Of a stretch of DNA of 64,000 nt, positions 1 through 64,000 are shown one piece after another (within the stretch, counting starts at the first letter, position 1; the number at the start of each line of letters is the position of its first letter). Source of the DNA: Pseudooceanicola algae (GTDB lineage Bacteria > Pseudomonadota > Alphaproteobacteria > Rhodobacterales > Rhodobacteraceae); contig NZ_CP060436.1 in assembly GCF_003590145.2 (NCBI RefSeq), positions 2,390,001 to 2,454,000 on the forward strand, in the 5' to 3' direction. Below the pieces are notes generated by a model, which was not told the origin of the DNA, searched no databases, and saw nothing but the letters and a program-made list of their open reading frames with translations. Position numbers and translations under genes: made by a program.

Positions 1-2
1 CC

Positions 3-350
3 ATCGCCTTCGCCGGTCTGTCGCTTTACGGCTACACCACCAAGAAGGACATCTCGGGCTGGGGCGCCTTCCTGATCATGGGCGTGATCGGCCTGCTGAT
101 CGCTTCGGTCGTGAACATCTTCATGGCCAGCCCGGCACTGCAATTCGCGATTTCGGCCATCGGCGTGCTGATCTTTGCCGGTCTGACTGCCTATGACACC
201 CAGCGGATCAAGACCACCTACCTGCAAATGGCCCATACCGGTGACAAGGAATGGCTGGGCAAGGCCGCGATCATGGGGGCTCTGTCGCTCTACATGGACT
301 TCATCAACATGTTCATGTTCATGCTGCAATTCTTCGGCAACCGTAATTAA
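3..350 (+). CDS. Bax inhibitor-1/YccA family membrane protein (3' part)
   Basis: The reading frame is open from the window edge and stops at 348-350, so only the last 115 residues are present. It encodes hydrophobic segments typical of the BI-1/TMBIM family, including the conserved GLSLYGYTTKKD stretch, a later AYDTQRIK motif and a C-terminal LYMDFINMF segment just before the stop. These are hallmark C-terminal features of YccA/BI-1 proteins, inner-membrane proteins linked in E. coli to FtsH modulation and in eukaryotes to calcium leak. The start lies outside the window. A strong intrinsic terminator follows directly, so this is the last gene of its transcript. Family assignment is secure; the physiological role is not. 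Confidence 0.9.
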   Translation: MAFAGLSLYGYTTKKDISGWGAFLIMGVIGLLIASVVNIFMASPALQFAISAIGVLIFAGLTAYDTQRIKTTYLQMAHTGDKEWLGKAAIMGALSLYMDFINMFMFMLQFFGNRN

Positions 351-379
351 TCTTCTGATCGCCGACTGACACGGATCAA

Positions 380-412
380 CCCCGCCGAGCCACTGGTTCG
401 GCGGGGTTTTTT
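380..412 (+). terminator. Rho-independent terminator after the BI-1 gene
   Basis: A perfect 9-bp stem (CCCCGCCGA at 380-388 with TCGGCGGGG at 398-406) and a 9-nt loop are followed by six T residues. It lies 30 bp after the stop codon at 350. Confidence 0.93.
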
Positions 413-551
413 GTTGTCCGGCAGAAGGAAGAGCCCTTGCCCCCCGCCCGCGCCCTGTCTGGGTGGCGGCGCCGCGGAAGGGAACATGTCGCATCCGAAA
501 GCGGCAAAGGACGCGCGTGCAAAGCGGCAAGGGGAAGCAACGCCCGTATGT

Positions 552-577
552 CGCGCGGCCCCCTGCAGGGCCGCGCG
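552..577 (-). terminator. GC hairpin downstream of the binding-protein gene
   Basis: A perfect 10-bp inverted repeat (CGCGCGGCCC 552-561, GGGCCGCGCG 568-577) with a 6-nt loop sits 12 bp past the stop of the minus-strand ABC binding-protein gene. There is no T-run on that strand, so it may stabilise the mRNA 3' end or give weak termination rather than being a classical terminator. Confidence 0.45.
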
Positions 578-588
578 ATCAACAGGTC

Positions 589-1833
589 TCAGTCGAAACC
601 AAGCATGGAGCGCGTTGTATCGGCAAGCTCTTCGATGGTGGCGCGCGGATCCGCACCATCGACGATTTCCAGCAGGTCAGCAGCGATCACATCCGTCACC
701 GCGACGCCTTCCGCGCCGGGGTAGGCATACCAGGGGCCTGCATAGCGGGCGACCTGGGCATGGGCGACGCGGGCGTTGGGGTTCGTTTCGTAGAAGGCAC
801 CAAGGTAGCTTTCATCCTCGACAACCAGCGCATTGGTGGGCGCGTAGCCGGTGGTTTCAACGATGATCTTCTGCGCTTCGGGGCTGGTGACGAAGGCGAT
901 GTAATCCCAGGCCGCCTGCTGCTTTTCAGCGTCGTCCGTCAGCATCACGATGCCCGACCCGCCGGTGGGCAGGTAGACCTCTTCGTCCGGGGCGACGATC
1001 GGCATCGGCTTCACCGTCACCTCGAACCGGTCCCCCGCCCCTTCGGAGAAGCGGGTCATCAAGGACGAGCTTTCGAACATGATGCCCAGTGTCCCGGCGG
1101 GAAAGGCCTGCCGCGCGTCGTCTTCGCTCATGGTGGACATGCCGCCTTCGACGGCAAAACGGCTATATAGCGACGCCGCCGCAATACCTGCCTCGCTGTC
1201 GAATGTGATCTCGGTTTCCTCCGCATTCATCGGCCGCCCACCATGGGCGCCGAGAAGCGACTGGAACCGCCAGTCATGAGGCGAGATCCAGACGCCTTCG
1301 GTGGTGGCGTCCAGGGCGTCGATCTTTGCGGCCAGGTCGATGATGCCGTCGTAGTCGGTGGGGAAGTCCTCCATCGAGCCGCCGGCGCGGGCGACCAGGT
1401 CCGGGTTGACATAGGCCACCAGCGTCGAAGCCGAGGTGCCCAAGGCATATTGGTTCCCCTCGAAGGTTCCTAGCGACAGAAGCGCGCCGGTATAGCCCAT
1501 GGCCTCCGGGTCTTCCGGCAGGAAGTCGTCCATCGGCTGGGCCAGGTCGCGGGCCTCGAGCACGCGCCAAAGGTTCAGGCCAACCCAGGCCACATCGGGC
1601 GCGGTGCCAGCGACGGATTCACGCAGCAGGCGCTGAACGCCGTCGCCATAGCCTTCGGCCGGACCGTCCAGTTCGATGGTGATATCCGGATTGGCGGCCA
1701 TGAAGGCTTCGGCCAGTGCCGCCTGCGTATCGGCCCAGATGGTCGGAATGGCGTAATGGACACGCAGGTTGGTGTCGGCGGATGCGGGCACGGCAGCCAG
1801 TGCCAGACCAATTGCGAGAAGTGGACGTTTCAT
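589..1833 (-). CDS. extracellular solute-binding protein of a sugar-type ABC importer
   Basis: This 414-residue protein starts with a clear Sec signal peptide (basic MKRP, hydrophobic core, cleavage after AVPASA near residue 19) and continues as a mature periplasmic binding protein of the SBP family 1 (carbohydrate, UgpB/MalE-like) class. A typical TSPEAQKII helix lies in the last third. It would capture the substrate in the periplasm and deliver it to the two permeases encoded immediately upstream in the operon. It is the last gene of the run, 91 bp after the preceding permease gene, with a GC hairpin downstream. The ligand cannot be read from sequence: polyol, disaccharide or glycerol-3-phosphate-like compounds are all possible. 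Confidence 0.88.
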   Translation of the reverse strand: MKRPLLAIGLALAAVPASADTNLRVHYAIPTIWADTQAALAEAFMAANPDITIELDGPAEGYGDGVQRLLRESVAGTAPDVAWVGLNLWRVLEARDLAQPMDDFLPEDPEAMGYTGALLSLGTFEGNQYALGTSASTLVAYVNPDLVARAGGSMEDFPTDYDGIIDLAAKIDALDATTEGVWISPHDWRFQSLLGAHGGRPMNAEETEITFDSEAGIAAASLYSRFAVEGGMSTMSEDDARQAFPAGTLGIMFESSSLMTRFSEGAGDRFEVTVKPMPIVAPDEEVYLPTGGSGIVMLTDDAEKQQAAWDYIAFVTSPEAQKIIVETTGYAPTNALVVEDESYLGAFYETNPNARVAHAQVARYAGPWYAYPGAEGVAVTDVIAADLLEIVDGADPRATIEELADTTRSMLGFD

Positions 1834-1924
1834 GTCTGTCTCCTAGGGTATCGGGTCATTTGTGAGAGGAAGAGGGGTTGGAACGGGCGGTGCGCCGCCT
1901 CTTGCTTTGTTGTGCGATGCGGGC

Positions 1925-2737
1925 TCATCCCTTGAGCCCGGTATTGGCCAGACCTTGGGTGAACCGGCGCTGACTGAGCAGGAAGGCCAGCACCAGCGGC
2001 GCGGTGATCAGCACCGCCCCGGCCATCAGGGGGCCCGGATTGTCGCCGCTTTCCGCATCCCGAAAGAACAGGATGCCGCGCGGCGGCGTGGCCAGCTGCG
2101 GGTCGGTGGTGGCGATCATCGGCCAGAACAGATCGTTCCAATGCGCCGTGACCGAAAAGATCGCGAAGGCGATCACCGTCGGCATGGCCAGCGGAAAGGC
2201 GATGCGCCAGGCGATGGCCATTTCGCTCAGACCATCGACGCGGGCCGCATCGATGAGTTCGCCCGGAATGCGGCCAAAGGCCTGCCGCAGCAGGAACAGG
2301 CCAAAGGCCGTGGCGGTAAAGGGCAGGATCAGCGCCGCATAGCTGTTCAGCCAGCCCAGCCTGGCCAGCCCCAGAAAGATCGGGATCGCCGTCACGTGAA
2401 AGGGCGCCAGAAGGGCTGCGAGGATCGCCGCGAACAGCAGCCCGCGTCCGCGAAAGTCGCGGTGGGCCAGCGCATAGGCACAGGGCACCGACACCAGCAC
2501 CTGCAGCACGAGGATGCCCCCCGTCACGATGACACCGTTCAGCAGGTAGCGCGGGATCGAGGTCTGGGTCAGCGCCTGCCAGTAATTCGCCAGTGTCGGC
2601 GCGCGCGGCACCAATCTGGCCGAGGCGGTAAAGATCTCCTCCTGCGGTTTCAGCGAAACGGACACCATCCAGAGGAAGGGCAGCAGGACCATGACCGCGC
2701 CAAGGGCCAGCAGGCCTAGCAGGATGACACGTTTCAT
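1925..2737 (-). CDS. ABC transporter inner-membrane permease (MalG/UgpE type)
   Basis: The 270-residue polytopic protein has about six membrane segments. The first is at residues 4-26. The conserved EAA cytoplasmic loop at about 160-182 (ELIDAARVDG...FPLAMP) docks on the ATPase. Family position two of the carbohydrate uptake 1 (CUT1) class is indicated by size, by the MVSVSLKP element at residues 24-30 and by gene order. Its start overlaps the stop of the upstream permease gene by 4 bp, which implies translational coupling. It forms the membrane channel with the 2734-3621 product. Confidence 0.9.
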   Translation of the reverse strand: MKRVILLGLLALGAVMVLLPFLWMVSVSLKPQEEIFTASARLVPRAPTLANYWQALTQTSIPRYLLNGVIVTGGILVLQVLVSVPCAYALAHRDFRGRGLLFAAILAALLAPFHVTAIPIFLGLARLGWLNSYAALILPFTATAFGLFLLRQAFGRIPGELIDAARVDGLSEMAIAWRIAFPLAMPTVIAFAIFSVTAHWNDLFWPMIATTDPQLATPPRGILFFRDAESGDNPGPLMAGAVLITAPLVLAFLLSQRRFTQGLANTGLKG

Positions 2738-3621
2738 CGGTAGTGCACCTTTCGCTCGACCACCCAGACCTGAAGCGCGGTCAGCAGCAGCAGGGCGATG
2801 AAGAAGACCACCGTGATGGCGCTGGCATAGCCTGCCTTGAAATAGACAAAGCCTTCGCGGTAGAGCGCATAGACAATGGTATCCGAGGCAAAGGCCGGGC
2901 CGCCCTTCGTCAGTGTCGCGACGGTTTCAAAGACGCGGAATGCGCTGGCCGCCGTGACGACCAGCACGAACAGCGTCGTCGGCCCCAGCATTGGCCAAGT
3001 GACCAGCCAGAAGCGCGACCAGCCACGCGAGGCACCGTCGACTTCGGCCGCGTCGTAAAGCGCCGGCTGAATGGCGGCGAGACCGGCGAGGAACAGCACC
3101 ATGTTGTATCCCACGGTCTGCCAGACGCCGATCCCGGCCAGGGTATAAAGAACGAGGCTTCGGTCGCTCAGCCACAGAGGCGCGGGCAGGCCAAGCGCGC
3201 TGGCCCAGCCATTCACCAACCCCAGCGACGGATGCAGCAGCATCTGCCAGGACACCGCCATGGCCACCAGAGTCGCGGCAACCGGCAGGAAGTACACGGC
3301 CTTCAGAATGGCGGCGATTCGCGGCAGGCTGCGCGCCAGCGCATGCAAACCAAGGGCCACCAGCAGACCCAATCCGACCGAGGCGGGAATGACGATCGCC
3401 ACATAGGTCAGCGTGTTGAGGATCGCGTTGCGTCCCAGCCGCGAGCCAAACAGTTTGGAAAAATTGTCCAGACCGACCCATCCCATACCGGGCGCGCCGA
3501 TCTGATAGTCCGTGAAGGCCAGCACGAAGACCACTGCCACCGGCAGAAAAATGAACAGCACCAGCGCCAGCGCCGCCGGCCCCGCCAACACCAGGTTGGT
3601 AAGGCTTTCACGCCGGTTCAT
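2734..3621 (-). CDS. ABC transporter inner-membrane permease (MalF/UgpA type)
   Basis: This 295-residue protein has an N-terminal membrane segment at about 11-36 and the EAA loop at about 188-212 (LYDAAEVDGASRG...WPML), as expected for the first permease of a CUT1 importer. It overlaps the ATPase gene upstream by 4 bp and the second permease gene downstream by 4 bp, so the three membrane-complex genes are translationally coupled. The partner permease and ATPase lie alongside. Substrate unknown. Confidence 0.9.
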   Translation of the reverse strand: MNRRESLTNLVLAGPAALALVLFIFLPVAVVFVLAFTDYQIGAPGMGWVGLDNFSKLFGSRLGRNAILNTLTYVAIVIPASVGLGLLVALGLHALARSLPRIAAILKAVYFLPVAATLVAMAVSWQMLLHPSLGLVNGWASALGLPAPLWLSDRSLVLYTLAGIGVWQTVGYNMVLFLAGLAAIQPALYDAAEVDGASRGWSRFWLVTWPMLGPTTLFVLVVTAASAFRVFETVATLTKGGPAFASDTIVYALYREGFVYFKAGYASAITVVFFIALLLLTALQVWVVERKVHYR

Positions 3622-4736
3622 GATGCCATCTCCAGGCGGTCGCCGGTGGTTGGGTCAAAGCAATGCAGCCGCGTGGCCTCGGCACTGAAACGCATCGTCT
3701 CGCCCTGCGGAACCAGCGGGGCAGTGCCATCGGTGACGACCAGAAGCTCGGCATCGCCTTCCGTCCTGAGGTGCAGCAGCGTTTCCTCACCGTGAAAGGC
3801 CGCGCTGGTCAGCCGGGCGGAAAGCCCGCCTTCGGGGTCGATCCGCAGCGCCTCGGGCCGGACGCCGATCTCGTCCTTTGCCCCACGCGGATGCAGGGCG
3901 ATGGCCTCGGGCCCCGGTGACAGGATGTTCATCCGGTGCGCCCCGATGAAACGGGCGACGTCCCGATTGGCGGGCCGGTGATAGATATCCCCCGCCGGGG
4001 CACATTGGGCGATGCGGCCCGCGATCATCACCGCGACCCTGTCGGCCATCGACAAGGCATCGGCCTGATCATGCGTCACCAGCAAGAAGGCATGGCCGGT
4101 CCGGCGGTGCAACTCGCGGATCTCTTCGCGGGTGCTGTGGCGCAGGGCGGTGTCGAGGTTCGAAAGTGGCTCGTCCAGCAGAAAGGCCGACGGGTCGCGC
4201 ACCAGCGCACGCGCCAGCGCGACGCGTTGCTGTTGCCCCCCGGACAACTGGCCCGGCTTGCGATCCAGCAGGCCATCCAGTCGAAGCATCCGCGCAATGT
4301 CGCGGGTGCGCCTGTCGATATCCGCGTTCCGGCGTCGCGTGCACGCGCTCAGCAACCCCGCACCGGGAAGCCGCGCAAGGGCGGACAATTGCGCCTGCCG
4401 CAGCGGCGTCGCGATATTCTGCTTCACGCTCAGATGCGGATAAAGCGCGTAGCTCTGGAACATCAGCGCAATGTTTCGCGCCGCCGGGCGCGAGTCGGTC
4501 ACGTCTTGACCAGCCATCATGACCTTGCCGCTGCTCGGGCGCTCCAGACCCGCCAACATCCGCAGGGTCGTTGACTTGCCGGACCCCGAAGCCCCCAGAA
4601 GCGCGACGAATTCACCGGCGTGCAAATCAAGGGACAGACCCGAGACGACCTCGGTCTCGCCGTAGCTCTTGCTGACGTTCCGCAAAGAGAGCGCCGGAAT
4701 GCCTGTCCCGCCACTTGCATGTAAGATATCGGGCAT
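3618..4736 (-). CDS. ABC transporter ATP-binding protein (MalK/UgpC type)
   Basis: The 372-residue ATPase shows every nucleotide-binding motif: Walker A GASGSGKST (48-56), Q-loop FQSY (Q94), signature LSGGQ (164-168), Walker B FLLDEP (185-190) and H-loop His221. The remaining C-terminal part fits the TOBE/MOP regulatory domain of the MalK class. An insertion of about 20 residues rich in Arg lies between the Q-loop and signature (about 115-140) and is longer than in typical MalK. The gene begins one base after the stop of the LOG-like gene. It powers import through the two adjacent permeases. Confidence 0.92.
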   Translation of the reverse strand: MPDILHASGGTGIPALSLRNVSKSYGETEVVSGLSLDLHAGEFVALLGASGSGKSTTLRMLAGLERPSSGKVMMAGQDVTDSRPAARNIALMFQSYALYPHLSVKQNIATPLRQAQLSALARLPGAGLLSACTRRRNADIDRRTRDIARMLRLDGLLDRKPGQLSGGQQQRVALARALVRDPSAFLLDEPLSNLDTALRHSTREEIRELHRRTGHAFLLVTHDQADALSMADRVAVMIAGRIAQCAPAGDIYHRPANRDVARFIGAHRMNILSPGPEAIALHPRGAKDEIGVRPEALRIDPEGGLSARLTSAAFHGEETLLHLRTEGDAELLVVTDGTAPLVPQGETMRFSAEATRLHCFDPTTGDRLEMAS

Positions 4737-4737
4737 T

Positions 4738-5382
4738 TCAGTCCGCCTCGATCATCGGCAGGCCCATCAGCAAGTGCAGCAAGGCGGCATCGACGGCAGA
4801 CGGGACATCCGGTAGGTGGTGAACCCCATCAAGTTGCGCGGCCCCCGCGATCCCGATCACCGGCTTGCCGAAGTGCAGACCATAGGCGACCTCGGTCAGG
4901 GTGCCCGGGGAATCGCCGATGGCCACCAGTACCCGCGCGGCGCGGACGATGATGATATTGCGCGCCTCGTTCAAACCGGTGGGCAAGGGGATGGCGACAA
5001 AGGGGTTGGCCTCCTGCGGATCGGTGCCCGGCAGAATACCGATTGGCAGCCCACCGGCTTCGCAGCAACCCTTGCAAGCGGCCTCCATCACGCCGGAACG
5101 GCCGCCGCAGATCACCGTCAGGCCCAGTCCCCCGAAGGCATGGCCGATGGCCTCGGCTGCCGCGACCTGGTCCGGCGTGGCATCGCGCGGGCCGATCAAG
5201 CCGACGACCAACTGCTGCAACCGGCGTGTGCCGGACAGCTCCTTCAGGGCCTCTGTTGCGGTGATCGCCACGGCGTCAGCCCGCGGCCTGCTTGCCGGAC
5301 GCCAGGCCCAGGCATCGCCGCAAAGCGCATTGGCACCCAGAAAAATTCGACCGTCTTCGGTGCGAGAAAGGCTATCGGGCAT
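4738..5382 (-). CDS. LOG/TIGR00725-like nucleotide-binding protein, first gene of the sugar ABC operon
   Basis: The 214-residue product belongs to the SLOG/LOG Rossmann superfamily. It has VGLIGPRDAT, then a GGRSGVMEAACKG loop, then a LNEARNIIIVRAA helix and GDSPGTLTEVAYGL, which matches the TIGR00725 version of the PGGxGTxxE phosphoribohydrolase motif. In LOG enzymes this motif cleaves ribose-5'-phosphate from nucleotides. Here the first glycine of GGxGT is changed to Ser-Pro, so catalysis is uncertain. A GTG codon at 5418 could add 12 residues; the ATG at 5382 is preferred because GAAAG lies 8 bases upstream and the residues from MPDSLSRTEDG onward look like a normal N-terminus. It is co-transcribed with the importer and divergent from the DeoR regulator, which suggests a role in metabolising or sensing the imported compound (inference). 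Confidence 0.75.
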   Translation of the reverse strand: MPDSLSRTEDGRIFLGANALCGDAWAWRPASRPRADAVAITATEALKELSGTRRLQQLVVGLIGPRDATPDQVAAAEAIGHAFGGLGLTVICGGRSGVMEAACKGCCEAGGLPIGILPGTDPQEANPFVAIPLPTGLNEARNIIIVRAARVLVAIGDSPGTLTEVAYGLHFGKPVIGIAGAAQLDGVHHLPDVPSAVDAALLHLLMGLPMIEAD

Positions 5383-5400
5383 TGCGGCGTTCTTTCTTTG

Positions 5401-5439
5401 GTGTAAACTTTCTTCCACCGAATGGATGATAATTTACAC
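5401..5439. promoter_or_regulatory. candidate operator between the DeoR gene and the ABC operon
   Basis: An inverted repeat GTGTAAA (5401-5407) and TTTACAC (5433-5439) with 25 bp between the arms sits in the divergent gap. It overlaps the likely start region of both genes. DeoR-family repressors bind paired inverted or direct repeats of this kind, so this is the most likely autoregulatory and operon operator (inference). Confidence 0.5.
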
Positions 5440-6213
5440 ATTTTGATGACAAACCCGCAGACAACCCCAAATTTGTCCCAACGACAAAGCGTTGTTCTGA
5501 ACCGCGTCCTCAGATCGGGGTTCGTGACAATCGAGGCGCTCGCCGAAGAGTTCGGCGTGTCCGCCCAGACCGTGCGCCGCGACATCATCACCCTGTCGGA
5601 ACAGGGCCTCTTGCAGCGTTTTCATGGCGGAGCGGGCCCGATCGGCTCGGCCGAGTCCGCGCGGCTGGATCACGCGGCAAAGCGCGACGTGGCGCGCGAG
5701 GAAAAGCAGATGGTCGGGGCCCGTGCAGCGGCCGCGATCCCCGCGGGTGCCAGCATCTTTCTGGACGTGGGCACCACCATCGAATGCTGTGCCGCGCGGC
5801 TGTCGCAACGGGCCGGTTTCCGGATCTTCACCACCAGCATCCGCACCGCCTTGCTGTTCGACCCCGATGCCCATGAGGTGAATGTCATCGGCGGACGGCT
5901 GTCGGGCCGGGACGGGTCCCTGACCGGCGAAGAGGTTATCCTGCGACTGCATGACCTTCAGATCGACGTCGCGCTGATCGCCTGTTCCGCCGTCGACGAC
6001 ACCGCGCGGGTGATGGATTTCAACACCTCCAAGATCGCGGTCAAGAAGGCGGCGATGGCGGCCGCATCGTCCTCCTACCTGCTGTGCACGAAAAGCAAGT
6101 TCGGGCGAACCGCGCTTTCTACCATCGCCCCGACCAGCCGCTTTCAGGCTGTCATTACCGAATCGGAAACGATCTGGCGCCAGAACAGCCCCGCCGCGAC
6201 CGAGATTGGCTGA
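5422..6213 (+). CDS. DeoR/GlpR-family transcriptional regulator
   Basis: The 263-residue protein has an N-terminal DeoR winged helix-turn-helix (TIEALAEEFGVSAQTVRRDI near residues 36-55, followed by the family LQRFHGGAG). A C-terminal DeoRC sugar-phosphate sensor domain follows, with the expected IFLDVGTTIE loop and VNVIGGRLSGRDGSLTGEE segment. Members repress sugar or polyol catabolic operons and are released by a phosphorylated intermediate. A second ATG at 5446 is also plausible, since neither start has a good ribosome-binding site. Divergent orientation to the ABC operon makes that operon its probable target. Confidence 0.9.
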   Translation: MDDNLHILMTNPQTTPNLSQRQSVVLNRVLRSGFVTIEALAEEFGVSAQTVRRDIITLSEQGLLQRFHGGAGPIGSAESARLDHAAKRDVAREEKQMVGARAAAAIPAGASIFLDVGTTIECCAARLSQRAGFRIFTTSIRTALLFDPDAHEVNVIGGRLSGRDGSLTGEEVILRLHDLQIDVALIACSAVDDTARVMDFNTSKIAVKKAAMAAASSSYLLCTKSKFGRTALSTIAPTSRFQAVITESETIWRQNSPAATEIG

Positions 6214-6371
6214 GGCGCTGCCGGGACTGCCTGCGAGGCTCCGGAGGCGGATCTTTCCCGCCCTTGTGCCCATGTCGGCCCCGATAGCCGGCAGCCTCCG
6301 TCAAACGCCTGAACCCCTTGATTTTCGGTCCGGTGCGAAACCCCGCGCGAGGAAGACCGCCGCGATCCGGC

Positions 6372-6980
6372 TCACACCCCCTGACGCCGGATCATCTGGA
6401 CCGCCGGGAACAGCAGGCCCGTCGGCAGCCGCACATCGATTGCCGCCCGCGCGTCAAACCCCATTGCCTCGTAAAAGCCACGGGCCGTCAGGGTCGATTG
6501 GCAATGCAGCACCTCGATGCCCGCGGCCGAAGAAGACCGCAAGACGCGCTCCATGATCCGCCGGCCAAGGCCCTGCGTCACCCCGTCGGGATCGACCGCA
6601 AGGTGACGCATGTGCCCTTCTCCGACACGTCCCGCGCCGCCATGGGGGGACAGGTCGGTCCAGCCGCCCGCCGCCAGGACACGGTCGTCGATCTCTGCGA
6701 TGAAATAGGTGCCACAGGTCAGCACGCCGGGGCGGGCCAGACCAATCAGCGGTAGCGCCTCGCGCAGCAGAGCGGGTGCGTAATCCGGCGCCAGAAGGGC
6801 GCGGTAGGACCGGGCGAGCATCCGGCTGACCGCTTCGGTGTCCGCAGGCATGGCGGGACGGATCAGCAGATCCGGGTGATCGGCCAGCCGGTCGGATGGC
6901 GCGCTGGCTTTGGCATCAAGATTACGCCGTTGTGGCGATCCGAGGCAAAGATCGGGGGGATTCTGTTCGAGGGCAGCCAT
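6372..6980 (-). CDS. GNAT family N-acetyltransferase
   Basis: The 202-residue product has a GNAT fold: IRPAMPADTEAVSRML at the start of the domain, AEIDDRVLAAGG as the central strand, and an acetyl-CoA loop HLAVDPDGVTQGLGRRI around residues 125-141. It ends with CQSTLTARGFYEAMGF, typical of stand-alone acetyltransferases. An in-frame upstream extension to 7121 exists, but it would run through the rpmG terminator and overlap rpmG. The ATG at 6980 is therefore chosen, and the first 35 residues remain the least certain part. Substrate unknown. Confidence 0.78.
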   Translation of the reverse strand: MAALEQNPPDLCLGSPQRRNLDAKASAPSDRLADHPDLLIRPAMPADTEAVSRMLARSYRALLAPDYAPALLREALPLIGLARPGVLTCGTYFIAEIDDRVLAAGGWTDLSPHGGAGRVGEGHMRHLAVDPDGVTQGLGRRIMERVLRSSSAAGIEVLHCQSTLTARGFYEAMGFDARAAIDVRLPTGLLFPAVQMIRRQGV

Positions 6981-7036
6981 GATCTGGCTCCTTGTCTCCG
7001 GGAGGCTTGGAAGAGACAGGGCGCGGCCCGAAATGA

Positions 7037-7064
7037 AAAAGCCGCGCTCTGCGGCGCGGCTTTT
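7037..7064. terminator. bidirectional terminator between rpmG and the GNAT gene
   Basis: An 11-bp perfect inverted repeat AAAAGCCGCGC (7037-7047) / GCGCGGCTTTT (7054-7064) with a 6-base loop forms a GC stem flanked by A/T runs on both strands. It lies 25 bp after the rpmG stop. Confidence 0.85.
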
Positions 7065-7089
7065 GCATGTTTCAAAGGATGTTAAGATC

Positions 7090-7257
7090 TTACTTGATCT
7101 TGCCTTCCTTGTACTCGACATGCTTGCGCACCACGGGATCGTACTTACGTACGGTCATCTTTTCGGTCATGGTTCGCGCGTTCTTTTTGGTCACGTAGAA
7201 ATGGCCCGTGCCCGCGGTCGAGTTCAGACGGATCTTGATGGTCGTCGGCTTCGCCAT
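7090..7257 (-). CDS. rpmG: 50S ribosomal protein L33
   Basis: The 55-residue frame translates to [18 protein letters not shown] and ends in [10 protein letters not shown], a textbook alphaproteobacterial L33 without the zinc-binding cysteines (the C-minus form). It is a basic structural protein of the large ribosomal subunit near the E site. A strong AGGAG sits 7 bases before the ATG, a good promoter lies upstream at 7318-7345 and a terminator follows, so it is a single-gene transcript. Confidence 0.96.
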
Positions 7258-7317
7258 TTTGCTTCTCCTACAGCAGGCGCACCTCGATTGCCGCCTGCGA
7301 AATCTCTTGAAGCCCGC

Positions 7318-7345
7318 CTTTTACCCGGAAGGTCCGGCGAGTCAA
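7318..7345 (-). promoter_or_regulatory. sigma-70-type promoter of rpmG
   Basis: On the minus strand TTGACT (7345-7340), a 16-bp spacer and TAAAAG (7323-7318) form a good housekeeping promoter. It predicts a leader of about 55 nt before the L33 start. Confidence 0.6.
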
Positions 7346-7369
7346 CCACCCAATCCGAGATTCTCATGC

Positions 7370-7395
7370 AAAAAGGGGGCGACCGCAGCCGCCCC
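7370..7395 (-). terminator. terminator of the PRC-barrel gene
   Basis: Read on the minus strand, GGGGCG (7395-7390) and CGCCCC (7381-7376) form a stem around an 8-base loop, followed by C and a T5 run (7374-7370). It lies about 45 bp after the stop at 7438. Confidence 0.8.
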
Positions 7396-7437
7396 GATAC
7401 AATTTGTTGTCTTGTGCAGGCCCAAAAGCCGATTGGG

Positions 7438-8103
7438 TCATTCCACGGGTGCGGCGTTCATGGTGCCCGTCCCGGTCGCAGAGCCGGCCTCGGATTGCAT
7501 GGCGGCGTTATCGGCAGCCTCTTCCTGTTCTTCGGCACTGACGAATTCCTGCGCCGCTTCAAGGTCTTCCTTGGTGGCCGAGGTGAACAGGCGCGGATTG
7601 CCCGAATCGTCGGTCATGACTTCAAGCGCGGCCATTTCGACAGCCACATGCTTTTCACCCATACCGAGGAACCCGCCGACACCGATGATCACGCCATGAA
7701 CCGTGCCGTCGAGCCCGATGATCAGGTCGTCGATATCGCCCACGACTTCGTCAGCCTGGGAATAGACGGTGGCACCGATCAGATCGGCCGCGAGGATCGT
7801 GTTTTCATCCTGCAGGGTGATCTGGCCTTCGACCGGCTTGGCCGGGGCTTCGTCGGTCGCCTCGTCAGCCATGATGTCGTCAGAGGCCGCAGGGGCCGCC
7901 GGATCGTCGATGACGGCGCTGTCGGTTTCGGCGTTCATCTCTGCCCCGCCGTCTTCCATGGGCATGTCGACGCTGTCGTCAGCGGGGGCTTCCATCATGT
8001 CGGATTGCGCCGGCTCTGCATCCTGAGCAAAGGCGGACATCGGGGCGGCGGCGATCAGGGCGATCAGGGCCGCGCGGCTCGTGGTAGCGAAGAACTTGGT
8101 CAT
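7438..8103 (-). CDS. secreted acidic PRC-barrel domain protein
   Basis: The 221-residue protein begins at ATG 8103 behind an excellent AGGAGG, and carries a Sec signal peptide (MTKFFATTSRAALIALIA, cleavage after SAFA near residue 26). Residues about 27-90 are a low-complexity, very acidic Asp/Glu/Ala/Met segment. A single PRC-barrel follows (about 100-165: ILAADLIGATVY, VVGDIDDLIIGLDG, VHGVIIGVGGFLGMG), then an acidic tail. PRC-barrels in exported alphaproteobacterial proteins are common but functionally poorly defined; roles in envelope stress or surface association have been suggested. It forms a single-gene unit with its own terminator. The frame stays open upstream to 8472, but the signal peptide and Shine-Dalgarno fix the start here. 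Confidence 0.85.
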   Translation of the reverse strand: MTKFFATTSRAALIALIAAAPMSAFAQDAEPAQSDMMEAPADDSVDMPMEDGGAEMNAETDSAVIDDPAAPAASDDIMADEATDEAPAKPVEGQITLQDENTILAADLIGATVYSQADEVVGDIDDLIIGLDGTVHGVIIGVGGFLGMGEKHVAVEMAALEVMTDDSGNPRLFTSATKEDLEAAQEFVSAEEQEEAADNAAMQSEAGSATGTGTMNAAPVE

Positions 8104-8184
8104 TGTCTTTCCTCCTGAGACGGGGCTCTGGGGAGGGATGCGATCCGAAGACGGCAGGCCCTGGCAGAGCGTTGATACCAGCTC

Positions 8185-8209
8185 AACCTGAGCGGGGCGC
8201 GGACGTTCC
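8185..8209 (-). promoter_or_regulatory. possible ECF-type promoter upstream of the PRC-barrel gene
   Basis: On the minus strand GGAAC (8209-8205), 16 bases, then GGTT (8188-8185) resembles the GGAAC-N16/17-CGTT promoters of EcfG general-stress sigma factors. It would give a leader of roughly 70-80 nt. The match is short and one base off, so it is only a candidate. Confidence 0.3.
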
Positions 8210-8402
8210 CCTTGCCGCACCGCAGCGCCCGCCATAGGCGCCAAACGGCCACTGAACACGCTCTTGATCGGCAGGTTCCCACCCAAGCTGCACTTCGCGG
8301 ACAGGCGGCGCAAAAAAGCCGGGGAACCGGATGATCCAAGCGGATTCACGCATGTGTCGCGCGGCGCGCCCACCTGCGTCCGCGGGACAGTTTGAGGGAA
8401 GA

Positions 8403-8835
<433 letters not shown>

Positions 8836-8841
8836 GGGCTC

Positions 8842-8870
8842 CCATAGCGCCTTCCGGCGGCTGCGGTCAA
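8842..8870 (-). promoter_or_regulatory. rnpB promoter
   Basis: TTGACC (8870-8865), a 17-bp spacer and CTATGG (8847-8842) on the minus strand place the transcription start near 8835, exactly where the RNase P RNA P1 helix begins. Confidence 0.65.
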
Positions 8871-8998
8871 TCGTCGGCGGGACCCGAAGCGTGACTGCCC
8901 GAGCAACGTCCCCGATGCCCCTGCTGCCACGGCTCCGCCTTTGGCGTTGCCCGAACCGGGGCTTTGCGCCAATATCACCGGCGAAAGAAGGGGACCCC

Positions 8999-9454
8999 AT
9001 GCGCAAGTTTCTCGTCATTCTGGACGACAGCCGCGAATGTCTGAACGCCATGCGCTTCGCTGCGATGCGGGCGGCGCATTCGAGCGGCGGCGTCGCCATC
9101 CTGTCGATCATCCCGCCGGAAGAGTTCAATCACTGGATCGGTGTCGGCGACATCATGCGGTCCGAGGCACGCGAAAGGATCGAAGCCCATTTCGAGGTCT
9201 TCGCCAAATGGATGCGCGACCGGCAGAACATCGAACCCGAACTGATCATCCGGGAAGGCGAGCCCTTTGAACAGATCCTCGGCCTGATCCGCGAAGACAG
9301 CGACATCGGCGTGCTGGTGCTGGGCGCGGCTGCGGGCAAATCCGGCCCCGGCCCGCTGGTCAGCCACATGAGCCGCAATGCCGCCAGCCTGCCCGTGCCG
9401 ATTACCATCGTGCCGGAGGATCTTTCCAAGGAACGCCTGGAAGCCATCACCTGA
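8999..9454 (+). CDS. universal stress protein, UspA family
   Basis: The 151-residue protein has the Usp alpha/beta fold: KFLVILDDSRECLNAMRFA at the N-terminus, a middle HWIGVGDIM region, and the C-terminal strand-loop VLVLGAAAGKSGPGPLVSHM, which corresponds to the G-2x-G-9x-G(S/T) nucleotide-binding signature in degenerate form. The start is set by the homologous N-terminus and by the GAAAGAAGGGG just upstream, although the frame is open further 5'. It sits divergent from rnpB and alone. UspA proteins are cytoplasmic stress-response factors; whether this one binds ATP is uncertain. Confidence 0.88.
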   Translation: MRKFLVILDDSRECLNAMRFAAMRAAHSSGGVAILSIIPPEEFNHWIGVGDIMRSEARERIEAHFEVFAKWMRDRQNIEPELIIREGEPFEQILGLIREDSDIGVLVLGAAAGKSGPGPLVSHMSRNAASLPVPITIVPEDLSKERLEAIT

Positions 9455-9532
9455 CACGCCCCTGCCCCTGACACCACTGACACGATCGACCGGCAGGTCC
9501 CGATCAAGACCAAGACGAAAGAAGAAGGCCCC

Positions 9533-10453
9533 ATGTTAGCAAGACGTTCCGCCGCCCGCCGCGCCCACTGCCTTGTCGCAAGCCTTCTTGCCCTCGCGAT
9601 CCTGCCCCCTGCGATCCAGGCCCAGGAAACCCGCGTCACCCGCAAGTCCGTCGCCTCCCGCACCATGGAAACACCCGGCCAGCCAGCAGCAAGCTTCAGC
9701 GACCCCGCTGTGGCCTTCAGTGCCGAGGGACTGTCCCCCGAAGACATCGAGCAGCTGGAATACGCGCTGCTTCTGGCGCGGGGATATTCCGCACGCCCCG
9801 ACGGGGTCTGGGATTCCGACGAAGACAAGGCGCTGGCACGGGTCACGCGCACCTATCGCGGGCTGGAGCCCGCCCGCCTGCTGGACTGGACCGAAATGGA
9901 TCCCGATGGCGGCCTCATCCAGTTCTCGAACCCGGTCACGCCCACCAATGCCGAGATGGCCCGCATGCTGGACGACCTGAACGTCGAATGGGAACGCAAC
10001 GACTGGGGCGACCGCTATTACGAGATCTTCGACAAGACGATCTCGAGCCCGGACGGATTGATGGCGGCCCATGACCCGGATATCGACATCAGTTCGCAGG
10101 TTGATCACGGGACGCTGTTCCTGATGCAGATGAACCTTGGCGACGAAGACCTCGAGACTTGGCACAACTGGCTTGAGGAAAACCGCGACGCCCTGCTGGG
10201 CGGCGGCACCCGGACGGTCGATGGCACGCGCATCACCTCGGGCGTGGTGGAAAGCACCGGACATTATCATTACTACATGACGCGCGCGCTGCCGGGAGAA
10301 GATGGGCGAAGCCGGCTGCTGTCGATCTCTGCCGCGCCCGCCAATATCGGCAGGGCCAACTTCATGGTGCACGGGATGCGCGACGGCAATACGGGTCTGC
10401 CCGGCATCCCCGCGGACAGCCCGTTGATGGATCTGCTGGCGCTGGCGCCCTGA
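9533..10453 (+). CDS. conserved exported protein of unknown function
   Basis: A 306-residue protein preceded by AAGAAGG. It opens with an Arg-rich n-region and a hydrophobic core (residues 1-30, likely cleavage after AIQAQ), so export by Sec is predicted. After a Pro/Ala linker, residues about 60-110 (SPEDIEQLEYALLLARGY ... DGVWDSDEDKALARV) resemble a small peptidoglycan-binding-like helical repeat. The rest is rich in Trp, Asp and Glu, with a HYHYYMTRALPGEDG segment near 245-260, and contains no motif I recognise as catalytic. No paralogue is visible in the window. Function unknown; a periplasmic or cell-wall role is an inference from export and the N-terminal module. Confidence 0.72.
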   Translation: MLARRSAARRAHCLVASLLALAILPPAIQAQETRVTRKSVASRTMETPGQPAASFSDPAVAFSAEGLSPEDIEQLEYALLLARGYSARPDGVWDSDEDKALARVTRTYRGLEPARLLDWTEMDPDGGLIQFSNPVTPTNAEMARMLDDLNVEWERNDWGDRYYEIFDKTISSPDGLMAAHDPDIDISSQVDHGTLFLMQMNLGDEDLETWHNWLEENRDALLGGGTRTVDGTRITSGVVESTGHYHYYMTRALPGEDGRSRLLSISAAPANIGRANFMVHGMRDGNTGLPGIPADSPLMDLLALAP

Positions 10454-10481
10454 GGGGCACCAAGACCACACCCCGAGCCAA

Positions 10482-10498
10482 TTTAGAACGGTTCCAAA
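10482..10498. promoter_or_regulatory. predicted Irr (ICE) box upstream of the Nfu gene
   Basis: TTTAGAA-CGG-TTCCAAA is a near-perfect palindrome (one mismatch) with the architecture of the Irr-binding iron control element known from rhizobia and Rhodobacteraceae. It ends 2 bp before the -35 box of the Nfu promoter, the location expected for iron-dependent control. Confidence 0.6.
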
Positions 10499-10500
10499 TC

Positions 10501-10529
10501 TTGACAGGCGGGACCGGAAGGCGCATATC
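10501..10529 (+). promoter_or_regulatory. sigma-70 promoter of the Nfu gene
   Basis: TTGACA (10501-10506), a 17-bp spacer and CATATC (10524-10529) form a near-consensus promoter with a leader of about 20 nt before the ATG at 10557. Confidence 0.65.
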
Positions 10530-10556
10530 GGGGTCCAAGCCAGAAAGGGTCCGCCG

Positions 10557-11123
10557 ATGTTCATCCAGACCGAATCCACACCGAATCCCGCGACGCTGAA
10601 GTTTCTGCCGGGCCAGACCGTGCTTGACGCGGGCACGGCGGATTTCCCGACGGCCGAAGCGGGCGAAAAATCTCCGCTGGCCAAGCGCCTGTTTTCCGTC
10701 GACGGCGTGACCGGGGTCTTCTTCGGCACCGATTTCGTTACCGTGACCAAGACCGACAGCATCGAATGGGATCACCTGAAGCCCGCCCTGCTCGGCGCGA
10801 TCATGGAACATTTCCAATCCGGTCAGCCGGTGATGAACGAAGCCGGCGCGCCTGCCGCCTCGGGTCATGCCGATCATGACGGGCCCGATGGTGCCATCGT
10901 CAACCAGATCAAGGAACTGCTCGACACCCGCGTGCGGCCCGCCGTTGCGCAGGATGGTGGCGACATTACCTTCCACGGGTTCGACCGGGGGGTCGTCTAT
11001 CTTTACATGCAGGGCGCCTGTGCGGGGTGCCCGTCTTCGACCCTGACGCTGAAGATGGGGATCGAGAACCTGCTGCGCCACTACATCCCCGAGGTGACCG
11101 AGGTCCGGCCTGTTGCCGTCTGA
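10557..11123 (+). CDS. Nfu-type iron-sulfur cluster carrier (NifU-like)
   Basis: The 188-residue protein has an N-terminal Nfu_N domain (about 1-88, starting FIQTESTPNPATLKFLPG) and a C-terminal NifU-type domain (about 112-180) with the cluster-binding CAGC motif (Cys155 and Cys158) in GACAGCPSSTLTLK. Such proteins bind a 4Fe-4S cluster as a dimer and hand it to client enzymes. Length and architecture match mitochondrial NFU1 and alphaproteobacterial homologues. A predicted Irr box and strong promoter precede it, so expression probably follows iron or haem status. The downstream tsaB frame overlaps its last codons. Confidence 0.94.
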   Translation: MFIQTESTPNPATLKFLPGQTVLDAGTADFPTAEAGEKSPLAKRLFSVDGVTGVFFGTDFVTVTKTDSIEWDHLKPALLGAIMEHFQSGQPVMNEAGAPAASGHADHDGPDGAIVNQIKELLDTRVRPAVAQDGGDITFHGFDRGVVYLYMQGACAGCPSSTLTLKMGIENLLRHYIPEVTEVRPVAV

Positions 11124-11742
11124 CGACTGCCTTCTGGCCTTCGACACATCGGCCGCGCATTGCGCGGCCGCTTTGCTATGCAATGGGGTCATCCTCGCGG
11201 AACGGCGCGATCCCATGGCCAAGGGCCAGGGCGAACACCTGGTCCCGCTGCTGGAAGACCTGCTGGGTGACGCCAGCCTCAGCTGGTCCGACCTGACCGC
11301 TTTGGCGGTCGGCACCGGGCCGGGCAATTTCACCGGCTTGCGGATCTCCGTGGCGTTGGTGCGTGGGCTGGCGCTGGCGCTGAAGATCCCCGCGATCGGC
11401 GTCACCGGTTTCGAGGCGCTTGCACTGGACGCGCCGCGCCCGATGCTTGCCACTCTCCCCGCGCCGCGCGATCAGCTTTATGGACAGCTCTGGACCAAAG
11501 ACGGCGTTTCCGAGGCACAGATCTTCGCCGCCGACCAGATCCCGCCGGATCTGCAAGCCCCCGGAATGGCCCTGCTGGGCGCGATCAGGGGCGCCGGCGA
11601 CGACGCGCCCGTGAACCCGGCCATTGCCATTGCCCGCGCCGCCGCCGCCAAGGGCGCGCAGCCGCAGCCGCCCGCGCCCTTCTACCTGCGCCCGGCCGAT
11701 GCCGCCCCGCCCCGCGACGCACCGCCCCGGATCCTGCCGTGA
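11113..11742 (+). CDS. tsaB: tRNA threonylcarbamoyladenosine biosynthesis protein TsaB
   Basis: The 209-residue protein is an ASKHA-fold TsaB: LLAFDTSAAHCAAALL at the N-terminus, then the diagnostic TALAVGTGPGNFTGLRI motif and a VTGFEALALD helix. TsaB partners TsaD and TsaE in making the essential t6A37 modification of ANN-decoding tRNAs. The start appears to be TTG at 11113, overlapping the last 11 bases of the Nfu gene, with no better in-frame ATG. Its stop overlaps rimI by 4 bp, a gene pair conserved across many bacteria. Confidence 0.92.
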   Translation: MPSDDCLLAFDTSAAHCAAALLCNGVILAERRDPMAKGQGEHLVPLLEDLLGDASLSWSDLTALAVGTGPGNFTGLRISVALVRGLALALKIPAIGVTGFEALALDAPRPMLATLPAPRDQLYGQLWTKDGVSEAQIFAADQIPPDLQAPGMALLGAIRGAGDDAPVNPAIAIARAAAAKGAQPQPPAPFYLRPADAAPPRDAPPRILP

Positions 11743-12161
11743 CGACCTGGACACCGGCTGGCCTGTCGCGCCTTCATGCCCGCTGCTTCACCACCCCGCG
11801 CCCATGGAGCGAGGCGGAGTTCGAGGAAATCCTCGGGGAAGACGCCTCATTTCTCATCACGCGACCAGAAGGTTTCCTGCTCGCTCTGCAGGTGCTGGAT
11901 GAGGTCGAGGTGCTGACCATCGCCGTCGCCCCCGCGGCGCGGCAGCAGGGGCATGGGCTGGCGATGTTCGGGGAATTCGAACGCCGGGCCATGGACCTGG
12001 GGTGCAAAAAGGCCTTCCTGGAAGTGGCGACCGACAATCTGGCCGCCAAGGCGCTTTATGCCGCCGCCGGTTACAGGCAGGTCGGACGGCGTCCGCGCTA
12101 CTACCGCAAGCCCGATGGCGGCTTGATTGACGCTGAAATCCTGTGCAAACAACTCGGGTGA
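11739..12161 (+). CDS. rimI: ribosomal-protein-alanine N-acetyltransferase RimI
   Basis: A 140-residue GNAT enzyme with the RimI pattern: LSRLHARCFTTPRPWSEAEF at the N-terminus, acetyl-CoA loop VAPAARQQGHGLAM, then FLEVATDNLAAKALYAAAGY and RRPRYYRKPDGG at the end. It acetylates N-terminal alanine (ribosomal S18 in E. coli). The start is a GTG overlapping the tsaB stop by 4 bp. Linkage to tsaB supports the assignment over a generic GNAT. Confidence 0.88.
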   Translation: MTTWTPAGLSRLHARCFTTPRPWSEAEFEEILGEDASFLITRPEGFLLALQVLDEVEVLTIAVAPAARQQGHGLAMFGEFERRAMDLGCKKAFLEVATDNLAAKALYAAAGYRQVGRRPRYYRKPDGGLIDAEILCKQLG

Positions 12162-12314
12162 CCCTGCGGGACATGGCGGCTTTCTCTACCAAACGGTCAG
12201 AGATTGCTATTGACCACCGCAAGGCCCTTTGACCTAAACTGTCCTGATGACCCGATCCGAACAAAGCCGAAGGCCGCGGGATCAGACAAACGGCCGAGCA
12301 ACTGGGAGAGACGA

Positions 12315-13316
<1,002 letters not shown>

Positions 13317-13324
13317 AGCCGGAT

Positions 13325-13353
13325 CGGCGGGGCCTCAGGGCCCTGCCGTTTTT
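13325..13353 (+). terminator. attenuating terminator between binding-protein and ATPase genes
   Basis: CGGCGGGGCC (13325-13334) pairs imperfectly with GGGCCCTGCCG (13338-13348) and is followed by five T residues. It lies directly after the BMP protein stop and inside the operon, so partial termination is likely. Confidence 0.7.
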
Positions 13354-13414
13354 CTGCGCAGGGGCTGCGTGGCGCGCGGCCCCTGTCTCCTTTCGCAGCA
13401 ACGGAACGCCCCTC

Positions 13415-15031
13415 ATGACAGATACCGCCCCCGCCATCGAACTGAAGGGCATCTCGAAGGCCTTCGGTCCGGTTCAGGCGAACAAGGACATCTCGATCCG
13501 CGTGATGCCGGGCACGATCCACGGCATCATCGGTGAAAACGGCGCGGGCAAGTCGACCCTGATGTCGATCCTCTACGGCTTCTACAAGGCCGACCGGGGA
13601 GAGATCTGGGTCAATGGCGAAAAGAAATCCATCACCGACAGCCAGGCGGCCATCGCCGCAGGCATCGGCATGGTCTTCCAGCATTTCAAGCTGGTCGAGA
13701 ATTTTTCGGTGGTGGAAAACATCATCCTCGGCGCCGAAGACGGCGCCTTTCTGCGGCCCTCGGTTTCCAAGGCCCGCAAATCGCTGAAACGGCTGGCCGA
13801 GGAATACGAGATGCATGTCGATCCCGACATGCTGATCGAGAACCTTTCGGTCGGGCACCAGCAGCGGGTCGAGATCCTGAAGGCGCTCTACCGCGAAGCC
13901 AACATCCTGATCCTGGACGAGCCCACCGGCGTGCTGACCCCGGCCGAGGCCGATCACCTGTTCCGCATTCTCGACAACCTGCGGGCCGAGGGCAAGACGG
14001 TGATCCTGATCACACACAAGCTGCGCGAGATCATGGAGATCACCGATACGGTGTCCGTCATGCGCCGTGGCGAAATGACCGCGACGGTGAAGACCGCCGA
14101 AACCAGCCCCGAGGAACTGGCCGAACTGATGGTCGGCCGCAAGGTGCTGCTGCGCGTCGACAAGACCCCCGCGCAACCGGGCAAGACCGTGCTGTCGGTC
14201 AAGGACCTGCATGTCACCGACGACAAGGGCGTCGAACGTGTCAAGGGCGTGTCGCTGGACATCCGCGCGGGCGAGATCCTCGGCATCGCCGGGGTGGCCG
14301 GCAACGGCCAGTCCGAGGTCATGAACGTCCTTGGCGGCATCATGGAAGGCCGCGGCGAGATCACCATGAACGGTGCACCGCTGCCGCTGACCGGCGCCGG
14401 TTCGGACGGTGCCGCACGGCGCAAGGCGCTGATCGCCCATGTCCCCGAGGACCGGCAGCGCGAAGGCCTGATCATGGAGTTCACCGCCTGGGAAAATTCG
14501 GTCTTCGGCTATCACCGCGATCCGCGCTGGCAATCCGGCCCGCTGATGAACAATTCCGCGATCCAGACCGAGGCCGCCGGGGCGATGGAACGCTTTGACG
14601 TGCGCCCGCCGGACCCCAACCTTGCCGCCAAGAGCTTTTCCGGCGGCAACCAGCAAAAGATCGTCCTGGCCCGCGAGATCGAGCGTAACCCCGACCTGCT
14701 GCTGGTCGGCCAGCCCACGCGCGGCGTCGACATCGGCGCCATCGAATTCATCCACCAGGAAATCGTGCGCCTGCGCGATCAGGGCAAGGCGATCCTGCTG
14801 GTCTCGGTCGAACTGGACGAGATCATGTCGCTGTCCGACCGCATCGCCGTCATGTTCGACGGCAAGATCATGGGCCTGCGCGACCCGGCCGAGACCGATG
14901 AACGCGAACTGGGCCTGCTGATGGCCGGGATCGCGGGCGAACCCGACAAGGAAGACTGGAAGGCGGTCGAGGAAAACCTTGCCGCCGTCGAAGCTGCCGC
15001 AGACCAGGAAGAAGGCGCGCACAATGGATAA
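13415..15031 (+). CDS. double-domain ABC ATPase of the BMP importer (NupO/YufO type)
   Basis: The 538-residue protein carries two ABC modules in tandem. The first has Walker A GENGAGKST (40-48), Walker B LILDEPTGVLTP (about 165-176) and H-loop THK. The second has the degenerate P-loop GVAGNGQSE (about 293-301) and the FSGGNQQK signature, typical of CUT2 and nucleoside importers in which one site is weak. A Lys/Asp/Glu-rich tail follows. It supplies ATP hydrolysis for the two permeases at 15024 and 16751. Its last codons overlap the first permease by 8 bp. Confidence 0.93.
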   Translation: MTDTAPAIELKGISKAFGPVQANKDISIRVMPGTIHGIIGENGAGKSTLMSILYGFYKADRGEIWVNGEKKSITDSQAAIAAGIGMVFQHFKLVENFSVVENIILGAEDGAFLRPSVSKARKSLKRLAEEYEMHVDPDMLIENLSVGHQQRVEILKALYREANILILDEPTGVLTPAEADHLFRILDNLRAEGKTVILITHKLREIMEITDTVSVMRRGEMTATVKTAETSPEELAELMVGRKVLLRVDKTPAQPGKTVLSVKDLHVTDDKGVERVKGVSLDIRAGEILGIAGVAGNGQSEVMNVLGGIMEGRGEITMNGAPLPLTGAGSDGAARRKALIAHVPEDRQREGLIMEFTAWENSVFGYHRDPRWQSGPLMNNSAIQTEAAGAMERFDVRPPDPNLAAKSFSGGNQQKIVLAREIERNPDLLLVGQPTRGVDIGAIEFIHQEIVRLRDQGKAILLVSVELDEIMSLSDRIAVMFDGKIMGLRDPAETDERELGLLMAGIAGEPDKEDWKAVEENLAAVEAAADQEEGAHNG

Positions 15032-16115
15032 GATGCCTGCCTGGGCCGATATGGTCCTGATCCCGCTGATCTCGCTGCTGCTGGCAGCCCTTCTGTCGGC
15101 CGTGGCGATCCTGGCCATCGGTGAAGACCCGGTCGAAGCCTTTTCCCTGATGGTCGACGGGGCGCTGATGCGGTCCTCTGGCTGGGGCTATACGCTTTAT
15201 TACGCGACCAACTTCATCTTCACCGGCCTTGCGGTTTCGGTCGCTTTCCATGCCCGGCTGTTCAATATCGGCGGCGAAGGCCAGGCGGTCATCGGCTCCT
15301 TGGGCGTCGCGCTTTGCTGCCTGTTCATTCCCTGGCCGCACTGGTCGCTGGCGATCATCGGCTCGACTGTCGCCGCCGGGGTCTTCGGCGCCGCCTGGGC
15401 GCTGATCCCGGCCTATCTGCAGGCCGCGCGGGGCAGCCATATCGTGATCACCACGATCATGTTCAACTTCATCGCCTCGGCGCTGCTGAACTACCTGCTG
15501 GTCAACAAGCTGCGCCCCGTCGGCGCGATGGAGCCCGCCTCGGCCACCTTTGCCGAGGGCACCCATCTGCCGACCTTCCAGGACATGTTCGCCGGGGCTG
15601 GCACGATGTTCCGCGGCTCTCCGGCGAATGTGTCCTTCTTCCTGGCGCTGCTGGCCTGCGTGCTAGTCTGGCTGCTGATCTGGCGCACCAAGCTCGGTTA
15701 CGAGATCCGGTCGCAGGGCCATAGCGAAAGCGGCGCGAAATACGCCGGTATCTCGCCCTTCCGCATCGTGATCATCGCCATGCTGATCTCGGGCGCGCTG
15801 GCGGGAATGATGGGCGTCAACGTCACCCAGGGCGAAGCCGAGCGGTTGATCCTGAACTCCGCCGAAGGCGCGGGCTTTATCGGGATCGCCGTGGCGCTGA
15901 TGGGGCGCAACCATCCCTTCGGCGTGCTGCTGGCCTCGATCCTGTTCGGCTTCCTCTATCAGGGCGGGGCAGAACTGGCGCTCTGGACCTCGATCCCGCG
16001 CGAGTTGATCGTGGTGATCCAGGCGCTGGTGATCCTGTTCACGGGCGCGCTGGACAACATGGTCCGCTGGCCGCTGGAGCGCCTCTTCGTCGCGCTAAAC
16101 CGGAAGGCGGGGTGA
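15024..16115 (+). CDS. ABC permease of the BMP importer (NupP/YufP type)
   Basis: A 363-residue polytopic protein of the BPD_transp_2 (LivH/RbsC-like) family, with FNIGGEGQAVIGSLG around residues 85-99 and GAKYAGISPFRI in the cytoplasmic loop, both hallmarks of this class. Start ATG at 15024 sits inside the 3' end of the ATPase gene. It heterodimerises with the 16751-17713 permease. Its stop overlaps the LysE-family gene start, so an exporter is translationally coupled within the importer operon. Confidence 0.92.
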   Translation: MDKMPAWADMVLIPLISLLLAALLSAVAILAIGEDPVEAFSLMVDGALMRSSGWGYTLYYATNFIFTGLAVSVAFHARLFNIGGEGQAVIGSLGVALCCLFIPWPHWSLAIIGSTVAAGVFGAAWALIPAYLQAARGSHIVITTIMFNFIASALLNYLLVNKLRPVGAMEPASATFAEGTHLPTFQDMFAGAGTMFRGSPANVSFFLALLACVLVWLLIWRTKLGYEIRSQGHSESGAKYAGISPFRIVIIAMLISGALAGMMGVNVTQGEAERLILNSAEGAGFIGIAVALMGRNHPFGVLLASILFGFLYQGGAELALWTSIPRELIVVIQALVILFTGALDNMVRWPLERLFVALNRKAG

Positions 16116-16747
16116 TGGAGGACCTGATCGCCCATATGCCCAAGATCCTCGCGGCCTATTCGATCCTACTGGTCGCCGCGATCTCTCCGGGTCCGGCGGT
16201 GGCCTTCCTGCTGGGCGTCAGCGCCTCGCGGGGCCGCGCGGCGGCGCTCACGGCCACCACCGGGATCGCCTTTGGCTCGACGACCATCAACCTCATGACC
16301 ATGCTGGGCGTGGGCCTGCTGCTGTCGCAGGCCGCCTGGGCGATGGAGGTGCTGCGCATCGCCGGGGCCTGCTACCTGCTGTGGCTGGCCTACGGGGCCT
16401 TCCGCCGGGCGGCACATCCGCCCGCGCTGGCCCCTGCCGGCCTGCCCGGCGGTTCGGGTCGCCTTTTCGCGGCGGGCTGGCTCATGCAGACCACCAACCC
16501 CAAGGCCATCGCCTTCTGGCTGGCCATCGCCGCCATCGGCGCGACGGCGGGCGCGGGTCCGCTGACCTACGCCGCCTTCTTCACCGGCGCCTTCGCCTTG
16601 TCCTTCATCTGTCACGCGGCCTGGGCGCTGCTTCTCTCGGCCGCCCCGGTCCGCGCCGCCTACGCGGCCGGCCGGCGCTGGATCGAGGGGGCGCTTGGCA
16701 CCTTCTTCTGCTTCGCCGCCTGGAAAATCGCCGCATCGGAGTCCTGA
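16115..16747 (+). CDS. LysE/RhtB-family translocator inside the ABC operon
   Basis: A 210-residue membrane protein with the LysE-superfamily pattern: YSILLVAAISPGPAVAFLLGVSAS near the N-terminus (SPGP motif), GACYLLWLAYGAFRRA in the middle, then MQTTNPKAIAFWLA (NPK motif). The family exports amino acids or other small metabolites. The start is ATG 16115 (TGATG overlap with the permease stop); a GTG one codon earlier is equivalent. It lies between the two permease genes and is probably co-expressed with them, 3 bp before the second permease. Export of a breakdown product or homeostasis of the imported compound is a reasonable guess only. Confidence 0.9.
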   Translation: MEDLIAHMPKILAAYSILLVAAISPGPAVAFLLGVSASRGRAAALTATTGIAFGSTTINLMTMLGVGLLLSQAAWAMEVLRIAGACYLLWLAYGAFRRAAHPPALAPAGLPGGSGRLFAAGWLMQTTNPKAIAFWLAIAAIGATAGAGPLTYAAFFTGAFALSFICHAAWALLLSAAPVRAAYAAGRRWIEGALGTFFCFAAWKIAASES

Positions 16748-16750
16748 CCC

Positions 16751-17713
16751 ATGGATCTAGCAACCCTTCTTCAGGTCCTCGACTCGACCGTTCGCCTTGG
16801 CACGCCGCTGCTGCTGATGTGTCTTGCGGGGCTGTTTTCGGAACGCGCCGGGATCGTCGACATCGGGCTCGAGGGCAAGGCCCTGGCTGCGGCCTTCTTT
16901 TCCGCCGCCTTCGCCTATTACTCCGGCTCGGTCTGGGTCGGCATGCTGGTGGGTATCGGGGCCTCCATTGCCTTTTCGCTGGTCCACGGGCTGGCTTCGA
17001 TCACCTTCCGGGGCAATCAGCTGATTTCTGGCGTGGCGCTTAACTTCCTCGCTTCGGGGCTGACGGTGCTGGTGGCCCAAAGCTGGTTCCATGAGGGGGG
17101 GCGCACGCCGTCGCTGGGGGACGTGCGTTTCCAGACCGTACACTTGCCATTTGCCGAGGCGCTGCAAGACGTGCCGGTGATCGGGCCGATCTACTATGAC
17201 CTGATCTCGGGACATTCGATCCTGGTCTACGTGGCCTTCCTCTGCGTGCCGCTGACCTGGTGGGTGCTGTTCCGCACGCGGTTCGGGCTGCGCCTGCGCG
17301 CTGTGGGTGAAAACCCGGCCGCCGTCGATACAGCCGGGATTTCGGTTGTGCGGCTACGGTTCAGCGCGATCATCATCGCGGGCGTGCTTTGCGGCCTGGC
17401 GGGCAGCTACCTTGCCACCGGTCTGCAAGCCGGGTTCGTACGGGAAATGACCGCCGGACGGGGCTACATCGCGCTGGCCGCGCTGATCTTTGCCAAGTGG
17501 CGGCCCTGGTACGCCCTGTCGGCGACGATGCTGTTCGGCCTGCTGCAGGCGGTGGCGCTGCGCTATCAGAACATTGACCTCGGCGGGATCATCATCCCGG
17601 TGCAGTTCATGAACGCCCTGCCCTATATCCTGACGATCATCATCCTGGCCGGGTTCGTGGGCGCCGCCGTGCCGCCCCGCGCCGGGGGACAGCCCTACGT
17701 CAAGGAACGCTGA
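16751..17713 (+). CDS. ABC permease of the BMP importer (NupQ/YufQ type)
   Basis: A 320-residue inner-membrane permease of the BPD_transp_2 family, showing LFSERAGIVDIGLEGKALAA at the N-terminus (the GLEG element of this class), GLRLRAVGENPAAVDTAGI as the coupling loop, and RGYIALAALIFAKWRP near the C-terminus. It pairs with the 15024-16115 product to form the channel. Translation begins 3 bp after the LysE-family gene. A terminator at 17786 closes the operon. Confidence 0.92.
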   Translation: MDLATLLQVLDSTVRLGTPLLLMCLAGLFSERAGIVDIGLEGKALAAAFFSAAFAYYSGSVWVGMLVGIGASIAFSLVHGLASITFRGNQLISGVALNFLASGLTVLVAQSWFHEGGRTPSLGDVRFQTVHLPFAEALQDVPVIGPIYYDLISGHSILVYVAFLCVPLTWWVLFRTRFGLRLRAVGENPAAVDTAGISVVRLRFSAIIIAGVLCGLAGSYLATGLQAGFVREMTAGRGYIALAALIFAKWRPWYALSATMLFGLLQAVALRYQNIDLGGIIIPVQFMNALPYILTIIILAGFVGAAVPPRAGGQPYVKER

Positions 17714-17785
17714 GGAACCCAGCCCCGACGCGCGCGCCGTCGCGCCCGGGCACCTCAAATGGCCTTCGGCCACCGGACCACGCAG

Positions 17786-17814
17786 AAACCCGCCGGCGCA
17801 GCCGCGCGGGTTTT
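17786..17814 (+). terminator. terminator of the nucleoside ABC operon
   Basis: AAACCCGC (17786-17793) pairs with GCGGGTTT (17806-17813) around a 12-base GC-rich loop, and a T4 run follows. Confidence 0.75.
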
Positions 17815-17912
17815 GACGATCTCATCACAATTGCGCAGACAAGTATTGCCGCAGGCGCGAAAAGACCGCAGCATTTCATTGCCCGAACATGGGCTTCCGG
17901 CTAGGAAAAGAC

Positions 17913-18824
17913 ATGCAGATCTATCTCCCGATTGCCGAAGTTTCCGTCAATGCCTACCTGCTGCTCGGTCTCGGCGGCCTTGTCGGCATCCTGTCGGGCA
18001 TGTTCGGCGTCGGAGGCGGCTTTCTGATCACGCCGCTGCTGTTCTTTGTCGGCATCCCCCCCGCCGTGGCCGTCGCCACCTCGGCCAACCAGATCGTGGC
18101 CTCCTCGGTTTCGGGGCTGTTTGCCCATCTCAAGCGCAAGAACGTCGATCTGCGCATGGGGGGTGTGCTGCTGGCCGGCGGCCTGCTGGGGGCGGCACTC
18201 GGGGTGGTGATCTTCAACTGGCTCAAGCAGTTGGGTCAGGTCGATCTGCTGGTGAACCTGTGTTACGTCGTCTTCCTCGGCTCGATCGGGTCGCTGATGT
18301 TCGTGGAAAGCCTGCGGGCCATCCGCCGGCAGGGCAAGACCGGCGCGGTGCGCAAGCGCAACCAGCGCGGCTGGGTCCATGTTCTGCCGATCAAGATGCG
18401 GTTCCGGACCTCGGGGCTTTATATCTCGGTCATCCCGCCGGTTCTGGTCGGGTTCTTCGTCGGCGTGCTGTCGGCAATCATGGGCGTCGGGGGCGGCTTC
18501 ATCATGGTGCCGGCGATGATCTACCTGCTGCATATGCCCACCAAGGTCGTGATCGGCACATCGCTGTTCCAGATCATCTTCGTCGCCGCCTTCACCACCT
18601 TCCTGCATGCAGTCACCAACCACACGGTCGACGTGGCCCTTGCCCTGTTCCTGCTGATCGGCGGTGTCATCGGGGCGCAATTCGGCACCCGCATCGGGGC
18701 GCGGATGAAGGCCGAACAATTGCGCATCCTGCTGGCCCTCCTGGTGCTGTCGGTCTGCGGCAAGCTGGCGCTGGACCTGTTCCTGCCCCCCTCCGAGATC
18801 TATTCGGTGGAGGACCTGCTGTGA
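17913..18824 (+). CDS. sulfite exporter TauE/SafE family permease
   Basis: A 303-residue polytopic protein with the two TauE repeats: GGLVGILSGMFGVGGGFLITPLL at about 20-42 and VGVLSAIMGVGGGFIMVPAM at about 185-205. Such proteins carry sulfite, sulfoacetate or other organosulfur anions across the inner membrane. The ATG at 17913 is preferred over one at 17889 because AGGAAAAG lies 4 bases upstream. It is coupled (4-bp overlap) to a TIGR02186 protein, a recurrent pair in Rhodobacterales and rhizobia. Direction and substrate are inferred from family only. Confidence 0.88.
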   Translation: MQIYLPIAEVSVNAYLLLGLGGLVGILSGMFGVGGGFLITPLLFFVGIPPAVAVATSANQIVASSVSGLFAHLKRKNVDLRMGGVLLAGGLLGAALGVVIFNWLKQLGQVDLLVNLCYVVFLGSIGSLMFVESLRAIRRQGKTGAVRKRNQRGWVHVLPIKMRFRTSGLYISVIPPVLVGFFVGVLSAIMGVGGGFIMVPAMIYLLHMPTKVVIGTSLFQIIFVAAFTTFLHAVTNHTVDVALALFLLIGGVIGAQFGTRIGARMKAEQLRILLALLVLSVCGKLALDLFLPPSEIYSVEDLL

Positions 18825-19591
18825 CCCGCCTGCTGGTCCTGCTGCTGTCCCTCGTGCTGCTGGCGCCCGCGGCCAGGGCACAGGATGAAGAGGTCGTGCT
18901 GGGCCTCAGCCAGAACCGGGTTTCGATCACCACGGATTTCAACGGCTCCGAGATCCTGATCTTCGGCGCGATCAAGCGGCCCGGCCCGCCGCCCGAGATC
19001 CCGCTTGAGGTCATCGTCACCGTCCGGGGCCCCAACGAGCCCGTGAACGTGCTGCGCAAGGACCGGGTGGCCGGCATCTGGATCAATACAGACAAGGTCG
19101 AAATCCGCTCGACCCCGAGTTTCTACGCCGTGGCCACCTCTGCCCCGCTGGAGGACAGCCTGACCGCGACCGAGGACCTGCGCCACAGGATCTCGATCCC
19201 GAGCGCCATTCGCACCGTGATCTCGGACGATACGGTGATGGACGAGGACAGCTTCGTGAACGCGCTGATCCGCATCCGGGAAAAGGCGGGCACCTTCCAG
19301 CTGCTGGAAAATTCGGTGCGGTTCGACGAACAGACCCTGTTCAGCACCAGTATCGCCCTGCCGTCGAACCTGACGGTCGGGGTCTACCGGGTCGAAGTCT
19401 TTCTGACGCGTCAGGGCCAGGTCGTCAGCGATTTTTCGACCGGATTGCGGGTCGGCAAGGTCGGGCTGGAACAATGGCTTTACACGCTGGCCCATGACCG
19501 CGCCTGGATCTATGCGATCCTTGCGATCCTGATCGCCGTGGTCTCGGGCTGGATCGCGTCAGAGGCGTTCCGCCTGCTGCGTCGTCAGTAA
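18821..19591 (+). CDS. TIGR02186 family membrane-anchored protein
   Basis: The 256-residue protein has an N-terminal signal sequence (LLVLLLSLVLLAPAARA), a periplasmic region opening EEVVLGLSQNRVSITTDFNGSEILIFGA that is the hallmark of TIGR02186, and one C-terminal transmembrane helix (about 225-248, WIYAILAILIAVVSGWI) ending in a short basic tail. It is therefore a bitopic periplasmic protein. The GTG start overlaps the TauE stop. The conserved pairing suggests an accessory subunit of the TauE-type exporter; no catalytic motif is visible. Confidence 0.85.
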   Translation: MTRLLVLLLSLVLLAPAARAQDEEVVLGLSQNRVSITTDFNGSEILIFGAIKRPGPPPEIPLEVIVTVRGPNEPVNVLRKDRVAGIWINTDKVEIRSTPSFYAVATSAPLEDSLTATEDLRHRISIPSAIRTVISDDTVMDEDSFVNALIRIREKAGTFQLLENSVRFDEQTLFSTSIALPSNLTVGVYRVEVFLTRQGQVVSDFSTGLRVGKVGLEQWLYTLAHDRAWIYAILAILIAVVSGWIASEAFRLLRRQ

Positions 19592-19648
19592 GGGGTCAGG
19601 TCAGGGGCTTGTCCGGTCGGCAATGGCGCGCAACAGCGCCCTGCCCGG

Positions 19649-20527
19649 TCAGCTTTCCAGCGCCAGCGTGTGGTTGCGCAGCCAGGACATGAAGCCCCTG
19701 GGATCGGTTTTCAGCATATCCATATCGGCCTCGGCCAACGGGTTGCCGACAATCGGGGCCTGGGGCGCGTTCAGGCTGTGCACGATTTCGTGCAACAGCA
19801 GGCCCTGCCGCAGGGTGGCCGAAACCCGGTTGGCCATCTGGTACCAGCGCGAATTGGCCCCGGTAAAGCGGATCGGCACGACCTTGGCCCCGGACCGGCG
19901 GATCATCTGGCCGGTAAAGACATTCCACTCCGCCTCGATCGCCGGGCCGAGCATGCTGCGTGATGCCGCCACCACGCCCGAAGGGAACAGCGCGACAATG
20001 CCGCCGTCCTTCAGATGGGCCATGGCCTTGGCGCGCATTTCGACGCTCTTGCGCTGCATGTCTTCCTCGTGCGGGAAGGGCACGGGGATCATGTAGGAGG
20101 AGGCGACCTCGTCGATGCCGGTCAGGATCGAGCGGGTGAGGATCTTGTAATCCAAACGGCGGCGGCCGATCAGCTCGGCCAGGATCATGCCGTCGACCAT
20201 GCCGTGCGGATGATTGGCGACCACGACCACGGGACCGTCCGAGGGGATGCGTTCCAGCTGAGACAGCGGGGTTTCGACAGGAATGCCCATGACGTCCAGA
20301 CAAGCCTTCCAGAAGGCCTGGCCCTGCGGTGCGCCCTGTTTCTCGAACTTGCGGATCAGGCGCAGGATGGTCAGCTTGCCGGTCATCCATTCGACGGTCC
20401 GGATCAGGTTGCGTTGCACCGGATCGTCAAAGGAGGTGGAATAGGTCAACGACCGGCGGTCGTACTTCGTGTGAAGAACCGGTTCGCTCTTGCCGCGTCC
20501 GACTTGTGTCTGCGAGCTGTCTACCAA
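19649..20527 (-). CDS. lysophospholipid acyltransferase-like protein (hemolysin/PlsC superfamily)
   Basis: The 292-residue protein contains a PlsC-type domain. The catalytic block is VVVANHPHGMVDGMIL (about 101-116), a NHP-x-G-x-x-DG form found in the hemolysin-related LPLAT subgroup, with His106 and Asp112 separated by five residues rather than the usual four. FPSGVVA at about 195 is the second conserved block, binding the glycerol phosphate. It would transfer an acyl chain to a lysophospholipid or an amino-acid-derived lipid at the membrane. The N-terminal 35 residues look unstructured. It is convergent with the TIGR02186 gene and 111 bp downstream of ptsH. Confidence 0.82.
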   Translation of the reverse strand: MVDSSQTQVGRGKSEPVLHTKYDRRSLTYSTSFDDPVQRNLIRTVEWMTGKLTILRLIRKFEKQGAPQGQAFWKACLDVMGIPVETPLSQLERIPSDGPVVVVANHPHGMVDGMILAELIGRRRLDYKILTRSILTGIDEVASSYMIPVPFPHEEDMQRKSVEMRAKAMAHLKDGGIVALFPSGVVAASRSMLGPAIEAEWNVFTGQMIRRSGAKVVPIRFTGANSRWYQMANRVSATLRQGLLLHEIVHSLNAPQAPIVGNPLAEADMDMLKTDPRGFMSWLRNHTLALES

Positions 20528-20638
20528 GGGTCCGTCACCTGTCTTGTTCCACGCTGACCCAAATCAGGGAGTCAGGCCCAACGTGGGAATTCGGGGGTTC
20601 TGCCGGCGGATCTTTGGCTTGCGCGGCAGATCTTCACG

Positions 20639-20917
20639 CTACATGTCTTCGCCGAACCGATTTGCCACCAGCGTTTCAAGTGCACTGGCCAGCGCCTCGG
20701 CGTCCGGACCGGACGTTTCGACTTCAATAGAGCTTCCCTTGCTCGCTGCCAACATCAAAAGACCCATGATGCTGTCGCCGCCGGTCGACATGCCGTCGCG
20801 GCTGACCTCGGCGCGGGCATCGAACCCTTCGACCACCTCGACGAATTTCGCGGATGCACGGGCATGCAGCCCCTTTTCGTTGACGATCGTCAACGTTCTC
20901 GACACCGCGTCGCGCAT
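20639..20917 (-). CDS. ptsH: phosphocarrier protein HPr
   Basis: A 92-residue HPr with the active-site His18 in NEKGLHARASAKF and the regulatory Ser49 in GDSIMGLLML, the residue phosphorylated by HPr kinase. It lies 5 bp after the EIIA gene and in the same operon as hprK, so both phosphorylation sites have a candidate partner nearby. No sugar permease (EIIB/C) is present, so it probably belongs to a regulatory PTS of the kind typical of alphaproteobacteria. Confidence 0.94.
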   Translation of the reverse strand: MRDAVSRTLTIVNEKGLHARASAKFVEVVEGFDARAEVSRDGMSTGGDSIMGLLMLAASKGSSIEVETSGPDAEALASALETLVANRFGEDM

Positions 20918-20922
20918 GGTCT

Positions 20923-21351
20923 TCAGCCTCCGCTCAGGTTCCGGCTGTCGATATACTTGCGCCCAGCCTCGGTGGCGACGCGGACAGCCTCCGGCAGGGC
21001 CTTATGCCGCGACTTGGCCAGCTTGATCAAGGCCGGAAGGTTGACCCCGTATAGAATCCGCCGATCGTCGGGCCGGCAGGCCAACAGGCTGAGGTTGCTG
21101 GGCGATCCGCCGAACATGTCGGTCACCACCACGACGCCCTGGCCCTGATCGACCGCATCCGCCGCGCAGCAGATCTCGCGCTCCTTCTCGGGGCGGTCGA
21201 CGGTCACGCCAATGGAAATCGCGCGCAGGCCGGGCTGATGCCCGACCACGTGTTCGACCGCGGCCTTGTATTCATTGGCCAGGCCGCCGTGCGCGACGAT
21301 GACGATACCGATCAATCCTTGGCTTCCTTCAGCTTGCAGAGCGGGGCTCAT
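20923..21351 (-). CDS. PTS EIIA component, mannose-family type
   Basis: A 142-residue EIIA-Man domain protein. [24 protein letters not shown] places the phosphorylated His at residue 21, and [17 protein letters not shown] is the family dimerisation/active-site block. It receives phosphate from HPr. The ATG overlaps the rapZ stop by 4 bp. In many alphaproteobacteria this stand-alone EIIA, HPr and HPr kinase form a signalling branch that ends in phosphorylation of EIIA rather than sugar uptake. Confidence 0.92.
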
Positions 21352-22250
21352 CCCGCACCCCCGCTGGCCTTGCGCCGTTCTTGTTCCAAGTGCCTAATTG
21401 ACACCTGCCAGCCTGCCTCTGCAAGGGCCAGTCCAAGCCTTTCGACCAATGTGACGGAACGGTGTTGCCCCCCCGTACAGCCAAAACCGATGCTGAGGTG
21501 CGATTTGCCCTCTTCCGCATAGGCCGGCAGCAGCATCAGCGTAAGATCCGTGACCTTTTCCAGAAAGGGGGCAAAGCGCGGATCTTCGGCGATATAGGCC
21601 TGGACGGTCGCATCCGTGCCGGTCAGCCCGCGCAGGTCCGCAGACCAATAGGGATTGCGCAGGAACCGCACGTCAAAGACCATGTCCAGACCGCGTGGCA
21701 AGCCGCGTTTGTAGGAAAATGAATGCAGCGACACCGCCAGGCCCTGGCCTTCCTGCGGGGCGAATGTTCCGCCGATTTCCCGTCGCAGGTCATGCACCGT
21801 CATTTCCGAGGTATCGACCAGCATGTCGGCCCTGCTCCGGATCGGCTCGAGCAGATCAACTTCCCGTGCGATCCCGATCTCGGCGGTTTCATCCGGAGCC
21901 ATGGGGTGCCTGCGACGGGTTTCGGAATAGCGCCGCGACAGTACATCGGCGCGGCAATCGAGGTAGAGCAGTTCCAGCGGCAGATCCTGCATGCGCTGAA
22001 GCCGGTCCAGCATCTCGATCAGGGCAAGGGGCGAAAAATCCCGGTTGCGCACGTCGATCCCCAGCACCAGCGACCGGCCCAGCGGCGGTCCGTCAAGAAG
22101 GCGTGGCAGCAGCGACAGGGGAAGGTTGTCGATGGCCTCGAACCCAAGATCCTCCATCGCGCGAATGGCGGTAGAGCGACCGGCACCGGACGGGCCCGTC
22201 ACGAGTACGAGCCGGGCGGTCTGGCTGGGCATGTCTGGTCCATCTGGCAT
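21348..22250 (-). CDS. rapZ: RNase adapter/nucleotide-binding protein RapZ
   Basis: The 300-residue protein has an N-terminal P-loop GPSGAGRST (19-27) with the RapZ/YvcJ follow-on [17 protein letters not shown], a Walker-B-like [20 protein letters not shown] region, and a C-terminal domain ending in [19 protein letters not shown], the family signature. In E. coli RapZ delivers sRNAs to RNase E and senses glucosamine-6-phosphate; in alphaproteobacteria its role is less clear. It sits 50 bp after hprK and overlaps the EIIA gene. Confidence 0.94.
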
Positions 22251-22300
22251 CTTGCCGAAGTTCTAGGTTTTGCGGTTGACCGTTCACGCGCTTAAGCTGT

Positions 22301-22750
22301 CTACGCGTACCGGCCTTCTCGCAGATATTGCAGAATCGCCGCCGCAAAAGCGGTGGTGCCAGTATTGTGAAGCAAGGATAAAGAAACCCCCAGCAAAATC
22401 GTGCTGCGCTGCGGCGGAAGCCGATTATTTTCGACTTTTCCCAGATCCACGCAGAAAACGACCGGAGATGGCCCGACAGGGGCGGCTTTCAGGATGCCCA
22501 CGCCGCGCGCCTCGATCTGCCCCGCGATGGTCTCCGGGGCGTCGGCGATGACCTGTTCCCCCACGCGCGTCAGGCAGACCCGGTCATCGGCGACCAGCCC
22601 CGCGCCACGGGCCAGCAGTTCCAGCGCGAGAGACGACTTGCCACTGCCCGACGGCCCCAGGATCAGCACCGCCCGGCCCTCCAGCGCCACGCAGCTGGCA
22701 TGCACCGGCGGATCGGCCTTCGTGCCGCTATCGCCTGCCCGCCCGGTCAA
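22301..22750 (-). CDS. hprK: short HPr kinase/phosphorylase
   Basis: A 149-residue protein: the C-terminal catalytic half of HprK only, with P-loop [12 protein letters not shown] (32-43) and LVADDRVCL near 54, as in the truncated alphaproteobacterial HPrK that lacks the N-terminal domain of Firmicutes. It phosphorylates HPr on the serine corresponding to Ser49 here. It overlaps the chvG stop by 4 bp, linking PTS state to the two-component system. Confidence 0.9.
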
Positions 22751-24255
22751 ATCGGCAGTCCGACGACGAAACGGGCGCCGCGGGGCGCGGAATGCGGATC
22801 GGCTTCGCCGGGTCGGATGTTTTCGGCCCAGATCACGCCACCATGGGCTTCGGTAATCTGCTTGCTGATCGCCAGACCGAGGCCGGAGTTATTGCCGAAA
22901 TCGCTTTCGGGGCGGTGCGAATAGAACCGGGTGAAGATCTGGGTCAGGGCCTCGTCCGGGATGCCCGGCCCGGAATCCTCGACCACGATCAGCACCCGGT
23001 TGGCGCGCTGGCGGACCCAGACGCGGATCCTGTCGCCCGTGGCGCAAAAGCTGATGGCATTGGTCACCAGGTTGACCACGACCTGCGCCAGCCGGGGTTC
23101 GATGCCGCGCAGCAGCACCGGCGCCTTTTGCAGATCGGCGACCAGTTCAATCCCCTGCGCACGGGCCTGCTCTTCCAGATGATCGCAGAGGCGGCGCACC
23201 AGATCGACCAGATCGAATTCCTCTTCCTCCTCGCGCACCAACTCGCTGTCGAGCCGCGAGGCATTGGAAATGTCGCTGACCAACCGGTCGAGGCGGCGCA
23301 CATCGTGGTCGATCACCTCCAGCAGCTTGGCCTGCTGGTCTGCTCGCTTCGCCACCCGGAGCGCCCCTACCGCAGAGCGCAGCGAGGCCAGCGGGTTCTT
23401 CACCTCATGCGCCACATCGGCGGCGAATTGTTCGTTGGAATCGATCCGGTCATAGAGCGCATCGACCATGCCGCGCAGCGCGCCCGACAGGCGGCCGATC
23501 TCGTCCCGGCGGTGGCTGAGGTCCGGGATGCGGACCCGTCCCGGTGCCACCGGGCGCTTGCCGTTGCTGCCATGCCCGCCGCCAAGTTCCACCGCTGCGG
23601 CCAGTTCGGCCAGAGGCCCGGCGATGGTCGAGGCAAGCACCAGACTGAGCAGGATCGAGACCAGCGTCGCCCCGAGAAAGACTCCGAGCACCCCGCGAAG
23701 AGCGCCCTGGGTCGCATCGATCGTGCCGGAAACCGCCACCGCCAACCCCGGCGCTTTGGGCAGTGGGACCAGCGCGGTGAACAGCCCCTCCGGTCCGTCG
23801 CGTTCAAGGGTACCCGAATGGCCCGGCGCAAGCTGGCCGAGCAGGTCCCGACTTTCACGCAGCGCCTCTGTGGGGCTACCCGCACCCTGTTCCGACCCGG
23901 ATTTGCGCGCCAGCACATTGCCTTCGCCGGTGATGACCAGAAGGGTCAGCCCCGGATCCAACCCGATGTCCGACAGATCTGGTGCCCTGTCTTCGGCCAT
24001 ATCCGCGCCGACAAGCGCCGCAATCAGGCTCGCCTCATGGCTGATCGCGTGGCGTTGACGGTCCAGCATCTGATCCCGCGGGGCGCACAATGCCAGGATC
24101 CCGGCCGCCAGCACATTCAGCGCCACGACGTTGAAGAGGACGATCCGCCAGGTCAGTGGTGACCGCCGCAGCCGCCACCCCCACCCGGACCGCACCCGGC
24201 AAGCCGGGCGATCCGTGTCGCGAAAGGCGTCGGGCGAAAGGTCAGGGTCTTTCAT
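22747..24255 (-). CDS. chvG: sensor histidine kinase ChvG (ExoS family)
   Basis: The 502-residue sensor has a membrane segment at about 37-58, a periplasmic domain of about 130 residues, a second membrane segment at about 188-212, a HAMP linker, and the H-box [19 protein letters not shown] with phospho-acceptor His283. The ATP-binding domain follows (N-box [10 protein letters not shown]1 [10 protein letters not shown]2 [12 protein letters not shown]). ChvG responds to acid and envelope conditions in rhizobia and Agrobacterium and phosphorylates ChvI. It starts 103 bp after the chvI stop. Confidence 0.93.
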
Positions 24256-24358
24256 TGCAACCTTGCAGGCAGCTTTGGCACCGGGCCGGTATCACGACAT
24301 GCTGGACCGGACACACCGCCCGCCATCCGGTTTCCATGATCCGCCCCCTCCTGCCGCG

Positions 24359-25060
24359 TCAGTCTTCATTATACTTGTACCCAATCCCGTAGAGGGTTTC
24401 GATGGCCGAAAACGCCGGATCCACCATCCGCAGCTTCTTGCGCAACCGCTTGATGTGGCTGTCTATGGTGCGGTCATCCACGTAGATCTGGTCGTCATAG
24501 GCGACGTCCATCAGTTGATCGCGGGTCTTCACGAAGCCGGGGCGGTCGGCCAATGCCTGCAACAACAGGAACTCCGTCACCGTCAGGGTCACAGGCCGGT
24601 CCTTCCAGGTCACCAGGTGGCGCAGCGGATCCATGCGCAGGGGACCGCAATCCAGCACCCGCGTCTCGGCCGTTTCGGCAACCGGACCGCCCGACACCGC
24701 CTCGACCCGCCGCAACAGTGACCGGATACGCGCAACCAGCAAACGCTGGCTGAAGGGTTTGCGGACGTAGTCATCCGCCCCCATGCGCAGCCCCAACACC
24801 TCGTCTATCTCGTCATCCTTCGAGGTCAGGAAAATCACCGGCATCTGGCTGCGCTGGCGCAGACGCTGCAACAGGTCGATCCCGTCCATACGCGGCATCT
24901 TGATGTCGAGCACGGCCATGTCGGGCAAATCCCGTTCAAAAGCCTCCAGCGCCGAAGGGCCATCGGTGAAGCAGCTGACGAAAAAGCCCTCGGCCTCCAG
25001 CGTCATGGCCACCGAGGTCAGGATATTGCGGTCATCATCCACCAGAGCGATCTTCGCCAT
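24359..25060 (-). CDS. chvI: response regulator ChvI (OmpR family)
   Basis: A 233-residue regulator: receiver domain 1-120 with acidic pocket DDD (8-10), phospho-acceptor Asp52 ([12 protein letters not shown]) and a Lys near 101 in the VRKPF motif, then a winged-helix DNA-binding domain (about 135-230) with [14 protein letters not shown] and [17 protein letters not shown]. The ATG at 25060 has AGGAAG 7 bases upstream, better than the ATG five codons earlier. ChvI is divergent from pckA by about 360 bp, an arrangement conserved in alphaproteobacteria. Confidence 0.94.
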
Positions 25061-25424
25061 CTCTTGCTTCCTCATCCGACGGGCTCGCCCAGTATCTGAG
25101 GCCAGGATCCAGGAACAGTATTTCGATTTCTACCTATGCAGGCAACCGCCACGAACGAATCGCCATGGCTGCCCTTCGCCTGTGACTACAAGGCATTGGA
25201 ACTGCCCGGATTTGTCCGAAATCCAGTCGGCGACGGGCAACATTTCGCAAGTGGTTGCGCTAACCCGCAGGTGATTGCGCTAACCCTTCCCGGCAAGCTG
25301 TTCACAGTCCGAACAAGCATGTTAAGAGACCGAATACCGCGGCATTGCGCCCGGTCCCGGGCCCCCACCGCGCTGCCCGGATAGGAGGACCGCCGCGGAC
25401 GGAGCGGCTACAGGAGTTTGACTG
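25061..25424. promoter_or_regulatory. divergent chvI-pckA control region
   Basis: This 364-bp gap contains no gene I can support. It carries two copies of a 12-bp motif at 25255-25286, a RBS-like TACAGGAG before pckA (at about 25409-25416) and no obvious intrinsic terminator. It must hold promoters in both directions. Confidence 0.6.
25255..25286. repeat. tandem 12-bp operator-like repeats upstream of pckA
   Basis: TTGCGCTAACCC occurs at 25255-25266 and again at 25275-25286, exactly 20 bp apart (about two helical turns). Each copy is a partial palindrome around a central GCGC (TT-x-GCGC-x-AA-like), the style of LacI/GalR-family operators. Confidence 0.6.
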
Positions 25425-27023
25425 ATGGCATTTGGACGGGTGAACCCGCATTTCCGGCTCGAGGATCAAGGCATCGAGGGTCTGGGAAATGTCTATTACA
25501 ACCTGATGGAACCCGCCCTGATCCAGGCTGCCCTGAAACGCGAAGAAGGCACGCTTGGCAAGGGGGGCACCTTCCTCGTCACGACCGGCAAGTACACGGG
25601 CCGGTCGCCCAAGGACAAACACGTCGTCGACACGCCCGAGGTCACGGACAACATCTGGTGGGAATCCAACGCCAAGATGTCGCCCGAAGGCTTCGACCTG
25701 CTGCATGCCGACATCCTGGCCCATATGAAGGGCAAGGAATACTTCGTGCAGGATCTCGTCGGCGGGGCCGATCCGGCCTATGCGCTGAACGTCCGCATGG
25801 TCACCGAACTGGCCTGGCACAACCTGTTCATCCGCCACCTGCTGCGCCGTCCGGAGCTTTCGGCTCTGGATGACTTCGTTGCCGATTTCACCATCGTCAA
25901 CTGCCCCAGCTTCAAGGCCGATCCGGAACGCCACGGCTGCCGGTCCGACACGGTGATCGCGCTGAACTTCACCAAGAAGCTGATCCTGATCGCCGGCACC
26001 GAATACGCAGGCGAGAACAAGAAATCGGTCTTCACCCTGCTGAACTACATCCTGCCCGAAAAAGGCGTCATGCCGATGCATTGCTCGGCCAACCACGCCA
26101 AGGGCAACCCGGTCGACACCGCGATCTTCTTCGGCCTGTCGGGCACCGGCAAGACCACCCTGTCCGCCGACCCCAGCCGCGTGCTGATCGGCGACGATGA
26201 ACACGGCTGGTCGGATCGCGGCACCTTCAACTTCGAAGGCGGCTGCTATGCAAAGACCATCAACCTGAGCCCCGAAGCAGAGCCGGAAATCTACGCCACC
26301 TGTTCGATGTTCGGCACCGTGATCGAGAACATGGTCTACGACAAGGAGACCTTCGAGCTTGATTTCGAAGACAGCTCCCTGACCGAGAACATGCGCTGCG
26401 CCTACCCGCTGGACTATATCTCCAACGCGTCGGAAAGCGCTCTTGGCGGTCACCCCAAGAACATCATCCTGCTGACCTGTGACGCCTTTGGCGTGCTGCC
26501 GCCGATCGCGCGGCTGACCCCGGCGCAGGCGATGTACCACTTCCTGTCCGGCTTCACCTCGAAGACGCCCGGCACGGAGCGGGGCGTCCTTGAGCCGATC
26601 CCGACCTTCTCGACCTGTTTCGGCGCCCCCTTCATGCCGCGTCGTCCCGAAGCCTATGGCAAGCTGCTGCAGGAAAAGATCGCCAAGCATGGCGCGACCT
26701 GCTGGCTGGTGAACACCGGATGGACCGGCGGCGGCTTCGGCACCGGATCGCGGATGCCGATCCGCGCCACCCGTGCCCTGCTGACTGCGGCGCTGGATGG
26801 CTCGCTGAACGACTCCGAGTTCCGCAAGGATCCCAACTTCGGCTTCGAGGTCCCGGTTTCGGTGCCGGGCGTCGCCGATGTGCTGTTGGATCCGCGCAAG
26901 ACCTGGGACGATACCGCAGGCTATGACGCGCAGGCCACCAAGCTGGTCGGCATGTTCTCGGAGAACTTCGAGCAATATCTGCCCTATATCGACGAAGACG
27001 TGAAAGCCGCTGCAATCGGCTGA
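25425..27023 (+). CDS. pckA: phosphoenolpyruvate carboxykinase (ATP)
   Basis: A 532-residue ATP-dependent PEPCK. Diagnostic segments: [15 protein letters not shown] near the N-terminus (substrate-binding Arg), [14 protein letters not shown] kinase-1a P-loop at about residues 237-250, IGDDEHGW (kinase-2 metal site), and a [14 protein letters not shown] segment towards the C-terminus. It decarboxylates and phosphorylates oxaloacetate to PEP, the first step of gluconeogenesis in the cytoplasm. Start is set by TACAGGAG upstream. Position beside chvIG and hprK mirrors the conserved alphaproteobacterial order and suggests control by carbon state. Confidence 0.96.
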
Positions 27024-27090
27024 CCCGCCCCGACCCCCGCCTTTGCGGGCGGGGCCCTTCAGGGCCGGATCCGGCCCATCGCGTGACCTG

Positions 27091-27117
27091 ACGCCCTGCC
27101 GCATCGCGGTGGGGCGT
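27091..27117 (+). terminator. terminator-like hairpin after pckA
   Basis: ACGCCC (27091-27096) and GGGCGT (27112-27117), plus inner arms CCGC (27099-27102) and GCGG (27106-27109), form a stem with a symmetric internal bulge, followed by TGTCGTATTT. A second small hairpin lies at about 27034-27058. Termination is likely but the U-tract is interrupted. Confidence 0.45.
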
Positions 27118-27266
27118 TGTCGTATTTACAGTTTTCATATTTACAAAGGCTTTGCTTGACGCAAAGGCCCCGGCAAAGCATCAGGGGCGGCGAAGACCGG
27201 AATGCCGGTCCGCAGCGGCTTCGGGGCCCAGTTCTCCCCGCACCGCCCGCTTTTGGGGAGGCGACC

Positions 27267-27845
27267 GTGAACCTGTTCGGCACGACGCAGAAGATTGCGA
27301 TGACATGCGCGTTTTGCGCATCCGTCCCGGCCATGCCCATGGCCGAACTGCGCGCCTCTGCCGTGCCGTCGCGGGATTTCGTCAGCGCCCCGATCGAGCT
27401 TGAAGAAGCCGGGGTCTATTGCCCCGTCGATCACGTCGGCCGCGCGGCGGCGCCCGATACCGAAAGCGGGTATATCCTGCTGATGGAAGGCGACCAACGC
27501 GTCGCCCTGCACAGCCGCGTCGTGCCCGCCAGCCTCGGGATTTCCTTCGGGGTGCGCATTCGTCATGCCCCCGGCGCGCCGATGGGCAATTACCGCATGG
27601 TGGTGACGCATCCGCCCTATGGGCCGCGCAATATCTCGGTCGAAAGCTGGGACCCGAACATCAGCACCGGCTGGGGCGTGCGCAGTTTCCAATTCGAATA
27701 CGACCGGGAACTGCAGGTCGGCCCCTGGTCGATGGAGCTTTACCAGGGCGACGATCTGCTGATGCGTCAAAGCTTTCAGGTGGTGCCGCCACAGGAGGCC
27801 CCCGAAGCGATCGAGATCTGCTTTGGCGGGACCTTCATTTCCTGA
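27267..27845 (+). CDS. DUF3859 family protein
   Basis: A 192-residue protein. GTG at 27267 with GGGGAGG upstream is chosen; the frame is open further 5' but without a translation signal. An N-terminal hydrophobic segment (TQKIAMTCAFCASVPAMPM) could be a signal peptide. The core fits DUF3859: FGVRIRHAPGAPMGNYRMVVTHPP followed by SFQFEYDRELQVGPWSMELYQGDDLLMRQSF, a beta-sandwich-like family of unknown function. AT-rich sequence with two TATTTACA copies (from 27123 and 27138) lies upstream and may hold its promoter. Confidence 0.75.
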   Translation: MNLFGTTQKIAMTCAFCASVPAMPMAELRASAVPSRDFVSAPIELEEAGVYCPVDHVGRAAAPDTESGYILLMEGDQRVALHSRVVPASLGISFGVRIRHAPGAPMGNYRMVVTHPPYGPRNISVESWDPNISTGWGVRSFQFEYDRELQVGPWSMELYQGDDLLMRQSFQVVPPQEAPEAIEICFGGTFIS

Positions 27846-27878
27846 CCGCTGCTGACCACGAGCGCAGGAAACCGCCGC

Positions 27879-28655
27879 TCAGACCAGCCCGGCCACGGCC
27901 TGCCCCAGCAGTGACAGCCCGGCGATGAAAAGCACCACCAGCGTTGCCTTGCGAAACGCGCTTTGGTCGATACGGTCCTGCACCCGGAACCCAATGGCCA
28001 TCCCGATCAGCGCCACAGGCACCAGCATCACCGAAAACGGCAAGGTCTGTGCCCGCAGCACGCCGGACCCCAGATGCGCCCCCAGAAGCGCGACCGAGCC
28101 GAGTCCATAGATTACCCCCTGTAGCTGGATCTGCTCCTTCTTCGGCGTCTCCATCGCCGTCAGATAGGCCACGGTCGGCGGCCCCCAGACACCCGAGATC
28201 CCGCCGACCCCGCCCGCCAGCAATGCAACGCTCAGCTCGACCCGGCGCGGCGGCGGCGTGCCAAGCCGCAGGGGATAGCCCAGCAACTGGCTGAGCGCGA
28301 AAGCCAGGATCGGCCCGCCGACCAGCGCCTGCATCAGCCAGTCCGGCAGCACGGCGACCAGTTGCGCCGACAGGATCAGCGTGACGAAGGCCACCGACAG
28401 GAACAATTGGAAGCGTCGGATCGCCGCCCATGCGCCGCGCCAACCCTGCCGGAAGGCCTGCCAGACATTGGTCGCCACGGTCGGCAGAATCAGCCCCGCC
28501 AACGCCCATTCCGGCCCGACCACCAGACCCATGCCCGAGATCATGACCATTGGCATGGCAAAGCCCACCATACCCTTGACCACCCCTGCCAGCAGACCCA
28601 CCATCAGGCACAGCGCCAGGGCGCCCGGTCCGATTTCTTGAAAAAGCATATCCAT
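27879..28655 (-). CDS. TauE/SafE family membrane permease
   Basis: A 258-residue membrane protein with LMVGLLAGVVKGMVGFAMPMVMI in the first repeat and GGVGGISGVWGPPTVAYLTAM in the second, characteristic of the TauE/SafE superfamily. It is distinct from the 17913-18824 homologue: shorter and lacking the long cytoplasmic loop. It stands alone, convergent with the DUF3859 gene and divergent from mcd. Substrate unknown. Confidence 0.88.
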   Translation of the reverse strand: MDMLFQEIGPGALALCLMVGLLAGVVKGMVGFAMPMVMISGMGLVVGPEWALAGLILPTVATNVWQAFRQGWRGAWAAIRRFQLFLSVAFVTLILSAQLVAVLPDWLMQALVGGPILAFALSQLLGYPLRLGTPPPRRVELSVALLAGGVGGISGVWGPPTVAYLTAMETPKKEQIQLQGVIYGLGSVALLGAHLGSGVLRAQTLPFSVMLVPVALIGMAIGFRVQDRIDQSAFRKATLVVLFIAGLSLLGQAVAGLV

Positions 28656-28746
28656 GCCGGTTGCTTACACCCCCCGCCCCGCCTGGCCCAATCAAAATCC
28701 GCCACGCAATTAAAGTTCAATTTAGCGCGGCAAAACAGCAAATATA

Positions 28747-28775
28747 TTGCGCTGCACCTGCAAAGCAGCTATAGC
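28747..28775 (+). promoter_or_regulatory. probable mcd promoter
   Basis: TTGCGC (28747-28752), a 17-bp spacer and TATAGC (28770-28775) give a start near 28782 and a very short leader before the ATG at 28799. The spacer contains GCTGC / GCAGC arms (28751-28755 and 28765-28769), possibly an operator. Confidence 0.5.
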
Positions 28776-28798
28776 ACGGGAAAACGACAGGATCACCT

Positions 28799-30487
28799 AT
28801 GGCACATGATGGACAAGCGCCTGCGGGCGCGAGCACGGCAGTTCTGCCGGATCTTCTGAACCGTACTGCGGCGGCCCTCGGACCCGTGGATCACCTGCTG
28901 GAAACCGCGCGTGATCTGGTCCGGCTCAGCGTCCAGCGAGACGGCGTGGTCTCGGCGCGCGCGGTCGAGGCAGAGCAGACCGCCACCCATGGCCTTGCCT
29001 GGCTGGCCACCTATGTCTACGCGCTGCGCCGGATGCAGATCTGGGCCGAAAGCCTGTCGGCGCAGGGCCGCTTTGGCGAAATCGAACAGTTGATCCACCA
29101 GATCGCCTTCGGGGAATACCTCAACCAGATCCACGGCGGCATCCCGATGTCGCAGACCGAAATCCTGCGGCCACAGGACCTTGGCCTTGGCGCCGATCAA
29201 CTGGCGGCGATCTCCAACGACGCGGTGGAGCATTTGCGGGCCGAGGCCAACAGCCAGGTCGCGCGCAGCCGCCTGGCCGAGTTGCTGGTCGAACAGCAGG
29301 GCGTCGCCACCTATGGCGCCTCCGGCCTTGATGATGAACTCGAAATGATCCGCAACCAGTTCGCCCGCTACGCACAGGACCGGATCGCGCCCCATGCCCA
29401 TGGCTGGCACATGGACGATGCGCTGATCCCGATGGACGTGATCGAGGAACTGGCCGAGATGGGTGTCTTCGGCCTGACCATCCCGGAAGACTTCGGCGGA
29501 CTGGGCCTGTCCAAGGCTTCGATGGTCGTGGTTTCCGAAGAATTGTCGCGCGGCTATATCGGTGTCGGCTCCCTTGGCACCCGGTCCGAGATCGCCGCCG
29601 AACTGATCCTTTGCGGCGGCACCGAGGCGCAAAAGGAAAAGTGGCTGCCGGGCCTCGCCTCGGGAGAGATCCTGCCGACGGCGGTTTTCACCGAACCCAA
29701 TACCGGGTCGGACCTGGCCAGCCTGCGCACCCGCGCGGTCAAGGACGCGGCGGGGGATTACCGCATTACGGGCAACAAGACCTGGATCACCCATGCGGCA
29801 CGCACCCATGTGATGACAGTGCTGGCCCGCACCGACCCCGGCAGCACCGATCACCGGGGACTGTCGATGTTCCTGGCGGAAAAAACGCCGGGCAGCGAGG
29901 CCGATCCCTTTCCCACCCCCGGCATGACCGGCGGTGAGATCGAGGTACTCGGCTACCGCGGCATGAAGGAATATGAACTCGGCTTCGACGACTTCCACGT
30001 CAAGGGAGAGAACCTTCTTGGCGGCGAGGAAGGGCGGGGTTTCAAGCAGTTGATGCAGACCTTCGAGGCCGCCCGCATCCAGACCGCCGCCCGTGCCATC
30101 GGCGTCGCCCAGGCGGCGCTGGACACCGGGTTGCAATATGCCCAGGATCGCAAGGCCTTTGGCGGGCCGCTGATCCAGTTCCCGCGCGTTTCCGGCAAGC
30201 TCGCCATGATGGCGGTCGAGATCATGGTGGCGCGTCAGCTGACCTATTTCGCCGCCGGGGAAAAGGACAACGACCGGCGCTGCGATCTTGAGGCCGGCAT
30301 GGCCAAGCTGCTGGCCGCCCGCGTCGCCTGGTCCTGCGCCGACAACACGCTGCAGATCCACGGCGGCAACGGCTTTGCGCTGGAATACACTGCATCGCGG
30401 CTGCTGTGTGATGCGCGCATTCTCAGCATCTTCGAAGGCGCGGCCGAGATCCAGGCTCAGGTCATCGCCCGCCGTCTGCTGGGTTAG
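28799..30487 (+). CDS. mcd: (2S)-methylsuccinyl-CoA dehydrogenase
   Basis: The 562-residue acyl-CoA dehydrogenase has a normal C-terminal ACAD core (about 180-562) with IPEDFGGLGLSKASMVVVSE, AVFTEPNTGSDLASLRT and the C-terminal QIHGGNGFALEY signature. It is preceded by about 170 extra residues. That N-terminal extension and overall length are characteristic of Mcd, which oxidises methylsuccinyl-CoA to mesaconyl-CoA with FAD in the ethylmalonyl-CoA pathway for acetate and C1 assimilation. An unspecialised ACAD would be about 380-400 residues. It stands alone between a promoter and a terminator; other pathway genes are not in this window. Confidence 0.88.
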   Translation: MAHDGQAPAGASTAVLPDLLNRTAAALGPVDHLLETARDLVRLSVQRDGVVSARAVEAEQTATHGLAWLATYVYALRRMQIWAESLSAQGRFGEIEQLIHQIAFGEYLNQIHGGIPMSQTEILRPQDLGLGADQLAAISNDAVEHLRAEANSQVARSRLAELLVEQQGVATYGASGLDDELEMIRNQFARYAQDRIAPHAHGWHMDDALIPMDVIEELAEMGVFGLTIPEDFGGLGLSKASMVVVSEELSRGYIGVGSLGTRSEIAAELILCGGTEAQKEKWLPGLASGEILPTAVFTEPNTGSDLASLRTRAVKDAAGDYRITGNKTWITHAARTHVMTVLARTDPGSTDHRGLSMFLAEKTPGSEADPFPTPGMTGGEIEVLGYRGMKEYELGFDDFHVKGENLLGGEEGRGFKQLMQTFEAARIQTAARAIGVAQAALDTGLQYAQDRKAFGGPLIQFPRVSGKLAMMAVEIMVARQLTYFAAGEKDNDRRCDLEAGMAKLLAARVAWSCADNTLQIHGGNGFALEYTASRLLCDARILSIFEGAAEIQAQVIARRLLG

Positions 30488-30503
30488 ACCGCCGCCGCAT
30501 GCA

Positions 30504-30531
30504 AAAGGGCCACCCCGAGGGGCGGCCCTTT
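30504..30531 (+). terminator. mcd terminator
   Basis: AAAGGGCCACCCC (30504-30516) pairs with GGGGCGGCCCTTT (30519-30531) over 13 positions with one mismatch and a 2-base turn, ending in a T-run. It could also serve the convergent fasciclin gene on the minus strand. Confidence 0.85.
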
Positions 30532-30554
30532 CTTGGTCAATCCGGGTGGATGCC

Positions 30555-31121
30555 TCAGCCAGCCTGACCGGAGGGCAGCATCACGCGGTCGATCACGTGC
30601 ACAACGCCGTTCGACTGGTCGACATCGGCGGTGGTCACGGTTGCGACGCGGCCGTTCTGATCCTTCAGCTTCAGCTCGCCGTCTTCCATGTAGGCGTCAA
30701 GCATGCAGCCGCCGACCGTGGGCACGACGTGCATGCCGCCGTCATCGTTGATCATGCCGAGAATGTCGGACGAAAATGCTTCGGCGCCGACGACGTGGCA
30801 CGTCAGGATTTCCTGCAGCTGCGCGCGGTTCTCTTCCATCATCAGCTTGTTCAGCGAGGCTTCGTCGATCATGCCGAAAGCGTCGTTCGTCGGTGCGAAG
30901 ACCGTGTAGGGACCTTCGCCCATCAGGGTTTCCGCAAGGCCGGCGGCCGTCACGGCGGCGACCAGCGTGGTCAGGTTCGGCGCGGCGCTGGCGTTTTCGG
31001 CGATGGTCTTTTCAGGATACATCGCAGCGCCACCGACGCTGGGGTTCATCCCATCGGTCGCTGCCAGGGCGACGGAACCGGTTGCGACAAGGGCGGCGGT
31101 CAGGGCGAAACGTTTCATCAT
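30555..31121 (-). CDS. secreted fasciclin (FAS1) domain protein
   Basis: A 188-residue precursor: signal peptide of about 20 residues (MMKRFALTAALVATGSVALA), then one FAS1 domain (about 45-185) with TIAENASAAPNLTTLVAAV, GPYTVFAPTNDAFG (the H1 motif) and NGVVHVIDRVMLP (the H2/YH region). FAS1 proteins mediate adhesion or scaffolding outside the cell. Two cysteines (residues about 108 and 132) could form a disulfide. It is convergent with mcd and downstream of the hydroxycinnamate cluster but has its own gap of 107 bp. Confidence 0.88.
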   Translation of the reverse strand: MMKRFALTAALVATGSVALAATDGMNPSVGGAAMYPEKTIAENASAAPNLTTLVAAVTAAGLAETLMGEGPYTVFAPTNDAFGMIDEASLNKLMMEENRAQLQEILTCHVVGAEAFSSDILGMINDDGGMHVVPTVGGCMLDAYMEDGELKLKDQNGRVATVTTADVDQSNGVVHVIDRVMLPSGQAG

Positions 31122-31228
31122 CTGTCATACTCTCCGTGGGGTTCGGCGGGCTCATCGACCCGCTATGCCTGAAACCACGAAGGCCTCGGGGCAAGAGTTT
31201 CAGCCCCGTGAAAAGTTTTTTCGATTTT

Positions 31229-32101
31229 TTATGCAAGCCCCAGCAGACGCGCCGCATTGCCCTTGATGATATCGGGGCGCAGTTCGTCCTTGATGGCGAT
31301 CTTTTCGAAATCGCCCAGCCAGCGTTCCGGGGTGATCATCGGCCAGTCGGAGCCGAACAGCACCTTCTTCTTCAGGATCGAATTGCAGTATTTCACCAGG
31401 ATCTCGGGGAAGTATTTCGGCGACCAGCCCGAGAGGTCGATATAGACATTTGGCTTGTGCTGGGCGACGGCCAGGGCCTCTTCCTGCCAGGGGAAGGACG
31501 GATGGGCCATGACGATCTGCATCTGCGGGAAATCGACCGCGACATCATCAAGGTATATCGGGTTGGAATACTTCAGCCGCATCCCGTTGCCGCCCGGCAT
31601 GCCGGAGCCGACCCCGGTCTGGCCGGTATGGAACAGCGCGATGGCGCCTTCCTCGGCAATGGCTTCGTACAGCGGATAGGCCATGCGGTCGTTGGGATAG
31701 AAGCCCTGCATCGTGGGATGGAACTTGAACCCCTTGATGCCGAAATCGCGGATCATGCGCCGTGCCTCGCGCACGCCCATCTTGCCCTTGTGCGGGTCGA
31801 TCGAGGCGAAGGGGATCAGCACGTCGGCGTTTTCGGCCGCCAGTTCGGCGACCTCTTCGTTGCGGTAGCGGCGATAGCCCGTCTCGCGTTCGGCATCGAC
31901 AGGGAAGATCACCGCGGCAATGTTCTGTTCGCGGTAATGCTGCGCCGTCACCGGCACGGTGGGCGGGTGGCTCCAGGGCGCGCGGAAATACTGTGCCATG
32001 GTGGCCTGCAAATCGTCGTAGCCGTCGTCGGCATGGCAACCGCAGGGCTCTTCGGCATGGGTATGGATGTCGATGGCACGGATCTTGTTCAGGTCGATCA
32101 T
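31229..32101 (-). CDS. amidohydrolase-family CoA-thioester hydrolase candidate (CouO-like)
   Basis: A 290-residue metal-dependent TIM-barrel protein of the amidohydrolase-2 (PF04909) class. IDIHTH gives metal ligands His13 and His15, GFKFHPTMQG and MAHPSFPW give the later histidines, and LFGSDWPMI gives the closing aspartate. Related enzymes hydrolyse beta-keto acyl-CoA in CoA-dependent p-hydroxycinnamate degradation (CouO in Rhodococcus, PhdC in Corynebacterium). It starts 9 bp after the ligase gene and is the last gene of the cluster. The assignment as hydroxyphenyl-beta-ketoacyl-CoA hydrolase rests on context plus family; decarboxylase-type amidohydrolases share the fold. Confidence 0.75.
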   Translation of the reverse strand: MIDLNKIRAIDIHTHAEEPCGCHADDGYDDLQATMAQYFRAPWSHPPTVPVTAQHYREQNIAAVIFPVDAERETGYRRYRNEEVAELAAENADVLIPFASIDPHKGKMGVREARRMIRDFGIKGFKFHPTMQGFYPNDRMAYPLYEAIAEEGAIALFHTGQTGVGSGMPGGNGMRLKYSNPIYLDDVAVDFPQMQIVMAHPSFPWQEEALAVAQHKPNVYIDLSGWSPKYFPEILVKYCNSILKKKVLFGSDWPMITPERWLGDFEKIAIKDELRPDIIKGNAARLLGLA

Positions 32102-32110
32102 CTCGGCCCC

Positions 32111-33898
32111 CTATAATTCGATGACAGCCGGGTCGCGCCCGGCATAAAGCCGTTCGACCAGCGCGGCGCGGCGGGTCAGCAGCTTGCGGATGTTGATATT
32201 GCCCTTCGCCGTCATCTCGCCCTCGGCCAGCGACGGCGGTTCGGCCATGACCAAGGCGCGGGCGATGCGGGTGGAACTGCCGGTCGATTGCGCCGCCAGT
32301 GCCGCCAGCCGGTCACGGATCGGGTCCAGAAGGGCCCGGTCGGAGAGGACCTCGCCCGCGGCGCCGCGCGCGCCCGCCGGGACCAACAACACGCCCAGGG
32401 CATCGCGGTCATGCCCTGTGATCACCAGATCCACGACCAGACCGTTCAGGGCCGTTGTCACCTGGCCGCGCAGGGCCGCGACGCGGACCCAGGTGCCCGA
32501 GGTCAGCTTGAAATCTTCCGAGATGCGGCCATCGAAGGCCAGCCCTCGGTCCGGATCGCCGGGATCGACGAAGCGCACCGCGTCGCCGGTGATCAGCCAG
32601 CCCTCGGCGTCAAAGCTTTCGGCTGTCTTGGCCGCCTGCCCGAGGTAGCCCGGCATGATGTTGGGGCCCTTGCAGCGCAGCTCGTACCGGCCCTCGTCTT
32701 CGGGGATCAGCTTGATCTGCGCGCCTGGCACCGGCACCCCGATGATGCCAGAGCGGCTGACCTTTTCATGCACGACCACGGTGCAGGGCGATGTTTCCGT
32801 CATCCCCCAGGAGGAAATGAACCAGGGCGCCTCTCCGGTTTCCGCGCGCCCCATGTCCTCGAGCCCGGTCCAGACCTCCTGCGGCAGCGAGGCCCCGGCG
32901 TAGAACAGGAAATCGAGATCCTCGAAGAACCGCGCCCGCAGGCCGGCATCCGCCTGCATCGCCGCCAGCAGGCGGGCATAGCCGACGGGGACGTTGAAGC
33001 TGAGCGTGCCGGTGACCATCGACAGGTTTTCGATGGTGCGGGCGAACAGCTTGTCCGTGGGCTTGCCGTCGTCGATATACAGCGCCCCGCCCCCCGACAG
33101 CATCATGTTGAAATTATGCGAGCCGCCGAAGACATGGTTCCAGGGCAGCCAGTCGACGATCCGGTGCACCTTCTGGCGCAGGACCGGGAAACAGGCGGCC
33201 AACTGGGCCTGGTTGACGCACATCATGCGGTGGGTCGTCATCACCGCCTTCGGATGGGCGGTCGAGCCGGAGGTGAACAGAATCTTGGCCAGCATGTCGG
33301 GCGTGACCCGGGCGCGGGCTGCATCGGCCGGCCCCGGCGGGTGGGTCGCGGCCCGTGCGACCGAGGTCGCGTCGCTGGTGCCGGGATCACTGGCCAGCAC
33401 CGGGATGCCCTGCAAGGCGGGCAGCGCCAGCGCCTCGCCGTAGCGGACGGCATCATCGACCCAGACCAGGACCGGGCGGGCAGTTTCGATCACATGGGTC
33501 AGCCGATCATGGGCACCGGGGATCAGGCTGTATTGCTCGGCCACCGAGGTCGAGACGAGGCCGACATATTGCGCCGCCAGCACCAGCAGCCCGTGATCGA
33601 CCGAATTGGCCGAGAGGCAGGCAATGATATCGCCCGGCCCGAAGCCCTGCGCCAACAGCCAGGCCCCCAGCCCGCGCACCCTGTCGCGGGCCTCGCCATA
33701 GGTCACCTCGCGCCAGCCCGCGCCCCGGCGTTCGGCCAGAAAGACCCGCTGCGGGGCCACGCTGGCCCAATGATCCAGCCAGTCACCCGTGACACCGGTC
33801 ACCGGGCCAAGGGCATTGCGGCTCTTGATTTCCAGCGCACCATCATCGCGCCGCAGGACGGCGACGGAATGGGGCGCGGCAGCGGTCGCCTGACGCAT
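32111..33898 (-). CDS. feruloyl-CoA synthase-type acyl-CoA ligase
   Basis: The 595-residue ANL-superfamily enzyme shows A3 FTSGSTAHPKAVMTTH, A5 SSWGMTETSP, then YELRCKGPNIMPGYLG and GWLITGDAVRF, with the GNINIRK element near the C-terminus. The sequence around the A3 loop and MMCVNQAQ is characteristic of the feruloyl-CoA synthase family (Fcs), which activates ferulate, p-coumarate and caffeate with ATP and CoA. It lies between the MarR gene and the amidohydrolase gene. Together they suggest hydroxycinnamate activation as the first committed step; other arylpropenoates are possible. Confidence 0.83.
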   Translation of the reverse strand: MRQATAAAPHSVAVLRRDDGALEIKSRNALGPVTGVTGDWLDHWASVAPQRVFLAERRGAGWREVTYGEARDRVRGLGAWLLAQGFGPGDIIACLSANSVDHGLLVLAAQYVGLVSTSVAEQYSLIPGAHDRLTHVIETARPVLVWVDDAVRYGEALALPALQGIPVLASDPGTSDATSVARAATHPPGPADAARARVTPDMLAKILFTSGSTAHPKAVMTTHRMMCVNQAQLAACFPVLRQKVHRIVDWLPWNHVFGGSHNFNMMLSGGGALYIDDGKPTDKLFARTIENLSMVTGTLSFNVPVGYARLLAAMQADAGLRARFFEDLDFLFYAGASLPQEVWTGLEDMGRAETGEAPWFISSWGMTETSPCTVVVHEKVSRSGIIGVPVPGAQIKLIPEDEGRYELRCKGPNIMPGYLGQAAKTAESFDAEGWLITGDAVRFVDPGDPDRGLAFDGRISEDFKLTSGTWVRVAALRGQVTTALNGLVVDLVITGHDRDALGVLLVPAGARGAAGEVLSDRALLDPIRDRLAALAAQSTGSSTRIARALVMAEPPSLAEGEMTAKGNINIRKLLTRRAALVERLYAGRDPAVIEL

Positions 33899-33910
33899 TG
33901 TTTTTCCTCC

Positions 33911-34432
33911 CTAGGGGTCCTCCCGGCTGACTGCGGCGGCCTCCATCCGCTGCAGAAGCCGCAATAGTTCCGCCCGCTCCGCGGGGTCGATGTCGGTCAG
34001 GATGCGGTCCTCGTGCTGATCAAGCGCGGCGCTGGCGCGGTCGCACAACTGCCGCCCGGCCCGCGTCGGGCGCAGCGCATAGGACCGCCGGTCCTTCGGC
34101 ACCCGGTGCCGCGCGATCAGCCCGGCCTGTTCCAGCGCATCGACGACGACCACGGTGTTGGAGCGTTCGACTGACAGGATCTGCGCCAGCTGGCTCTGGC
34201 GCAGATCGGTGTTGTCGCAGATCACCACCAGCGCCGAATAGGTCGAGATCCGCAGCCCGAAGCCCTCCAGCACCCGCGCCGCATCCGACTGGAACCTGTA
34301 ATAGGCCCGCTTCAGGCTGTACCCGACGAGGCCGCGCAGCCGTTGATCGCCGGCCATCCCCTCAACAGGTTCCGGGGATGTCATCGCCACGGATTCGCCG
34401 GGCGCCGCCCCATCCTTCCCCGCGCGGACCAT
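33911..34432 (-). CDS. MarR-family transcriptional regulator (CouR-like context)
   Basis: A 173-residue MarR protein: helices and winged helix at about 50-115 (RISTYSALVVICDNTDLRQSQLAQILSVERSNTV as recognition region, then VPKDRRSYALRPTRAG in the wing). Regulators of this family in CoA-dependent hydroxycinnamate operons (CouR) are released by the acyl-CoA product. Translation probably begins at ATG 34432 (TGATG overlap with the upstream gene) or at the GTG one codon before. It lies inside the operon it probably controls; two candidate operators are at 36074 and 39304. Confidence 0.88.
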   Translation of the reverse strand: MVRAGKDGAAPGESVAMTSPEPVEGMAGDQRLRGLVGYSLKRAYYRFQSDAARVLEGFGLRISTYSALVVICDNTDLRQSQLAQILSVERSNTVVVVDALEQAGLIARHRVPKDRRSYALRPTRAGRQLCDRASAALDQHEDRILTDIDPAERAELLRLLQRMEAAAVSREDP

Positions 34433-35211
34433 CACCGGAACTCCGGTGGCCGTTTTTCAAGAAAGGCGCGCAGTCCCTCTTCGGCATCCGCACTGGTCTG
34501 GGACAGGGCGGCGGCCAGGCTTTCGGTGAACAGGCCGTCACTGCGGGACATGTCGTTGATCCGGGCGATGGCGTGGATCATGATGTAGTTCGACAGGCTG
34601 GCATTGCGGGCGATCTTGCCCGCCAGGTCCAGGGCCAGGGGCAGCGCCTCTCCTTCGCCCACGGCGTAGTGGCACAGGCCCAGAACCAGCCCTTCTTCGG
34701 ACCCGTATTTGCGCCCTGTCAGCATCATCTCGGTCATCCGGTCCGGGCCGAGGATCCGCCCCACCCGCACCGTCGCGCCGCCGCCGACGAAGATACCGCG
34801 CCGCCCCTCGGGCAGCTGGAAGATCGTCGTGGGTTCGGCGATGCGTACATGGGTCGCCGTCGCCAGTTCCAGCCCGCCGCCGATGGCCGCGCCATAGATC
34901 GCCGAGACCACGGGCAGGCCGGAATACTGGATCTTGTCCATCACCGCGTGCCAGTTGCGCGAATGGCGCAGCACGCCTTCGGCTTCGCGCGCCACATGTT
35001 CGCTCAGGTCCAGACCCGAGCAGAAATGCCCCGCCGTTCCGGTCAGAACCACCGCCTTGACCCCGTCGGGCGGGGCGGAAAAGAAGGCCTCCAGCGCCGC
35101 CAGAAGCCTGTCGTTCATCGCATTGCGCTTGTCGGGGCGATCCATGGTCAGCACCGCGACCGGACCCTCGATCTGGATCTTCAGCACCTTGTCCTGCGGG
35201 GCATCGCTCAT
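34432..35211 (-). CDS. enoyl-CoA hydratase, crotonase family (CouM-like)
   Basis: A 259-residue crotonase. The oxyanion-hole loop GHFCSGLDLSEH (61-72) and GAAIGGGLELATA (107-119) are intact, and both hydratase glutamates are present: Glu115 in GGGLE and Glu135 in QLPEGRRG. Hydroxycinnamoyl-CoA hydratase-lyases lack the first of these, so simple hydration is favoured over retro-aldol cleavage to an aldehyde. ATG 35211 has AAGGATG 8 bases upstream; the longer form would start at 35232. Substrate by context: feruloyl- or coumaroyl-CoA. Confidence 0.82.
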   Translation of the reverse strand: MSDAPQDKVLKIQIEGPVAVLTMDRPDKRNAMNDRLLAALEAFFSAPPDGVKAVVLTGTAGHFCSGLDLSEHVAREAEGVLRHSRNWHAVMDKIQYSGLPVVSAIYGAAIGGGLELATATHVRIAEPTTIFQLPEGRRGIFVGGGATVRVGRILGPDRMTEMMLTGRKYGSEEGLVLGLCHYAVGEGEALPLALDLAGKIARNASLSNYIMIHAIARINDMSRSDGLFTESLAAALSQTSADAEEGLRAFLEKRPPEFR

Positions 35212-35268
35212 CGGGTCATCCTTGGGTCTCATGTTCAGTCAAAGGGCAGCGGCGCACCCTGTCAGGGG

Positions 35269-36036
35269 CTATTTCGGTTGCAGGCGCACGGCACCGTCAA
35301 GGCGGATCACCGTGCCGTTCAGCATCGGATTTCGGATGATCTGTTCGACCAGCAGGGCATAATCTTTCGGATCGCCGAAGCGCGGTGGGAAGGGGATCGT
35401 GGCAGCAATGCTTTCCTGCGCTCCTTCGGGCAGGCCGTCGACCATGGCCGTTTCGAACAGCCCCGGCGCGATGGCCATGACCCGAATGCCGGAGCGCGCG
35501 AATTCCCGCGCCGCCGGCAGGGTCATCGCCGCAATCGCCCCCTTGGAGGCCGCATAGGCCGTCTGCCCGATCTGCCCGTCCTGATAGGCCACAGACGAGG
35601 TATTGATCACCACGCCCCGCTCCCCGTCCGGCCCAAGAGGGGCCAGCTTTTGCATCAACCGCGCCGCATGGGACAGGGTGATGAAACTGCCGGTCAAATT
35701 GACCTCAAGCGTGCGCCGGAACGAGGTGATCGACAGCTCTCCGTCCCGGTTCACCACGCGGGCGGCGGTGCCGATCCCGGCGCAATTGACCAGAATGCGG
35801 GGCGCCTCGCCCAACCAGTCGGTAAAGGCATCGAAGGCCGCGCCGACCTCGGATTCATCCGAGACATCGACCTTGCAGGCCAGCCCGCCGATGTCTTCGG
35901 CAATGCGCTGCCCGGCGGGCAGGTTGAAATCAAAGATCCCCACCCTGGCGCCAAGGGCCGCAAGATGCCGGGCCGTCGCCTCGCCCAGCCCGCTGCCCGC
36001 GCCGGTGACCACGGCGCCGATCTTGTCGAATTCCAT
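35269..36036 (-). CDS. short-chain dehydrogenase (3-hydroxyacyl-CoA dehydrogenase type, CouN-like)
   Basis: A 255-residue SDR with N-terminal VVTGAGSGLGEATARHLA (Rossmann glycine motif), NCAGIG, catalytic Ser in NTSSVAYQ and catalytic YAASKGAI. It resembles 3-hydroxyacyl-CoA dehydrogenase type-2 (HSD17B10) in its IINTSSVAYQDGQIGQTAY block. It would oxidise the beta-hydroxy-acyl-CoA formed by the adjacent hydratase with NAD+. ATG 36036 is supported by AAAGGACAG; the frame continues upstream without a start signal. A candidate MarR operator lies 38 bp before it. Confidence 0.85.
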   Translation of the reverse strand: MEFDKIGAVVTGAGSGLGEATARHLAALGARVGIFDFNLPAGQRIAEDIGGLACKVDVSDESEVGAAFDAFTDWLGEAPRILVNCAGIGTAARVVNRDGELSITSFRRTLEVNLTGSFITLSHAARLMQKLAPLGPDGERGVVINTSSVAYQDGQIGQTAYAASKGAIAAMTLPAAREFARSGIRVMAIAPGLFETAMVDGLPEGAQESIAATIPFPPRFGDPKDYALLVEQIIRNPMLNGTVIRLDGAVRLQPK

Positions 36037-36073
36037 CGCTCTGTCCTTTCTGCCGGATATGCATACCGGACAA

Positions 36074-36092
36074 TTGATATGAGTTATAACAA
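36074..36092. promoter_or_regulatory. candidate MarR operator before the SDR gene
   Basis: TTGATAT-GAGTT-ATAACAA is an imperfect palindrome (6 of 7 half-site positions symmetric, 5-bp centre) in an AT-rich stretch of a GC-rich region. The same layout recurs at 39304. Confidence 0.5.
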
Positions 36093-36123
36093 AATTTTCG
36101 GCACGGCCCAACAGGTCCCCGCG

Positions 36124-37446
36124 CTAATAGAACAGCCGCAGCAGGCCGAGCGTTATGACCGGGAAAACCAGCATCAGCGCCACGCGAAGGATGTCGGAGG
36201 CGACAAAGTACATCACCGCCTTGTAGGTCTGGCCGATCGGCGTTTCGCGGTCCATCGAGTTGATGACGAACAGGTTCATCCCTACCGGCGGCGTGATCAG
36301 GCCCACCTCGACCACCACCAGCACGATGATGCCGAACCAGATGGCGAATTCTTCGGTGCTCATGCCGAAATCGAGGATCGACACGATGGGGAAGAAGATC
36401 GGGATGGTCAGCAGGATCATCGACAGGGAATCCATCAGGCAGCCCAGCACGAGGTAGAGCAACAGGATAATCACCAGCACGGTCCAGGCGCTGAAGCCCT
36501 GCGCGACGACCCAGTTGGAAAGCTCCTGAGGGACCTGCGTCAGCGCGAGGAAGCCATTGTAGAACCCGGCGCCCAGCACGATGAAGAAGATCATCGCGGT
36601 GGATTTCGCCGTGGCATAAAAGCATTCGAACCAGGCCCGGCCGCGCAAACCGCCATTGATCAGCGCGATGATCCCGGTGCCGAAGGCCCCGACCGCCGCG
36701 CCTTCGGTCGGCGTGAAGATCCCGGCGTAGATCCCGCCCACGACGGCCGTGAAGACCAGCAGCACGGGCCAGACATCGACCAGCGCCCGCAGGCGTTCGG
36801 GCCAGGGCACCGGCTGTCGTACCCCCGCGGCGTCCGGGTGCAGCCGCACGTAGATCGAGATCGTCAGGATATACCCGATGGCTGCAAGGATCCCCGGAAC
36901 AAAGGCCGCCAGGAACAGCTTGGCGATATTCTGTTCGGTCAGGATCGCGTAGATCACCAGGATCACCGAAGGCGGGATCAGGATGCCGAGCGTACCACCC
37001 GCGGCCAGCGTCGCGGTGGAAAACCCGCCCGAATAGCCATAGCGGCGCAGTTCCGGCAGGGCGACCTGACTCATCGTGGCAGCAGTGGCCAGCGAACTGC
37101 CACAGATCGCCCCGAAGCCCGCGCAGGCCCCCACGGCGGCCATGGCGACGCCGCCCTTCAGATGGCCAAGAAAGCTTTCGGCGGCCTTGAACAGCGCCTG
37201 GCTCATCCCGCCCAGGGTGGCGAACTGCCCCATCAGCAGGAACAGCGGCACAATGGACAGGGAATAGCTGGAAAAGGTCGAAAAGGTCTCGGATTTCAGC
37301 TTGGCCAGCGCGACGACAGTGCCCCCGGTGACCCAGCTGAGCCCGACGAAACCGACGACGAACATCGCCAGGCCGATGGGCATCCGCAGGAAGATCAGCA
37401 GCAAAAGCAGCGGGAAGGACAGCAATCCGATCAGAAAATCGCTCAA
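36124..37446 (-). CDS. TRAP transporter large permease (DctM type)
   Basis: A 440-residue protein with many hydrophobic segments, including GAICGSSLATAATMSQVALPEL and GGTLGILIPPSVILVIYA (conserved DctM motifs), and GLITPPVGMNLFVINS near the C-terminus. It is the ion-coupled transport subunit. The start is TTG at 37446, overlapping the DctQ stop by 4 bp. With DctQ and DctP it imports an organic acid; cluster context suggests a hydroxycinnamate or related aromatic acid. Confidence 0.9.
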   Translation of the reverse strand: MSDFLIGLLSFPLLLLLIFLRMPIGLAMFVVGFVGLSWVTGGTVVALAKLKSETFSTFSSYSLSIVPLFLLMGQFATLGGMSQALFKAAESFLGHLKGGVAMAAVGACAGFGAICGSSLATAATMSQVALPELRRYGYSGGFSTATLAAGGTLGILIPPSVILVIYAILTEQNIAKLFLAAFVPGILAAIGYILTISIYVRLHPDAAGVRQPVPWPERLRALVDVWPVLLVFTAVVGGIYAGIFTPTEGAAVGAFGTGIIALINGGLRGRAWFECFYATAKSTAMIFFIVLGAGFYNGFLALTQVPQELSNWVVAQGFSAWTVLVIILLLYLVLGCLMDSLSMILLTIPIFFPIVSILDFGMSTEEFAIWFGIIVLVVVEVGLITPPVGMNLFVINSMDRETPIGQTYKAVMYFVASDILRVALMLVFPVITLGLLRLFY

Positions 37447-38033
37447 TGATCCGCCCCTCCGTCGACCGGCGGCAGGACGCAGCCGGACAGCAGTTCGACC
37501 CAGCGGGCCAGAGCGACATAGACCGTCACCACCGCCGCCACGACCGCCGCCCCAAAGGAGGCCGCATAGGCCCACCAGACCGGGAACTGCAGCAGAAAGG
37601 TGGTCTCATTGTATTGCATCTTGCCGAGCATCCCGACGTAGAGCCGCCAGGCAATGACCACCATCACCAGGGCAAAGACCGCCTCCCAGAAGGCGACAAG
37701 GAACCGGTTGATGCCCCGCGGCAGGGTGGCGGTGAAGATATCCACCGTGGCATGGGCCCCGCTGATCTGCGTCAGCGGCAGAAAGGCAAAGATGGTGAAG
37801 GCAATGCCCGCCTCGACCAATTCGAAATCCCCGGTGATCGGTCCGATGCCCATGGTCAGCAGGCCTTGCGACAGGCCGGGAAACGCTCCCTGCGCCATGT
37901 CGGAATGCAGCAGCCCGTTCAGCGCCCGGCCCGTGACCGATGCTACAGTCAGCAGGATCAGCAGCGACAGGACCAGCCCGCCAAGCACGGCCATGAACCG
38001 CGACAGCGAAAGAAAGAAAGCGTGAATGCGCAT
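37443..38033 (-). CDS. TRAP transporter small permease (DctQ type)
   Basis: A 196-residue membrane protein with four hydrophobic segments and the DctQ pattern (FMAVLGGLVLSLLILLTVASVTGR near the N-terminus, then TLPRGINRFLVAFWEAVFALVMVVIA, and a final segment before LARWVELL). ATG 38033 has a G-rich upstream and is taken over one 8 codons earlier. It docks with DctM, whose TTG start overlaps its stop. Confidence 0.87.
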   Translation of the reverse strand: MRIHAFFLSLSRFMAVLGGLVLSLLILLTVASVTGRALNGLLHSDMAQGAFPGLSQGLLTMGIGPITGDFELVEAGIAFTIFAFLPLTQISGAHATVDIFTATLPRGINRFLVAFWEAVFALVMVVIAWRLYVGMLGKMQYNETTFLLQFPVWWAYAASFGAAVVAAVVTVYVALARWVELLSGCVLPPVDGGADH

Positions 38034-38104
38034 GTGCCCCCCGTGATCGGCGCGCAAGATTGCCCCGCGCGCCGACGGCCTTGTCGTTCAGAGATGTCCC
38101 GGGA

Positions 38105-39142
38105 TCACTCGCCGGAATAGGCGTCGATCAGGCTGCGGGCCTCGTCGACCATGGCCTGACCATCCAGCCCCTTGCCATCCATCTCTTCGATCCAGGAGGC
38201 TTCGACAGCGAAGCCCGCCTCCTTCCAGGGGGCGATCTGCTCCGGCGTCAGCTCGATGATGGTATTGCCCGCATCGACCGCGACCTGACGGCCGACTTCG
38301 TCGCCTTCGGCCATGACCGCACCCAGGGTAGCGGACAGGTCCGCACCCGAATTGTTGTCGATCACCGCCTTCAGATCCTCGGGCAGCCCATCATAGACCC
38401 CCTGGTTCATCGCCAGCATCAGGGTCGCGACATAGAGCGTCTCACCGGGGAATTCCGTGTGGTTTTCAACCAGCTCCGAGATCTTCAGCGAGGTCGTGAC
38501 CTCCCAGGGCAGGACCGTGGCGTCGATCACGCCCTTCGAAAGGGCCTCGGGCACGGCAGGCACGGGCATGCCGATCGGCGTCGCCCCCACTTCCGAGAAA
38601 TACTGGTTGGTCACCCGGCTCGGCGCGCGCAGCTTGACCCCGTTCAGATCTTCGATCGAGGCGATCGGATCCTTGGAATGGATCATGCCGGGGCCATGCA
38701 CCCAGAGCGCCAGCATCTTCATGCCCTGAAATTCAGTGTCCATGACGTTGGCCTCGGCGAAATCCCAAAACGCCTTGGAAGTCGCTTCCGGGCCGCTGGC
38801 GATGAAGGGCAGTTCGAAGACCTCGGTCGACGGGAACCGCCCCGGCGTATAGCCCGGCAGGGTCCAGACGATGTCTGCCACCCCGTCGATCACCTGATCT
38901 GCCAGTTGCGGCGGCGTGCCGCCCAACTGCATCGCGGGGAAATGCTGGATCTTGATCCGGCCATCGCTTTCCGCCTCGATCTTGTCCGACCAGACCTTCA
39001 GACCCTGCTTGGGCACGATGGCCTGTTGGGGCAGAAAATAGTGCATCCGTAGCGTGACGTCCTGAGCCATCCCCGCCACGGCGGACCCGGCAAGGATGGC
39101 GCAGGCGGCAAACCCGCGCAAAGCGGTCGTGAATAAAGTCAT
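38105..39142 (-). CDS. TRAP transporter substrate-binding protein (DctP type)
   Basis: A 345-residue precursor with signal peptide (MTLFTTALRGFAACAILAGSAVAG, cleavage after MAQ). The mature protein has the DctP fold: RMHYFLPQQAIVPKQGLKVWSDKIEAESDG, then the conserved KLRAPSRVTNQYFSEVGATPI block carrying the carboxylate-binding Arg. ATG 39142 has GGGAGG upstream. It is the first gene of the eight-gene run and sits 160 bp below a candidate operator. Confidence 0.9.
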   Translation of the reverse strand: MTLFTTALRGFAACAILAGSAVAGMAQDVTLRMHYFLPQQAIVPKQGLKVWSDKIEAESDGRIKIQHFPAMQLGGTPPQLADQVIDGVADIVWTLPGYTPGRFPSTEVFELPFIASGPEATSKAFWDFAEANVMDTEFQGMKMLALWVHGPGMIHSKDPIASIEDLNGVKLRAPSRVTNQYFSEVGATPIGMPVPAVPEALSKGVIDATVLPWEVTTSLKISELVENHTEFPGETLYVATLMLAMNQGVYDGLPEDLKAVIDNNSGADLSATLGAVMAEGDEVGRQVAVDAGNTIIELTPEQIAPWKEAGFAVEASWIEEMDGKGLDGQAMVDEARSLIDAYSGE

Positions 39143-39303
39143 GTCGTTCCTCCCGATATGCGGGCCTGACATGACGTCTCACTTCCTGCCTGGCAGCGCG
39201 CGCTGGGGGTGCCCCGCCAGTGCCGCATCTCGGACAGGCCCCCTGACGTCACCGGGCACCGCGTGCCGGTAGGATGCACTGCAGGAACCATGCCTGTCAA
39301 ATA

Positions 39304-39322
39304 TTGTTATGTGGTATAGCGA
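39304..39322. promoter_or_regulatory. candidate MarR operator before dctP
   Basis: TTGTTAT-GTGGT-ATAGCGA repeats the 7-5-7 layout of the site at 36074-36092 (one half-site TTGTTAT is identical to the other copy read in reverse). It lies in AT-rich DNA 162 bp before the dctP start and 81 bp inside the gap to the next gene. Confidence 0.45.
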
Positions 39323-39402
39323 AATGCATCGCGCCCGCCTTTGTCGGCGAGATGACAGCGGCCTTTCGGTCTCGTCGCGGCCCAGACGTGCCCCGAATCC
39401 CG

Positions 39403-39750
39403 CTACTGCCCGATCAGGGCAACCGGCGCATCGTCGTCCTTCTGGAAATCCAGAGGAGCCGAATGGCGCATCGCGGTCGCGCGCTTGAATTCATAGTGCA
39501 TCTCGCCATCTTCCGCCTCGGCGGCGATGATCAGACAACTGGCAATCGGGCTCGAACCTTCAAACAGATCCACCAGCCCACGCAACGGCGGCACGACCGA
39601 AGCATCCACTGCAAAACCACCCTGCCAACGGCGCAGAACCGCAAAACTTCGGCCATCCGCCTCGACCCGCAGCCGGGATTTCCTCGCCATGTCCTGCTTG
39701 CGGGCCGCGTGCAGCCCATCGGTAACATCCTTCGGCAGATAAGTGGTCAT
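39403..39750 (-). CDS. conserved hypothetical protein
   Basis: A 115-residue soluble protein with no signal peptide. It begins TTYLPKDVTDGLHAARKQDMARKSRLRVEADG and has a strand-rich middle (FAVLRRWQGGFAVDASVVPPLRGLVDLFEG) and a mixed C-terminus (EMHYEFKRATAMRHSAPLDF). The ATG at 39750 is chosen over one five codons upstream because the segment before it adds nothing conserved-looking. I recognise no domain. It precedes the dctP promoter region, and 176 bp separate it from cobM. Function unknown. Confidence 0.65.
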   Translation of the reverse strand: MTTYLPKDVTDGLHAARKQDMARKSRLRVEADGRSFAVLRRWQGGFAVDASVVPPLRGLVDLFEGSSPIASCLIIAAEAEDGEMHYEFKRATAMRHSAPLDFQKDDDAPVALIGQ

Positions 39751-39926
39751 GGCAGCCTCGATCAACTTGCGCAGCGGGTCCCGGATCTTTGCGCCGACTC
39801 CCCTTTCCGGCAGGTTAACCTGCGCACAGGCCCAAACGGAAGGGACAGTTTTGCGTCACTTTCTTGACAGAATAGCCCCATTTCCATGTCGGGCGGGCCC
39901 CACCCCCACAGATCTTCCCACCCGAT

Positions 39927-40706
39927 CTAAACCCGCACGGCCTTCCCGGCCAGGGGGCGCAACACATGCGGCACCTCCGGATCATAAAGCGCCGAATCAC
40001 GAAAATCCGACACCTCCCCCAACACCGGCCCTACAAGGATCAAGGCCGTGCGGGTGATCTTCTCGGTGCGGACCTTGGCATGAATATCCGCCAATGTGCC
40101 GCGAATGAACGCCTGATCCGGCCAGCCGACCCGATAGGCCACCACCACCGGACAATCGGCCCCGTACCAAGGCGTCAGCTGGCGCTCGATCTCACGCAGA
40201 TTCCGCACCCCAAGATGGATCGCAAGGGTCGCGCGGCTGCGCGCAAAGGCCTCCAGCGTCTCATGTTCCGGCATCGAAGTGCTCTTCATGCTGACCCGCG
40301 TCAGCACGATGCTCTGGGCAATCTCGGGCACAGTCAGCTCCTGCCCCAACGCGGCAGCAGCGGCGGCATAGGCCGGCACGCCCGGAATGATCTCGTAGCT
40401 GATCCCATCGGCGCGCAGCCGCCGGATCTGCTCGGCGATGGCCCCATACAGCGATGGATCCCCCGAATGCACCCGCGCCACATCCTCGCCCCGCCCCCGC
40501 GCCGCCAGGATCTCGGCATGGGTCTCTTCCAGCGTCATGGGCGCGGTATCACGCACCAACGCGCCCGCCGGTGCCCCCGCCACGACCTCCGCCGGCACCA
40601 GACTACCGGCATATAGACAGACCGGGCAGGCACCGATCAGCCGTTGCGCCTTCAGGGTCAGCAATTCCGGATCCCCCGGCCCCGCCCCGATGAAATAGAC
40701 CTTCAT
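39927..40706 (-). CDS. cobM: precorrin-4 C11-methyltransferase
   Basis: A 259-residue SAM-dependent methyltransferase of the cobalamin branch: VYFIGAGPGDPELLTLKAQRLI at the N-terminus (SAM loop), VARVHSGDPSLYGAIAEQ (the DPSLYG active-site motif) and VLTRVSMKSTSMPEHE, specific for CobM/CbiF. It methylates C11 of precorrin-4. ATG 40706 is preceded by GGAGAGGG. It lies 90 bp downstream of the CbiG-CobJ gene with a hairpin repeat in the gap. Confidence 0.93.
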   Translation of the reverse strand: MKVYFIGAGPGDPELLTLKAQRLIGACPVCLYAGSLVPAEVVAGAPAGALVRDTAPMTLEETHAEILAARGRGEDVARVHSGDPSLYGAIAEQIRRLRADGISYEIIPGVPAYAAAAAALGQELTVPEIAQSIVLTRVSMKSTSMPEHETLEAFARSRATLAIHLGVRNLREIERQLTPWYGADCPVVVAYRVGWPDQAFIRGTLADIHAKVRTEKITRTALILVGPVLGEVSDFRDSALYDPEVPHVLRPLAGKAVRV

Positions 40707-40745
40707 GTGATCCCTCTCCGCAGGCTCTGCCCTGCCGTTTCCCTG

Positions 40746-40795
40746 TTCCAAATATCCCGGGGGGCCGCGCGTCCGCGCGGTGGGGGCAGCGCCCC
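40746..40795 (-). repeat. dispersed intergenic hairpin repeat (copy 1)
   Basis: Read on the minus strand directly after the cobJ stop: GGGGGCGCTGCCCCC hairpin, then CCGCGCGGACGCGCGG hairpin, then CCCCGGGATATTTGG. The same order (hairpins then GRNTATTT) is found after smc and, in the opposite orientation, after the GNAT gene before cobN. Confidence 0.7.
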
Positions 40796-42622
40796 CTACC
40801 CGATCTCAGACAGATCCCCGTCGATCCGCCGTGCATAGCCCCGCGGCGTGAACATGCGCGGCCCTTCCCCAAGGCGCGCCAGCCGTGAATTGGACGAGCC
40901 CACCAGCACTACGGTCAGCATGTCGACCTCATCGACCTGCAGGTCCTCCAGCCGCCGGTACAGGATCTTCTCCTCCGCCCGGCCAAGATTGCAGGCCAGC
41001 ATCACCGGCGTATCGGCGGGACGGTGCCGCAACAGCACATCCCGCGCTTCGGCCAGCAGGGTGCGACGGGTCCGCGACACCGGATTATAGAAGGCGATGA
41101 CGAAATCCCCTTCGGCGGCCGCGCGCAGGCGGCGCCTTATATCCTCGCGCGGGGTCAGCAGATCGCTCAGGGAAATGGCGCAGAAATCATGCCCCAGCGG
41201 CGCACCGGCCCGCGCCGCCGCTCCCTGAAGGGCCGAAATCCCCGGCACGCAGATCACTTCGGCCCGGCGGGCCGCAGCGCTGACGCCCTTCTCCTCCGCC
41301 CCCCGGTCGAGCAATTCGAACACCAGCGCCCCCATGGCATAGATCCCCGCATCCCCGGAACAGACCAGCGCCACGTCATACCCCTCGCCCGCGCGTTCCA
41401 GCGCGTAGCGACAACGGGCCTCTTCACCGCCCAGCGGGAAATCACTGCGGATCTTGCCCGCCGCCAGGGGGCCAAGCAGGTCGATATACAGTCCGTACCC
41501 TACAAGCTCCTCGGCCTCGGAAATCAAACGAGAGGCCTCTGGCGCCCGCCAGCTGGCCTGTCCCGGGCCGATCCCGACGACTGAAAGCCGACCGCGTGCA
41601 CGCCCGCGCAGTTCCGTAATCGGCGCCGGACACCGCGCCAGCGCCGCCGTGGCATGAGCCGTCTTGCGCTTGGGCACCACGAGGTCGCCCGTGTTGCCCG
41701 CCCCGGCCAGGGCCGCCCCTTCGGCGACTCCGTGACACCCTGTCTCGGCAAAGACCACTTCCGAGGGGGTGGCCAGCCGCCCCGCCTCGGCTTCAAGCGC
41801 CTCGGCCGCAAAAACCCGCAGCGGCAGATCCAGATGCGCGGCCAGAGCGTTCATCGCCCGTTCGTCGGCCTTGAGGTCAATCGTGTATAGCGCCCGGAGC
41901 GCACCCGCCGCGATCCCGGCCTGCCCCAGAGCCTCTTCCACGAGGCCTGCCAATTCCTCCTCCGGGCAATCGCGGGACGCCCCGAGGCCCAGTGTGAAAC
42001 AGCGCGGATGGAAGGTCAGCACCCCTGGTTCGGGCGGCCCCACCGTGGCGGCGATACGCACCGGCGCGCCGGTCCCCTGGCGGGGCAATGCGGCGAGCCA
42101 GCCAGCCTCGGCCAGCGCCTCGCCTTCCAACTGCGCCGGCGCGCCGGCGAGCAGGCGCGCCATGGCCTCCTGCGCCAAATCCGGCGTGCCCAGAACCCAG
42201 CCTTCGGGGGGGGCATCCAGGGCAAGCCCCAGCGTGACCTCTCCGGCGGTGGTCAGCGCGGCGACACCGCCCAGAAGGTCCGACAGGTCCCGCGACAACC
42301 GGTTCGCCCCGCGATGCCCGCCCAACAGCGGCACCACCACGGCGCCATCGTCACTGACAGAGATCACCGGCGGCTCGGCCCGCTTGTCGGCCAGCAGCGG
42401 CGCGACGGCCCGAACCAGGATTCCGCTGGCGCAGACCCCGATCACAGGACGCCCGGCCGCGAACATGTCACGCACGAACTCCAGCGCATTGCCAAAGGTC
42501 TGGTCCGCCCCGGCAACCCGCCCCTCGCGCCCGAACATCGGCACCCCAAGGTGATCGGCCAGCCGTCGGGCCACGGCCGCGCCGGCCCCGGAAACACACA
42601 GGACAACGGGTGTCACAGCCAT
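40796..42622 (-). CDS. cobJ: fused CbiG-like / precorrin-3B C17-methyltransferase
   Basis: A 608-residue two-module protein. Residues about 1-335 are CbiG-like: an N-terminal domain with VVPLLGGHRGANRLSRDLS (about 96-115) and a C-terminal CobE-like domain (about 205-330, LGLGASRDCPEEEL). Residues about 345-600 are CobJ: LSVVGIGPGQASWRAPEA, CSGDAGIYAMG, VPGISALQGAAARAGAPLGHDF and IAFYNPVSRTRR. CobJ contracts the ring by methylating C17; CbiG opens the delta-lactone and releases the two-carbon fragment in anaerobic synthesis, while the aerobic role of CbiG-like CobE is a carrier. The 5' end overlaps cobI by 10 bp. Confidence 0.92.
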   Translation of the reverse strand: MAVTPVVLCVSGAGAAVARRLADHLGVPMFGREGRVAGADQTFGNALEFVRDMFAAGRPVIGVCASGILVRAVAPLLADKRAEPPVISVSDDGAVVVPLLGGHRGANRLSRDLSDLLGGVAALTTAGEVTLGLALDAPPEGWVLGTPDLAQEAMARLLAGAPAQLEGEALAEAGWLAALPRQGTGAPVRIAATVGPPEPGVLTFHPRCFTLGLGASRDCPEEELAGLVEEALGQAGIAAGALRALYTIDLKADERAMNALAAHLDLPLRVFAAEALEAEAGRLATPSEVVFAETGCHGVAEGAALAGAGNTGDLVVPKRKTAHATAALARCPAPITELRGRARGRLSVVGIGPGQASWRAPEASRLISEAEELVGYGLYIDLLGPLAAGKIRSDFPLGGEEARCRYALERAGEGYDVALVCSGDAGIYAMGALVFELLDRGAEEKGVSAAARRAEVICVPGISALQGAAARAGAPLGHDFCAISLSDLLTPREDIRRRLRAAAEGDFVIAFYNPVSRTRRTLLAEARDVLLRHRPADTPVMLACNLGRAEEKILYRRLEDLQVDEVDMLTVVLVGSSNSRLARLGEGPRMFTPRGYARRIDGDLSEIG

Positions 42623-43320
42623 GGGTCTTCTCCCTTCGTGATGAGGATGAGCGAGAAATAGGGCGCCTCGCCCGGCGCATCGGCCAGGGGCAGGATGACC
42701 TCTCCCGGCAGGGTGGCGCGTTCGATGTAAAGCGCCTGTTTCATCAGGCCCATGCCCCCCAGAAGGGCACGGATGCGGCGCAGATGGCGGCCGACCTTCA
42801 GGATCACGATGGTATCCGCCCCCTCGCGCAACCTGGCACGCAGCGCGTCGTCCGGCAGTGGGCCCGGCAGGACCTCGAGCCGCTGGTTGCGCGCCACCAG
42901 GGCCCGCCCGGCCCGCGCCGCCGCCGCCGAGACGGAGGTCACGCCGGGCACGATCTGAACCGTGAAACGCGCCGCCAGTCGGGCCTGCAGATACATGAAG
43001 GAGCCATAGAACAGCGGGTCGCCCTCACACAGACAGACGACATCGCGCCCGTTTTCCAGCGCTTCCGCGATGCGGTCCGCGCCGCTGTCATAGGCCGCCT
43101 GCGCCGGGGCGCGGGCGGGGGTCATCGGGACCTCCATGACGATTTCCTCGACACCTTCGGGGATCAGGCCAGCGGCAATGGCACGCGCCATGCTCGGCTC
43201 CCCGGGTCGGGCAGGATAGGCCAGCACCTGTGCCGCTCTGATCAGTTCGGCAGCGCGCAGGGTGATCAGGCCTGGATCGCCGGGGCCAAGCCCGACGCCG
43301 TACAGCGTGCCGTTGCTCAT
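42613..43320 (-). CDS. cobI: precorrin-2 C20-methyltransferase
   Basis: A 235-residue methyltransferase: GVGLGPGDPGLITLRAAELI at the N-terminus, CEGDPLFYGSFMY (the family GDPLFYG) and VPGVTSVSAAAARAG. It adds the methyl at C20 of precorrin-2. The ATG overlaps the cobL stop by 4 bp, so translation is coupled. A longer open frame in the same phase extends to 43968 but would run through cobL. Confidence 0.93.
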   Translation of the reverse strand: MSNGTLYGVGLGPGDPGLITLRAAELIRAAQVLAYPARPGEPSMARAIAAGLIPEGVEEIVMEVPMTPARAPAQAAYDSGADRIAEALENGRDVVCLCEGDPLFYGSFMYLQARLAARFTVQIVPGVTSVSAAAARAGRALVARNQRLEVLPGPLPDDALRARLREGADTIVILKVGRHLRRIRALLGGMGLMKQALYIERATLPGEVILPLADAPGEAPYFSLILITKGEDPWL

Positions 43321-44516
43321 GATTTCGTCAGGCTCCATTGGGTGACCGGCATGGCGGGACGCCAGCCGCTGCGGTTGCCGATGGGCACCGCGCGTTCGAC
43401 CGAAATCCGCACGAGGTCCCCGCCATGCCGGGCCTGCAAGCCAGTCAGCAGCGCCTCGCTTTGCAGGGTCACCGCATTGGCAACCAACCGCCCGCCGGGC
43501 AGCAACGCGCCCCAGGCGACGGCAAAGGTCTCCTCGGAAAGACCCCCACCGATGAAGACCGCATCGGGGGCCTCCAGCCCTTGCAACGCCTCGGGGGCCT
43601 GTCCCGCCACCAGGTGCAGCCCGGGCGTGCCCAGCGACAGGGCGTTCTGCGCCGCCAGCGCGCGGCGGTCGGCGCGGGCTTCGATCCCGATGGCGCAGCT
43701 CCGGGGGGCCGCACGCATCCACTCCACGGCGACCGAGCCCGACCCGCAGCCGATGTCCCACAGCAGCGCCCCCGGCATGGGCATCAGCCGCGCCAGGGTC
43801 AGGGCGCGGACCTCGCGCTTGGTCATGGTGCCGTCGTGGGCGAAGGCTGCATCCGGCAGCCCCGGCACCCGCGTCAATACCAGCGCCTCCGGCCCCGCGA
43901 CACAATCCACGGCAAGGGTGTTGAAAGGCGGCACCGCAGCCTGCCAGCTTTCCGCCAGCCCGTCGCACCGCGCCTCTGACGCGCTGCCCATGTCCGACAG
44001 CACCGTCATCCGCGACGCGCCATAGCCACGCTGATTGAGCAGAGCGGCGATTTCACCCGGCGTGTCGCTTCCCGTGGTCAGGATCAGCAGCCGCGCACCG
44101 GGGGCGAAAAAGGGGACCAGCTGTTCGACGGGGCGTCCATGGGCGGTCAGCGTCTCGGTATCCGCCAGGGACCAGCCCATCCGGGCCGCAGCCAGTTGAA
44201 AGGCCGAGAGCTGAGGGTGGAAACAGATGCCATCGGGGATCGCCCGTGCGATCCGCGCGCCGACCGAAAACCACAGCGGATCGCCGGTTGCCAGCACCAC
44301 CACGCGCTGCCCTTCCAGCGCCTGCAACTGTGCGATCAGCGCATCAAAGGGACTGGGCCAGGCCAGCCGGCGCGCCGCGATCCCTTCGGTCAGCGCATGG
44401 TGACGCGCGCCGCCAAGGATGACCTCGGCGTTTTCGACCAGCGCCCGCACCGCTGGGGCAAGCGAGGCAAGACCTGCCGCCCCGATGCCGACCACGTGCA
44501 GCCAGGGTTCATCCAT
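43317..44516 (-). CDS. cobL: precorrin-6Y C5,15-methyltransferase (decarboxylating)
   Basis: A 399-residue fused CobL. The CbiE half (about 1-200) has VVGIGAAGLASLAPAV and LATGDPLWFSVGA. The CbiT half (about 210-399) has a SAM-dependent Rossmann block LLWDIGCGSGSVAVEWMR and VFIGGGLSEETF. It methylates C5 and C15 and decarboxylates the C12 acetate. It overlaps the CobH-fusion stop by 8 bp. Confidence 0.94.
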   Translation of the reverse strand: MDEPWLHVVGIGAAGLASLAPAVRALVENAEVILGGARHHALTEGIAARRLAWPSPFDALIAQLQALEGQRVVVLATGDPLWFSVGARIARAIPDGICFHPQLSAFQLAAARMGWSLADTETLTAHGRPVEQLVPFFAPGARLLILTTGSDTPGEIAALLNQRGYGASRMTVLSDMGSASEARCDGLAESWQAAVPPFNTLAVDCVAGPEALVLTRVPGLPDAAFAHDGTMTKREVRALTLARLMPMPGALLWDIGCGSGSVAVEWMRAAPRSCAIGIEARADRRALAAQNALSLGTPGLHLVAGQAPEALQGLEAPDAVFIGGGLSEETFAVAWGALLPGGRLVANAVTLQSEALLTGLQARHGGDLVRISVERAVPIGNRSGWRPAMPVTQWSLTKS

Positions 44517-46094
44517 CTGTCAGCCCCGAGGCCAGCGCATTCACCGCCGCCGAGGCCATTGCAGAGCCCCCCCGCCGCCCACGCAGGGTGACGAAATCAC
44601 AGCCCCGGGAATTCGCCGCCAGCTCTGCCTTGCTTTCCGCCGCGCCGACGAAGCCGACCGGAAAGCCGAGGATCAGCGCCGGTTTCGCCGCCCCCCCGTC
44701 CAGTGCCTCCAGCAGGTGGAACAGCGCTGTCGGAGCATTGCCGATGGCCACCACCGCGCCCTCCAGCCGGTCGCGCCAAAGCTCTACCGCCGCGGCAGAG
44801 CGCGTGGTGCCAAGACGGTCCGCGAAGTCCGGTGTGCGGGGATCGTTCAGCGTCACCAGCACGTCATTGCCGGGCAGAAAGCGCCGTATGATCCCGGCCC
44901 CGACCATCTCGCAATCACAGATCACCGGCGCCCCGGCGGCCAGCGCCGCGCGCCCCGCCGTATAGGCAGAAGGGGTAAAGGCCAGCCGGTCGGCGACCTC
45001 GATCATGCCGCAGGCATGGATCACCCGCTCGGCCAGCCGGTCGAGCCCCTCGGGGAACCGGTCCAGACGGGCTTCGCGCCGCACGGTCGCAAAGCTTTGC
45101 GCATAGATCGCGGCGGGGTCTTTCAGATAAGGGCGCATCGGGGCGGTCGTTTTCGTTCGGGGCTTCGGCGCCTTCATGGGAAGCGGTACGGCGGCCAGCA
45201 ACGCGGCTTCGTGACCCAGCCCCAGAATCCAGGCTTCTTCCCGTGCAACCCGGTCCTGTTCCTCGGGGCCAAGCTCCGGGCTGCCGGCAAACAGCGGGGC
45301 GAGCGACCCGGCGGCATCCAGCGCGGCAAAGGCCGCTGCCGAAACCCGGACCTGCGCGCTGTCCAGCACTTCGTCCTCGGCCTGCGCCGCCTGGGCCTGG
45401 CGTTGCAACAAGGAGGGGTAGATCTCGGCCAGGACCACGGGGGCGTCGCCCCTGGCAAGACCGGTATCGAAGGGCCAGATGGCCAGATCACCCGCCAGCG
45501 CGGGATCATTGCGCAGGGCGTGCAAGGCGGGCAGACCCAGGATCACCTGGCTGCCGACAGAGCCCGCGTAGGCCAGTTGCCAGACCGTCTTGGCGCCCTT
45601 CGCCTGACTGTCGGCGATGCGCCTTTCCGGCGGGTGATCGGTGCCATGACGGGCCTTGGCCGTCACCGGTATCTGCGGGAAGTCCCACTCCGACGAGCGT
45701 CCCCAGCAGGGACCGACCCCGTCGTATAACGCGTTGATCCGCGAGGCGACCTCGTAACGGTTGGAGCTGTTGTCTGCCCCGTCCTCGACCGCTTCGGCGA
45801 ACCAGCGGATCAGCGCAAGGCCGCTTGGCGTGCCGCAGATCCGTTCGGCAACGCCTGACGGGTAGCCAAAGGGGAAATCGAAACCGACCAACACCCGCCG
45901 ACCGGCCGCCCGCTCTCGCAGCAATAGCGCCTTCAGCGCCTTGATGGCGTCCGCCCGGGTGCGGTGATATTCAGGCGTCTCCGCTGCACCATCCCGCACG
46001 ACAGCGAACCAGATGGCATCCTTGGACGGCTTGGCCGGGCTCGGCGCCGAGCGTGCGGACCAGTCCACCGCGACATGGGTGTCAAAAAGGCGGG

Positions 46095-46098
<4 letters not shown>
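44509..46098 (-). CDS. cobH: precorrin-8X methylmutase fused to a DUF429-like N-terminal domain
   Basis: The 529-residue frame has two modules. Residues about 321-529 are a complete CobH of 209 residues (MRPYLKDPAAIYAQSF at the start, catalytic His361 in ERVIHACGMIEV, PVICDCEMVGAGI, GNAPTALFHLLE), which moves the C11 methyl to C12 to give hydrogenobyrinate. Residues about 1-300 match a family often annotated in Rhodobacterales as a stand-alone protein: HVAVDWSARSAPSPAKPSKD, VLVGFDFPFGYPSGVAERI, LGLPALHAL and VLAEIYPSLL, resembling a DUF429/RNase-H-like fold. The link is a short basic stretch (KAPKPRTKTTAP). A separate start at ATG 45138 for CobH alone is conceivable, but no clear Shine-Dalgarno is visible and the frame is unbroken. 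It overlaps cbiX by 4 bp. Confidence 0.88.
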
Positions 46099-47294
<1,196 letters not shown>

Positions 47295-47298
47295 CGGA

Positions 47299-47571
47299 TC
47301 AGGCCCCGGCCAGCTCTTCTGCAAGCTCCTCGGGAAGGTCGTCTTCGCTGGCCTCGCTTTCGGCGGCCTCTTGTTCGGGCGCTTCTTCCTTGCGGCGGCC
47401 CTTCAGGGCCTTCAGCGCGGCAATGGCAATGGCGGCGGCGATGGCGGCCGCACCCAGCCAGTGGCTGTGACCCGCAACATCGACAAGATGCCCCGGATGG
47501 GCAGCCGCCGGCAGCGGCAACACCGCAAGGCCGAGCATCGGAAAATAGCGAGAATGGCGAAGATCGGGCAT
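47299..47571 (-). CDS. small membrane protein of the cobalamin operon
   Basis: A 90-residue protein with a signal-like or membrane N-terminus (PMLGLAVLPLPAAA), the motif HPGHLVDVAGHSHW at about 25-38 (four His residues), a transmembrane helix (LGAAAIAAAIAIAALKAL), a basic KGRRK stop, and a very acidic tail. Similar small HPGH proteins recur in Rhodobacterales cobalamin loci. AAAGGA precedes the ATG. It heads the cbiX-cobH-cobL-cobI-cobJ run. The His cluster suggests metal binding; the biochemical role is unknown. Confidence 0.72.
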   Translation of the reverse strand: MPDLRHSRYFPMLGLAVLPLPAAAHPGHLVDVAGHSHWLGAAAIAAAIAIAALKALKGRRKEEAPEQEAAESEASEDDLPEELAEELAGA

Positions 47572-48014
47572 GATCCGGGTCCTTTCCTGTCAGTCTGACC
47601 CGCCACGCGCGAAAAGCATCAAACCGCCTCGGGCGGGCGGCTTTTCTGACGATGCACCCTCGGGCCCCCGACATGGGTCGGCCCCTGGTGCACTTCTTTC
47701 CGGCCCCGTGACGGGCTCGTCTGCCTCTTTACTAGCGAAGCCGATACCACCATGCAATCCGCCCCTCCGCCGCGCGGCGGTTCCCGGCCCGATCCGACCG
47801 CGCGATCGGGCGTGACTGCCTGCGCGCTGCGCATCCGTCCCGTCGCAGGCCACGAGGGGCTGTGCACCCACGCACCCAACCTGCGCGATGAATGGGATTG
47901 GACTGCATCGACGCAGGGACTAGGTTCCGGATTAACAGATGACCCTTGCCCGGACTTCAGGCACTGTCCGGCAATAGGGGCCTTCGCAACCGCTTCACCC
48001 CGAAAGGACAGGAC
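47572..48014. other. divergent intergenic region, no gene found
   Basis: This 443-bp gap separates the small cobalamin-operon gene from the glutathionyl reductase gene. It holds a 7-bp inverted repeat GCCCGAT/ATCGGGC (47787-47793 and 47805-47811) and a CCGCC/GGCGG hairpin near 47624-47640. I looked for a cobalamin riboswitch here on the minus strand and found none of its conserved blocks. Confidence 0.6.
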
Positions 48015-49010
48015 ATGGGACTGCTCGTAGACGGCACATGGACCGACCGCTGGTACGACACGAAAAGCTCGGGCGGGGCCTTCGTCCGCCAGACCTCGCA
48101 ATTCCGCAACTGGGTCACGGCCGATGGCAGCGCCGGCCCCTCGGGCGATCCCGGCTTCAAGGCCGAGGCGGGGCGCTATCACCTCTATGTCTCCTACGCC
48201 TGCCCCTGGGCCCACCGGGCGCTGATATTCCGCAGCCTCAAGGGGCTTGAGGGGCTGATCGGGGTTTCGGTCGTCCACCCCGAGATGCTGGGCGAGGGCT
48301 GGACCTTTGACAGCGATTTCGACGGCGCAACCGGCGACACGCTGCTCGGCCATGCCTTTATGCGCGATGTCTATCTGGCCGCCGATCCGGGTGCCACGAC
48401 CCGCGTGACGGTGCCGGTTCTCTGGGACAGGCAGGCCGGCACCATCGTTTCCAACGAAAGCGCCGAGATCATCCGGATGTTCAACTCTGCCTTTGACGGG
48501 CTGACCGGAAACAGCCTTGATTTCTGGCCCGAAGCCCAGCGCGCCGAGATCGAAACGCTGAACGAGCGGATCTACGACACGATCAACAATGGCGTCTACA
48601 AGGCCGGCTTTGCCACCACGCAAAAGGCCTATGACGCCGCCGTGCGGCCGCTGTTCGACAGCCTCGACTGGGTTGAGGGGATCCTGACCGAAAACCGCTA
48701 CCTGACCGGGGACCAGATCACCGAGGCCGACTGGCGGCTGTTCACCACGCTGATCCGTTTCGACAAGGTCTATCACACGCATTTCAAATGCAACCTGAGG
48801 CGGATCGTGGATTACCCGAACCTCCAAGGCTACCTGCGCGAGCTATATCAATGGCCGGGCGTCGCCGGGACGGTCAATTTCGACCATATCTGCCGCCATT
48901 ATTACTATAGCCACGACACGATCAATCCGCATCGGATCGTGCCGATCACCCCGGATCTGGACCTTGCCGCGCCGCATGGGCGCGATCGCCTGTCCGACAA
49001 CCGGGGCTAA
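48015..49010 (+). CDS. glutathionyl-hydroquinone reductase (YqjG/Xi-class GST)
   Basis: The 331-residue protein has the Xi-class layout: GRYHLYVSYACPWAHRALIFR with the catalytic Cys in the CPWA motif, then VPVLWDRQAGTIVSNESAEIIRM, and a C-terminal all-helical GST domain with RYLTGDQITEADWRLFTTLIRFD. These enzymes reduce glutathionyl-hydroquinones and dehalogenated quinones using glutathione. Start ATG 48015 has AAGGACAGG upstream. It stands alone and points away from the cobalamin operon. Confidence 0.93.
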   Translation: MGLLVDGTWTDRWYDTKSSGGAFVRQTSQFRNWVTADGSAGPSGDPGFKAEAGRYHLYVSYACPWAHRALIFRSLKGLEGLIGVSVVHPEMLGEGWTFDSDFDGATGDTLLGHAFMRDVYLAADPGATTRVTVPVLWDRQAGTIVSNESAEIIRMFNSAFDGLTGNSLDFWPEAQRAEIETLNERIYDTINNGVYKAGFATTQKAYDAAVRPLFDSLDWVEGILTENRYLTGDQITEADWRLFTTLIRFDKVYHTHFKCNLRRIVDYPNLQGYLRELYQWPGVAGTVNFDHICRHYYYSHDTINPHRIVPITPDLDLAAPHGRDRLSDNRG

Positions 49011-49098
49011 CGTCGGCCCGACGCCGGAGGGCATGAAACCTGCATGGGACGGGGGAAGCAACTCCCTCCTCCCATCCTGTGCTCGGTATTGGGCCAGG

Positions 49099-49776
49099 CT
49101 ATCCCTTGCCGCCCCGGATCTGCTCGCGTGCCTCGGCGCCAAAGTGATCCGCCATGGCGGCAATGTCGGAGGGCGGCGAGGTCGAATTCATCAGCGCGCA
49201 GGCATTGGTCGCATGCTGGAAGATCGAGCCATCCGAAAAGAAACTGGTGTTGGTGACGAAGATGACCTTGGTCGCGGGCTGGCGGTAATTGGCGAAATCC
49301 GCAATCGCCAGCGCCGAGCCCTGATCCAGAACGAGGTCCAGCACGATCACGTCGTACTCCTCGTTCCGCAGGCATTCGATGGCCGCATCCTGCCCGTGGA
49401 CCAACCGGGCCATGCTGCCGTTGCGATCGAAATGGCGCTTCCAGATCCAGCCAAGCTGGGTTTCGCTTTCCACGATCAGGACCCGCATCGGGTCAGGCCG
49501 GGCCGCAAGAGCGCCGCTTTCATCGATCAGTTTGGCGGTCTGCAGGCCGGGCACGGGCCCCTGCAACGCCGGACCCAAAGCGGGCAGCCCCCCCGGCACG
49601 GAAACGCCGCCGTCGCCCGCCACGTTTTCGGTCCCGCCAGCACGCGCAGCCTGATCGTCATTGCCCTTGCCGCAGTCAGTCCCCGATGCCTCGTCTCCGC
49701 CCTTGCCCGGCAGGGACGACCCCAGACCTTCCGGCGCCAGGTGGTCGGGGATCGAGCGTTTACGGTAACCGATCAA
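49099..49776 (-). CDS. degenerate CheY-like receiver protein with long N-terminal linker
   Basis: The 225-residue frame opens at a TTG (49776) behind a strong GGAAGAGGAG. Residues 1-96 are low-complexity Gly/Asp/Pro/Ala sequence (disordered linker; no domain recognised). Residues about 97-218 are a receiver domain: RVLIVESETQLGW, phospho-acceptor Asp147 in VIVLDLVLDQG, and VIFVTNTSFF. The usual acidic pair is replaced by Glu-Ser (103-104) and the conserved Lys-Pro before the last helix is missing (NSTSPPSD). It has no output domain. Phosphorylation may be impaired, so it could be a pseudo-receiver or stand-alone adapter. If the TTG is wrong, a start at residue 97 (MRVLIVESE) would give a 129-residue receiver. 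Confidence 0.72.
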   Translation of the reverse strand: MIGYRKRSIPDHLAPEGLGSSLPGKGGDEASGTDCGKGNDDQAARAGGTENVAGDGGVSVPGGLPALGPALQGPVPGLQTAKLIDESGALAARPDPMRVLIVESETQLGWIWKRHFDRNGSMARLVHGQDAAIECLRNEEYDVIVLDLVLDQGSALAIADFANYRQPATKVIFVTNTSFFSDGSIFQHATNACALMNSTSPPSDIAAMADHFGAEAREQIRGGKG

Positions 49777-49874
49777 CGGGCGCTCCTCTTCCTTTCACAC
49801 GCGGCTTTTGCGTGCCTCGCAATTACGGACTTGGGGTTACGGTTTGTTAAGTTACTATCCCGCCGAATGGCTAA

Positions 49875-49922
49875 CAAACTCTTAACAATGCCGCGCGCGA
49901 AGCCCCCGGCGTTAAGAGTTTG
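49875..49922. repeat. 12-bp perfect inverted repeat between the receiver and DUF1636 genes
   Basis: CAAACTCTTAAC (49875-49886) and GTTAAGAGTTTG (49911-49922) are exact reverse complements with a 24-base GC-rich loop. It lies 53 bp before the plus-strand DUF1636 start's leader and about 100 bp from the receiver gene. It could be a terminator-like hairpin (no T-run), a paired operator or an RNA structure. TTAAC/GTTAA elements near 49850, 49882 and 49911 also resemble half-sites of CtrA-type regulators, only weakly. Confidence 0.6.
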
Positions 49923-49988
49923 ATTTTCTGCTATTTCTGTTAGAAACAGCGCCGAATGCCCGTCACCGGGCTACTACCGGAGAGCTGC

Positions 49989-50384
49989 ATGACGACCTGG
50001 ATCACCATCTGCGACACCTGCAAGACCGAAGGATGGGATGCCGAAACCGCGCAGGCCACGGACGGCGAATCGCTGGCCGATCTGCTGGAACCGCTGGCCT
50101 CGGCGCGCGGGGTCCGCACCCGGCGCGTCTCCTGCCTGATGGGCTGCAACCAGGGCTGCAACGTGGCGATTCAGGGAGCCGGGAAACTGTGCTACACGCT
50201 TGGGCGGTTCCTGCCTGAACCCGAAGCCGCCGAGGCCATCGCCGACTACGCCCTGCTGCACCAGCAAAGCGCCAGCGGGCAGGTCCCCTACCGCGACTGG
50301 CCGCAGGGGGTCAAAGGCCATTTCGTCACCCGCCATCCGCCGCTGCCCGACGCCGAAGCCAATGCCGAAGCCGACAAGACATGA
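49989..50384 (+). CDS. DUF1636 family ferredoxin-like protein
   Basis: A 131-residue protein: TTWITICDTCKTEGWD (Cys pair CDTC), then RRVSCLMGCNQGCNVAIQGAGK (Cys-rich block C-x3-C-x3-C), and YTLGRFLPEPEAAEAIADY. The pattern matches DUF1636, a thioredoxin-like 2Fe-2S ferredoxin-type family that occurs near cobalamin genes. GGAGAGC precedes the ATG. Its stop overlaps cobC by 4 bp, so it is translated with the cobC-cbiB pair. A redox or cluster-binding role is expected; the partner is unknown. Confidence 0.82.
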   Translation: MTTWITICDTCKTEGWDAETAQATDGESLADLLEPLASARGVRTRRVSCLMGCNQGCNVAIQGAGKLCYTLGRFLPEPEAAEAIADYALLHQQSASGQVPYRDWPQGVKGHFVTRHPPLPDAEANAEADKT

Positions 50385-51343
50385 CCTCTCGACCCAAGGC
50401 CGACGGCCCGCGCGATCACGGCGGCAATCTGGACGCGGCCATTGCCCGGTTCGGCGGGGCGCGCGAAGACTGGCTCGACCTGTCCACGGGCATCAATCCA
50501 GTGCCCTACCCGCTGCCCGATTTCCCCGCTGGCAGCTGGACAGCCCTGCCCGATCACACCGCGCAAGATGCCCTGCTAAAGGCCGCCCGCCGCTTCTGGT
50601 CCCTCCCCTCCGAGGCCGCGATCCTCGCCGTCCCCGGCGCCTCTGCCGCCATCGCGCATCTGCCGCTTCTGGCCCCTTCCGGCACGGTCCACATCCCTGC
50701 GCCCACCTATAACGAGCACGCCGCCAGCTTTGCGCGCTGCGGCTGGCAGATCAGTGCGCAGGACAGGCCCGACGCCACCGCCCGCGTCCTTGTGCACCCC
50801 AACAACCCCACCGGCGCCTTTCACGATCTGCCCGGCGCCGGCCCGCTGACCGTGATCGACGAGAGCTTCTGCGACATCGCGCCGGATCGCTCCCTTGTCG
50901 ACCATGCGACCCACCCCAACACCTTGATCCTGAAAAGCTTTGGCAAGTTCTGGGGCCTCGCGGGTCTGCGCCTCGGCTTCGTCATCGCCGCTCCCGACAT
51001 GATCGCCCGGCTGGCCGACATGCTCGGGCCATGGCCCGTTTCCGGCCCGGCGCTGGAGGTCGGTCGCCGCGCCCTGTCGGACCCCGACTGGGCCGAAGCA
51101 ACACGCGCGCGCCTGACGCGGGACGCCGCCCGAATGGACGCGATCCTGGCCGCCGCCGGTGCCACGATCCACGGCGGTACACCGCTGTTTCGCCTATACG
51201 ATTGCGACGATCCCGAAGCCCTGCAAACCCATCTGGCAAGCCATTGGATCTGGAGCCGCACCTTCCCCTATTCCGGCCGCTGGATCCGTCTTGGCCTGCC
51301 GCCCGAACCCGGTTTCGCCCGCCTTGAACAGGCCATGGCATGA
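50381..51343 (+). CDS. cobC: threonine-phosphate decarboxylase
   Basis: A 320-residue PLP-dependent aminotransferase-fold enzyme (aspartate aminotransferase class I/II): HGGNLDAAIARFGG and LDLSTGINPVPYPLP at the N-terminus (CobD/CobC signature), VHPNNPTGAF, IDESFCD and SFGKFWGLAGLRLG with the PLP lysine at about 189. It converts L-threonine phosphate to aminopropanol phosphate, the linker of the lower loop. It overlaps DUF1636 and cbiB by 4 bp each. Confidence 0.92.
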   Translation: MTSRPKADGPRDHGGNLDAAIARFGGAREDWLDLSTGINPVPYPLPDFPAGSWTALPDHTAQDALLKAARRFWSLPSEAAILAVPGASAAIAHLPLLAPSGTVHIPAPTYNEHAASFARCGWQISAQDRPDATARVLVHPNNPTGAFHDLPGAGPLTVIDESFCDIAPDRSLVDHATHPNTLILKSFGKFWGLAGLRLGFVIAAPDMIARLADMLGPWPVSGPALEVGRRALSDPDWAEATRARLTRDAARMDAILAAAGATIHGGTPLFRLYDCDDPEALQTHLASHWIWSRTFPYSGRWIRLGLPPEPGFARLEQAMA

Positions 51344-52260
51344 GCACCCCGCTTATCCTGTTCTGCGCCCTGCTGCTCGACGCCCTGCTGGGGGAACCCG
51401 CCTGGGCCTGGGCGCGCTGGCCGCATCCGGCCGTGCTGATGGGCCGGTTGATCGGCTGGGCCGACACCCGGTTCAACCAAGGCGGCCTGCGCCGCCTCAA
51501 GGGGGTGCTGCTGGTTTTTGCGCTGATCGTCACGGGATGGCTTGCGGGCGGCCTGATCGCCGCTTTCGGCTGGCTGCCGCAGCTTGTCGTCGCCGCGATC
51601 CTGCTGGCGCAGAAATCGCTGATCGACCATGTCCGCGCCGTGGCCGACGGGCTGCGCATGTCCCTGCCGCAGGGCCGGCGTGCCGTCGCCCGGATCGTCG
51701 GTCGCGACACCAAAGGGATCGAGGTCCCTGCCGTCGCCCGTGCCGCCATCGAAAGTGCCGCCGAAAATGCCTCGGACGGAGTCGTGGCCCCGGCCTTCTG
51801 GTTCCTGATCGGCGGGCTACCGGCCATGCTGATCTACAAGCTGATCAATACCGCCGACAGCATGATCGGCCACCGCACCCCCCGCCATGCGCAGTTCGGC
51901 TGGGCAGCCGCCCGCATGGACGATCTGCTTAACCTTTTGCCCGCGCGACTCACCGCCCTGCTTCTGGCGCTTCTTTCGGGATGTCTGAACAATTGGCCAC
52001 AGATTGCACAGGACGCGCGCCTTCACCGCTCTCCCAACGCCGGCTGGCCCGAAGCGGCGATGGCCCGCGCGCTTCACGTCGCGCTGTCGGGTCCCCGCGC
52101 CTATCACGGCGAAATGCAGCCGCTTGCCTGGATCCACCCCAAGGGCAGCCGCAGCCCCGGCCCCGCCGAAATCGACTCCGCCTGCGCCCGGCTCTGGCAG
52201 CTTTGGGCGGCGCTTCTGGCGCTCTGCCTCCTGCTCTGGCTGATCGGCGCAATCCTGTAG
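51340..52260 (+). CDS. cbiB: adenosylcobinamide-phosphate synthase
   Basis: A 306-residue membrane protein: LLDALLGEPAWAWARWPHPAVLMGRLIGWAD at the N-terminus, then RAAIESAAENASDGVVAPAFWFLIGGLPAMLIYKLINTADSMIGHRT and YHGEMQPLAWIHPKG, all diagnostic of CbiB/CobD. It joins aminopropanol phosphate to adenosylcobyric acid. Coupled to cobC by a 4-bp overlap. Several membrane helices are present. In aerobic nomenclature the same gene is cobD. Confidence 0.94.
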   Translation: MSTPLILFCALLLDALLGEPAWAWARWPHPAVLMGRLIGWADTRFNQGGLRRLKGVLLVFALIVTGWLAGGLIAAFGWLPQLVVAAILLAQKSLIDHVRAVADGLRMSLPQGRRAVARIVGRDTKGIEVPAVARAAIESAAENASDGVVAPAFWFLIGGLPAMLIYKLINTADSMIGHRTPRHAQFGWAAARMDDLLNLLPARLTALLLALLSGCLNNWPQIAQDARLHRSPNAGWPEAAMARALHVALSGPRAYHGEMQPLAWIHPKGSRSPGPAEIDSACARLWQLWAALLALCLLLWLIGAIL

Positions 52261-52340
52261 TTTGCCGGATCGTTCCGGCCTGCTACCTTCGTGCCAACCA
52301 TGCAATCGGCACCCAGCCCTTGCCCACCGGAGGACCACCC

Positions 52341-53516
52341 ATGACCATCCGCAGCCTGATCGCCAGCCTCGCGCTGGCGCTTCCCGCCCCGGCGCTTGCG
52401 CAAAGCTGCGGTGGCAGCTTTTCCGGCTTCATCCAGGGCCTTGCCAGTGAAGCAATGCAACGCGGCCATGCCCAGGCGACGGTGCAAAGCTTCTTCGCCG
52501 GTGTCGCGCAAGACCCCAAGGTGCTCGAAGCGGACCGGCGCCAGGGTGTCTTTCAGCTGGATTTCACCAGCTTCGCCCGGCGCCTGATCTCGCAGAACCG
52601 GATCGAGACGGGGCAAGCCAAGGCCCGACAATATGCCTCTGTCTTCGACACGATCGAGCGCAGCTACGGCGTGCCACGCGGCATCCTTCTGGCCTTCTGG
52701 GCCTTTGAAACAGATTACGGTGGCTTCCAGGGCGATTTCAACACGCTGAACGCGCTGGTCACCCTGTCGCACGATTGCCGGCGCCCGGAATTGTTCCGGC
52801 CTCAGGTATTCGCGGCGCTGGAGCTCTACGAAAAGGGCGACTTTTCCCCCGGCGGCACCACCGGCGCCTGGGCGGGCGAAATCGGCATGGTACAGATGCT
52901 ACCGGGCGACATCTTGGAAAACGGGGTAGATGGCGACGGCGACGGCCATGTGCGGCTGAAAACCTCGCCCCCGGATGCGCTGATGTCAGGCGCAAAGATG
53001 CTGCGCGGCCTCGGCTGGCAGCCCAATCAACCCTGGCTGCAGGAAATCCGCCTGCCCGCGCAGATGGACTGGGCGCAAACCGGCCTGACCACGACCAAAG
53101 GCGCCAGCGACTGGCAACGCCTTGGTGTCACGCCCCGGTCAGGCCAATGGCAGGCCAGCAACCTGCCCGGTTCGATCATCCTGCCGCAGGGCCGCAACGG
53201 ACCGGCCTTCCTTGCCTATCCGAATTTCTCGACCCTCTTCGAATGGAACCAAAGCTTCACCTATGTACTGACCGCCGCCTATTTCGCGACCCGGTTCTCC
53301 GGCGCACCCGTGTTCGATGCTGGCAACCCGGCACCCGGGCTGTCGGGGCAGGACATGCTGTCCCTCCAACGCAAACTGGTCGCCATGGGCTACGACGTCG
53401 GCGCGGTCGACGGGATCCTTGGCGAAAAGACCCGGGAAAGCGTGCAATCCGTCCAACAGCGCCTCGGCCTTCCCGCAGATGCCTGGCCGACGCAGGACCT
53501 TCTGAACAGGCTCTAG
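52341..53516 (+). CDS. lytic murein transglycosylase B-type with peptidoglycan-binding domain
   Basis: A 391-residue precursor with signal peptide (MTIRSLIASLALALPAPALA). An SLT2/MltB catalytic region runs about 35-315: GVPRGILLAFWAFETDYG with the catalytic Glu in FWAFETDYGG, then TGAWAGEIGMVQMLPGDIL. A C-terminal PG_binding_1 domain runs about 330-388 (MLSLQRKLVAMGYDVGAVDGILGEKT). It cleaves the MurNAc-GlcNAc bond in the periplasm. GGAGGACC precedes the ATG at 52341; the in-frame region upstream is the cbiB 3' end in another phase. Not related to the flanking cobalamin genes. Confidence 0.93.
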   Translation: MTIRSLIASLALALPAPALAQSCGGSFSGFIQGLASEAMQRGHAQATVQSFFAGVAQDPKVLEADRRQGVFQLDFTSFARRLISQNRIETGQAKARQYASVFDTIERSYGVPRGILLAFWAFETDYGGFQGDFNTLNALVTLSHDCRRPELFRPQVFAALELYEKGDFSPGGTTGAWAGEIGMVQMLPGDILENGVDGDGDGHVRLKTSPPDALMSGAKMLRGLGWQPNQPWLQEIRLPAQMDWAQTGLTTTKGASDWQRLGVTPRSGQWQASNLPGSIILPQGRNGPAFLAYPNFSTLFEWNQSFTYVLTAAYFATRFSGAPVFDAGNPAPGLSGQDMLSLQRKLVAMGYDVGAVDGILGEKTRESVQSVQQRLGLPADAWPTQDLLNRL

Positions 53517-53573
53517 GGGAAACAACCCGTCCCGCCTCCGCAGAAAACAGCGAACCAAAACGCGCTCTTTATC

Positions 53574-53646
53574 ATCTGGCCGAAAATACTTCGGGGGAGG
53601 CGTCAAAGCGCGCAGCGCTTTGGCGGTGGGGGCGGAGCCCCCCTGA
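53574..53646 (-). repeat. dispersed intergenic hairpin repeat (copy 2), after smc
   Basis: Read on the minus strand from the smc stop: GGGGGGCTCCGCCCCC hairpin, CCAAAGCGCTGCGCGCTTTG hairpin, then CCCCCGAAGTATTTTCGGCC and AGATGATAAAG. It shares the hairpin-hairpin-GRNTATTT order with the copy at 40746. Confidence 0.7.
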
Positions 53647-56600
53647 TCACGCAACCAGCGCTTCGGCCTTCTTGAGGTCGACAGACACCAGCTGACTGAC
53701 GCCCTGTTCCTGCATCGTAACGCCGAACAGCCGATCCATGCGCGCCATCGTCACCGCGTGGTGCGTGATGATCAGAAAGCGGGTGTTGGTCCGGCGGCAC
53801 ATCTCGTCCAGAAGGTCGCAAAACCGCGTGACGTTGGCGTCATCAAGCGGCGCGTCGACCTCGTCCAGCACGCAGATCGGCGCAGGTGTGACAAGGAAGA
53901 CGCCAAAGATCAACGCCAGCGCCGTCAGCGTCTGTTCACCGCCCGACAGCAGCGACAGGGTCGACAGCTTCTTGCCCGGTGGCTGGCACATGATCTCGAG
54001 CCCGGCTTCCAGGGGGTCATCGCTTTCGACCAGTACAAGGCTGGCTTCGCCGCCGTTGAACAGATGGCGGAACAGGGTCGAGAAATTGGCATTTACCTCT
54101 TCGAAGGCGGCCAGCAGCCTTTCGCGGCCTTCCCGGTTCAACCCGGCAATCCCGTGGCGCAACTGGCGGATCGCCTCTTCGAGGTCGGCTTTTTCGGTGA
54201 CCAGCGTGCCGTGTTCCTCGCGCACTTCGGTGGCGTCCTCCTCGGCCCGCAGGTTGACCGCACCCAGCGCGTCGCGCTGGCGTTTCAGGCGGTTCACATC
54301 GACCTCGATCTCGTCCGACGCGGGCATGGACTCGGGGTCTGCGTCCAGGCTTTCCAGAAGCTGCTTCGGCGTCATTTCCTGCGCCTCGGCGATGCGTTCG
54401 GCGGCATGGGTCACGCCTTCGGCGGCGGCATCGGCGCGGGCCTCGGCGCGGGCGCGGGCCTCGCGCGCTTCCGAGGCAAGGCGCTCTGCCTCGCGTTCGG
54501 TGGCGACGGCTTCGCGCAGGGCGGCCTCGGCGCCGGTCAGCTTGTCGGTGGCCTCGGTCTTGCGGCGGTCGCAGGTCGTGATCTCGGCGCTCAGGGCGGC
54601 ATGTTTGGCGTCCAGTTCTTCCGGCGCGGCCATGGCGTCGTAAAGCTGATCCTCGGCCTCTTCCCGGCGTTCGTCCAGTTCCGCGATCCGGCGGTCCGCG
54701 CTGTCGAGGCGGTGACGCCAGCCGCTGACTTCCTTGGTGATTTCCTGACGACGCTTGGTGCGCGCCTCGCCTTCGCGGCGGATCTCGTCATGGGCAGCGC
54801 GGCGGGACATCATCGCCATCCGCGCGGCTTCCACAGCCATGCGGATCTGTTCAATCGCCGCGCGGGCGTCTTCAAGGTTCTCGAGCCCCGCCACAGCCTT
54901 TTCGGCATCCTTGACCTGAGACCGCGCGGCCATGGCTTCGTCTTCGTGACGCGCCACCGCCAGCCCGAGAGATTCCAGCTTGCTGGCCGCAAGATTGCGA
55001 TCGGCCTCGGCGCGGCTGAGGCGACGAGCCGCTTCGGCCAGGCCGCGGTCGGCTTCGGCGCGGGCCTGCCGGGCGGCCTTGTCCGCCGCCGACAGGTCGG
55101 CAAGGCGCGCCGACAGGCCTTCGTGGGTGGCACGGGCGTCTTCGGCGCGGGCCTCGGCCTCGGCCAGTTCACCGCGCAGTTCGGCAAGCCGGTTCATCTG
55201 TTGCAGCCGCAGCGCGGCGGCCGAGGGCGCGTCTTCGGCCCAGGCGCGGTAGCCGTCCCAGCGCCAAAGGTCGCCATCCCGCGTGACCAGCCGCTGACCC
55301 GGTTTCAGCGCCGCCTGAAGGGTCGCGCCCGTCGCTGCATCGACCAGCCCGATCTGGGCGATCCGGCGCCCCAGCACGCCCGGCACCGTGACATGATCCG
55401 ACAGCGGCGCGGCCCCGTCGGGCAAGGCCTGCGCACTGTCGTAACCCGGTAGATCGACCCAGCCCGAGGGCCCGTCGCCTGCCACCAGCGGCGCCTTCAG
55501 GTCATCGGCCAGCGCCGCACCCAGAGCCTTCTCGAAGCCGGGATCGACCCGCAGGCTGTCGAGGATCTGCTTGCCATCCCCCGCCTCGCGATCGACCAGC
55601 CGCGCCAATGAGCGGACCTGGGCATCAAGCGCATTCACTTCGCCTTCTGCCGAGGCACGGGCGGCACGGGCGTCGGCCTCTTCGGATTGCGCATCCGCGC
55701 GGGCATCTTCGGCTGCCGACAGGGCCTCTTCGGCGGCTTCAGCGGCTTCGCGTGCCATGTCTTCGGCCTCGACCGCCTCCTCGAAGGTTTCGCCGGCCAG
55801 TTCGGCACTGTCCCGGGCGGCAGAGACCGCAGCGCGGGCTTCGCCCTGTTGCGCTTCGCTGCGCGCCAGGGTCTTGCGGCTGTCCTCCAGCAGTCGATGC
55901 GCCGATTGGTGGCGGGCCGACAGGCGGGCGACGTCTTCGGTCAGCTGCGACAGGTCCGCTTCGCGCTCTGTCAGGACCGAGGCGGCCTCTTGCGACAATT
56001 CCGCCGCTTCGGCCAGCCGGTCGGGATGGCCGTCATGGGCCTTGGCGATTTCGCGCGCTTCCCAGTCGAGCCGTTCGATGGTCTCGCCCGCATCCTTGTT
56101 GAGCCCGGCTTCGCGTTCCCGGTCGCGCACAAGCTGCTCGATCCGGGATTTCAGCGTCACGATGGTCTGGGCCGCGCGGTCCTGCTGTTCCTTCAGCGAA
56201 TCCCGCTCGACGATCAGGCGTTGCAGGATGGCGGCAGCGATGGCCTGATCCTCGCGCAGCGGCGGCAGGCCTTCTTCGCCGGTGGCGCGGGCAGCCTCGG
56301 CCTCGCGCGCGGCACGTTCGGCGGCCGAGGCGGCGGTGGAACGGGTACGCAATTCGGTCAGCGCGGCATTGCGCGCCTCGTCCGCTTCGCGCCAGCGCCG
56401 ATAAAGCAACATGCCCTCGGCGCGCCGCAGATCGGTACCGATGGCCCGATAGCGCGCCGCCTGCCGCGCCTGACGGTCCAGCGTCGCCAATTGCTGAGCC
56501 AGCTGTTCGATCACGTCGTCGACCCGCAGCAGGTTCTGTTCGGCCCCCTTCAGCTTCAGCTCGGCCTCGTGGCGACGCTGATAAAGGCCCGAGATCCCCG

Positions 56601-57102
56601 CCGCCTCTTCCAGAATGCGCCGCCTGTTCTTGGGTTTGGCGTTGATCAGCTCGCTGATCTGCCCCTGACGCACCAGCGCCGGACTATGCGCGCCCGTCGA
56701 GGCATCCGCGAAAAGCATCTGCACATCGCGCGCCCGCACGTCGCGCGCATTGGCCTTGTAGGCGCTGCCCACGTCGCGGGTGATCCGGCGCACGATCTCG
56801 ATCTGGTCTTCGTCGTTGAACCCCGGTGGCGCCAGCCGGTTGCGGTTGTCGATATGCAGGCTGACCTCGGCAAAGTTCCGCGCCGGGCGGGTGGCGGCCC
56901 CGGCAAAGATCACGTCCTCCATCCCGCCGCCCCGCATGGCAGTCGGGCGGTTTTCCCCCATGACCCAGCGCAGGGCCTCCAGCAGGTTGGACTTGCCGCA
57001 GCCGTTCGGCCCGACAACGCCGGTCAGCCCGTCGTGGATGATCAGGTCGGTCGGGTCGACAAAGCTTTTGAAGCCGGTGAGCCTGATGCGGGAAAAGTGC
57101 AA
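53647..57102 (-). CDS. smc: chromosome segregation protein SMC
   Basis: The 1151-residue protein has the full SMC architecture. N-terminal Walker A GPNGCGKSN (31-39) follows MHFSRIRLTGFKSFVDPTDL; long heptad-rich coiled coils (about 165-500 and 670-1000) flank a hinge (about 505-650). The C-terminal head has signature LSLLSGGEQTLTALALIF and Walker B PICVLDEVDAPLDDANV. It loads onto the chromosome with ScpA/ScpB to compact and resolve the nucleoid; those genes are not in this window. The Glu/Ala/Arg richness of the coils makes both strands look open, so overlapping plus-strand frames here are shadows. A hairpin repeat follows its stop. Confidence 0.96.
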   Translation of the reverse strand: MHFSRIRLTGFKSFVDPTDLIIHDGLTGVVGPNGCGKSNLLEALRWVMGENRPTAMRGGGMEDVIFAGAATRPARNFAEVSLHIDNRNRLAPPGFNDEDQIEIVRRITRDVGSAYKANARDVRARDVQMLFADASTGAHSPALVRQGQISELINAKPKNRRRILEEAAGISGLYQRRHEAELKLKGAEQNLLRVDDVIEQLAQQLATLDRQARQAARYRAIGTDLRRAEGMLLYRRWREADEARNAALTELRTRSTAASAAERAAREAEAARATGEEGLPPLREDQAIAAAILQRLIVERDSLKEQQDRAAQTIVTLKSRIEQLVRDREREAGLNKDAGETIERLDWEAREIAKAHDGHPDRLAEAAELSQEAASVLTEREADLSQLTEDVARLSARHQSAHRLLEDSRKTLARSEAQQGEARAAVSAARDSAELAGETFEEAVEAEDMAREAAEAAEEALSAAEDARADAQSEEADARAARASAEGEVNALDAQVRSLARLVDREAGDGKQILDSLRVDPGFEKALGAALADDLKAPLVAGDGPSGWVDLPGYDSAQALPDGAAPLSDHVTVPGVLGRRIAQIGLVDAATGATLQAALKPGQRLVTRDGDLWRWDGYRAWAEDAPSAAALRLQQMNRLAELRGELAEAEARAEDARATHEGLSARLADLSAADKAARQARAEADRGLAEAARRLSRAEADRNLAASKLESLGLAVARHEDEAMAARSQVKDAEKAVAGLENLEDARAAIEQIRMAVEAARMAMMSRRAAHDEIRREGEARTKRRQEITKEVSGWRHRLDSADRRIAELDERREEAEDQLYDAMAAPEELDAKHAALSAEITTCDRRKTEATDKLTGAEAALREAVATEREAERLASEAREARARAEARADAAAEGVTHAAERIAEAQEMTPKQLLESLDADPESMPASDEIEVDVNRLKRQRDALGAVNLRAEEDATEVREEHGTLVTEKADLEEAIRQLRHGIAGLNREGRERLLAAFEEVNANFSTLFRHLFNGGEASLVLVESDDPLEAGLEIMCQPPGKKLSTLSLLSGGEQTLTALALIFGVFLVTPAPICVLDEVDAPLDDANVTRFCDLLDEMCRRTNTRFLIITHHAVTMARMDRLFGVTMQEQGVSQLVSVDLKKAEALVA

Positions 57103-57326
57103 AGCCTGAGCCTTTCACGGGTTGTGATGATTCCGAGTATGGTCCCGACTCTGCGGACCCAACTGCGGCCTGTCAACGAAGACACCGCAGCATACGGTAG
57201 CGTTTCAGCACTTTTCCACAAGATATTGCTCACCCGCCCCGCAATCTCCGCTGCCGCAGGCGCGCTTTCGCCCGCGCCGGCCCCGCGATTCGCCTTGACG
57301 GCGGGTCGGGCAATGGGCACCACTAA

Positions 57327-57520
57327 GCCGGTACGGTTCCCCCGACCGGGCGCAAAGCGCCCTGGGGGTGAAACGGGAATGCGGAACGGGCGACCCATGC
57401 AGGGGCCCGATAGCCGCAGCCGCCCCCGCGACTGTGACGCGGCAAGCGGGACTGAAACGCCACTGGGTTCGCCCGGGAAGGCCAGTTCCGCGCCAGAGCC
57501 GTCAGCCAGGAGACCGGCCG
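57327..57520 (+). promoter_or_regulatory. cobalamin (AdoCbl) riboswitch
   Basis: The element preceding cbtB has the conserved B12-box GCCAGGAGACCGGCC near its 3' end, the GACTGTGACGCGGCAAGCGGG core, GCCACTGG and CCCGGGAAGG blocks, and GGTGAAACGGGAATGCGG at the 5' side. Outer helix P1 pairs GCCGGT (57327-57332) with ACCGGC (57513-57518). An ACCGTC/GACGGT hairpin (57542-57547 and 57554-57559) directly before the Shine-Dalgarno AAGGAGAG may be the expression platform. B12 would lower cbtBA translation. Confidence 0.92.
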
Positions 57521-57575
57521 TACATGTGGAAACCAACGCAAACCGTCGGGTGTGACGGTGAAGGAGAGTACAAAC

Positions 57576-57758
57576 ATGACGACCCAGGTCCAGCAGACGA
57601 CAACCGTCGGCGCCAAGAATACTTCCAGCCTCCTGGCGCCGGTAGCAGCCATCCTCATTGGCGCTTCCGTGGTCATGATCGCCGGCTTCTCGCATGCGGA
57701 AACGCTGCATGACGCGGCCCATGACGTGCGTCACGCAACCGGCTTTCCCTGCCACTAA
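57576..57758 (+). CDS. cbtB: CbtB-type cobalt transporter subunit
   Basis: A 60-residue protein with one transmembrane helix (residues about 18-37, LAPVAAILIGASVVMIAGFS) and a C-terminal HDAAHDVRHATGFPCH metal-binding patch, the classic CbtB pattern. ATG 57576 with AAGGAGAG upstream; an earlier ATG in frame at 57552 lacks the signal. It pairs with CbtA, whose gene begins 3 bp downstream, under riboswitch control. Confidence 0.9.
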   Translation: MTTQVQQTTTVGAKNTSSLLAPVAAILIGASVVMIAGFSHAETLHDAAHDVRHATGFPCH

Positions 57759-57761
57759 GCC

Positions 57762-58463
57762 ATGTTCAGCAAAATTTTTACCAGCGCGTTGTTCGCTGGC
57801 TTCCTCGCCGGGCTGATCGCCGCGGCGTTGCAACTCGTGTTCGTCGAGCCCGTCCTGCTTCATGCCGAGCTTTACGAGGGCGGCACCCTTGTCCATTTCG
57901 GGGCCGAAGCGGTCAGCGCCCATCAGGATCTTGGGCCCTTCGACATGGTCCGCAACGGGCTGAGCGTGCTGTTCATGGCGCTGGTCTATGTCGCCTATGC
58001 GCTCGCGCTGGTGGCCTTCATGTCCATCGCGCAGGACCGTCACGGCGCGACCATCGACGGCCGGCACGGGATCCTCTGGGGCATCGCGGGCTTTGTCACC
58101 GTTCATATGGCCCCCGCCTTCGGCCTGCCGCCGGAACTGCCCGGCGTCGCCGCCGCCGACCTGCTGCAACGCCAGATCTGGTGGGGCTGCACGGTGGTGG
58201 CTACGGGGGCAGCGCTCTGGCTGGTCGCCTTTGGCAAGGGTCCCGTGGCCTGGGGCATCGCGGTCCTGCTGCTGCTGGCCCCGCAGGTGATCGGCGCGCC
58301 GGAACCCGATGTCTTCATCGGCCCGGTCCCGCCGGAGCTTGGCAGCCATTTCGCCAGCCGCGCGCTTGGCGTCGGCCTTGCCGCCTGGGTGCTGACGGGT
58401 CTTTTCGCCGGCCACTTCTGGCAGCGCGAGACGGCAAGCGGCGCAGCCCGTGCGGCCGCCTGA
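57762..58463 (+). CDS. cbtA: CbtA-type cobalt transporter
   Basis: A 233-residue CbtA with about six membrane helices: FAGFLAGLIAAALQLVFVEPVLLHAE at the start, VYVAYALALVAFMSIAQDRHG, and HGILWGIAGFVTVHMAPAFGLPPELPG, the conserved CbtA core. It forms an inner-membrane cobalt uptake system with CbtB. A small hairpin (58468-58486) follows the stop. The riboswitch upstream means uptake is repressed when B12 is ample. Confidence 0.93.
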   Translation: MFSKIFTSALFAGFLAGLIAAALQLVFVEPVLLHAELYEGGTLVHFGAEAVSAHQDLGPFDMVRNGLSVLFMALVYVAYALALVAFMSIAQDRHGATIDGRHGILWGIAGFVTVHMAPAFGLPPELPGVAAADLLQRQIWWGCTVVATGAALWLVAFGKGPVAWGIAVLLLLAPQVIGAPEPDVFIGPVPPELGSHFASRALGVGLAAWVLTGLFAGHFWQRETASGAARAAA

Positions 58464-58578
58464 CTGCGCGCCAGTCGCTCTGGCGCCTTCGCAGAACACC
58501 CATCGTCCTGCCCGCCTCTGAAAGGACGGTGCGTGCCACTGCGCGCCGTCCAACCGACCTTCAAGGATCCGATACGAT

Positions 58579-59112
58579 ATGAAAAACCAGTTTCTCATGC
58601 TGATCATCGGGCTGTTCTTCGGCGCCGGCTTCGGCTTTCTGATCTCGGCCGGCCCCCTGCCGTCGGGACATGACCACGCCAGTCACGAGGGCCACCACGT
58701 CACCGCCCCCCCCGCCGCCCCCGAAGACATCACGCCCGCCGCCGCTCCGGCCGGCATGTCCCCGATGATGCCCCATGACCATTCCGATACGGCCGAGAAC
58801 GGCGCCCCCGTCAGCGTCGATTTCGAGGCCTTTGCCGAAGGCGAAGGCAGCGTGAACCTGCATATCCTGACCACGGATTTCCGCTTTGCGCCCAACGCGG
58901 TGAACACCATGCCGAAGACGGGCGAAGGTCATGCCCATGTCTACGTGGATGGGGAAAAGATGGCCCGCGCCTATGGGCCCTGGATCAACCTGACCGGCCT
59001 TGATCCCGGCAAGCAGGTCACGATCCGCGTGACCCTGAACGCAAACAACCACCAGCCGCTGACCCAAGATGGCACACCGGTGGAAGCCTGGCACAGCCTG
59101 GTGGTCAAGTAA
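58579..59112 (+). CDS. His-rich membrane-anchored periplasmic protein
   Basis: A 177-residue protein: one N-terminal hydrophobic segment (FLMLIIGLFFGAGFGFLISA, about 4-24, possibly an uncleaved anchor) followed by a His/Pro/Ala-rich linker (HDHASHEGHH and MPHDHSDT). A compact beta-type domain follows (about 75-177) with VNLHILTTDFRFAPNAVN, GHAHVYVDGEKMARAYGPW and a C-terminal NANNHQPLTQDGTPVEAWHSL. Histidines spaced through the domain suggest metal binding. It lies just downstream of cbtA and may help deliver or buffer cobalt or another divalent metal (inference). The family is not one I can name with certainty. Confidence 0.75.
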   Translation: MKNQFLMLIIGLFFGAGFGFLISAGPLPSGHDHASHEGHHVTAPPAAPEDITPAAAPAGMSPMMPHDHSDTAENGAPVSVDFEAFAEGEGSVNLHILTTDFRFAPNAVNTMPKTGEGHAHVYVDGEKMARAYGPWINLTGLDPGKQVTIRVTLNANNHQPLTQDGTPVEAWHSLVVK

Positions 59113-59145
59113 CCGATGCCCCGCCTGCTGCCCCCAAGCCCCGGA

Positions 59146-59469
59146 TCACGCCGGGATCCGGCCGATCAGGCAATGGCGCAACGCGCCCATCGGACGGGCG
59201 TCCTCGATCCGGCCCTTCGGCGCGGCGCGGTAAAGCCGCAGAAATGTGACAAGATCCGGCGCCATTGCCGCGCTGACCCCGCCGAACAGGTAGGCCTCGC
59301 GCCCCGGTTCGCGGATCGCCAGCGCACCGCCTTGGGCGCAGGCGTTCATGCAGGGCACCAGCCGCAGGGGTTCGTCCCCGACCAGCGCCCCAAGCGCCTC
59401 GTACAATGCCACACCGCCCTCGCAATTCGCACATACGGAAATCACGGCATCCCCCTTTTCAGGCCTCAT
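59146..59469 (-). CDS. small DUF1636-like ferredoxin-type protein
   Basis: A 107-residue protein: ISVCANCEGGVALYEALG (CxxC pair) then RLVPCMNACAQGGALAIREPG (CxxxC) and a hydrophobic helical C-terminus. The arrangement is a shorter relative of the DUF1636 protein at 49989. Start at ATG 59469 (MRPEKGDAV...), or a GTG eight codons further in at 59445 with an A/G-rich ribosome site (AAAAGGGGG) 6 bases upstream; the shorter form may be the real one. It is antisense to its neighbours in the cobalt cluster and divergent from cobW across a 15-bp inverted repeat. Probably a thioredoxin-fold 2Fe-2S carrier. Confidence 0.7.
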   Translation of the reverse strand: MRPEKGDAVISVCANCEGGVALYEALGALVGDEPLRLVPCMNACAQGGALAIREPGREAYLFGGVSAAMAPDLVTFLRLYRAAPKGRIEDARPMGALRHCLIGRIPA

Positions 59470-59474
59470 GTCCG

Positions 59475-59509
59475 GCCCCGTCCCGCAGGCCTGCCCTGCG
59501 GGACGGGGC
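59475..59509. promoter_or_regulatory. 15-bp perfect inverted repeat in the cobW divergent region
   Basis: GCCCCGTCCCGCAGG (59475-59489) and CCTGCGGGACGGGGC (59495-59509) are exact reverse complements with a 5-base loop. There is no T-run on either side. It is either a strong hairpin in the leaders of the divergent mRNAs or a dyad for a regulator. Confidence 0.65.
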
Positions 59510-59548
59510 ATTGATACGCCAAACCCGTCCATTCAGAAAGACAGCACC

Positions 59549-60610
59549 ATGCCCGCCAAGATCCAAGCCACCGTCATCACCGGTTTCCTCGGCGCCGGAA
59601 AGACCACCCTGATCCGCCATCTGCTGGCCAATGCCGGTGGCCGGCGGATCGCGCTGATCATCAACGAATTCGGCGATCTCGGCGTTGATGGCGACATCCT
59701 CAAGGGCTGCGGCGATGCCACCTGCCGCGAGGAAGACATCGTCGAGCTGTCCAACGGCTGCATCTGCTGCACCGTTGCCGAAGACTTCATCCCCACGATG
59801 GAGGCCCTGCTGGCCCGCCCCGACCGTCCCGATCATATCGTGATCGAAACCTCGGGCCTCGCCTTGCCGCAACCGCTGATCCGCGCGTTCAACTGGCCCG
59901 CGATCTCGACAAAGGTGACGGTGGACGGCGTGGTGACCGTGGTCGATGGCAAGGCCGTGACCGAGGGCCGTTTTGCCCATGACGAAACCGCCGTGGCCGC
60001 CGCCCGGGCCGCCGATGACAGCATCGACCATGAAACCCCGCTGGCCGAATTGTTCGAGGACCAGCTGGCCTGCGCCGACATGATCGTGGTGAACAAATCC
60101 GACCTGCTGACCTCGACAGAGCTGAGCAGCACCATGGAGGCCCTGAAATCCGGCGCCCGCGCCTCGGTTCAGCTGGTGTCTTCGGCCATGGGCGCCCTGC
60201 CTGCCGATGTGCTGCTTGGCATGCAGACCGGGGCCGAGGCCGACATGGAGGCGCGGCACGAGGTCCATCATCATCACCACCACGACGACGACGCAGAGGA
60301 CGATGATCACCACCACCATCATGACCACGATGATTTCGAAAGCTTCGTCGTCACCCGCCCCGAAATCACCGACCCCAAGGCGTTCTGCCTGCAGGTCGCC
60401 GAGGTCATCCGTGCCCACGACATCCTGCGACTGAAGGGCTTTGCCGCCGTCACCGGCAAGCCCATGCGCCTGACCATCCAGGCGGTCGGCCCACGCATCG
60501 ACAGCTATTTCGACCAGCCCTTCGGCAGCACCCCGCGCGAAACCCGCCTGGTGGTGATCGGGCAGGCCGGCCTTGACCGCGCCGCCATCGAAAAGGCGCT
60601 GAGCGCATGA
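59549..60610 (+). CDS. cobW: CobW GTP-dependent metallochaperone
   Basis: A 353-residue COG0523/CobW protein: P-loop GFLGAGKTT (12-20), then LIINEFGDLGVDG, the metal-binding CICC (Cys71, 73 and 74) in NGCICCTV, and NKSD (182-185) as a GTPase motif. A His/Asp-rich insert at about 237-262 precedes the CobW C-terminal domain (about 265-353). CobW is thought to supply cobalt to the CobNST chelatase. Start ATG 59549 sits 40 bp after the palindrome. Its stop overlaps the GNAT gene and cobN follows. Confidence 0.93.
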   Translation: MPAKIQATVITGFLGAGKTTLIRHLLANAGGRRIALIINEFGDLGVDGDILKGCGDATCREEDIVELSNGCICCTVAEDFIPTMEALLARPDRPDHIVIETSGLALPQPLIRAFNWPAISTKVTVDGVVTVVDGKAVTEGRFAHDETAVAAARAADDSIDHETPLAELFEDQLACADMIVVNKSDLLTSTELSSTMEALKSGARASVQLVSSAMGALPADVLLGMQTGAEADMEARHEVHHHHHHDDDAEDDDHHHHHDHDDFESFVVTRPEITDPKAFCLQVAEVIRAHDILRLKGFAAVTGKPMRLTIQAVGPRIDSYFDQPFGSTPRETRLVVIGQAGLDRAAIEKALSA

Positions 60611-61080
60611 TCACCGTCACCCCTGCCGCCGCGACGGACCCGGAGGCGGTCCGGCTTCTCGATGCCTCGCAGGCCCTGATGAAACAGCTTTACAAGCCCG
60701 AGGAAAACAATTTCCTCAGCCACGCCGCGCTCAGCCGCCCGGATATCCGCTTTTTCCTGGCCCGCAGCGGTGACGAGGTTCTCGGCTGCGGCGCCCTGCA
60801 GATCAAATCCGGCTATGGCGAGATCAAGAGCTTCTACACCGACGAAGCCGCCCGTGGCCGTGGCGTCGGCTCGGCCCTGCTGACCCGGATCGAAGACGAA
60901 GCCCGCGCCAATGCCCTGCCCATCCTGCGCCTTGAAACCGGTGACGCCCTTGCGGCGGCCTGCCGTCTTTACGAGGCAAGGGGATATGCCCGCTGCGGCG
61001 CCTTCGGCGATTACGCGGACAATGGCGTGTCGGTCTTCATGGAAAAGACGCTGCCCCCGGCACAAGCGGACGCCGGATAG
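60607..61080 (+). CDS. GNAT family N-acetyltransferase between cobW and cobN
   Basis: A 157-residue GNAT: MITVTPAAATDPEAVRLL, FFLARSGDEVLGCGALQIKSGYGEIKSFYTDEAARGRGVGSALL (acetyl-CoA Q/RxxGxG/A as RGRGVGSA at about 92-99), and RLETGDALAAACRLYEARGYARCGAF at the end. ATG overlaps the cobW stop by 4 bp. This type of GNAT is widespread; a specific role in cobalamin synthesis is not established. A hairpin repeat separates it from cobN. Confidence 0.86.
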   Translation: MITVTPAAATDPEAVRLLDASQALMKQLYKPEENNFLSHAALSRPDIRFFLARSGDEVLGCGALQIKSGYGEIKSFYTDEAARGRGVGSALLTRIEDEARANALPILRLETGDALAAACRLYEARGYARCGAFGDYADNGVSVFMEKTLPPAQADAG

Positions 61081-61083
61081 CGC

Positions 61084-61141
61084 TTTAATCCTGTCAGAAA
61101 TACTCCCGCCGGAGGCTCCTGCCCCCTCCTTCCTCCGGCGG
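61084..61141 (+). repeat. dispersed intergenic hairpin repeat (copy 3), before cobN
   Basis: Plus-strand order: TTTAATCCTGTCAGAAATACTCC, then CCGCCGGAGG (61106-61115) and CCTCCGGCGG (61132-61141) as a 10-bp perfect hairpin. It is the reverse orientation of the copies at 40746 and 53574, trailing the GNAT gene. Confidence 0.65.
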
Positions 61142-61161
61142 CCCGATCAAAGGCGCTGTCG

Positions 61162-64000
61162 ATGCATCTTCTTGCCGCTTCCCCCGGACGAATAGAGGAC
61201 GGAAACGAGGCGATCGACCTCGCCCAGACGCCCGCCGATCTGGTGGTGCTCTCGGCCGCCGATACCGAACTGGCCGCGTTGTCGCAGGCCCGCGCGGCGC
61301 TGGCCAATGCGCCTTCGCTGCGGCTGGCGCGGATCACAGACCTGTCGCACCCGATGTCGGTCGACCTGCATTTGGAAAAATGTGCAGGCGCGGCCCGGCT
61401 GGTGGTGGCGCGGGTCCTCGGGGGCACGGGCTATTGGCGCTATGGGGTCGAACAATATGCCGCGCGCCTGCACGAGGCCGGCATCCCCTTTGCCGCCCTG
61501 CCCGGGGACGACAAGCCCGACCCGGAACTGCGCGCGCTCTCGACCCTGCCGGATGAGGATTACGACGCGCTCTGGGCCTATCTGGTCGAAGGCGGGCCGG
61601 AAAATTCGACCCGGTTCCTCGGCTATTGCAAGGCGCTGCTGGAAGACGGTGACAAGCCTGCCCCGGCGGCCCCGCTGCTGCGCGCCGGGCTTTACTGGCC
61701 CGGACGTGCCGCGCCGGACCTGTCGGACCTGCGCGCCCGGTGGACGCCTGGCGGGGCCTGCGTGCCGCTGGTCTTCTATCGTGCGCTGATGCAGGGCGCG
61801 GGCCTTGCCCCCGTCGACGCGCTGATCGCCGCGCTGCGCGATCAGGGGCTGAACCCGCTGCCGGTCTTCGTCGCCTCGCTCAAGGATCCGGTTTCGGCCG
61901 CTACCCTGGACCAGTTGTTCGATCAGACCCGGCCCGAGGTCATCCTGAACTGCACCGCCTTCGCCACCGGGTCGCCCCAGGGCATGGGCGGCACGGCGGG
62001 CGCGGGGGGCCGAAACCCCTTTGCCCTGCCCTCGGCCAATGATGCGCCGGTGTTTCAGGTGGTGCTGGCCTCAACCGGGGAACAGGCCTGGCAGGACAGC
62101 ACCGCCGGGCTTTCGGCCCGCGACATCGCCATGCATGTCGCCCTGCCCGAGGTCGATGGCCGCATCCTGAGCCGTGCCATCGGCTTCAAGGGCAGCGACC
62201 ACCACGACGAAGCCACCCAATGCACCATCGCGACCTATTCGGCGCGGCCCGACCGGGTGCTGTTCACTGCGCGGATGGCGGCGAACTGGATCCATCTGCG
62301 CCGCGCAGCCCCAGACCAGCGGCGCGTCGCGCTGATCCTGGCCAATTACCCCAACAAGGACGGCCGGCTTGCCAATGGCGTCGGCCTCGACACGCCCGCC
62401 GCGACCGTCCATGTGCTGAACCTGCTTGCAGAGGCGGGGTATGACATCCGCGACCGGCCCGCCGACGCCGAGGCGCTGATGCAGGCGATCCTTGCCGGGC
62501 CGACCAACTGGCTGACCGACCGTGCCGAAACCACCGGCGGAGAGCCCCTGTCACTGGATCGCTATCGCGCCCATTTCGACACCCTGCCCGAAAGCATGCA
62601 TCAACAGATCCTCGACCGCTGGGGCACGCCCGAGCAGGACCCGTTCTTTGACCCCGACACACAGGCCTTCAAGCTGTCGATCCTGCGCCATGGCCATGCG
62701 GTCATCGGAATCCAGCCCGCCCGAGGCTACAACATCGACCCCGAACAGACCTATCACGCGCCCGACCTTGTTCCGCCGCACAATTACCTCGCTTTCTACA
62801 TCTGGCTGCGCGAGGTCTTCGGCGCCCATGCGCTGGTCCACATGGGCAAGCACGGCAACCTGGAATGGCTGCCCGGCAAGGCGCTGGCCCTGTCCGAGGC
62901 CTGCTATCCCGAAGCCGTCATGGGCCCGCTGCCCCATGTCTATCCCTTCATCGTCAACGATCCCGGCGAGGGAAGCCAGGCCAAGCGCCGCACCGCCGCC
63001 GTCATCGTCGACCACCTGACCCCGCCCCTGACCCGCGCCGAAAGCTATGGCCCCCTTCGGGATCTCGAGGCGCTGGTGGATGAATACTACGAAGCCGCCG
63101 GGCTTGATCCGCGCCGCATCGACCACCTGCGGCGCGAGATTCTGGCACTGACCTCGGTTACGGGGATCGACAAGGACGCAGGCTTTACCGGGGATGCGGA
63201 CAGCGACCTTGCGCGGCTGGACGGCTGGCTTTGCGAGTTGAAGGAGGCGCAGATCCGCGACGGCTTGCACATCTTCGGGCAAAGCCCTGAAGGCGCGCTG
63301 TTCCGCGACCTGCTGCTGGCGCTGGTGCGCATTCCGCGCGGCGATGGCAAGAGCGGTGATGCGGCCCTGCCGCGCGCCCTGGCTGCCGATCTGGGTCTGG
63401 CCTTCGACCCGCTGGATTGCGACATGGCGGCCCCCTGGGCCGGCCCGCGCCCCGACGTGCTGACGGCCGTGTCCGACGACAGCTGGCGCAGCCACGGCGA
63501 TACGGTCGAACGGCTGGAGCTTCTGGCAAGCGGGCTGGTGGCGCAGTTGCTGGACACCGGGGCAGATACCGGCGTGGGCAAGCAGACCGCAGCGGTGCTG
63601 ACACATATCCGGGATCAGATCGCCCCGACCCTGGCGGCTTGCGGACCGGCCGAAGGGGCGGGCCTCCTCACCGCCCTTTCAGGGCACTTCCTTGCCCCGG
63701 CGCCGTCCGGCGCGCCCACCCGCGGGCGGCTCGACACGCTGCCAACGGGGCGCAACTTCTATTCGGTCGACAGCCGCGCGGTGCCGACCCCCACGGCCTG
63801 GGCGCTTGGGTGGAAAAGCGCCAACCTGCTGATAGAACGGCATCTGCAGGATCAGGGCGACTGGCCGCGCGCCATGCTGCTGACCGCCTGGGGCACTGCC
63901 AACATGCGCACCGGGGGCGACGACATCGCCCAGGGACTGGCCCTGATGGGGGCAAAACCGCAATGGGATGCCGCCAACCGCCGCGTCACCGGGTTCGAGA
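61162..64000 (+). CDS. cobN: cobaltochelatase subunit CobN (5' part)
   Basis: The frame is open from ATG 61162 to the window end, giving the first 946 residues of CobN (full-length proteins are about 1250-1300). It has the BchH/CobN pattern: HLLAASPGRIEDGNEAIDLAQ at the start, LHLEKCAGAARLVVARVLGGTGYWRYG (about 73-99), LIADTRP-like segments replaced by NCTAFATG, and later HMGKHGNLEWLPGKALALSE near 560-580 and TGRNFYSVDSRAVPTPTAW-like block at about 865-885. AAAGG lies 8 bases before the ATG. It is the large magnesium/ATP-dependent cobaltochelatase subunit acting on hydrogenobyrinate a,c-diamide with CobS and CobT, which are not in the window. Cut by the window edge. Confidence 0.93.
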   Translation, partial: MHLLAASPGRIEDGNEAIDLAQTPADLVVLSAADTELAALSQARAALANAPSLRLARITDLSHPMSVDLHLEKCAGAARLVVARVLGGTGYWRYGVEQYAARLHEAGIPFAALPGDDKPDPELRALSTLPDEDYDALWAYLVEGGPENSTRFLGYCKALLEDGDKPAPAAPLLRAGLYWPGRAAPDLSDLRARWTPGGACVPLVFYRALMQGAGLAPVDALIAALRDQGLNPLPVFVASLKDPVSAATLDQLFDQTRPEVILNCTAFATGSPQGMGGTAGAGGRNPFALPSANDAPVFQVVLASTGEQAWQDSTAGLSARDIAMHVALPEVDGRILSRAIGFKGSDHHDEATQCTIATYSARPDRVLFTARMAANWIHLRRAAPDQRRVALILANYPNKDGRLANGVGLDTPAATVHVLNLLAEAGYDIRDRPADAEALMQAILAGPTNWLTDRAETTGGEPLSLDRYRAHFDTLPESMHQQILDRWGTPEQDPFFDPDTQAFKLSILRHGHAVIGIQPARGYNIDPEQTYHAPDLVPPHNYLAFYIWLREVFGAHALVHMGKHGNLEWLPGKALALSEACYPEAVMGPLPHVYPFIVNDPGEGSQAKRRTAAVIVDHLTPPLTRAESYGPLRDLEALVDEYYEAAGLDPRRIDHLRREILALTSVTGIDKDAGFTGDADSDLARLDGWLCELKEAQIRDGLHIFGQSPEGALFRDLLLALVRIPRGDGKSGDAALPRALAADLGLAFDPLDCDMAAPWAGPRPDVLTAVSDDSWRSHGDTVERLELLASGLVAQLLDTGADTGVGKQTAAVLTHIRDQIAPTLAACGPAEGAGLLTALSGHFLAPAPSGAPTRGRLDTLPTGRNFYSVDSRAVPTPTAWALGWKSANLLIERHLQDQGDWPRAMLLTAWGTANMRTGGDDIAQGLALMGAKPQWDAANRRVTGFE

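Follow-up and report, generated by a model that had tools for sequence, protein, structure and literature searches.

A putative CouR-type operon for hydroxycinnamate uptake and beta-oxidation-like deacetylation in Pseudooceanicola algae

Eight genes in the analysed stretch of the Pseudooceanicola algae chromosome (64,000 nucleotides, here called the window) very probably form a CouR-type-regulated operon for the uptake of hydroxycinnamates and their beta-oxidation-like deacetylation. A preliminary description had proposed a beta-oxidative deacetylation that ends in an amidohydrolase and is served by a TRAP importer, and this was supported by the high identity of the amidohydrolase to its A. 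fabrum counterpart, by a crotonase that carries two glutamates and is not of the hydratase-lyase (HCHL) type, by the lack of an HCHL match in the genome and by the presence of pobA and pcaHG. Two observations are new: a palindrome that stands upstream of both dctP and the SDR gene recurs in R. palustris at tarP, couA and a couR-like gene and, in Rhodopseudomonas genomes, at an unlinked amidohydrolase gene, and among the nearest relatives of the amidohydrolase linkage to 3-hydroxybenzoate genes is the more frequent.

Gene content and proposed pathway

All eight open reading frames that had been described as lying on one strand were confirmed (31229-39142, Table 1), with intergenic spacings of -4 to 87 bp, and the Pfam domains Amidohydro_2, AMP-binding, AMP-binding_C_3, MarR, ECH_1, adh_short, DctM, DctQ and DctP all scored above their cut-offs. 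The starts of dctM, whose 5' end overlaps dctQ by 4 bp, and of the SDR gene were chosen in the analysis, the longest open reading frames beginning at 37575 and 36111, respectively. The reported lack of an aldehyde dehydrogenase gene was borne out for the eight genes of the unit and the nine flanking genes that were scanned.

Table 1. Genes and predicted operator sites of the unit (positions in the window).
Feature	Position	Strand	Basis or remark
dctP-type TRAP solute-binding protein (TarP-like), first gene	38105..39142	-	PF03480
dctQ, TRAP small permease	37443..38057	-	PF04290; start uncertain
dctM, TRAP large permease	36124..37446	-	PF06808; TIGR00786 above cut-off
SDR, proposed aryl 3-hydroxypropionyl-CoA dehydrogenase	35269..36036	-	PF00106
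Crotonase, proposed hydroxycinnamoyl-CoA hydratase	34432..35232	-	ECH_1; NF006013 (PRK08150) above cut-off
MarR regulator, CouR type	33911..34435	-	MarR Pfam; 4-bp overlap with crotonase gene
Feruloyl-CoA-synthase-type CoA ligase	32111..33898	-	AMP-binding and AMP-binding_C_3; PRK12582
Amidohydrolase, proposed aroylacetyl-CoA (beta-keto) hydrolase	31229..32101	-	PF04909 (Amidohydro_2)
Predicted operator O1, before dctP	39300..39326		26.1 bits, matrix from 21 other loci
Predicted operator O2, before SDR gene, in dctM-SDR gap	36070..36096		32.4 bits

In the proposed scheme, the TarP-like TRAP importer would take up a hydroxycinnamic acid, a phenolic of plant origin such as p-coumarate, and the ligase would convert it to the cinnamoyl-CoA, which would be hydrated by the crotonase to 3-hydroxy-3-arylpropionyl-CoA, oxidised by the SDR to the 3-keto thioester and cleaved by the amidohydrolase to an aromatic acid and acetyl-CoA. 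4-Hydroxybenzoate would pass onward to PobA and the protocatechuate branch, and the MarR protein would bind the two palindromes and be released by cinnamoyl-CoA. The reactions, the substrate, the inducer and the DNA binding are all predicted from sequence.

The amidohydrolase, an orthologue of Atu1421, was 73% identical over 291 residues to the amidohydrolase of the A. fabrum ferulate locus, and His12, His14, His160, His202 and Asp254 (first-row numbering) were invariant across seven aligned amidohydrolase homologues; in the amidohydrolase tree the window and A. fabrum proteins fell in different large groups. Members of the family were also found in aryl-ketone-carboxylase-like operons (R. leguminosarum 82%, P. 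putida 59%, Rhodococcus JS3073 56%), which were recognised by biotin carboxylase and acetoacetate-CoA-ligase-type genes. One operon of this kind in the literature is that of the Rhodococcus hpe pathway, whose HpeF shares 95% identity with CouO. The proposed substrate of HpeF is an intermediate of the same type, which that pathway reaches through carboxylation of an acetophenone; two different upstream routes would therefore converge on one aroylacetyl-CoA. TRAP and tannase/feruloyl esterase genes precede the amidohydrolase gene of Alloyangia pacifica.

The nearest NCBIfam model to the ligase was PRK12582 (625 bits, below the cut-off of 777), and the ligase was 39% identical to Atu1416 and 40.5% to CouB. 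The SDR carries the GxxxGxG and Ser/YxxxK motifs and shares 49% identity with its A. fabrum counterpart. The best PDB match to DctP was 7nr2 (E 1.5e-116), followed by 5im2, 5iga, 5i5p, 7nsw and 7nrr. DctP is thus homologous to crystallised TarP-type proteins (7nr2 group, E at most 7e-84), and 7nr2 and its kin are presumably phenylpropanoid binders. The same group matched R. palustris TarP, which is itself nearly the same as 7nqg; DctP was not a close orthologue of that TarP, with an identity of only 27%.

Distribution in the family and nature of the acid

The combination of genes had been expected to be unusual for the group, a judgement that the survey did not support. Among 149 genomes of the family Rhodobacteraceae, one per genus, the amidohydrolase (at least 70% identity) was found in 43, compared with two for a hydratase-lyase (at least 50% identity), and in 34 of the 43 it was linked to crotonase and ligase genes. 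A beta-oxidative route is already published for the alphaproteobacterium A. fabrum (PMC7797058), and the coumarate locus of R. palustris has been described with a TRAP importer (PMC3610893). What appeared an oddity is the rule in the family, and given these counts annotations that predict vanillin or 4-hydroxybenzaldehyde as a product in these bacteria may well be in error. The order dctP-(Q)-dctM-SDR-crotonase-MarR-ligase-amidohydrolase was found in 10 of the 151 amidohydrolase loci compared (window included, a missed dctQ and a repeated dctP being tolerated), and this recurrence is more than chance.

In 12 of the 34 linked sets no SDR homologue (at least 45% identity) was found within 10.5 kb, and in 9 of the 43 genomes the amidohydrolase was not linked to both crotonase and ligase. 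Both figures were counted against the scheme, as were the closeness of CouA, which is described as giving aldehydes, the sub-cut-off score of the ligase and the low identity between DctP and TarP.

The likeliest acid in this genome is 4-hydroxybenzoate, formed from p-coumarate. The genome encodes PobA (674 bits), with matches to pcaH (64%) and pcaG (48%) at most 2.5 kb from pobA, and a search for gentisate dioxygenase gave no match at E at most 1e-60. A variant that we hold to be unlikely, yet the strongest of the rivals, is that meta-hydroxycinnamates are converted to 3-hydroxybenzoate for a gentisate or protocatechuate branch, a reading against which the gene content of the genome argues. 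It is favoured by the surroundings of related amidohydrolase genes: at identities of at least 78% (n = 42, window included) 11 loci carried 3-hydroxybenzoate-type genes versus two with 4-hydroxybenzoate/vanillate/protocatechuate-type genes, and at 65-78% (n = 99) the numbers were 5 and 23 (Fisher's exact test, p = 8e-5, a test that is blind to kinship). On the tree, marker type changed seven times over 41 labelled rows, whereas the lowest number among 200 shuffles was 10, and at one locus (L088) the palindrome also precedes a gentisate dioxygenase gene. On the other hand, the 3-hydroxybenzoate-type markers (gentisate dioxygenase, 3-hydroxybenzoate 6-monooxygenase PRK08163 or MobA-like PRK08294) include one whose MobA-like label is a guess, the subfamily PRK08294 being named phenol 2-monooxygenase; strict markers (gentisate dioxygenase or PRK08163 type) were present in eight loci in total, six of them at identities of at least 84%; 29 of the 42 near loci carried neither marker type; and in a near relative, Aliiruegeria lutimaris (L190), the amidohydrolase locus is linked to pobA and pcaHG. 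Eight rows of the tree at or below about 65% identity were in neither identity group, and three duplicates (L060, L158, L263) and two far rows (L074, L111) were dropped from the amidohydrolase counts and tree.

The crotonase and comparison with known systems

The crotonase scored 334 bits against PRK08150 (NF006013; cut-off 232) and has both glutamates, Glu122 and Glu142 counted from the upstream ATG, which correspond to the 115 and 135 given previously if Met8 is the start. Its identities were 47% to Atu1417, 46% to R. palustris CouA, 45% to the 4izb chain and 23% to HCHL. Of 115 crotonases in the alignment, 114 have the glutamate pair; the one that does not is the HCHL control, which has Ser/Glu and belongs to NF006588 (PRK09120). 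A hydratase-lyase identity of the crotonase was ruled out by the NCBIfam subfamily, by the crotonase tree and identities and by Glu/Glu versus Ser/Glu. No HCHL was found in the genome, where the best match (32%) was a PRK05862 enoyl-CoA hydratase.

The argument from the two glutamates, on which the preliminary description relied, holds in separating the crotonase from the hydratase-lyases but is not decisive alone, because CouA has both glutamates and is as close to the crotonase of the unit as Atu1417 is. CouA falls in the same NCBIfam subfamily and is described in PMC7997838 as a hydratase/aldolase giving aldehydes. Hence the crotonase might both hydrate the thioester and split it to an aldehyde, with the SDR acting on the aldehyde and the amidohydrolase otherwise engaged. 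The linked sets that have no near SDR fit this route, which we nevertheless regard as improbable, given the linkage of the amidohydrolase to crotonase and ligase in most family genomes that have it and the near-invariant glutamate pair, though CouA shares the latter. In addition, the set of one genome, that of Bradyrhizobium macuxiense, has a 3-hydroxyacyl-CoA-dehydrogenase-type gene between crotonase and ligase (PRK07066, 294 bits, all matched models being below cut-off) and a 4-hydroxybenzoate hydroxylase gene downstream (PRK08243 above cut-off). The crotonase tree (rows under 220 residues and the same three duplicates excluded) cannot choose between CouA and Atu1417, since the window's group (61 rows, support 92) contains neither. 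That the crotonase is instead a methylthioacryloyl-CoA hydratase of the type of 4izb, which we take to be DmdD, in a unit for DMSP or another acrylate is scarcely credible: 4izb is hardly more distant than CouA or Atu1417, but the aromatic-type ligase, CouR-like regulator, TarP-like binding protein and amidohydrolase are all in the unit, and the tree does not help here, since 4izb sits by itself on a long branch and the window's group leaves out CouA and Atu1417 as well.

For beta-oxidative deacetylation, the preferred reading, the A. fabrum locus SpG8-1b (Atu1415-1417, 1421, 1422) offers a ligase, hydratase, SDR, amidohydrolase and MarR gene, as in the window (in the matching locus the MarR identity was 29%). 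Over the 19.9 kb used for the comparison it has no homologue of the window's TRAP genes; it also differs in gene order and, as published, includes a vanillate demethylase. The R. palustris cou/tar locus shares the TRAP importer, the PRK08150 crotonase (CouA) and the ligase (CouB), but over a compared stretch of 19.9 kb it lacks an amidohydrolase and has only a distant SDR (28%), about 10 kb from couA. In the literature its route is described as non-beta-oxidation (PMC3610893) and the anaerobic p-coumarate pathway as passing via 4-hydroxybenzaldehyde (PMC3610893, PMC7997838). The Rhodococcus jostii RHA1 cou system is actinobacterial and, as described, resembles the unit in having an amidohydrolase (CouO) in the last step to the aromatic acid. 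A plasmid locus of Rhizobium sp. Q54 (LR606150.1) has SDR, ligase, crotonase, MarR and TRAP genes and an annotated 4-hydroxyphenyl-beta-ketoacyl-CoA hydrolase, but its order is divergent and its TRAP genes are only distantly similar (large permease 34%).

Predicted operators and a possible shared regulon

The best PDB match to the MarR protein was 6c28 (CouR; E 1.6e-16), followed by 3fm5 and 5cyv, and it was 36% identical over 162 residues to the product of the MarR gene adjoining the R. palustris cou locus, which was taken as couR. With a matrix built without the window and R. palustris sites, O1 and O2 were the only sites above noise in the 64 kb; the third-best site scored 3.7 bits and the maximum in resampled windows was 5.0 (n = 12). 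The palindrome was carried by 21 of 35 upstream regions, a count that is not independent because the pattern was taken from those same regions; seven of the 35 had no site within four mismatches. It was absent from the A. fabrum locus (best 5.0 bits) and the Q54 locus (best -0.7 bits), and the excerpted CouR biosensor paper gives only the length and GC content of the CouR operator.

Beyond the R. palustris sites at tarP, couA and the couR-like gene, the palindrome precedes an unlinked amidohydrolase gene in all 14 Rhodopseudomonas genomes that have one. We tentatively suggest, at somewhat less than even odds, that it marks a CouR-type regulon common to Rhodobacterales and the R. palustris group that includes the beta-keto-CoA hydrolase even when unlinked. 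On this view the coumarate regulon of R. palustris would extend to its amidohydrolase, with CouA mainly a hydratase and the pathway wholly or partly beta-oxidative, and the reported aldehyde could be a retro-aldol product of the hydroxy-thioester. This well-studied phototroph, whose coumarate degradation is described as aldehyde-forming, may thus employ the same final enzyme. The palindrome allows the regulon to be traced by sequence from one family to another and opens a direct test of whether the chemistry of that pathway is rightly assigned. A sigma-70 promoter scan gave 0 sites versus 1.1 expected, and terminator-like sites in the same scan numbered 10 versus 5.2 expected.

The gene unit and its amidohydrolase

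The eight genes named in the preliminary description (dctP, dctQ, dctM, an SDR, a crotonase, a MarR regulator, a feruloyl-CoA-synthase-type ligase and an amidohydrolase) were found as open reading frames in that order on the minus strand at 31229-39142, with intergenic distances of -4 to 87 bp and all eight proteins above the Pfam cut-offs. The amidohydrolase is the most telling gene of the proposed beta-oxidative hydroxycinnamate route. Its homologue in the genome that we take to be Agrobacterium fabrum C58 (73% identity, gene at 1.418 Mb) is grouped with homologues of the window SDR (49%), ligase (39%), crotonase (47%) and MarR regulator (29%), a layout matching that of the ferulate locus SpG8-1b. 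In the available text of PMC7797058, the SpG8-1b genes are assigned to CoA ligation, hydration, dehydrogenation and beta-keto thioester cleavage to vanillate, and Atu1421 is named a beta-keto-thiolase; judged by its similarity to the window protein, Atu1421 is an amidohydrolase.

Homologues of the window amidohydrolase were also found on plasmids of Rhizobium leguminosarum (82%), Pseudomonas putida YC-AE1 (59%) and Rhodococcus JS3073 (56%), where biotin-carboxylase and acetoacetate-CoA-ligase-type genes adjoin them. Given these neighbours, and given that HpeF, 95% identical to the Rhodococcus amidohydrolase CouO, is assigned to an aryl-ketone pathway in the available text of PMC9618137, two distinct upstream routes seem to converge on one aroylacetyl-CoA.

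In the window crotonase Glu122 and Glu142 are conserved, and among 115 aligned rows the first glutamate was missing (replaced by Ser) only in the hydratase-lyase (HCHL) control. The window crotonase, Atu1417 and R. palustris CouA all scored above the cut-off of NF006013, and HCHL was assigned to NF006588. Since CouA, of the same family, is described as a hydratase/aldolase yielding aldehydes (PMC7997838, available text), the crotonase alone leaves the route undecided; the amidohydrolase and dehydrogenase decide it. According to the abstract of that paper, a simulation predicted that substrate channelling may occur, with aldehydes not accumulating detectably, which a beta-oxidative step could also explain. 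PDB entry 3hin, deposited as a putative 3-hydroxybutyryl-CoA dehydratase, shares 98.4% identity with the R. palustris PS3 CouA.

Given that the DctM model has 24 matches in the 4.09 Mb genome, a TRAP operon is in itself unremarkable there. The nearest PDB entry to the window DctP was 7nr2 (E 1.5e-116), and the R. palustris binding protein TarP matched 7nqg at E 6.6e-220 and 7nr2 and its group more weakly; these entries and their kin are presumably aromatic-acid binding proteins from a single study.

Distribution among relatives

Among 149 genomes of the window's family, one per genus, an amidohydrolase match was found in 55 at E<=0.001 and in 43 at 70% identity or more. Crotonase (>=43%) and ligase (>=37%) homologues lay within 10.5 kb of it in 34 of these 43, regions cut by contig ends being scored as misses; the SDR (>=45%) was also linked in 22 of the 34, and both SDR and TRAP large permease (>=33%) in 18. 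HCHL (query from Acinetobacter) reached at least 50% in 2/149 genomes, the next best match being 39%. Class-wide, 59/385 genomes had an amidohydrolase match at E<=1e-20. Among 80 named loci, the best of 557 when ranked by likeness to a Rhizobium protein and with any homologue spanning half of the query counted, 42 held ligase, crotonase, SDR and amidohydrolase homologues together, 22 of them with the TRAP large permease too, and the window gene order recurred in Stappia, Nisaea and Aliiruegeria loci. Our search, in which Roseobacter was little targeted and subscription journals were mostly outside the scope, found no paper on such a unit in Rhodobacterales; the available text of one Roseobacter paper (PMC12442348) concerns 4-hydroxybenzoate and lacks the words 'coumarate' and 'ferulate'.

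A shared upstream palindrome

Of 35 upstream regions taken from the window and from loci close to it in type, 21 contain the palindrome TAGTTAT-n5-ATAACTA (at most 2 mismatches), against 0.04 expected, the pattern being derived from the same 35 regions. A matrix of 21 sites, with the window left out, gave 32.4 bits at 36070 (predicted operator O2, before the SDR gene) and 26.1 bits at 39300 (O1, before dctP) in the 64-kb window, the next best site scoring 3.7; the maximum in 12 resampled windows was 5.0 bits, and resampled loci gave 2 sites of at least 12 bits in 1.1 Mb.

In R. palustris PS3, matrix sites precede tarP, couA and a MarR gene taken as couR, which is consistent with the CouR control of transport and enzyme genes reported in the available text of PMC3610893. 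The PS3 amidohydrolase gene lies 2.6 Mb from these sites and has its own palindrome 55 bp upstream. The gene was found in 14/16 Rhodopseudomonas genomes, and in all 14 carriers (loci L205-L211 and L277-L284) a CouR-type palindrome lies 48-62 bp upstream of this unlinked gene. Afipia birgiae and Bradyrhizobium macuxiense have weaker sites ahead of their pathway genes, scoring 19 and 22 bits respectively, and the A. fabrum locus scanned with the same matrix showed no palindrome. The protein using the palindrome might be a different MarR protein.

Substrate and neighbouring genes

Since the window's genome has PobA (674 bits), with pcaH and pcaG matches within 2.5 kb of pobA, and no gentisate dioxygenase was found there at E<=1e-60, conversion of p-coumarate through 4-hydroxybenzoate to protocatechuate is the likeliest route. 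Linkage to 3-hydroxybenzoate/gentisate genes was commoner in near relatives than in more distant loci, A. fabrum-like ones included. Gentisate dioxygenase and fumarylpyruvate-hydrolase-like genes adjoin the crotonase-MarR-ligase-amidohydrolase set or TRAP genes in five compared loci (L083, L084, L086, L088 and L089), with a 3-hydroxybenzoate 6-monooxygenase gene additionally in L083 and L084.

The protein annotated as an acyl-CoA dehydrogenase in Rhizobium sp. Q54 had no match to NCBIfam models at 1e-40, and matches of at least 40% in 36 loci, itself and its duplicate L263 counted. For the acyl-CoA dehydrogenase beside the window unit, a homologue of at least 40% was found among the compared loci in L088 only (75%). 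In the Phaeobacter sp. G2 plasmid locus, a PRK08294-type FAD monooxygenase gene and a MarR gene come before the set, and in B. macuxiense a 4-hydroxybenzoate hydroxylase gene lies downstream.

Positions of features in the window and in compared loci
Feature	Position	Remark
Divergent acyl-CoA dehydrogenase, 562 aa	window 28799-30487	adjoins the unit
Cobalamin biosynthesis genes (cobM, cobJ domain, cobI, precorrin-8X methylmutase domain)	window 39927-46098	upstream of the unit
Unlinked amidohydrolase, CouO/Atu1421 kind	L211:9683-10617	R. palustris PS3, at 4.55 Mb
Gentisate dioxygenase and fumarylpyruvate-hydrolase-like genes	L083:2910-5945	with the 3-hydroxybenzoate 6-monooxygenase gene
Gene set lacking neighbouring TRAP genes	L100:3460-10873	Phaeobacter sp. 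G2 plasmid; Na+-translocating NADH-quinone reductase genes alongside
Annotated acyl-CoA dehydrogenase	L101:2388-3992	Rhizobium sp. Q54
3-Hydroxyacyl-CoA-dehydrogenase-type gene	L162:6190-7167	B. macuxiense, between crotonase and ligase genes
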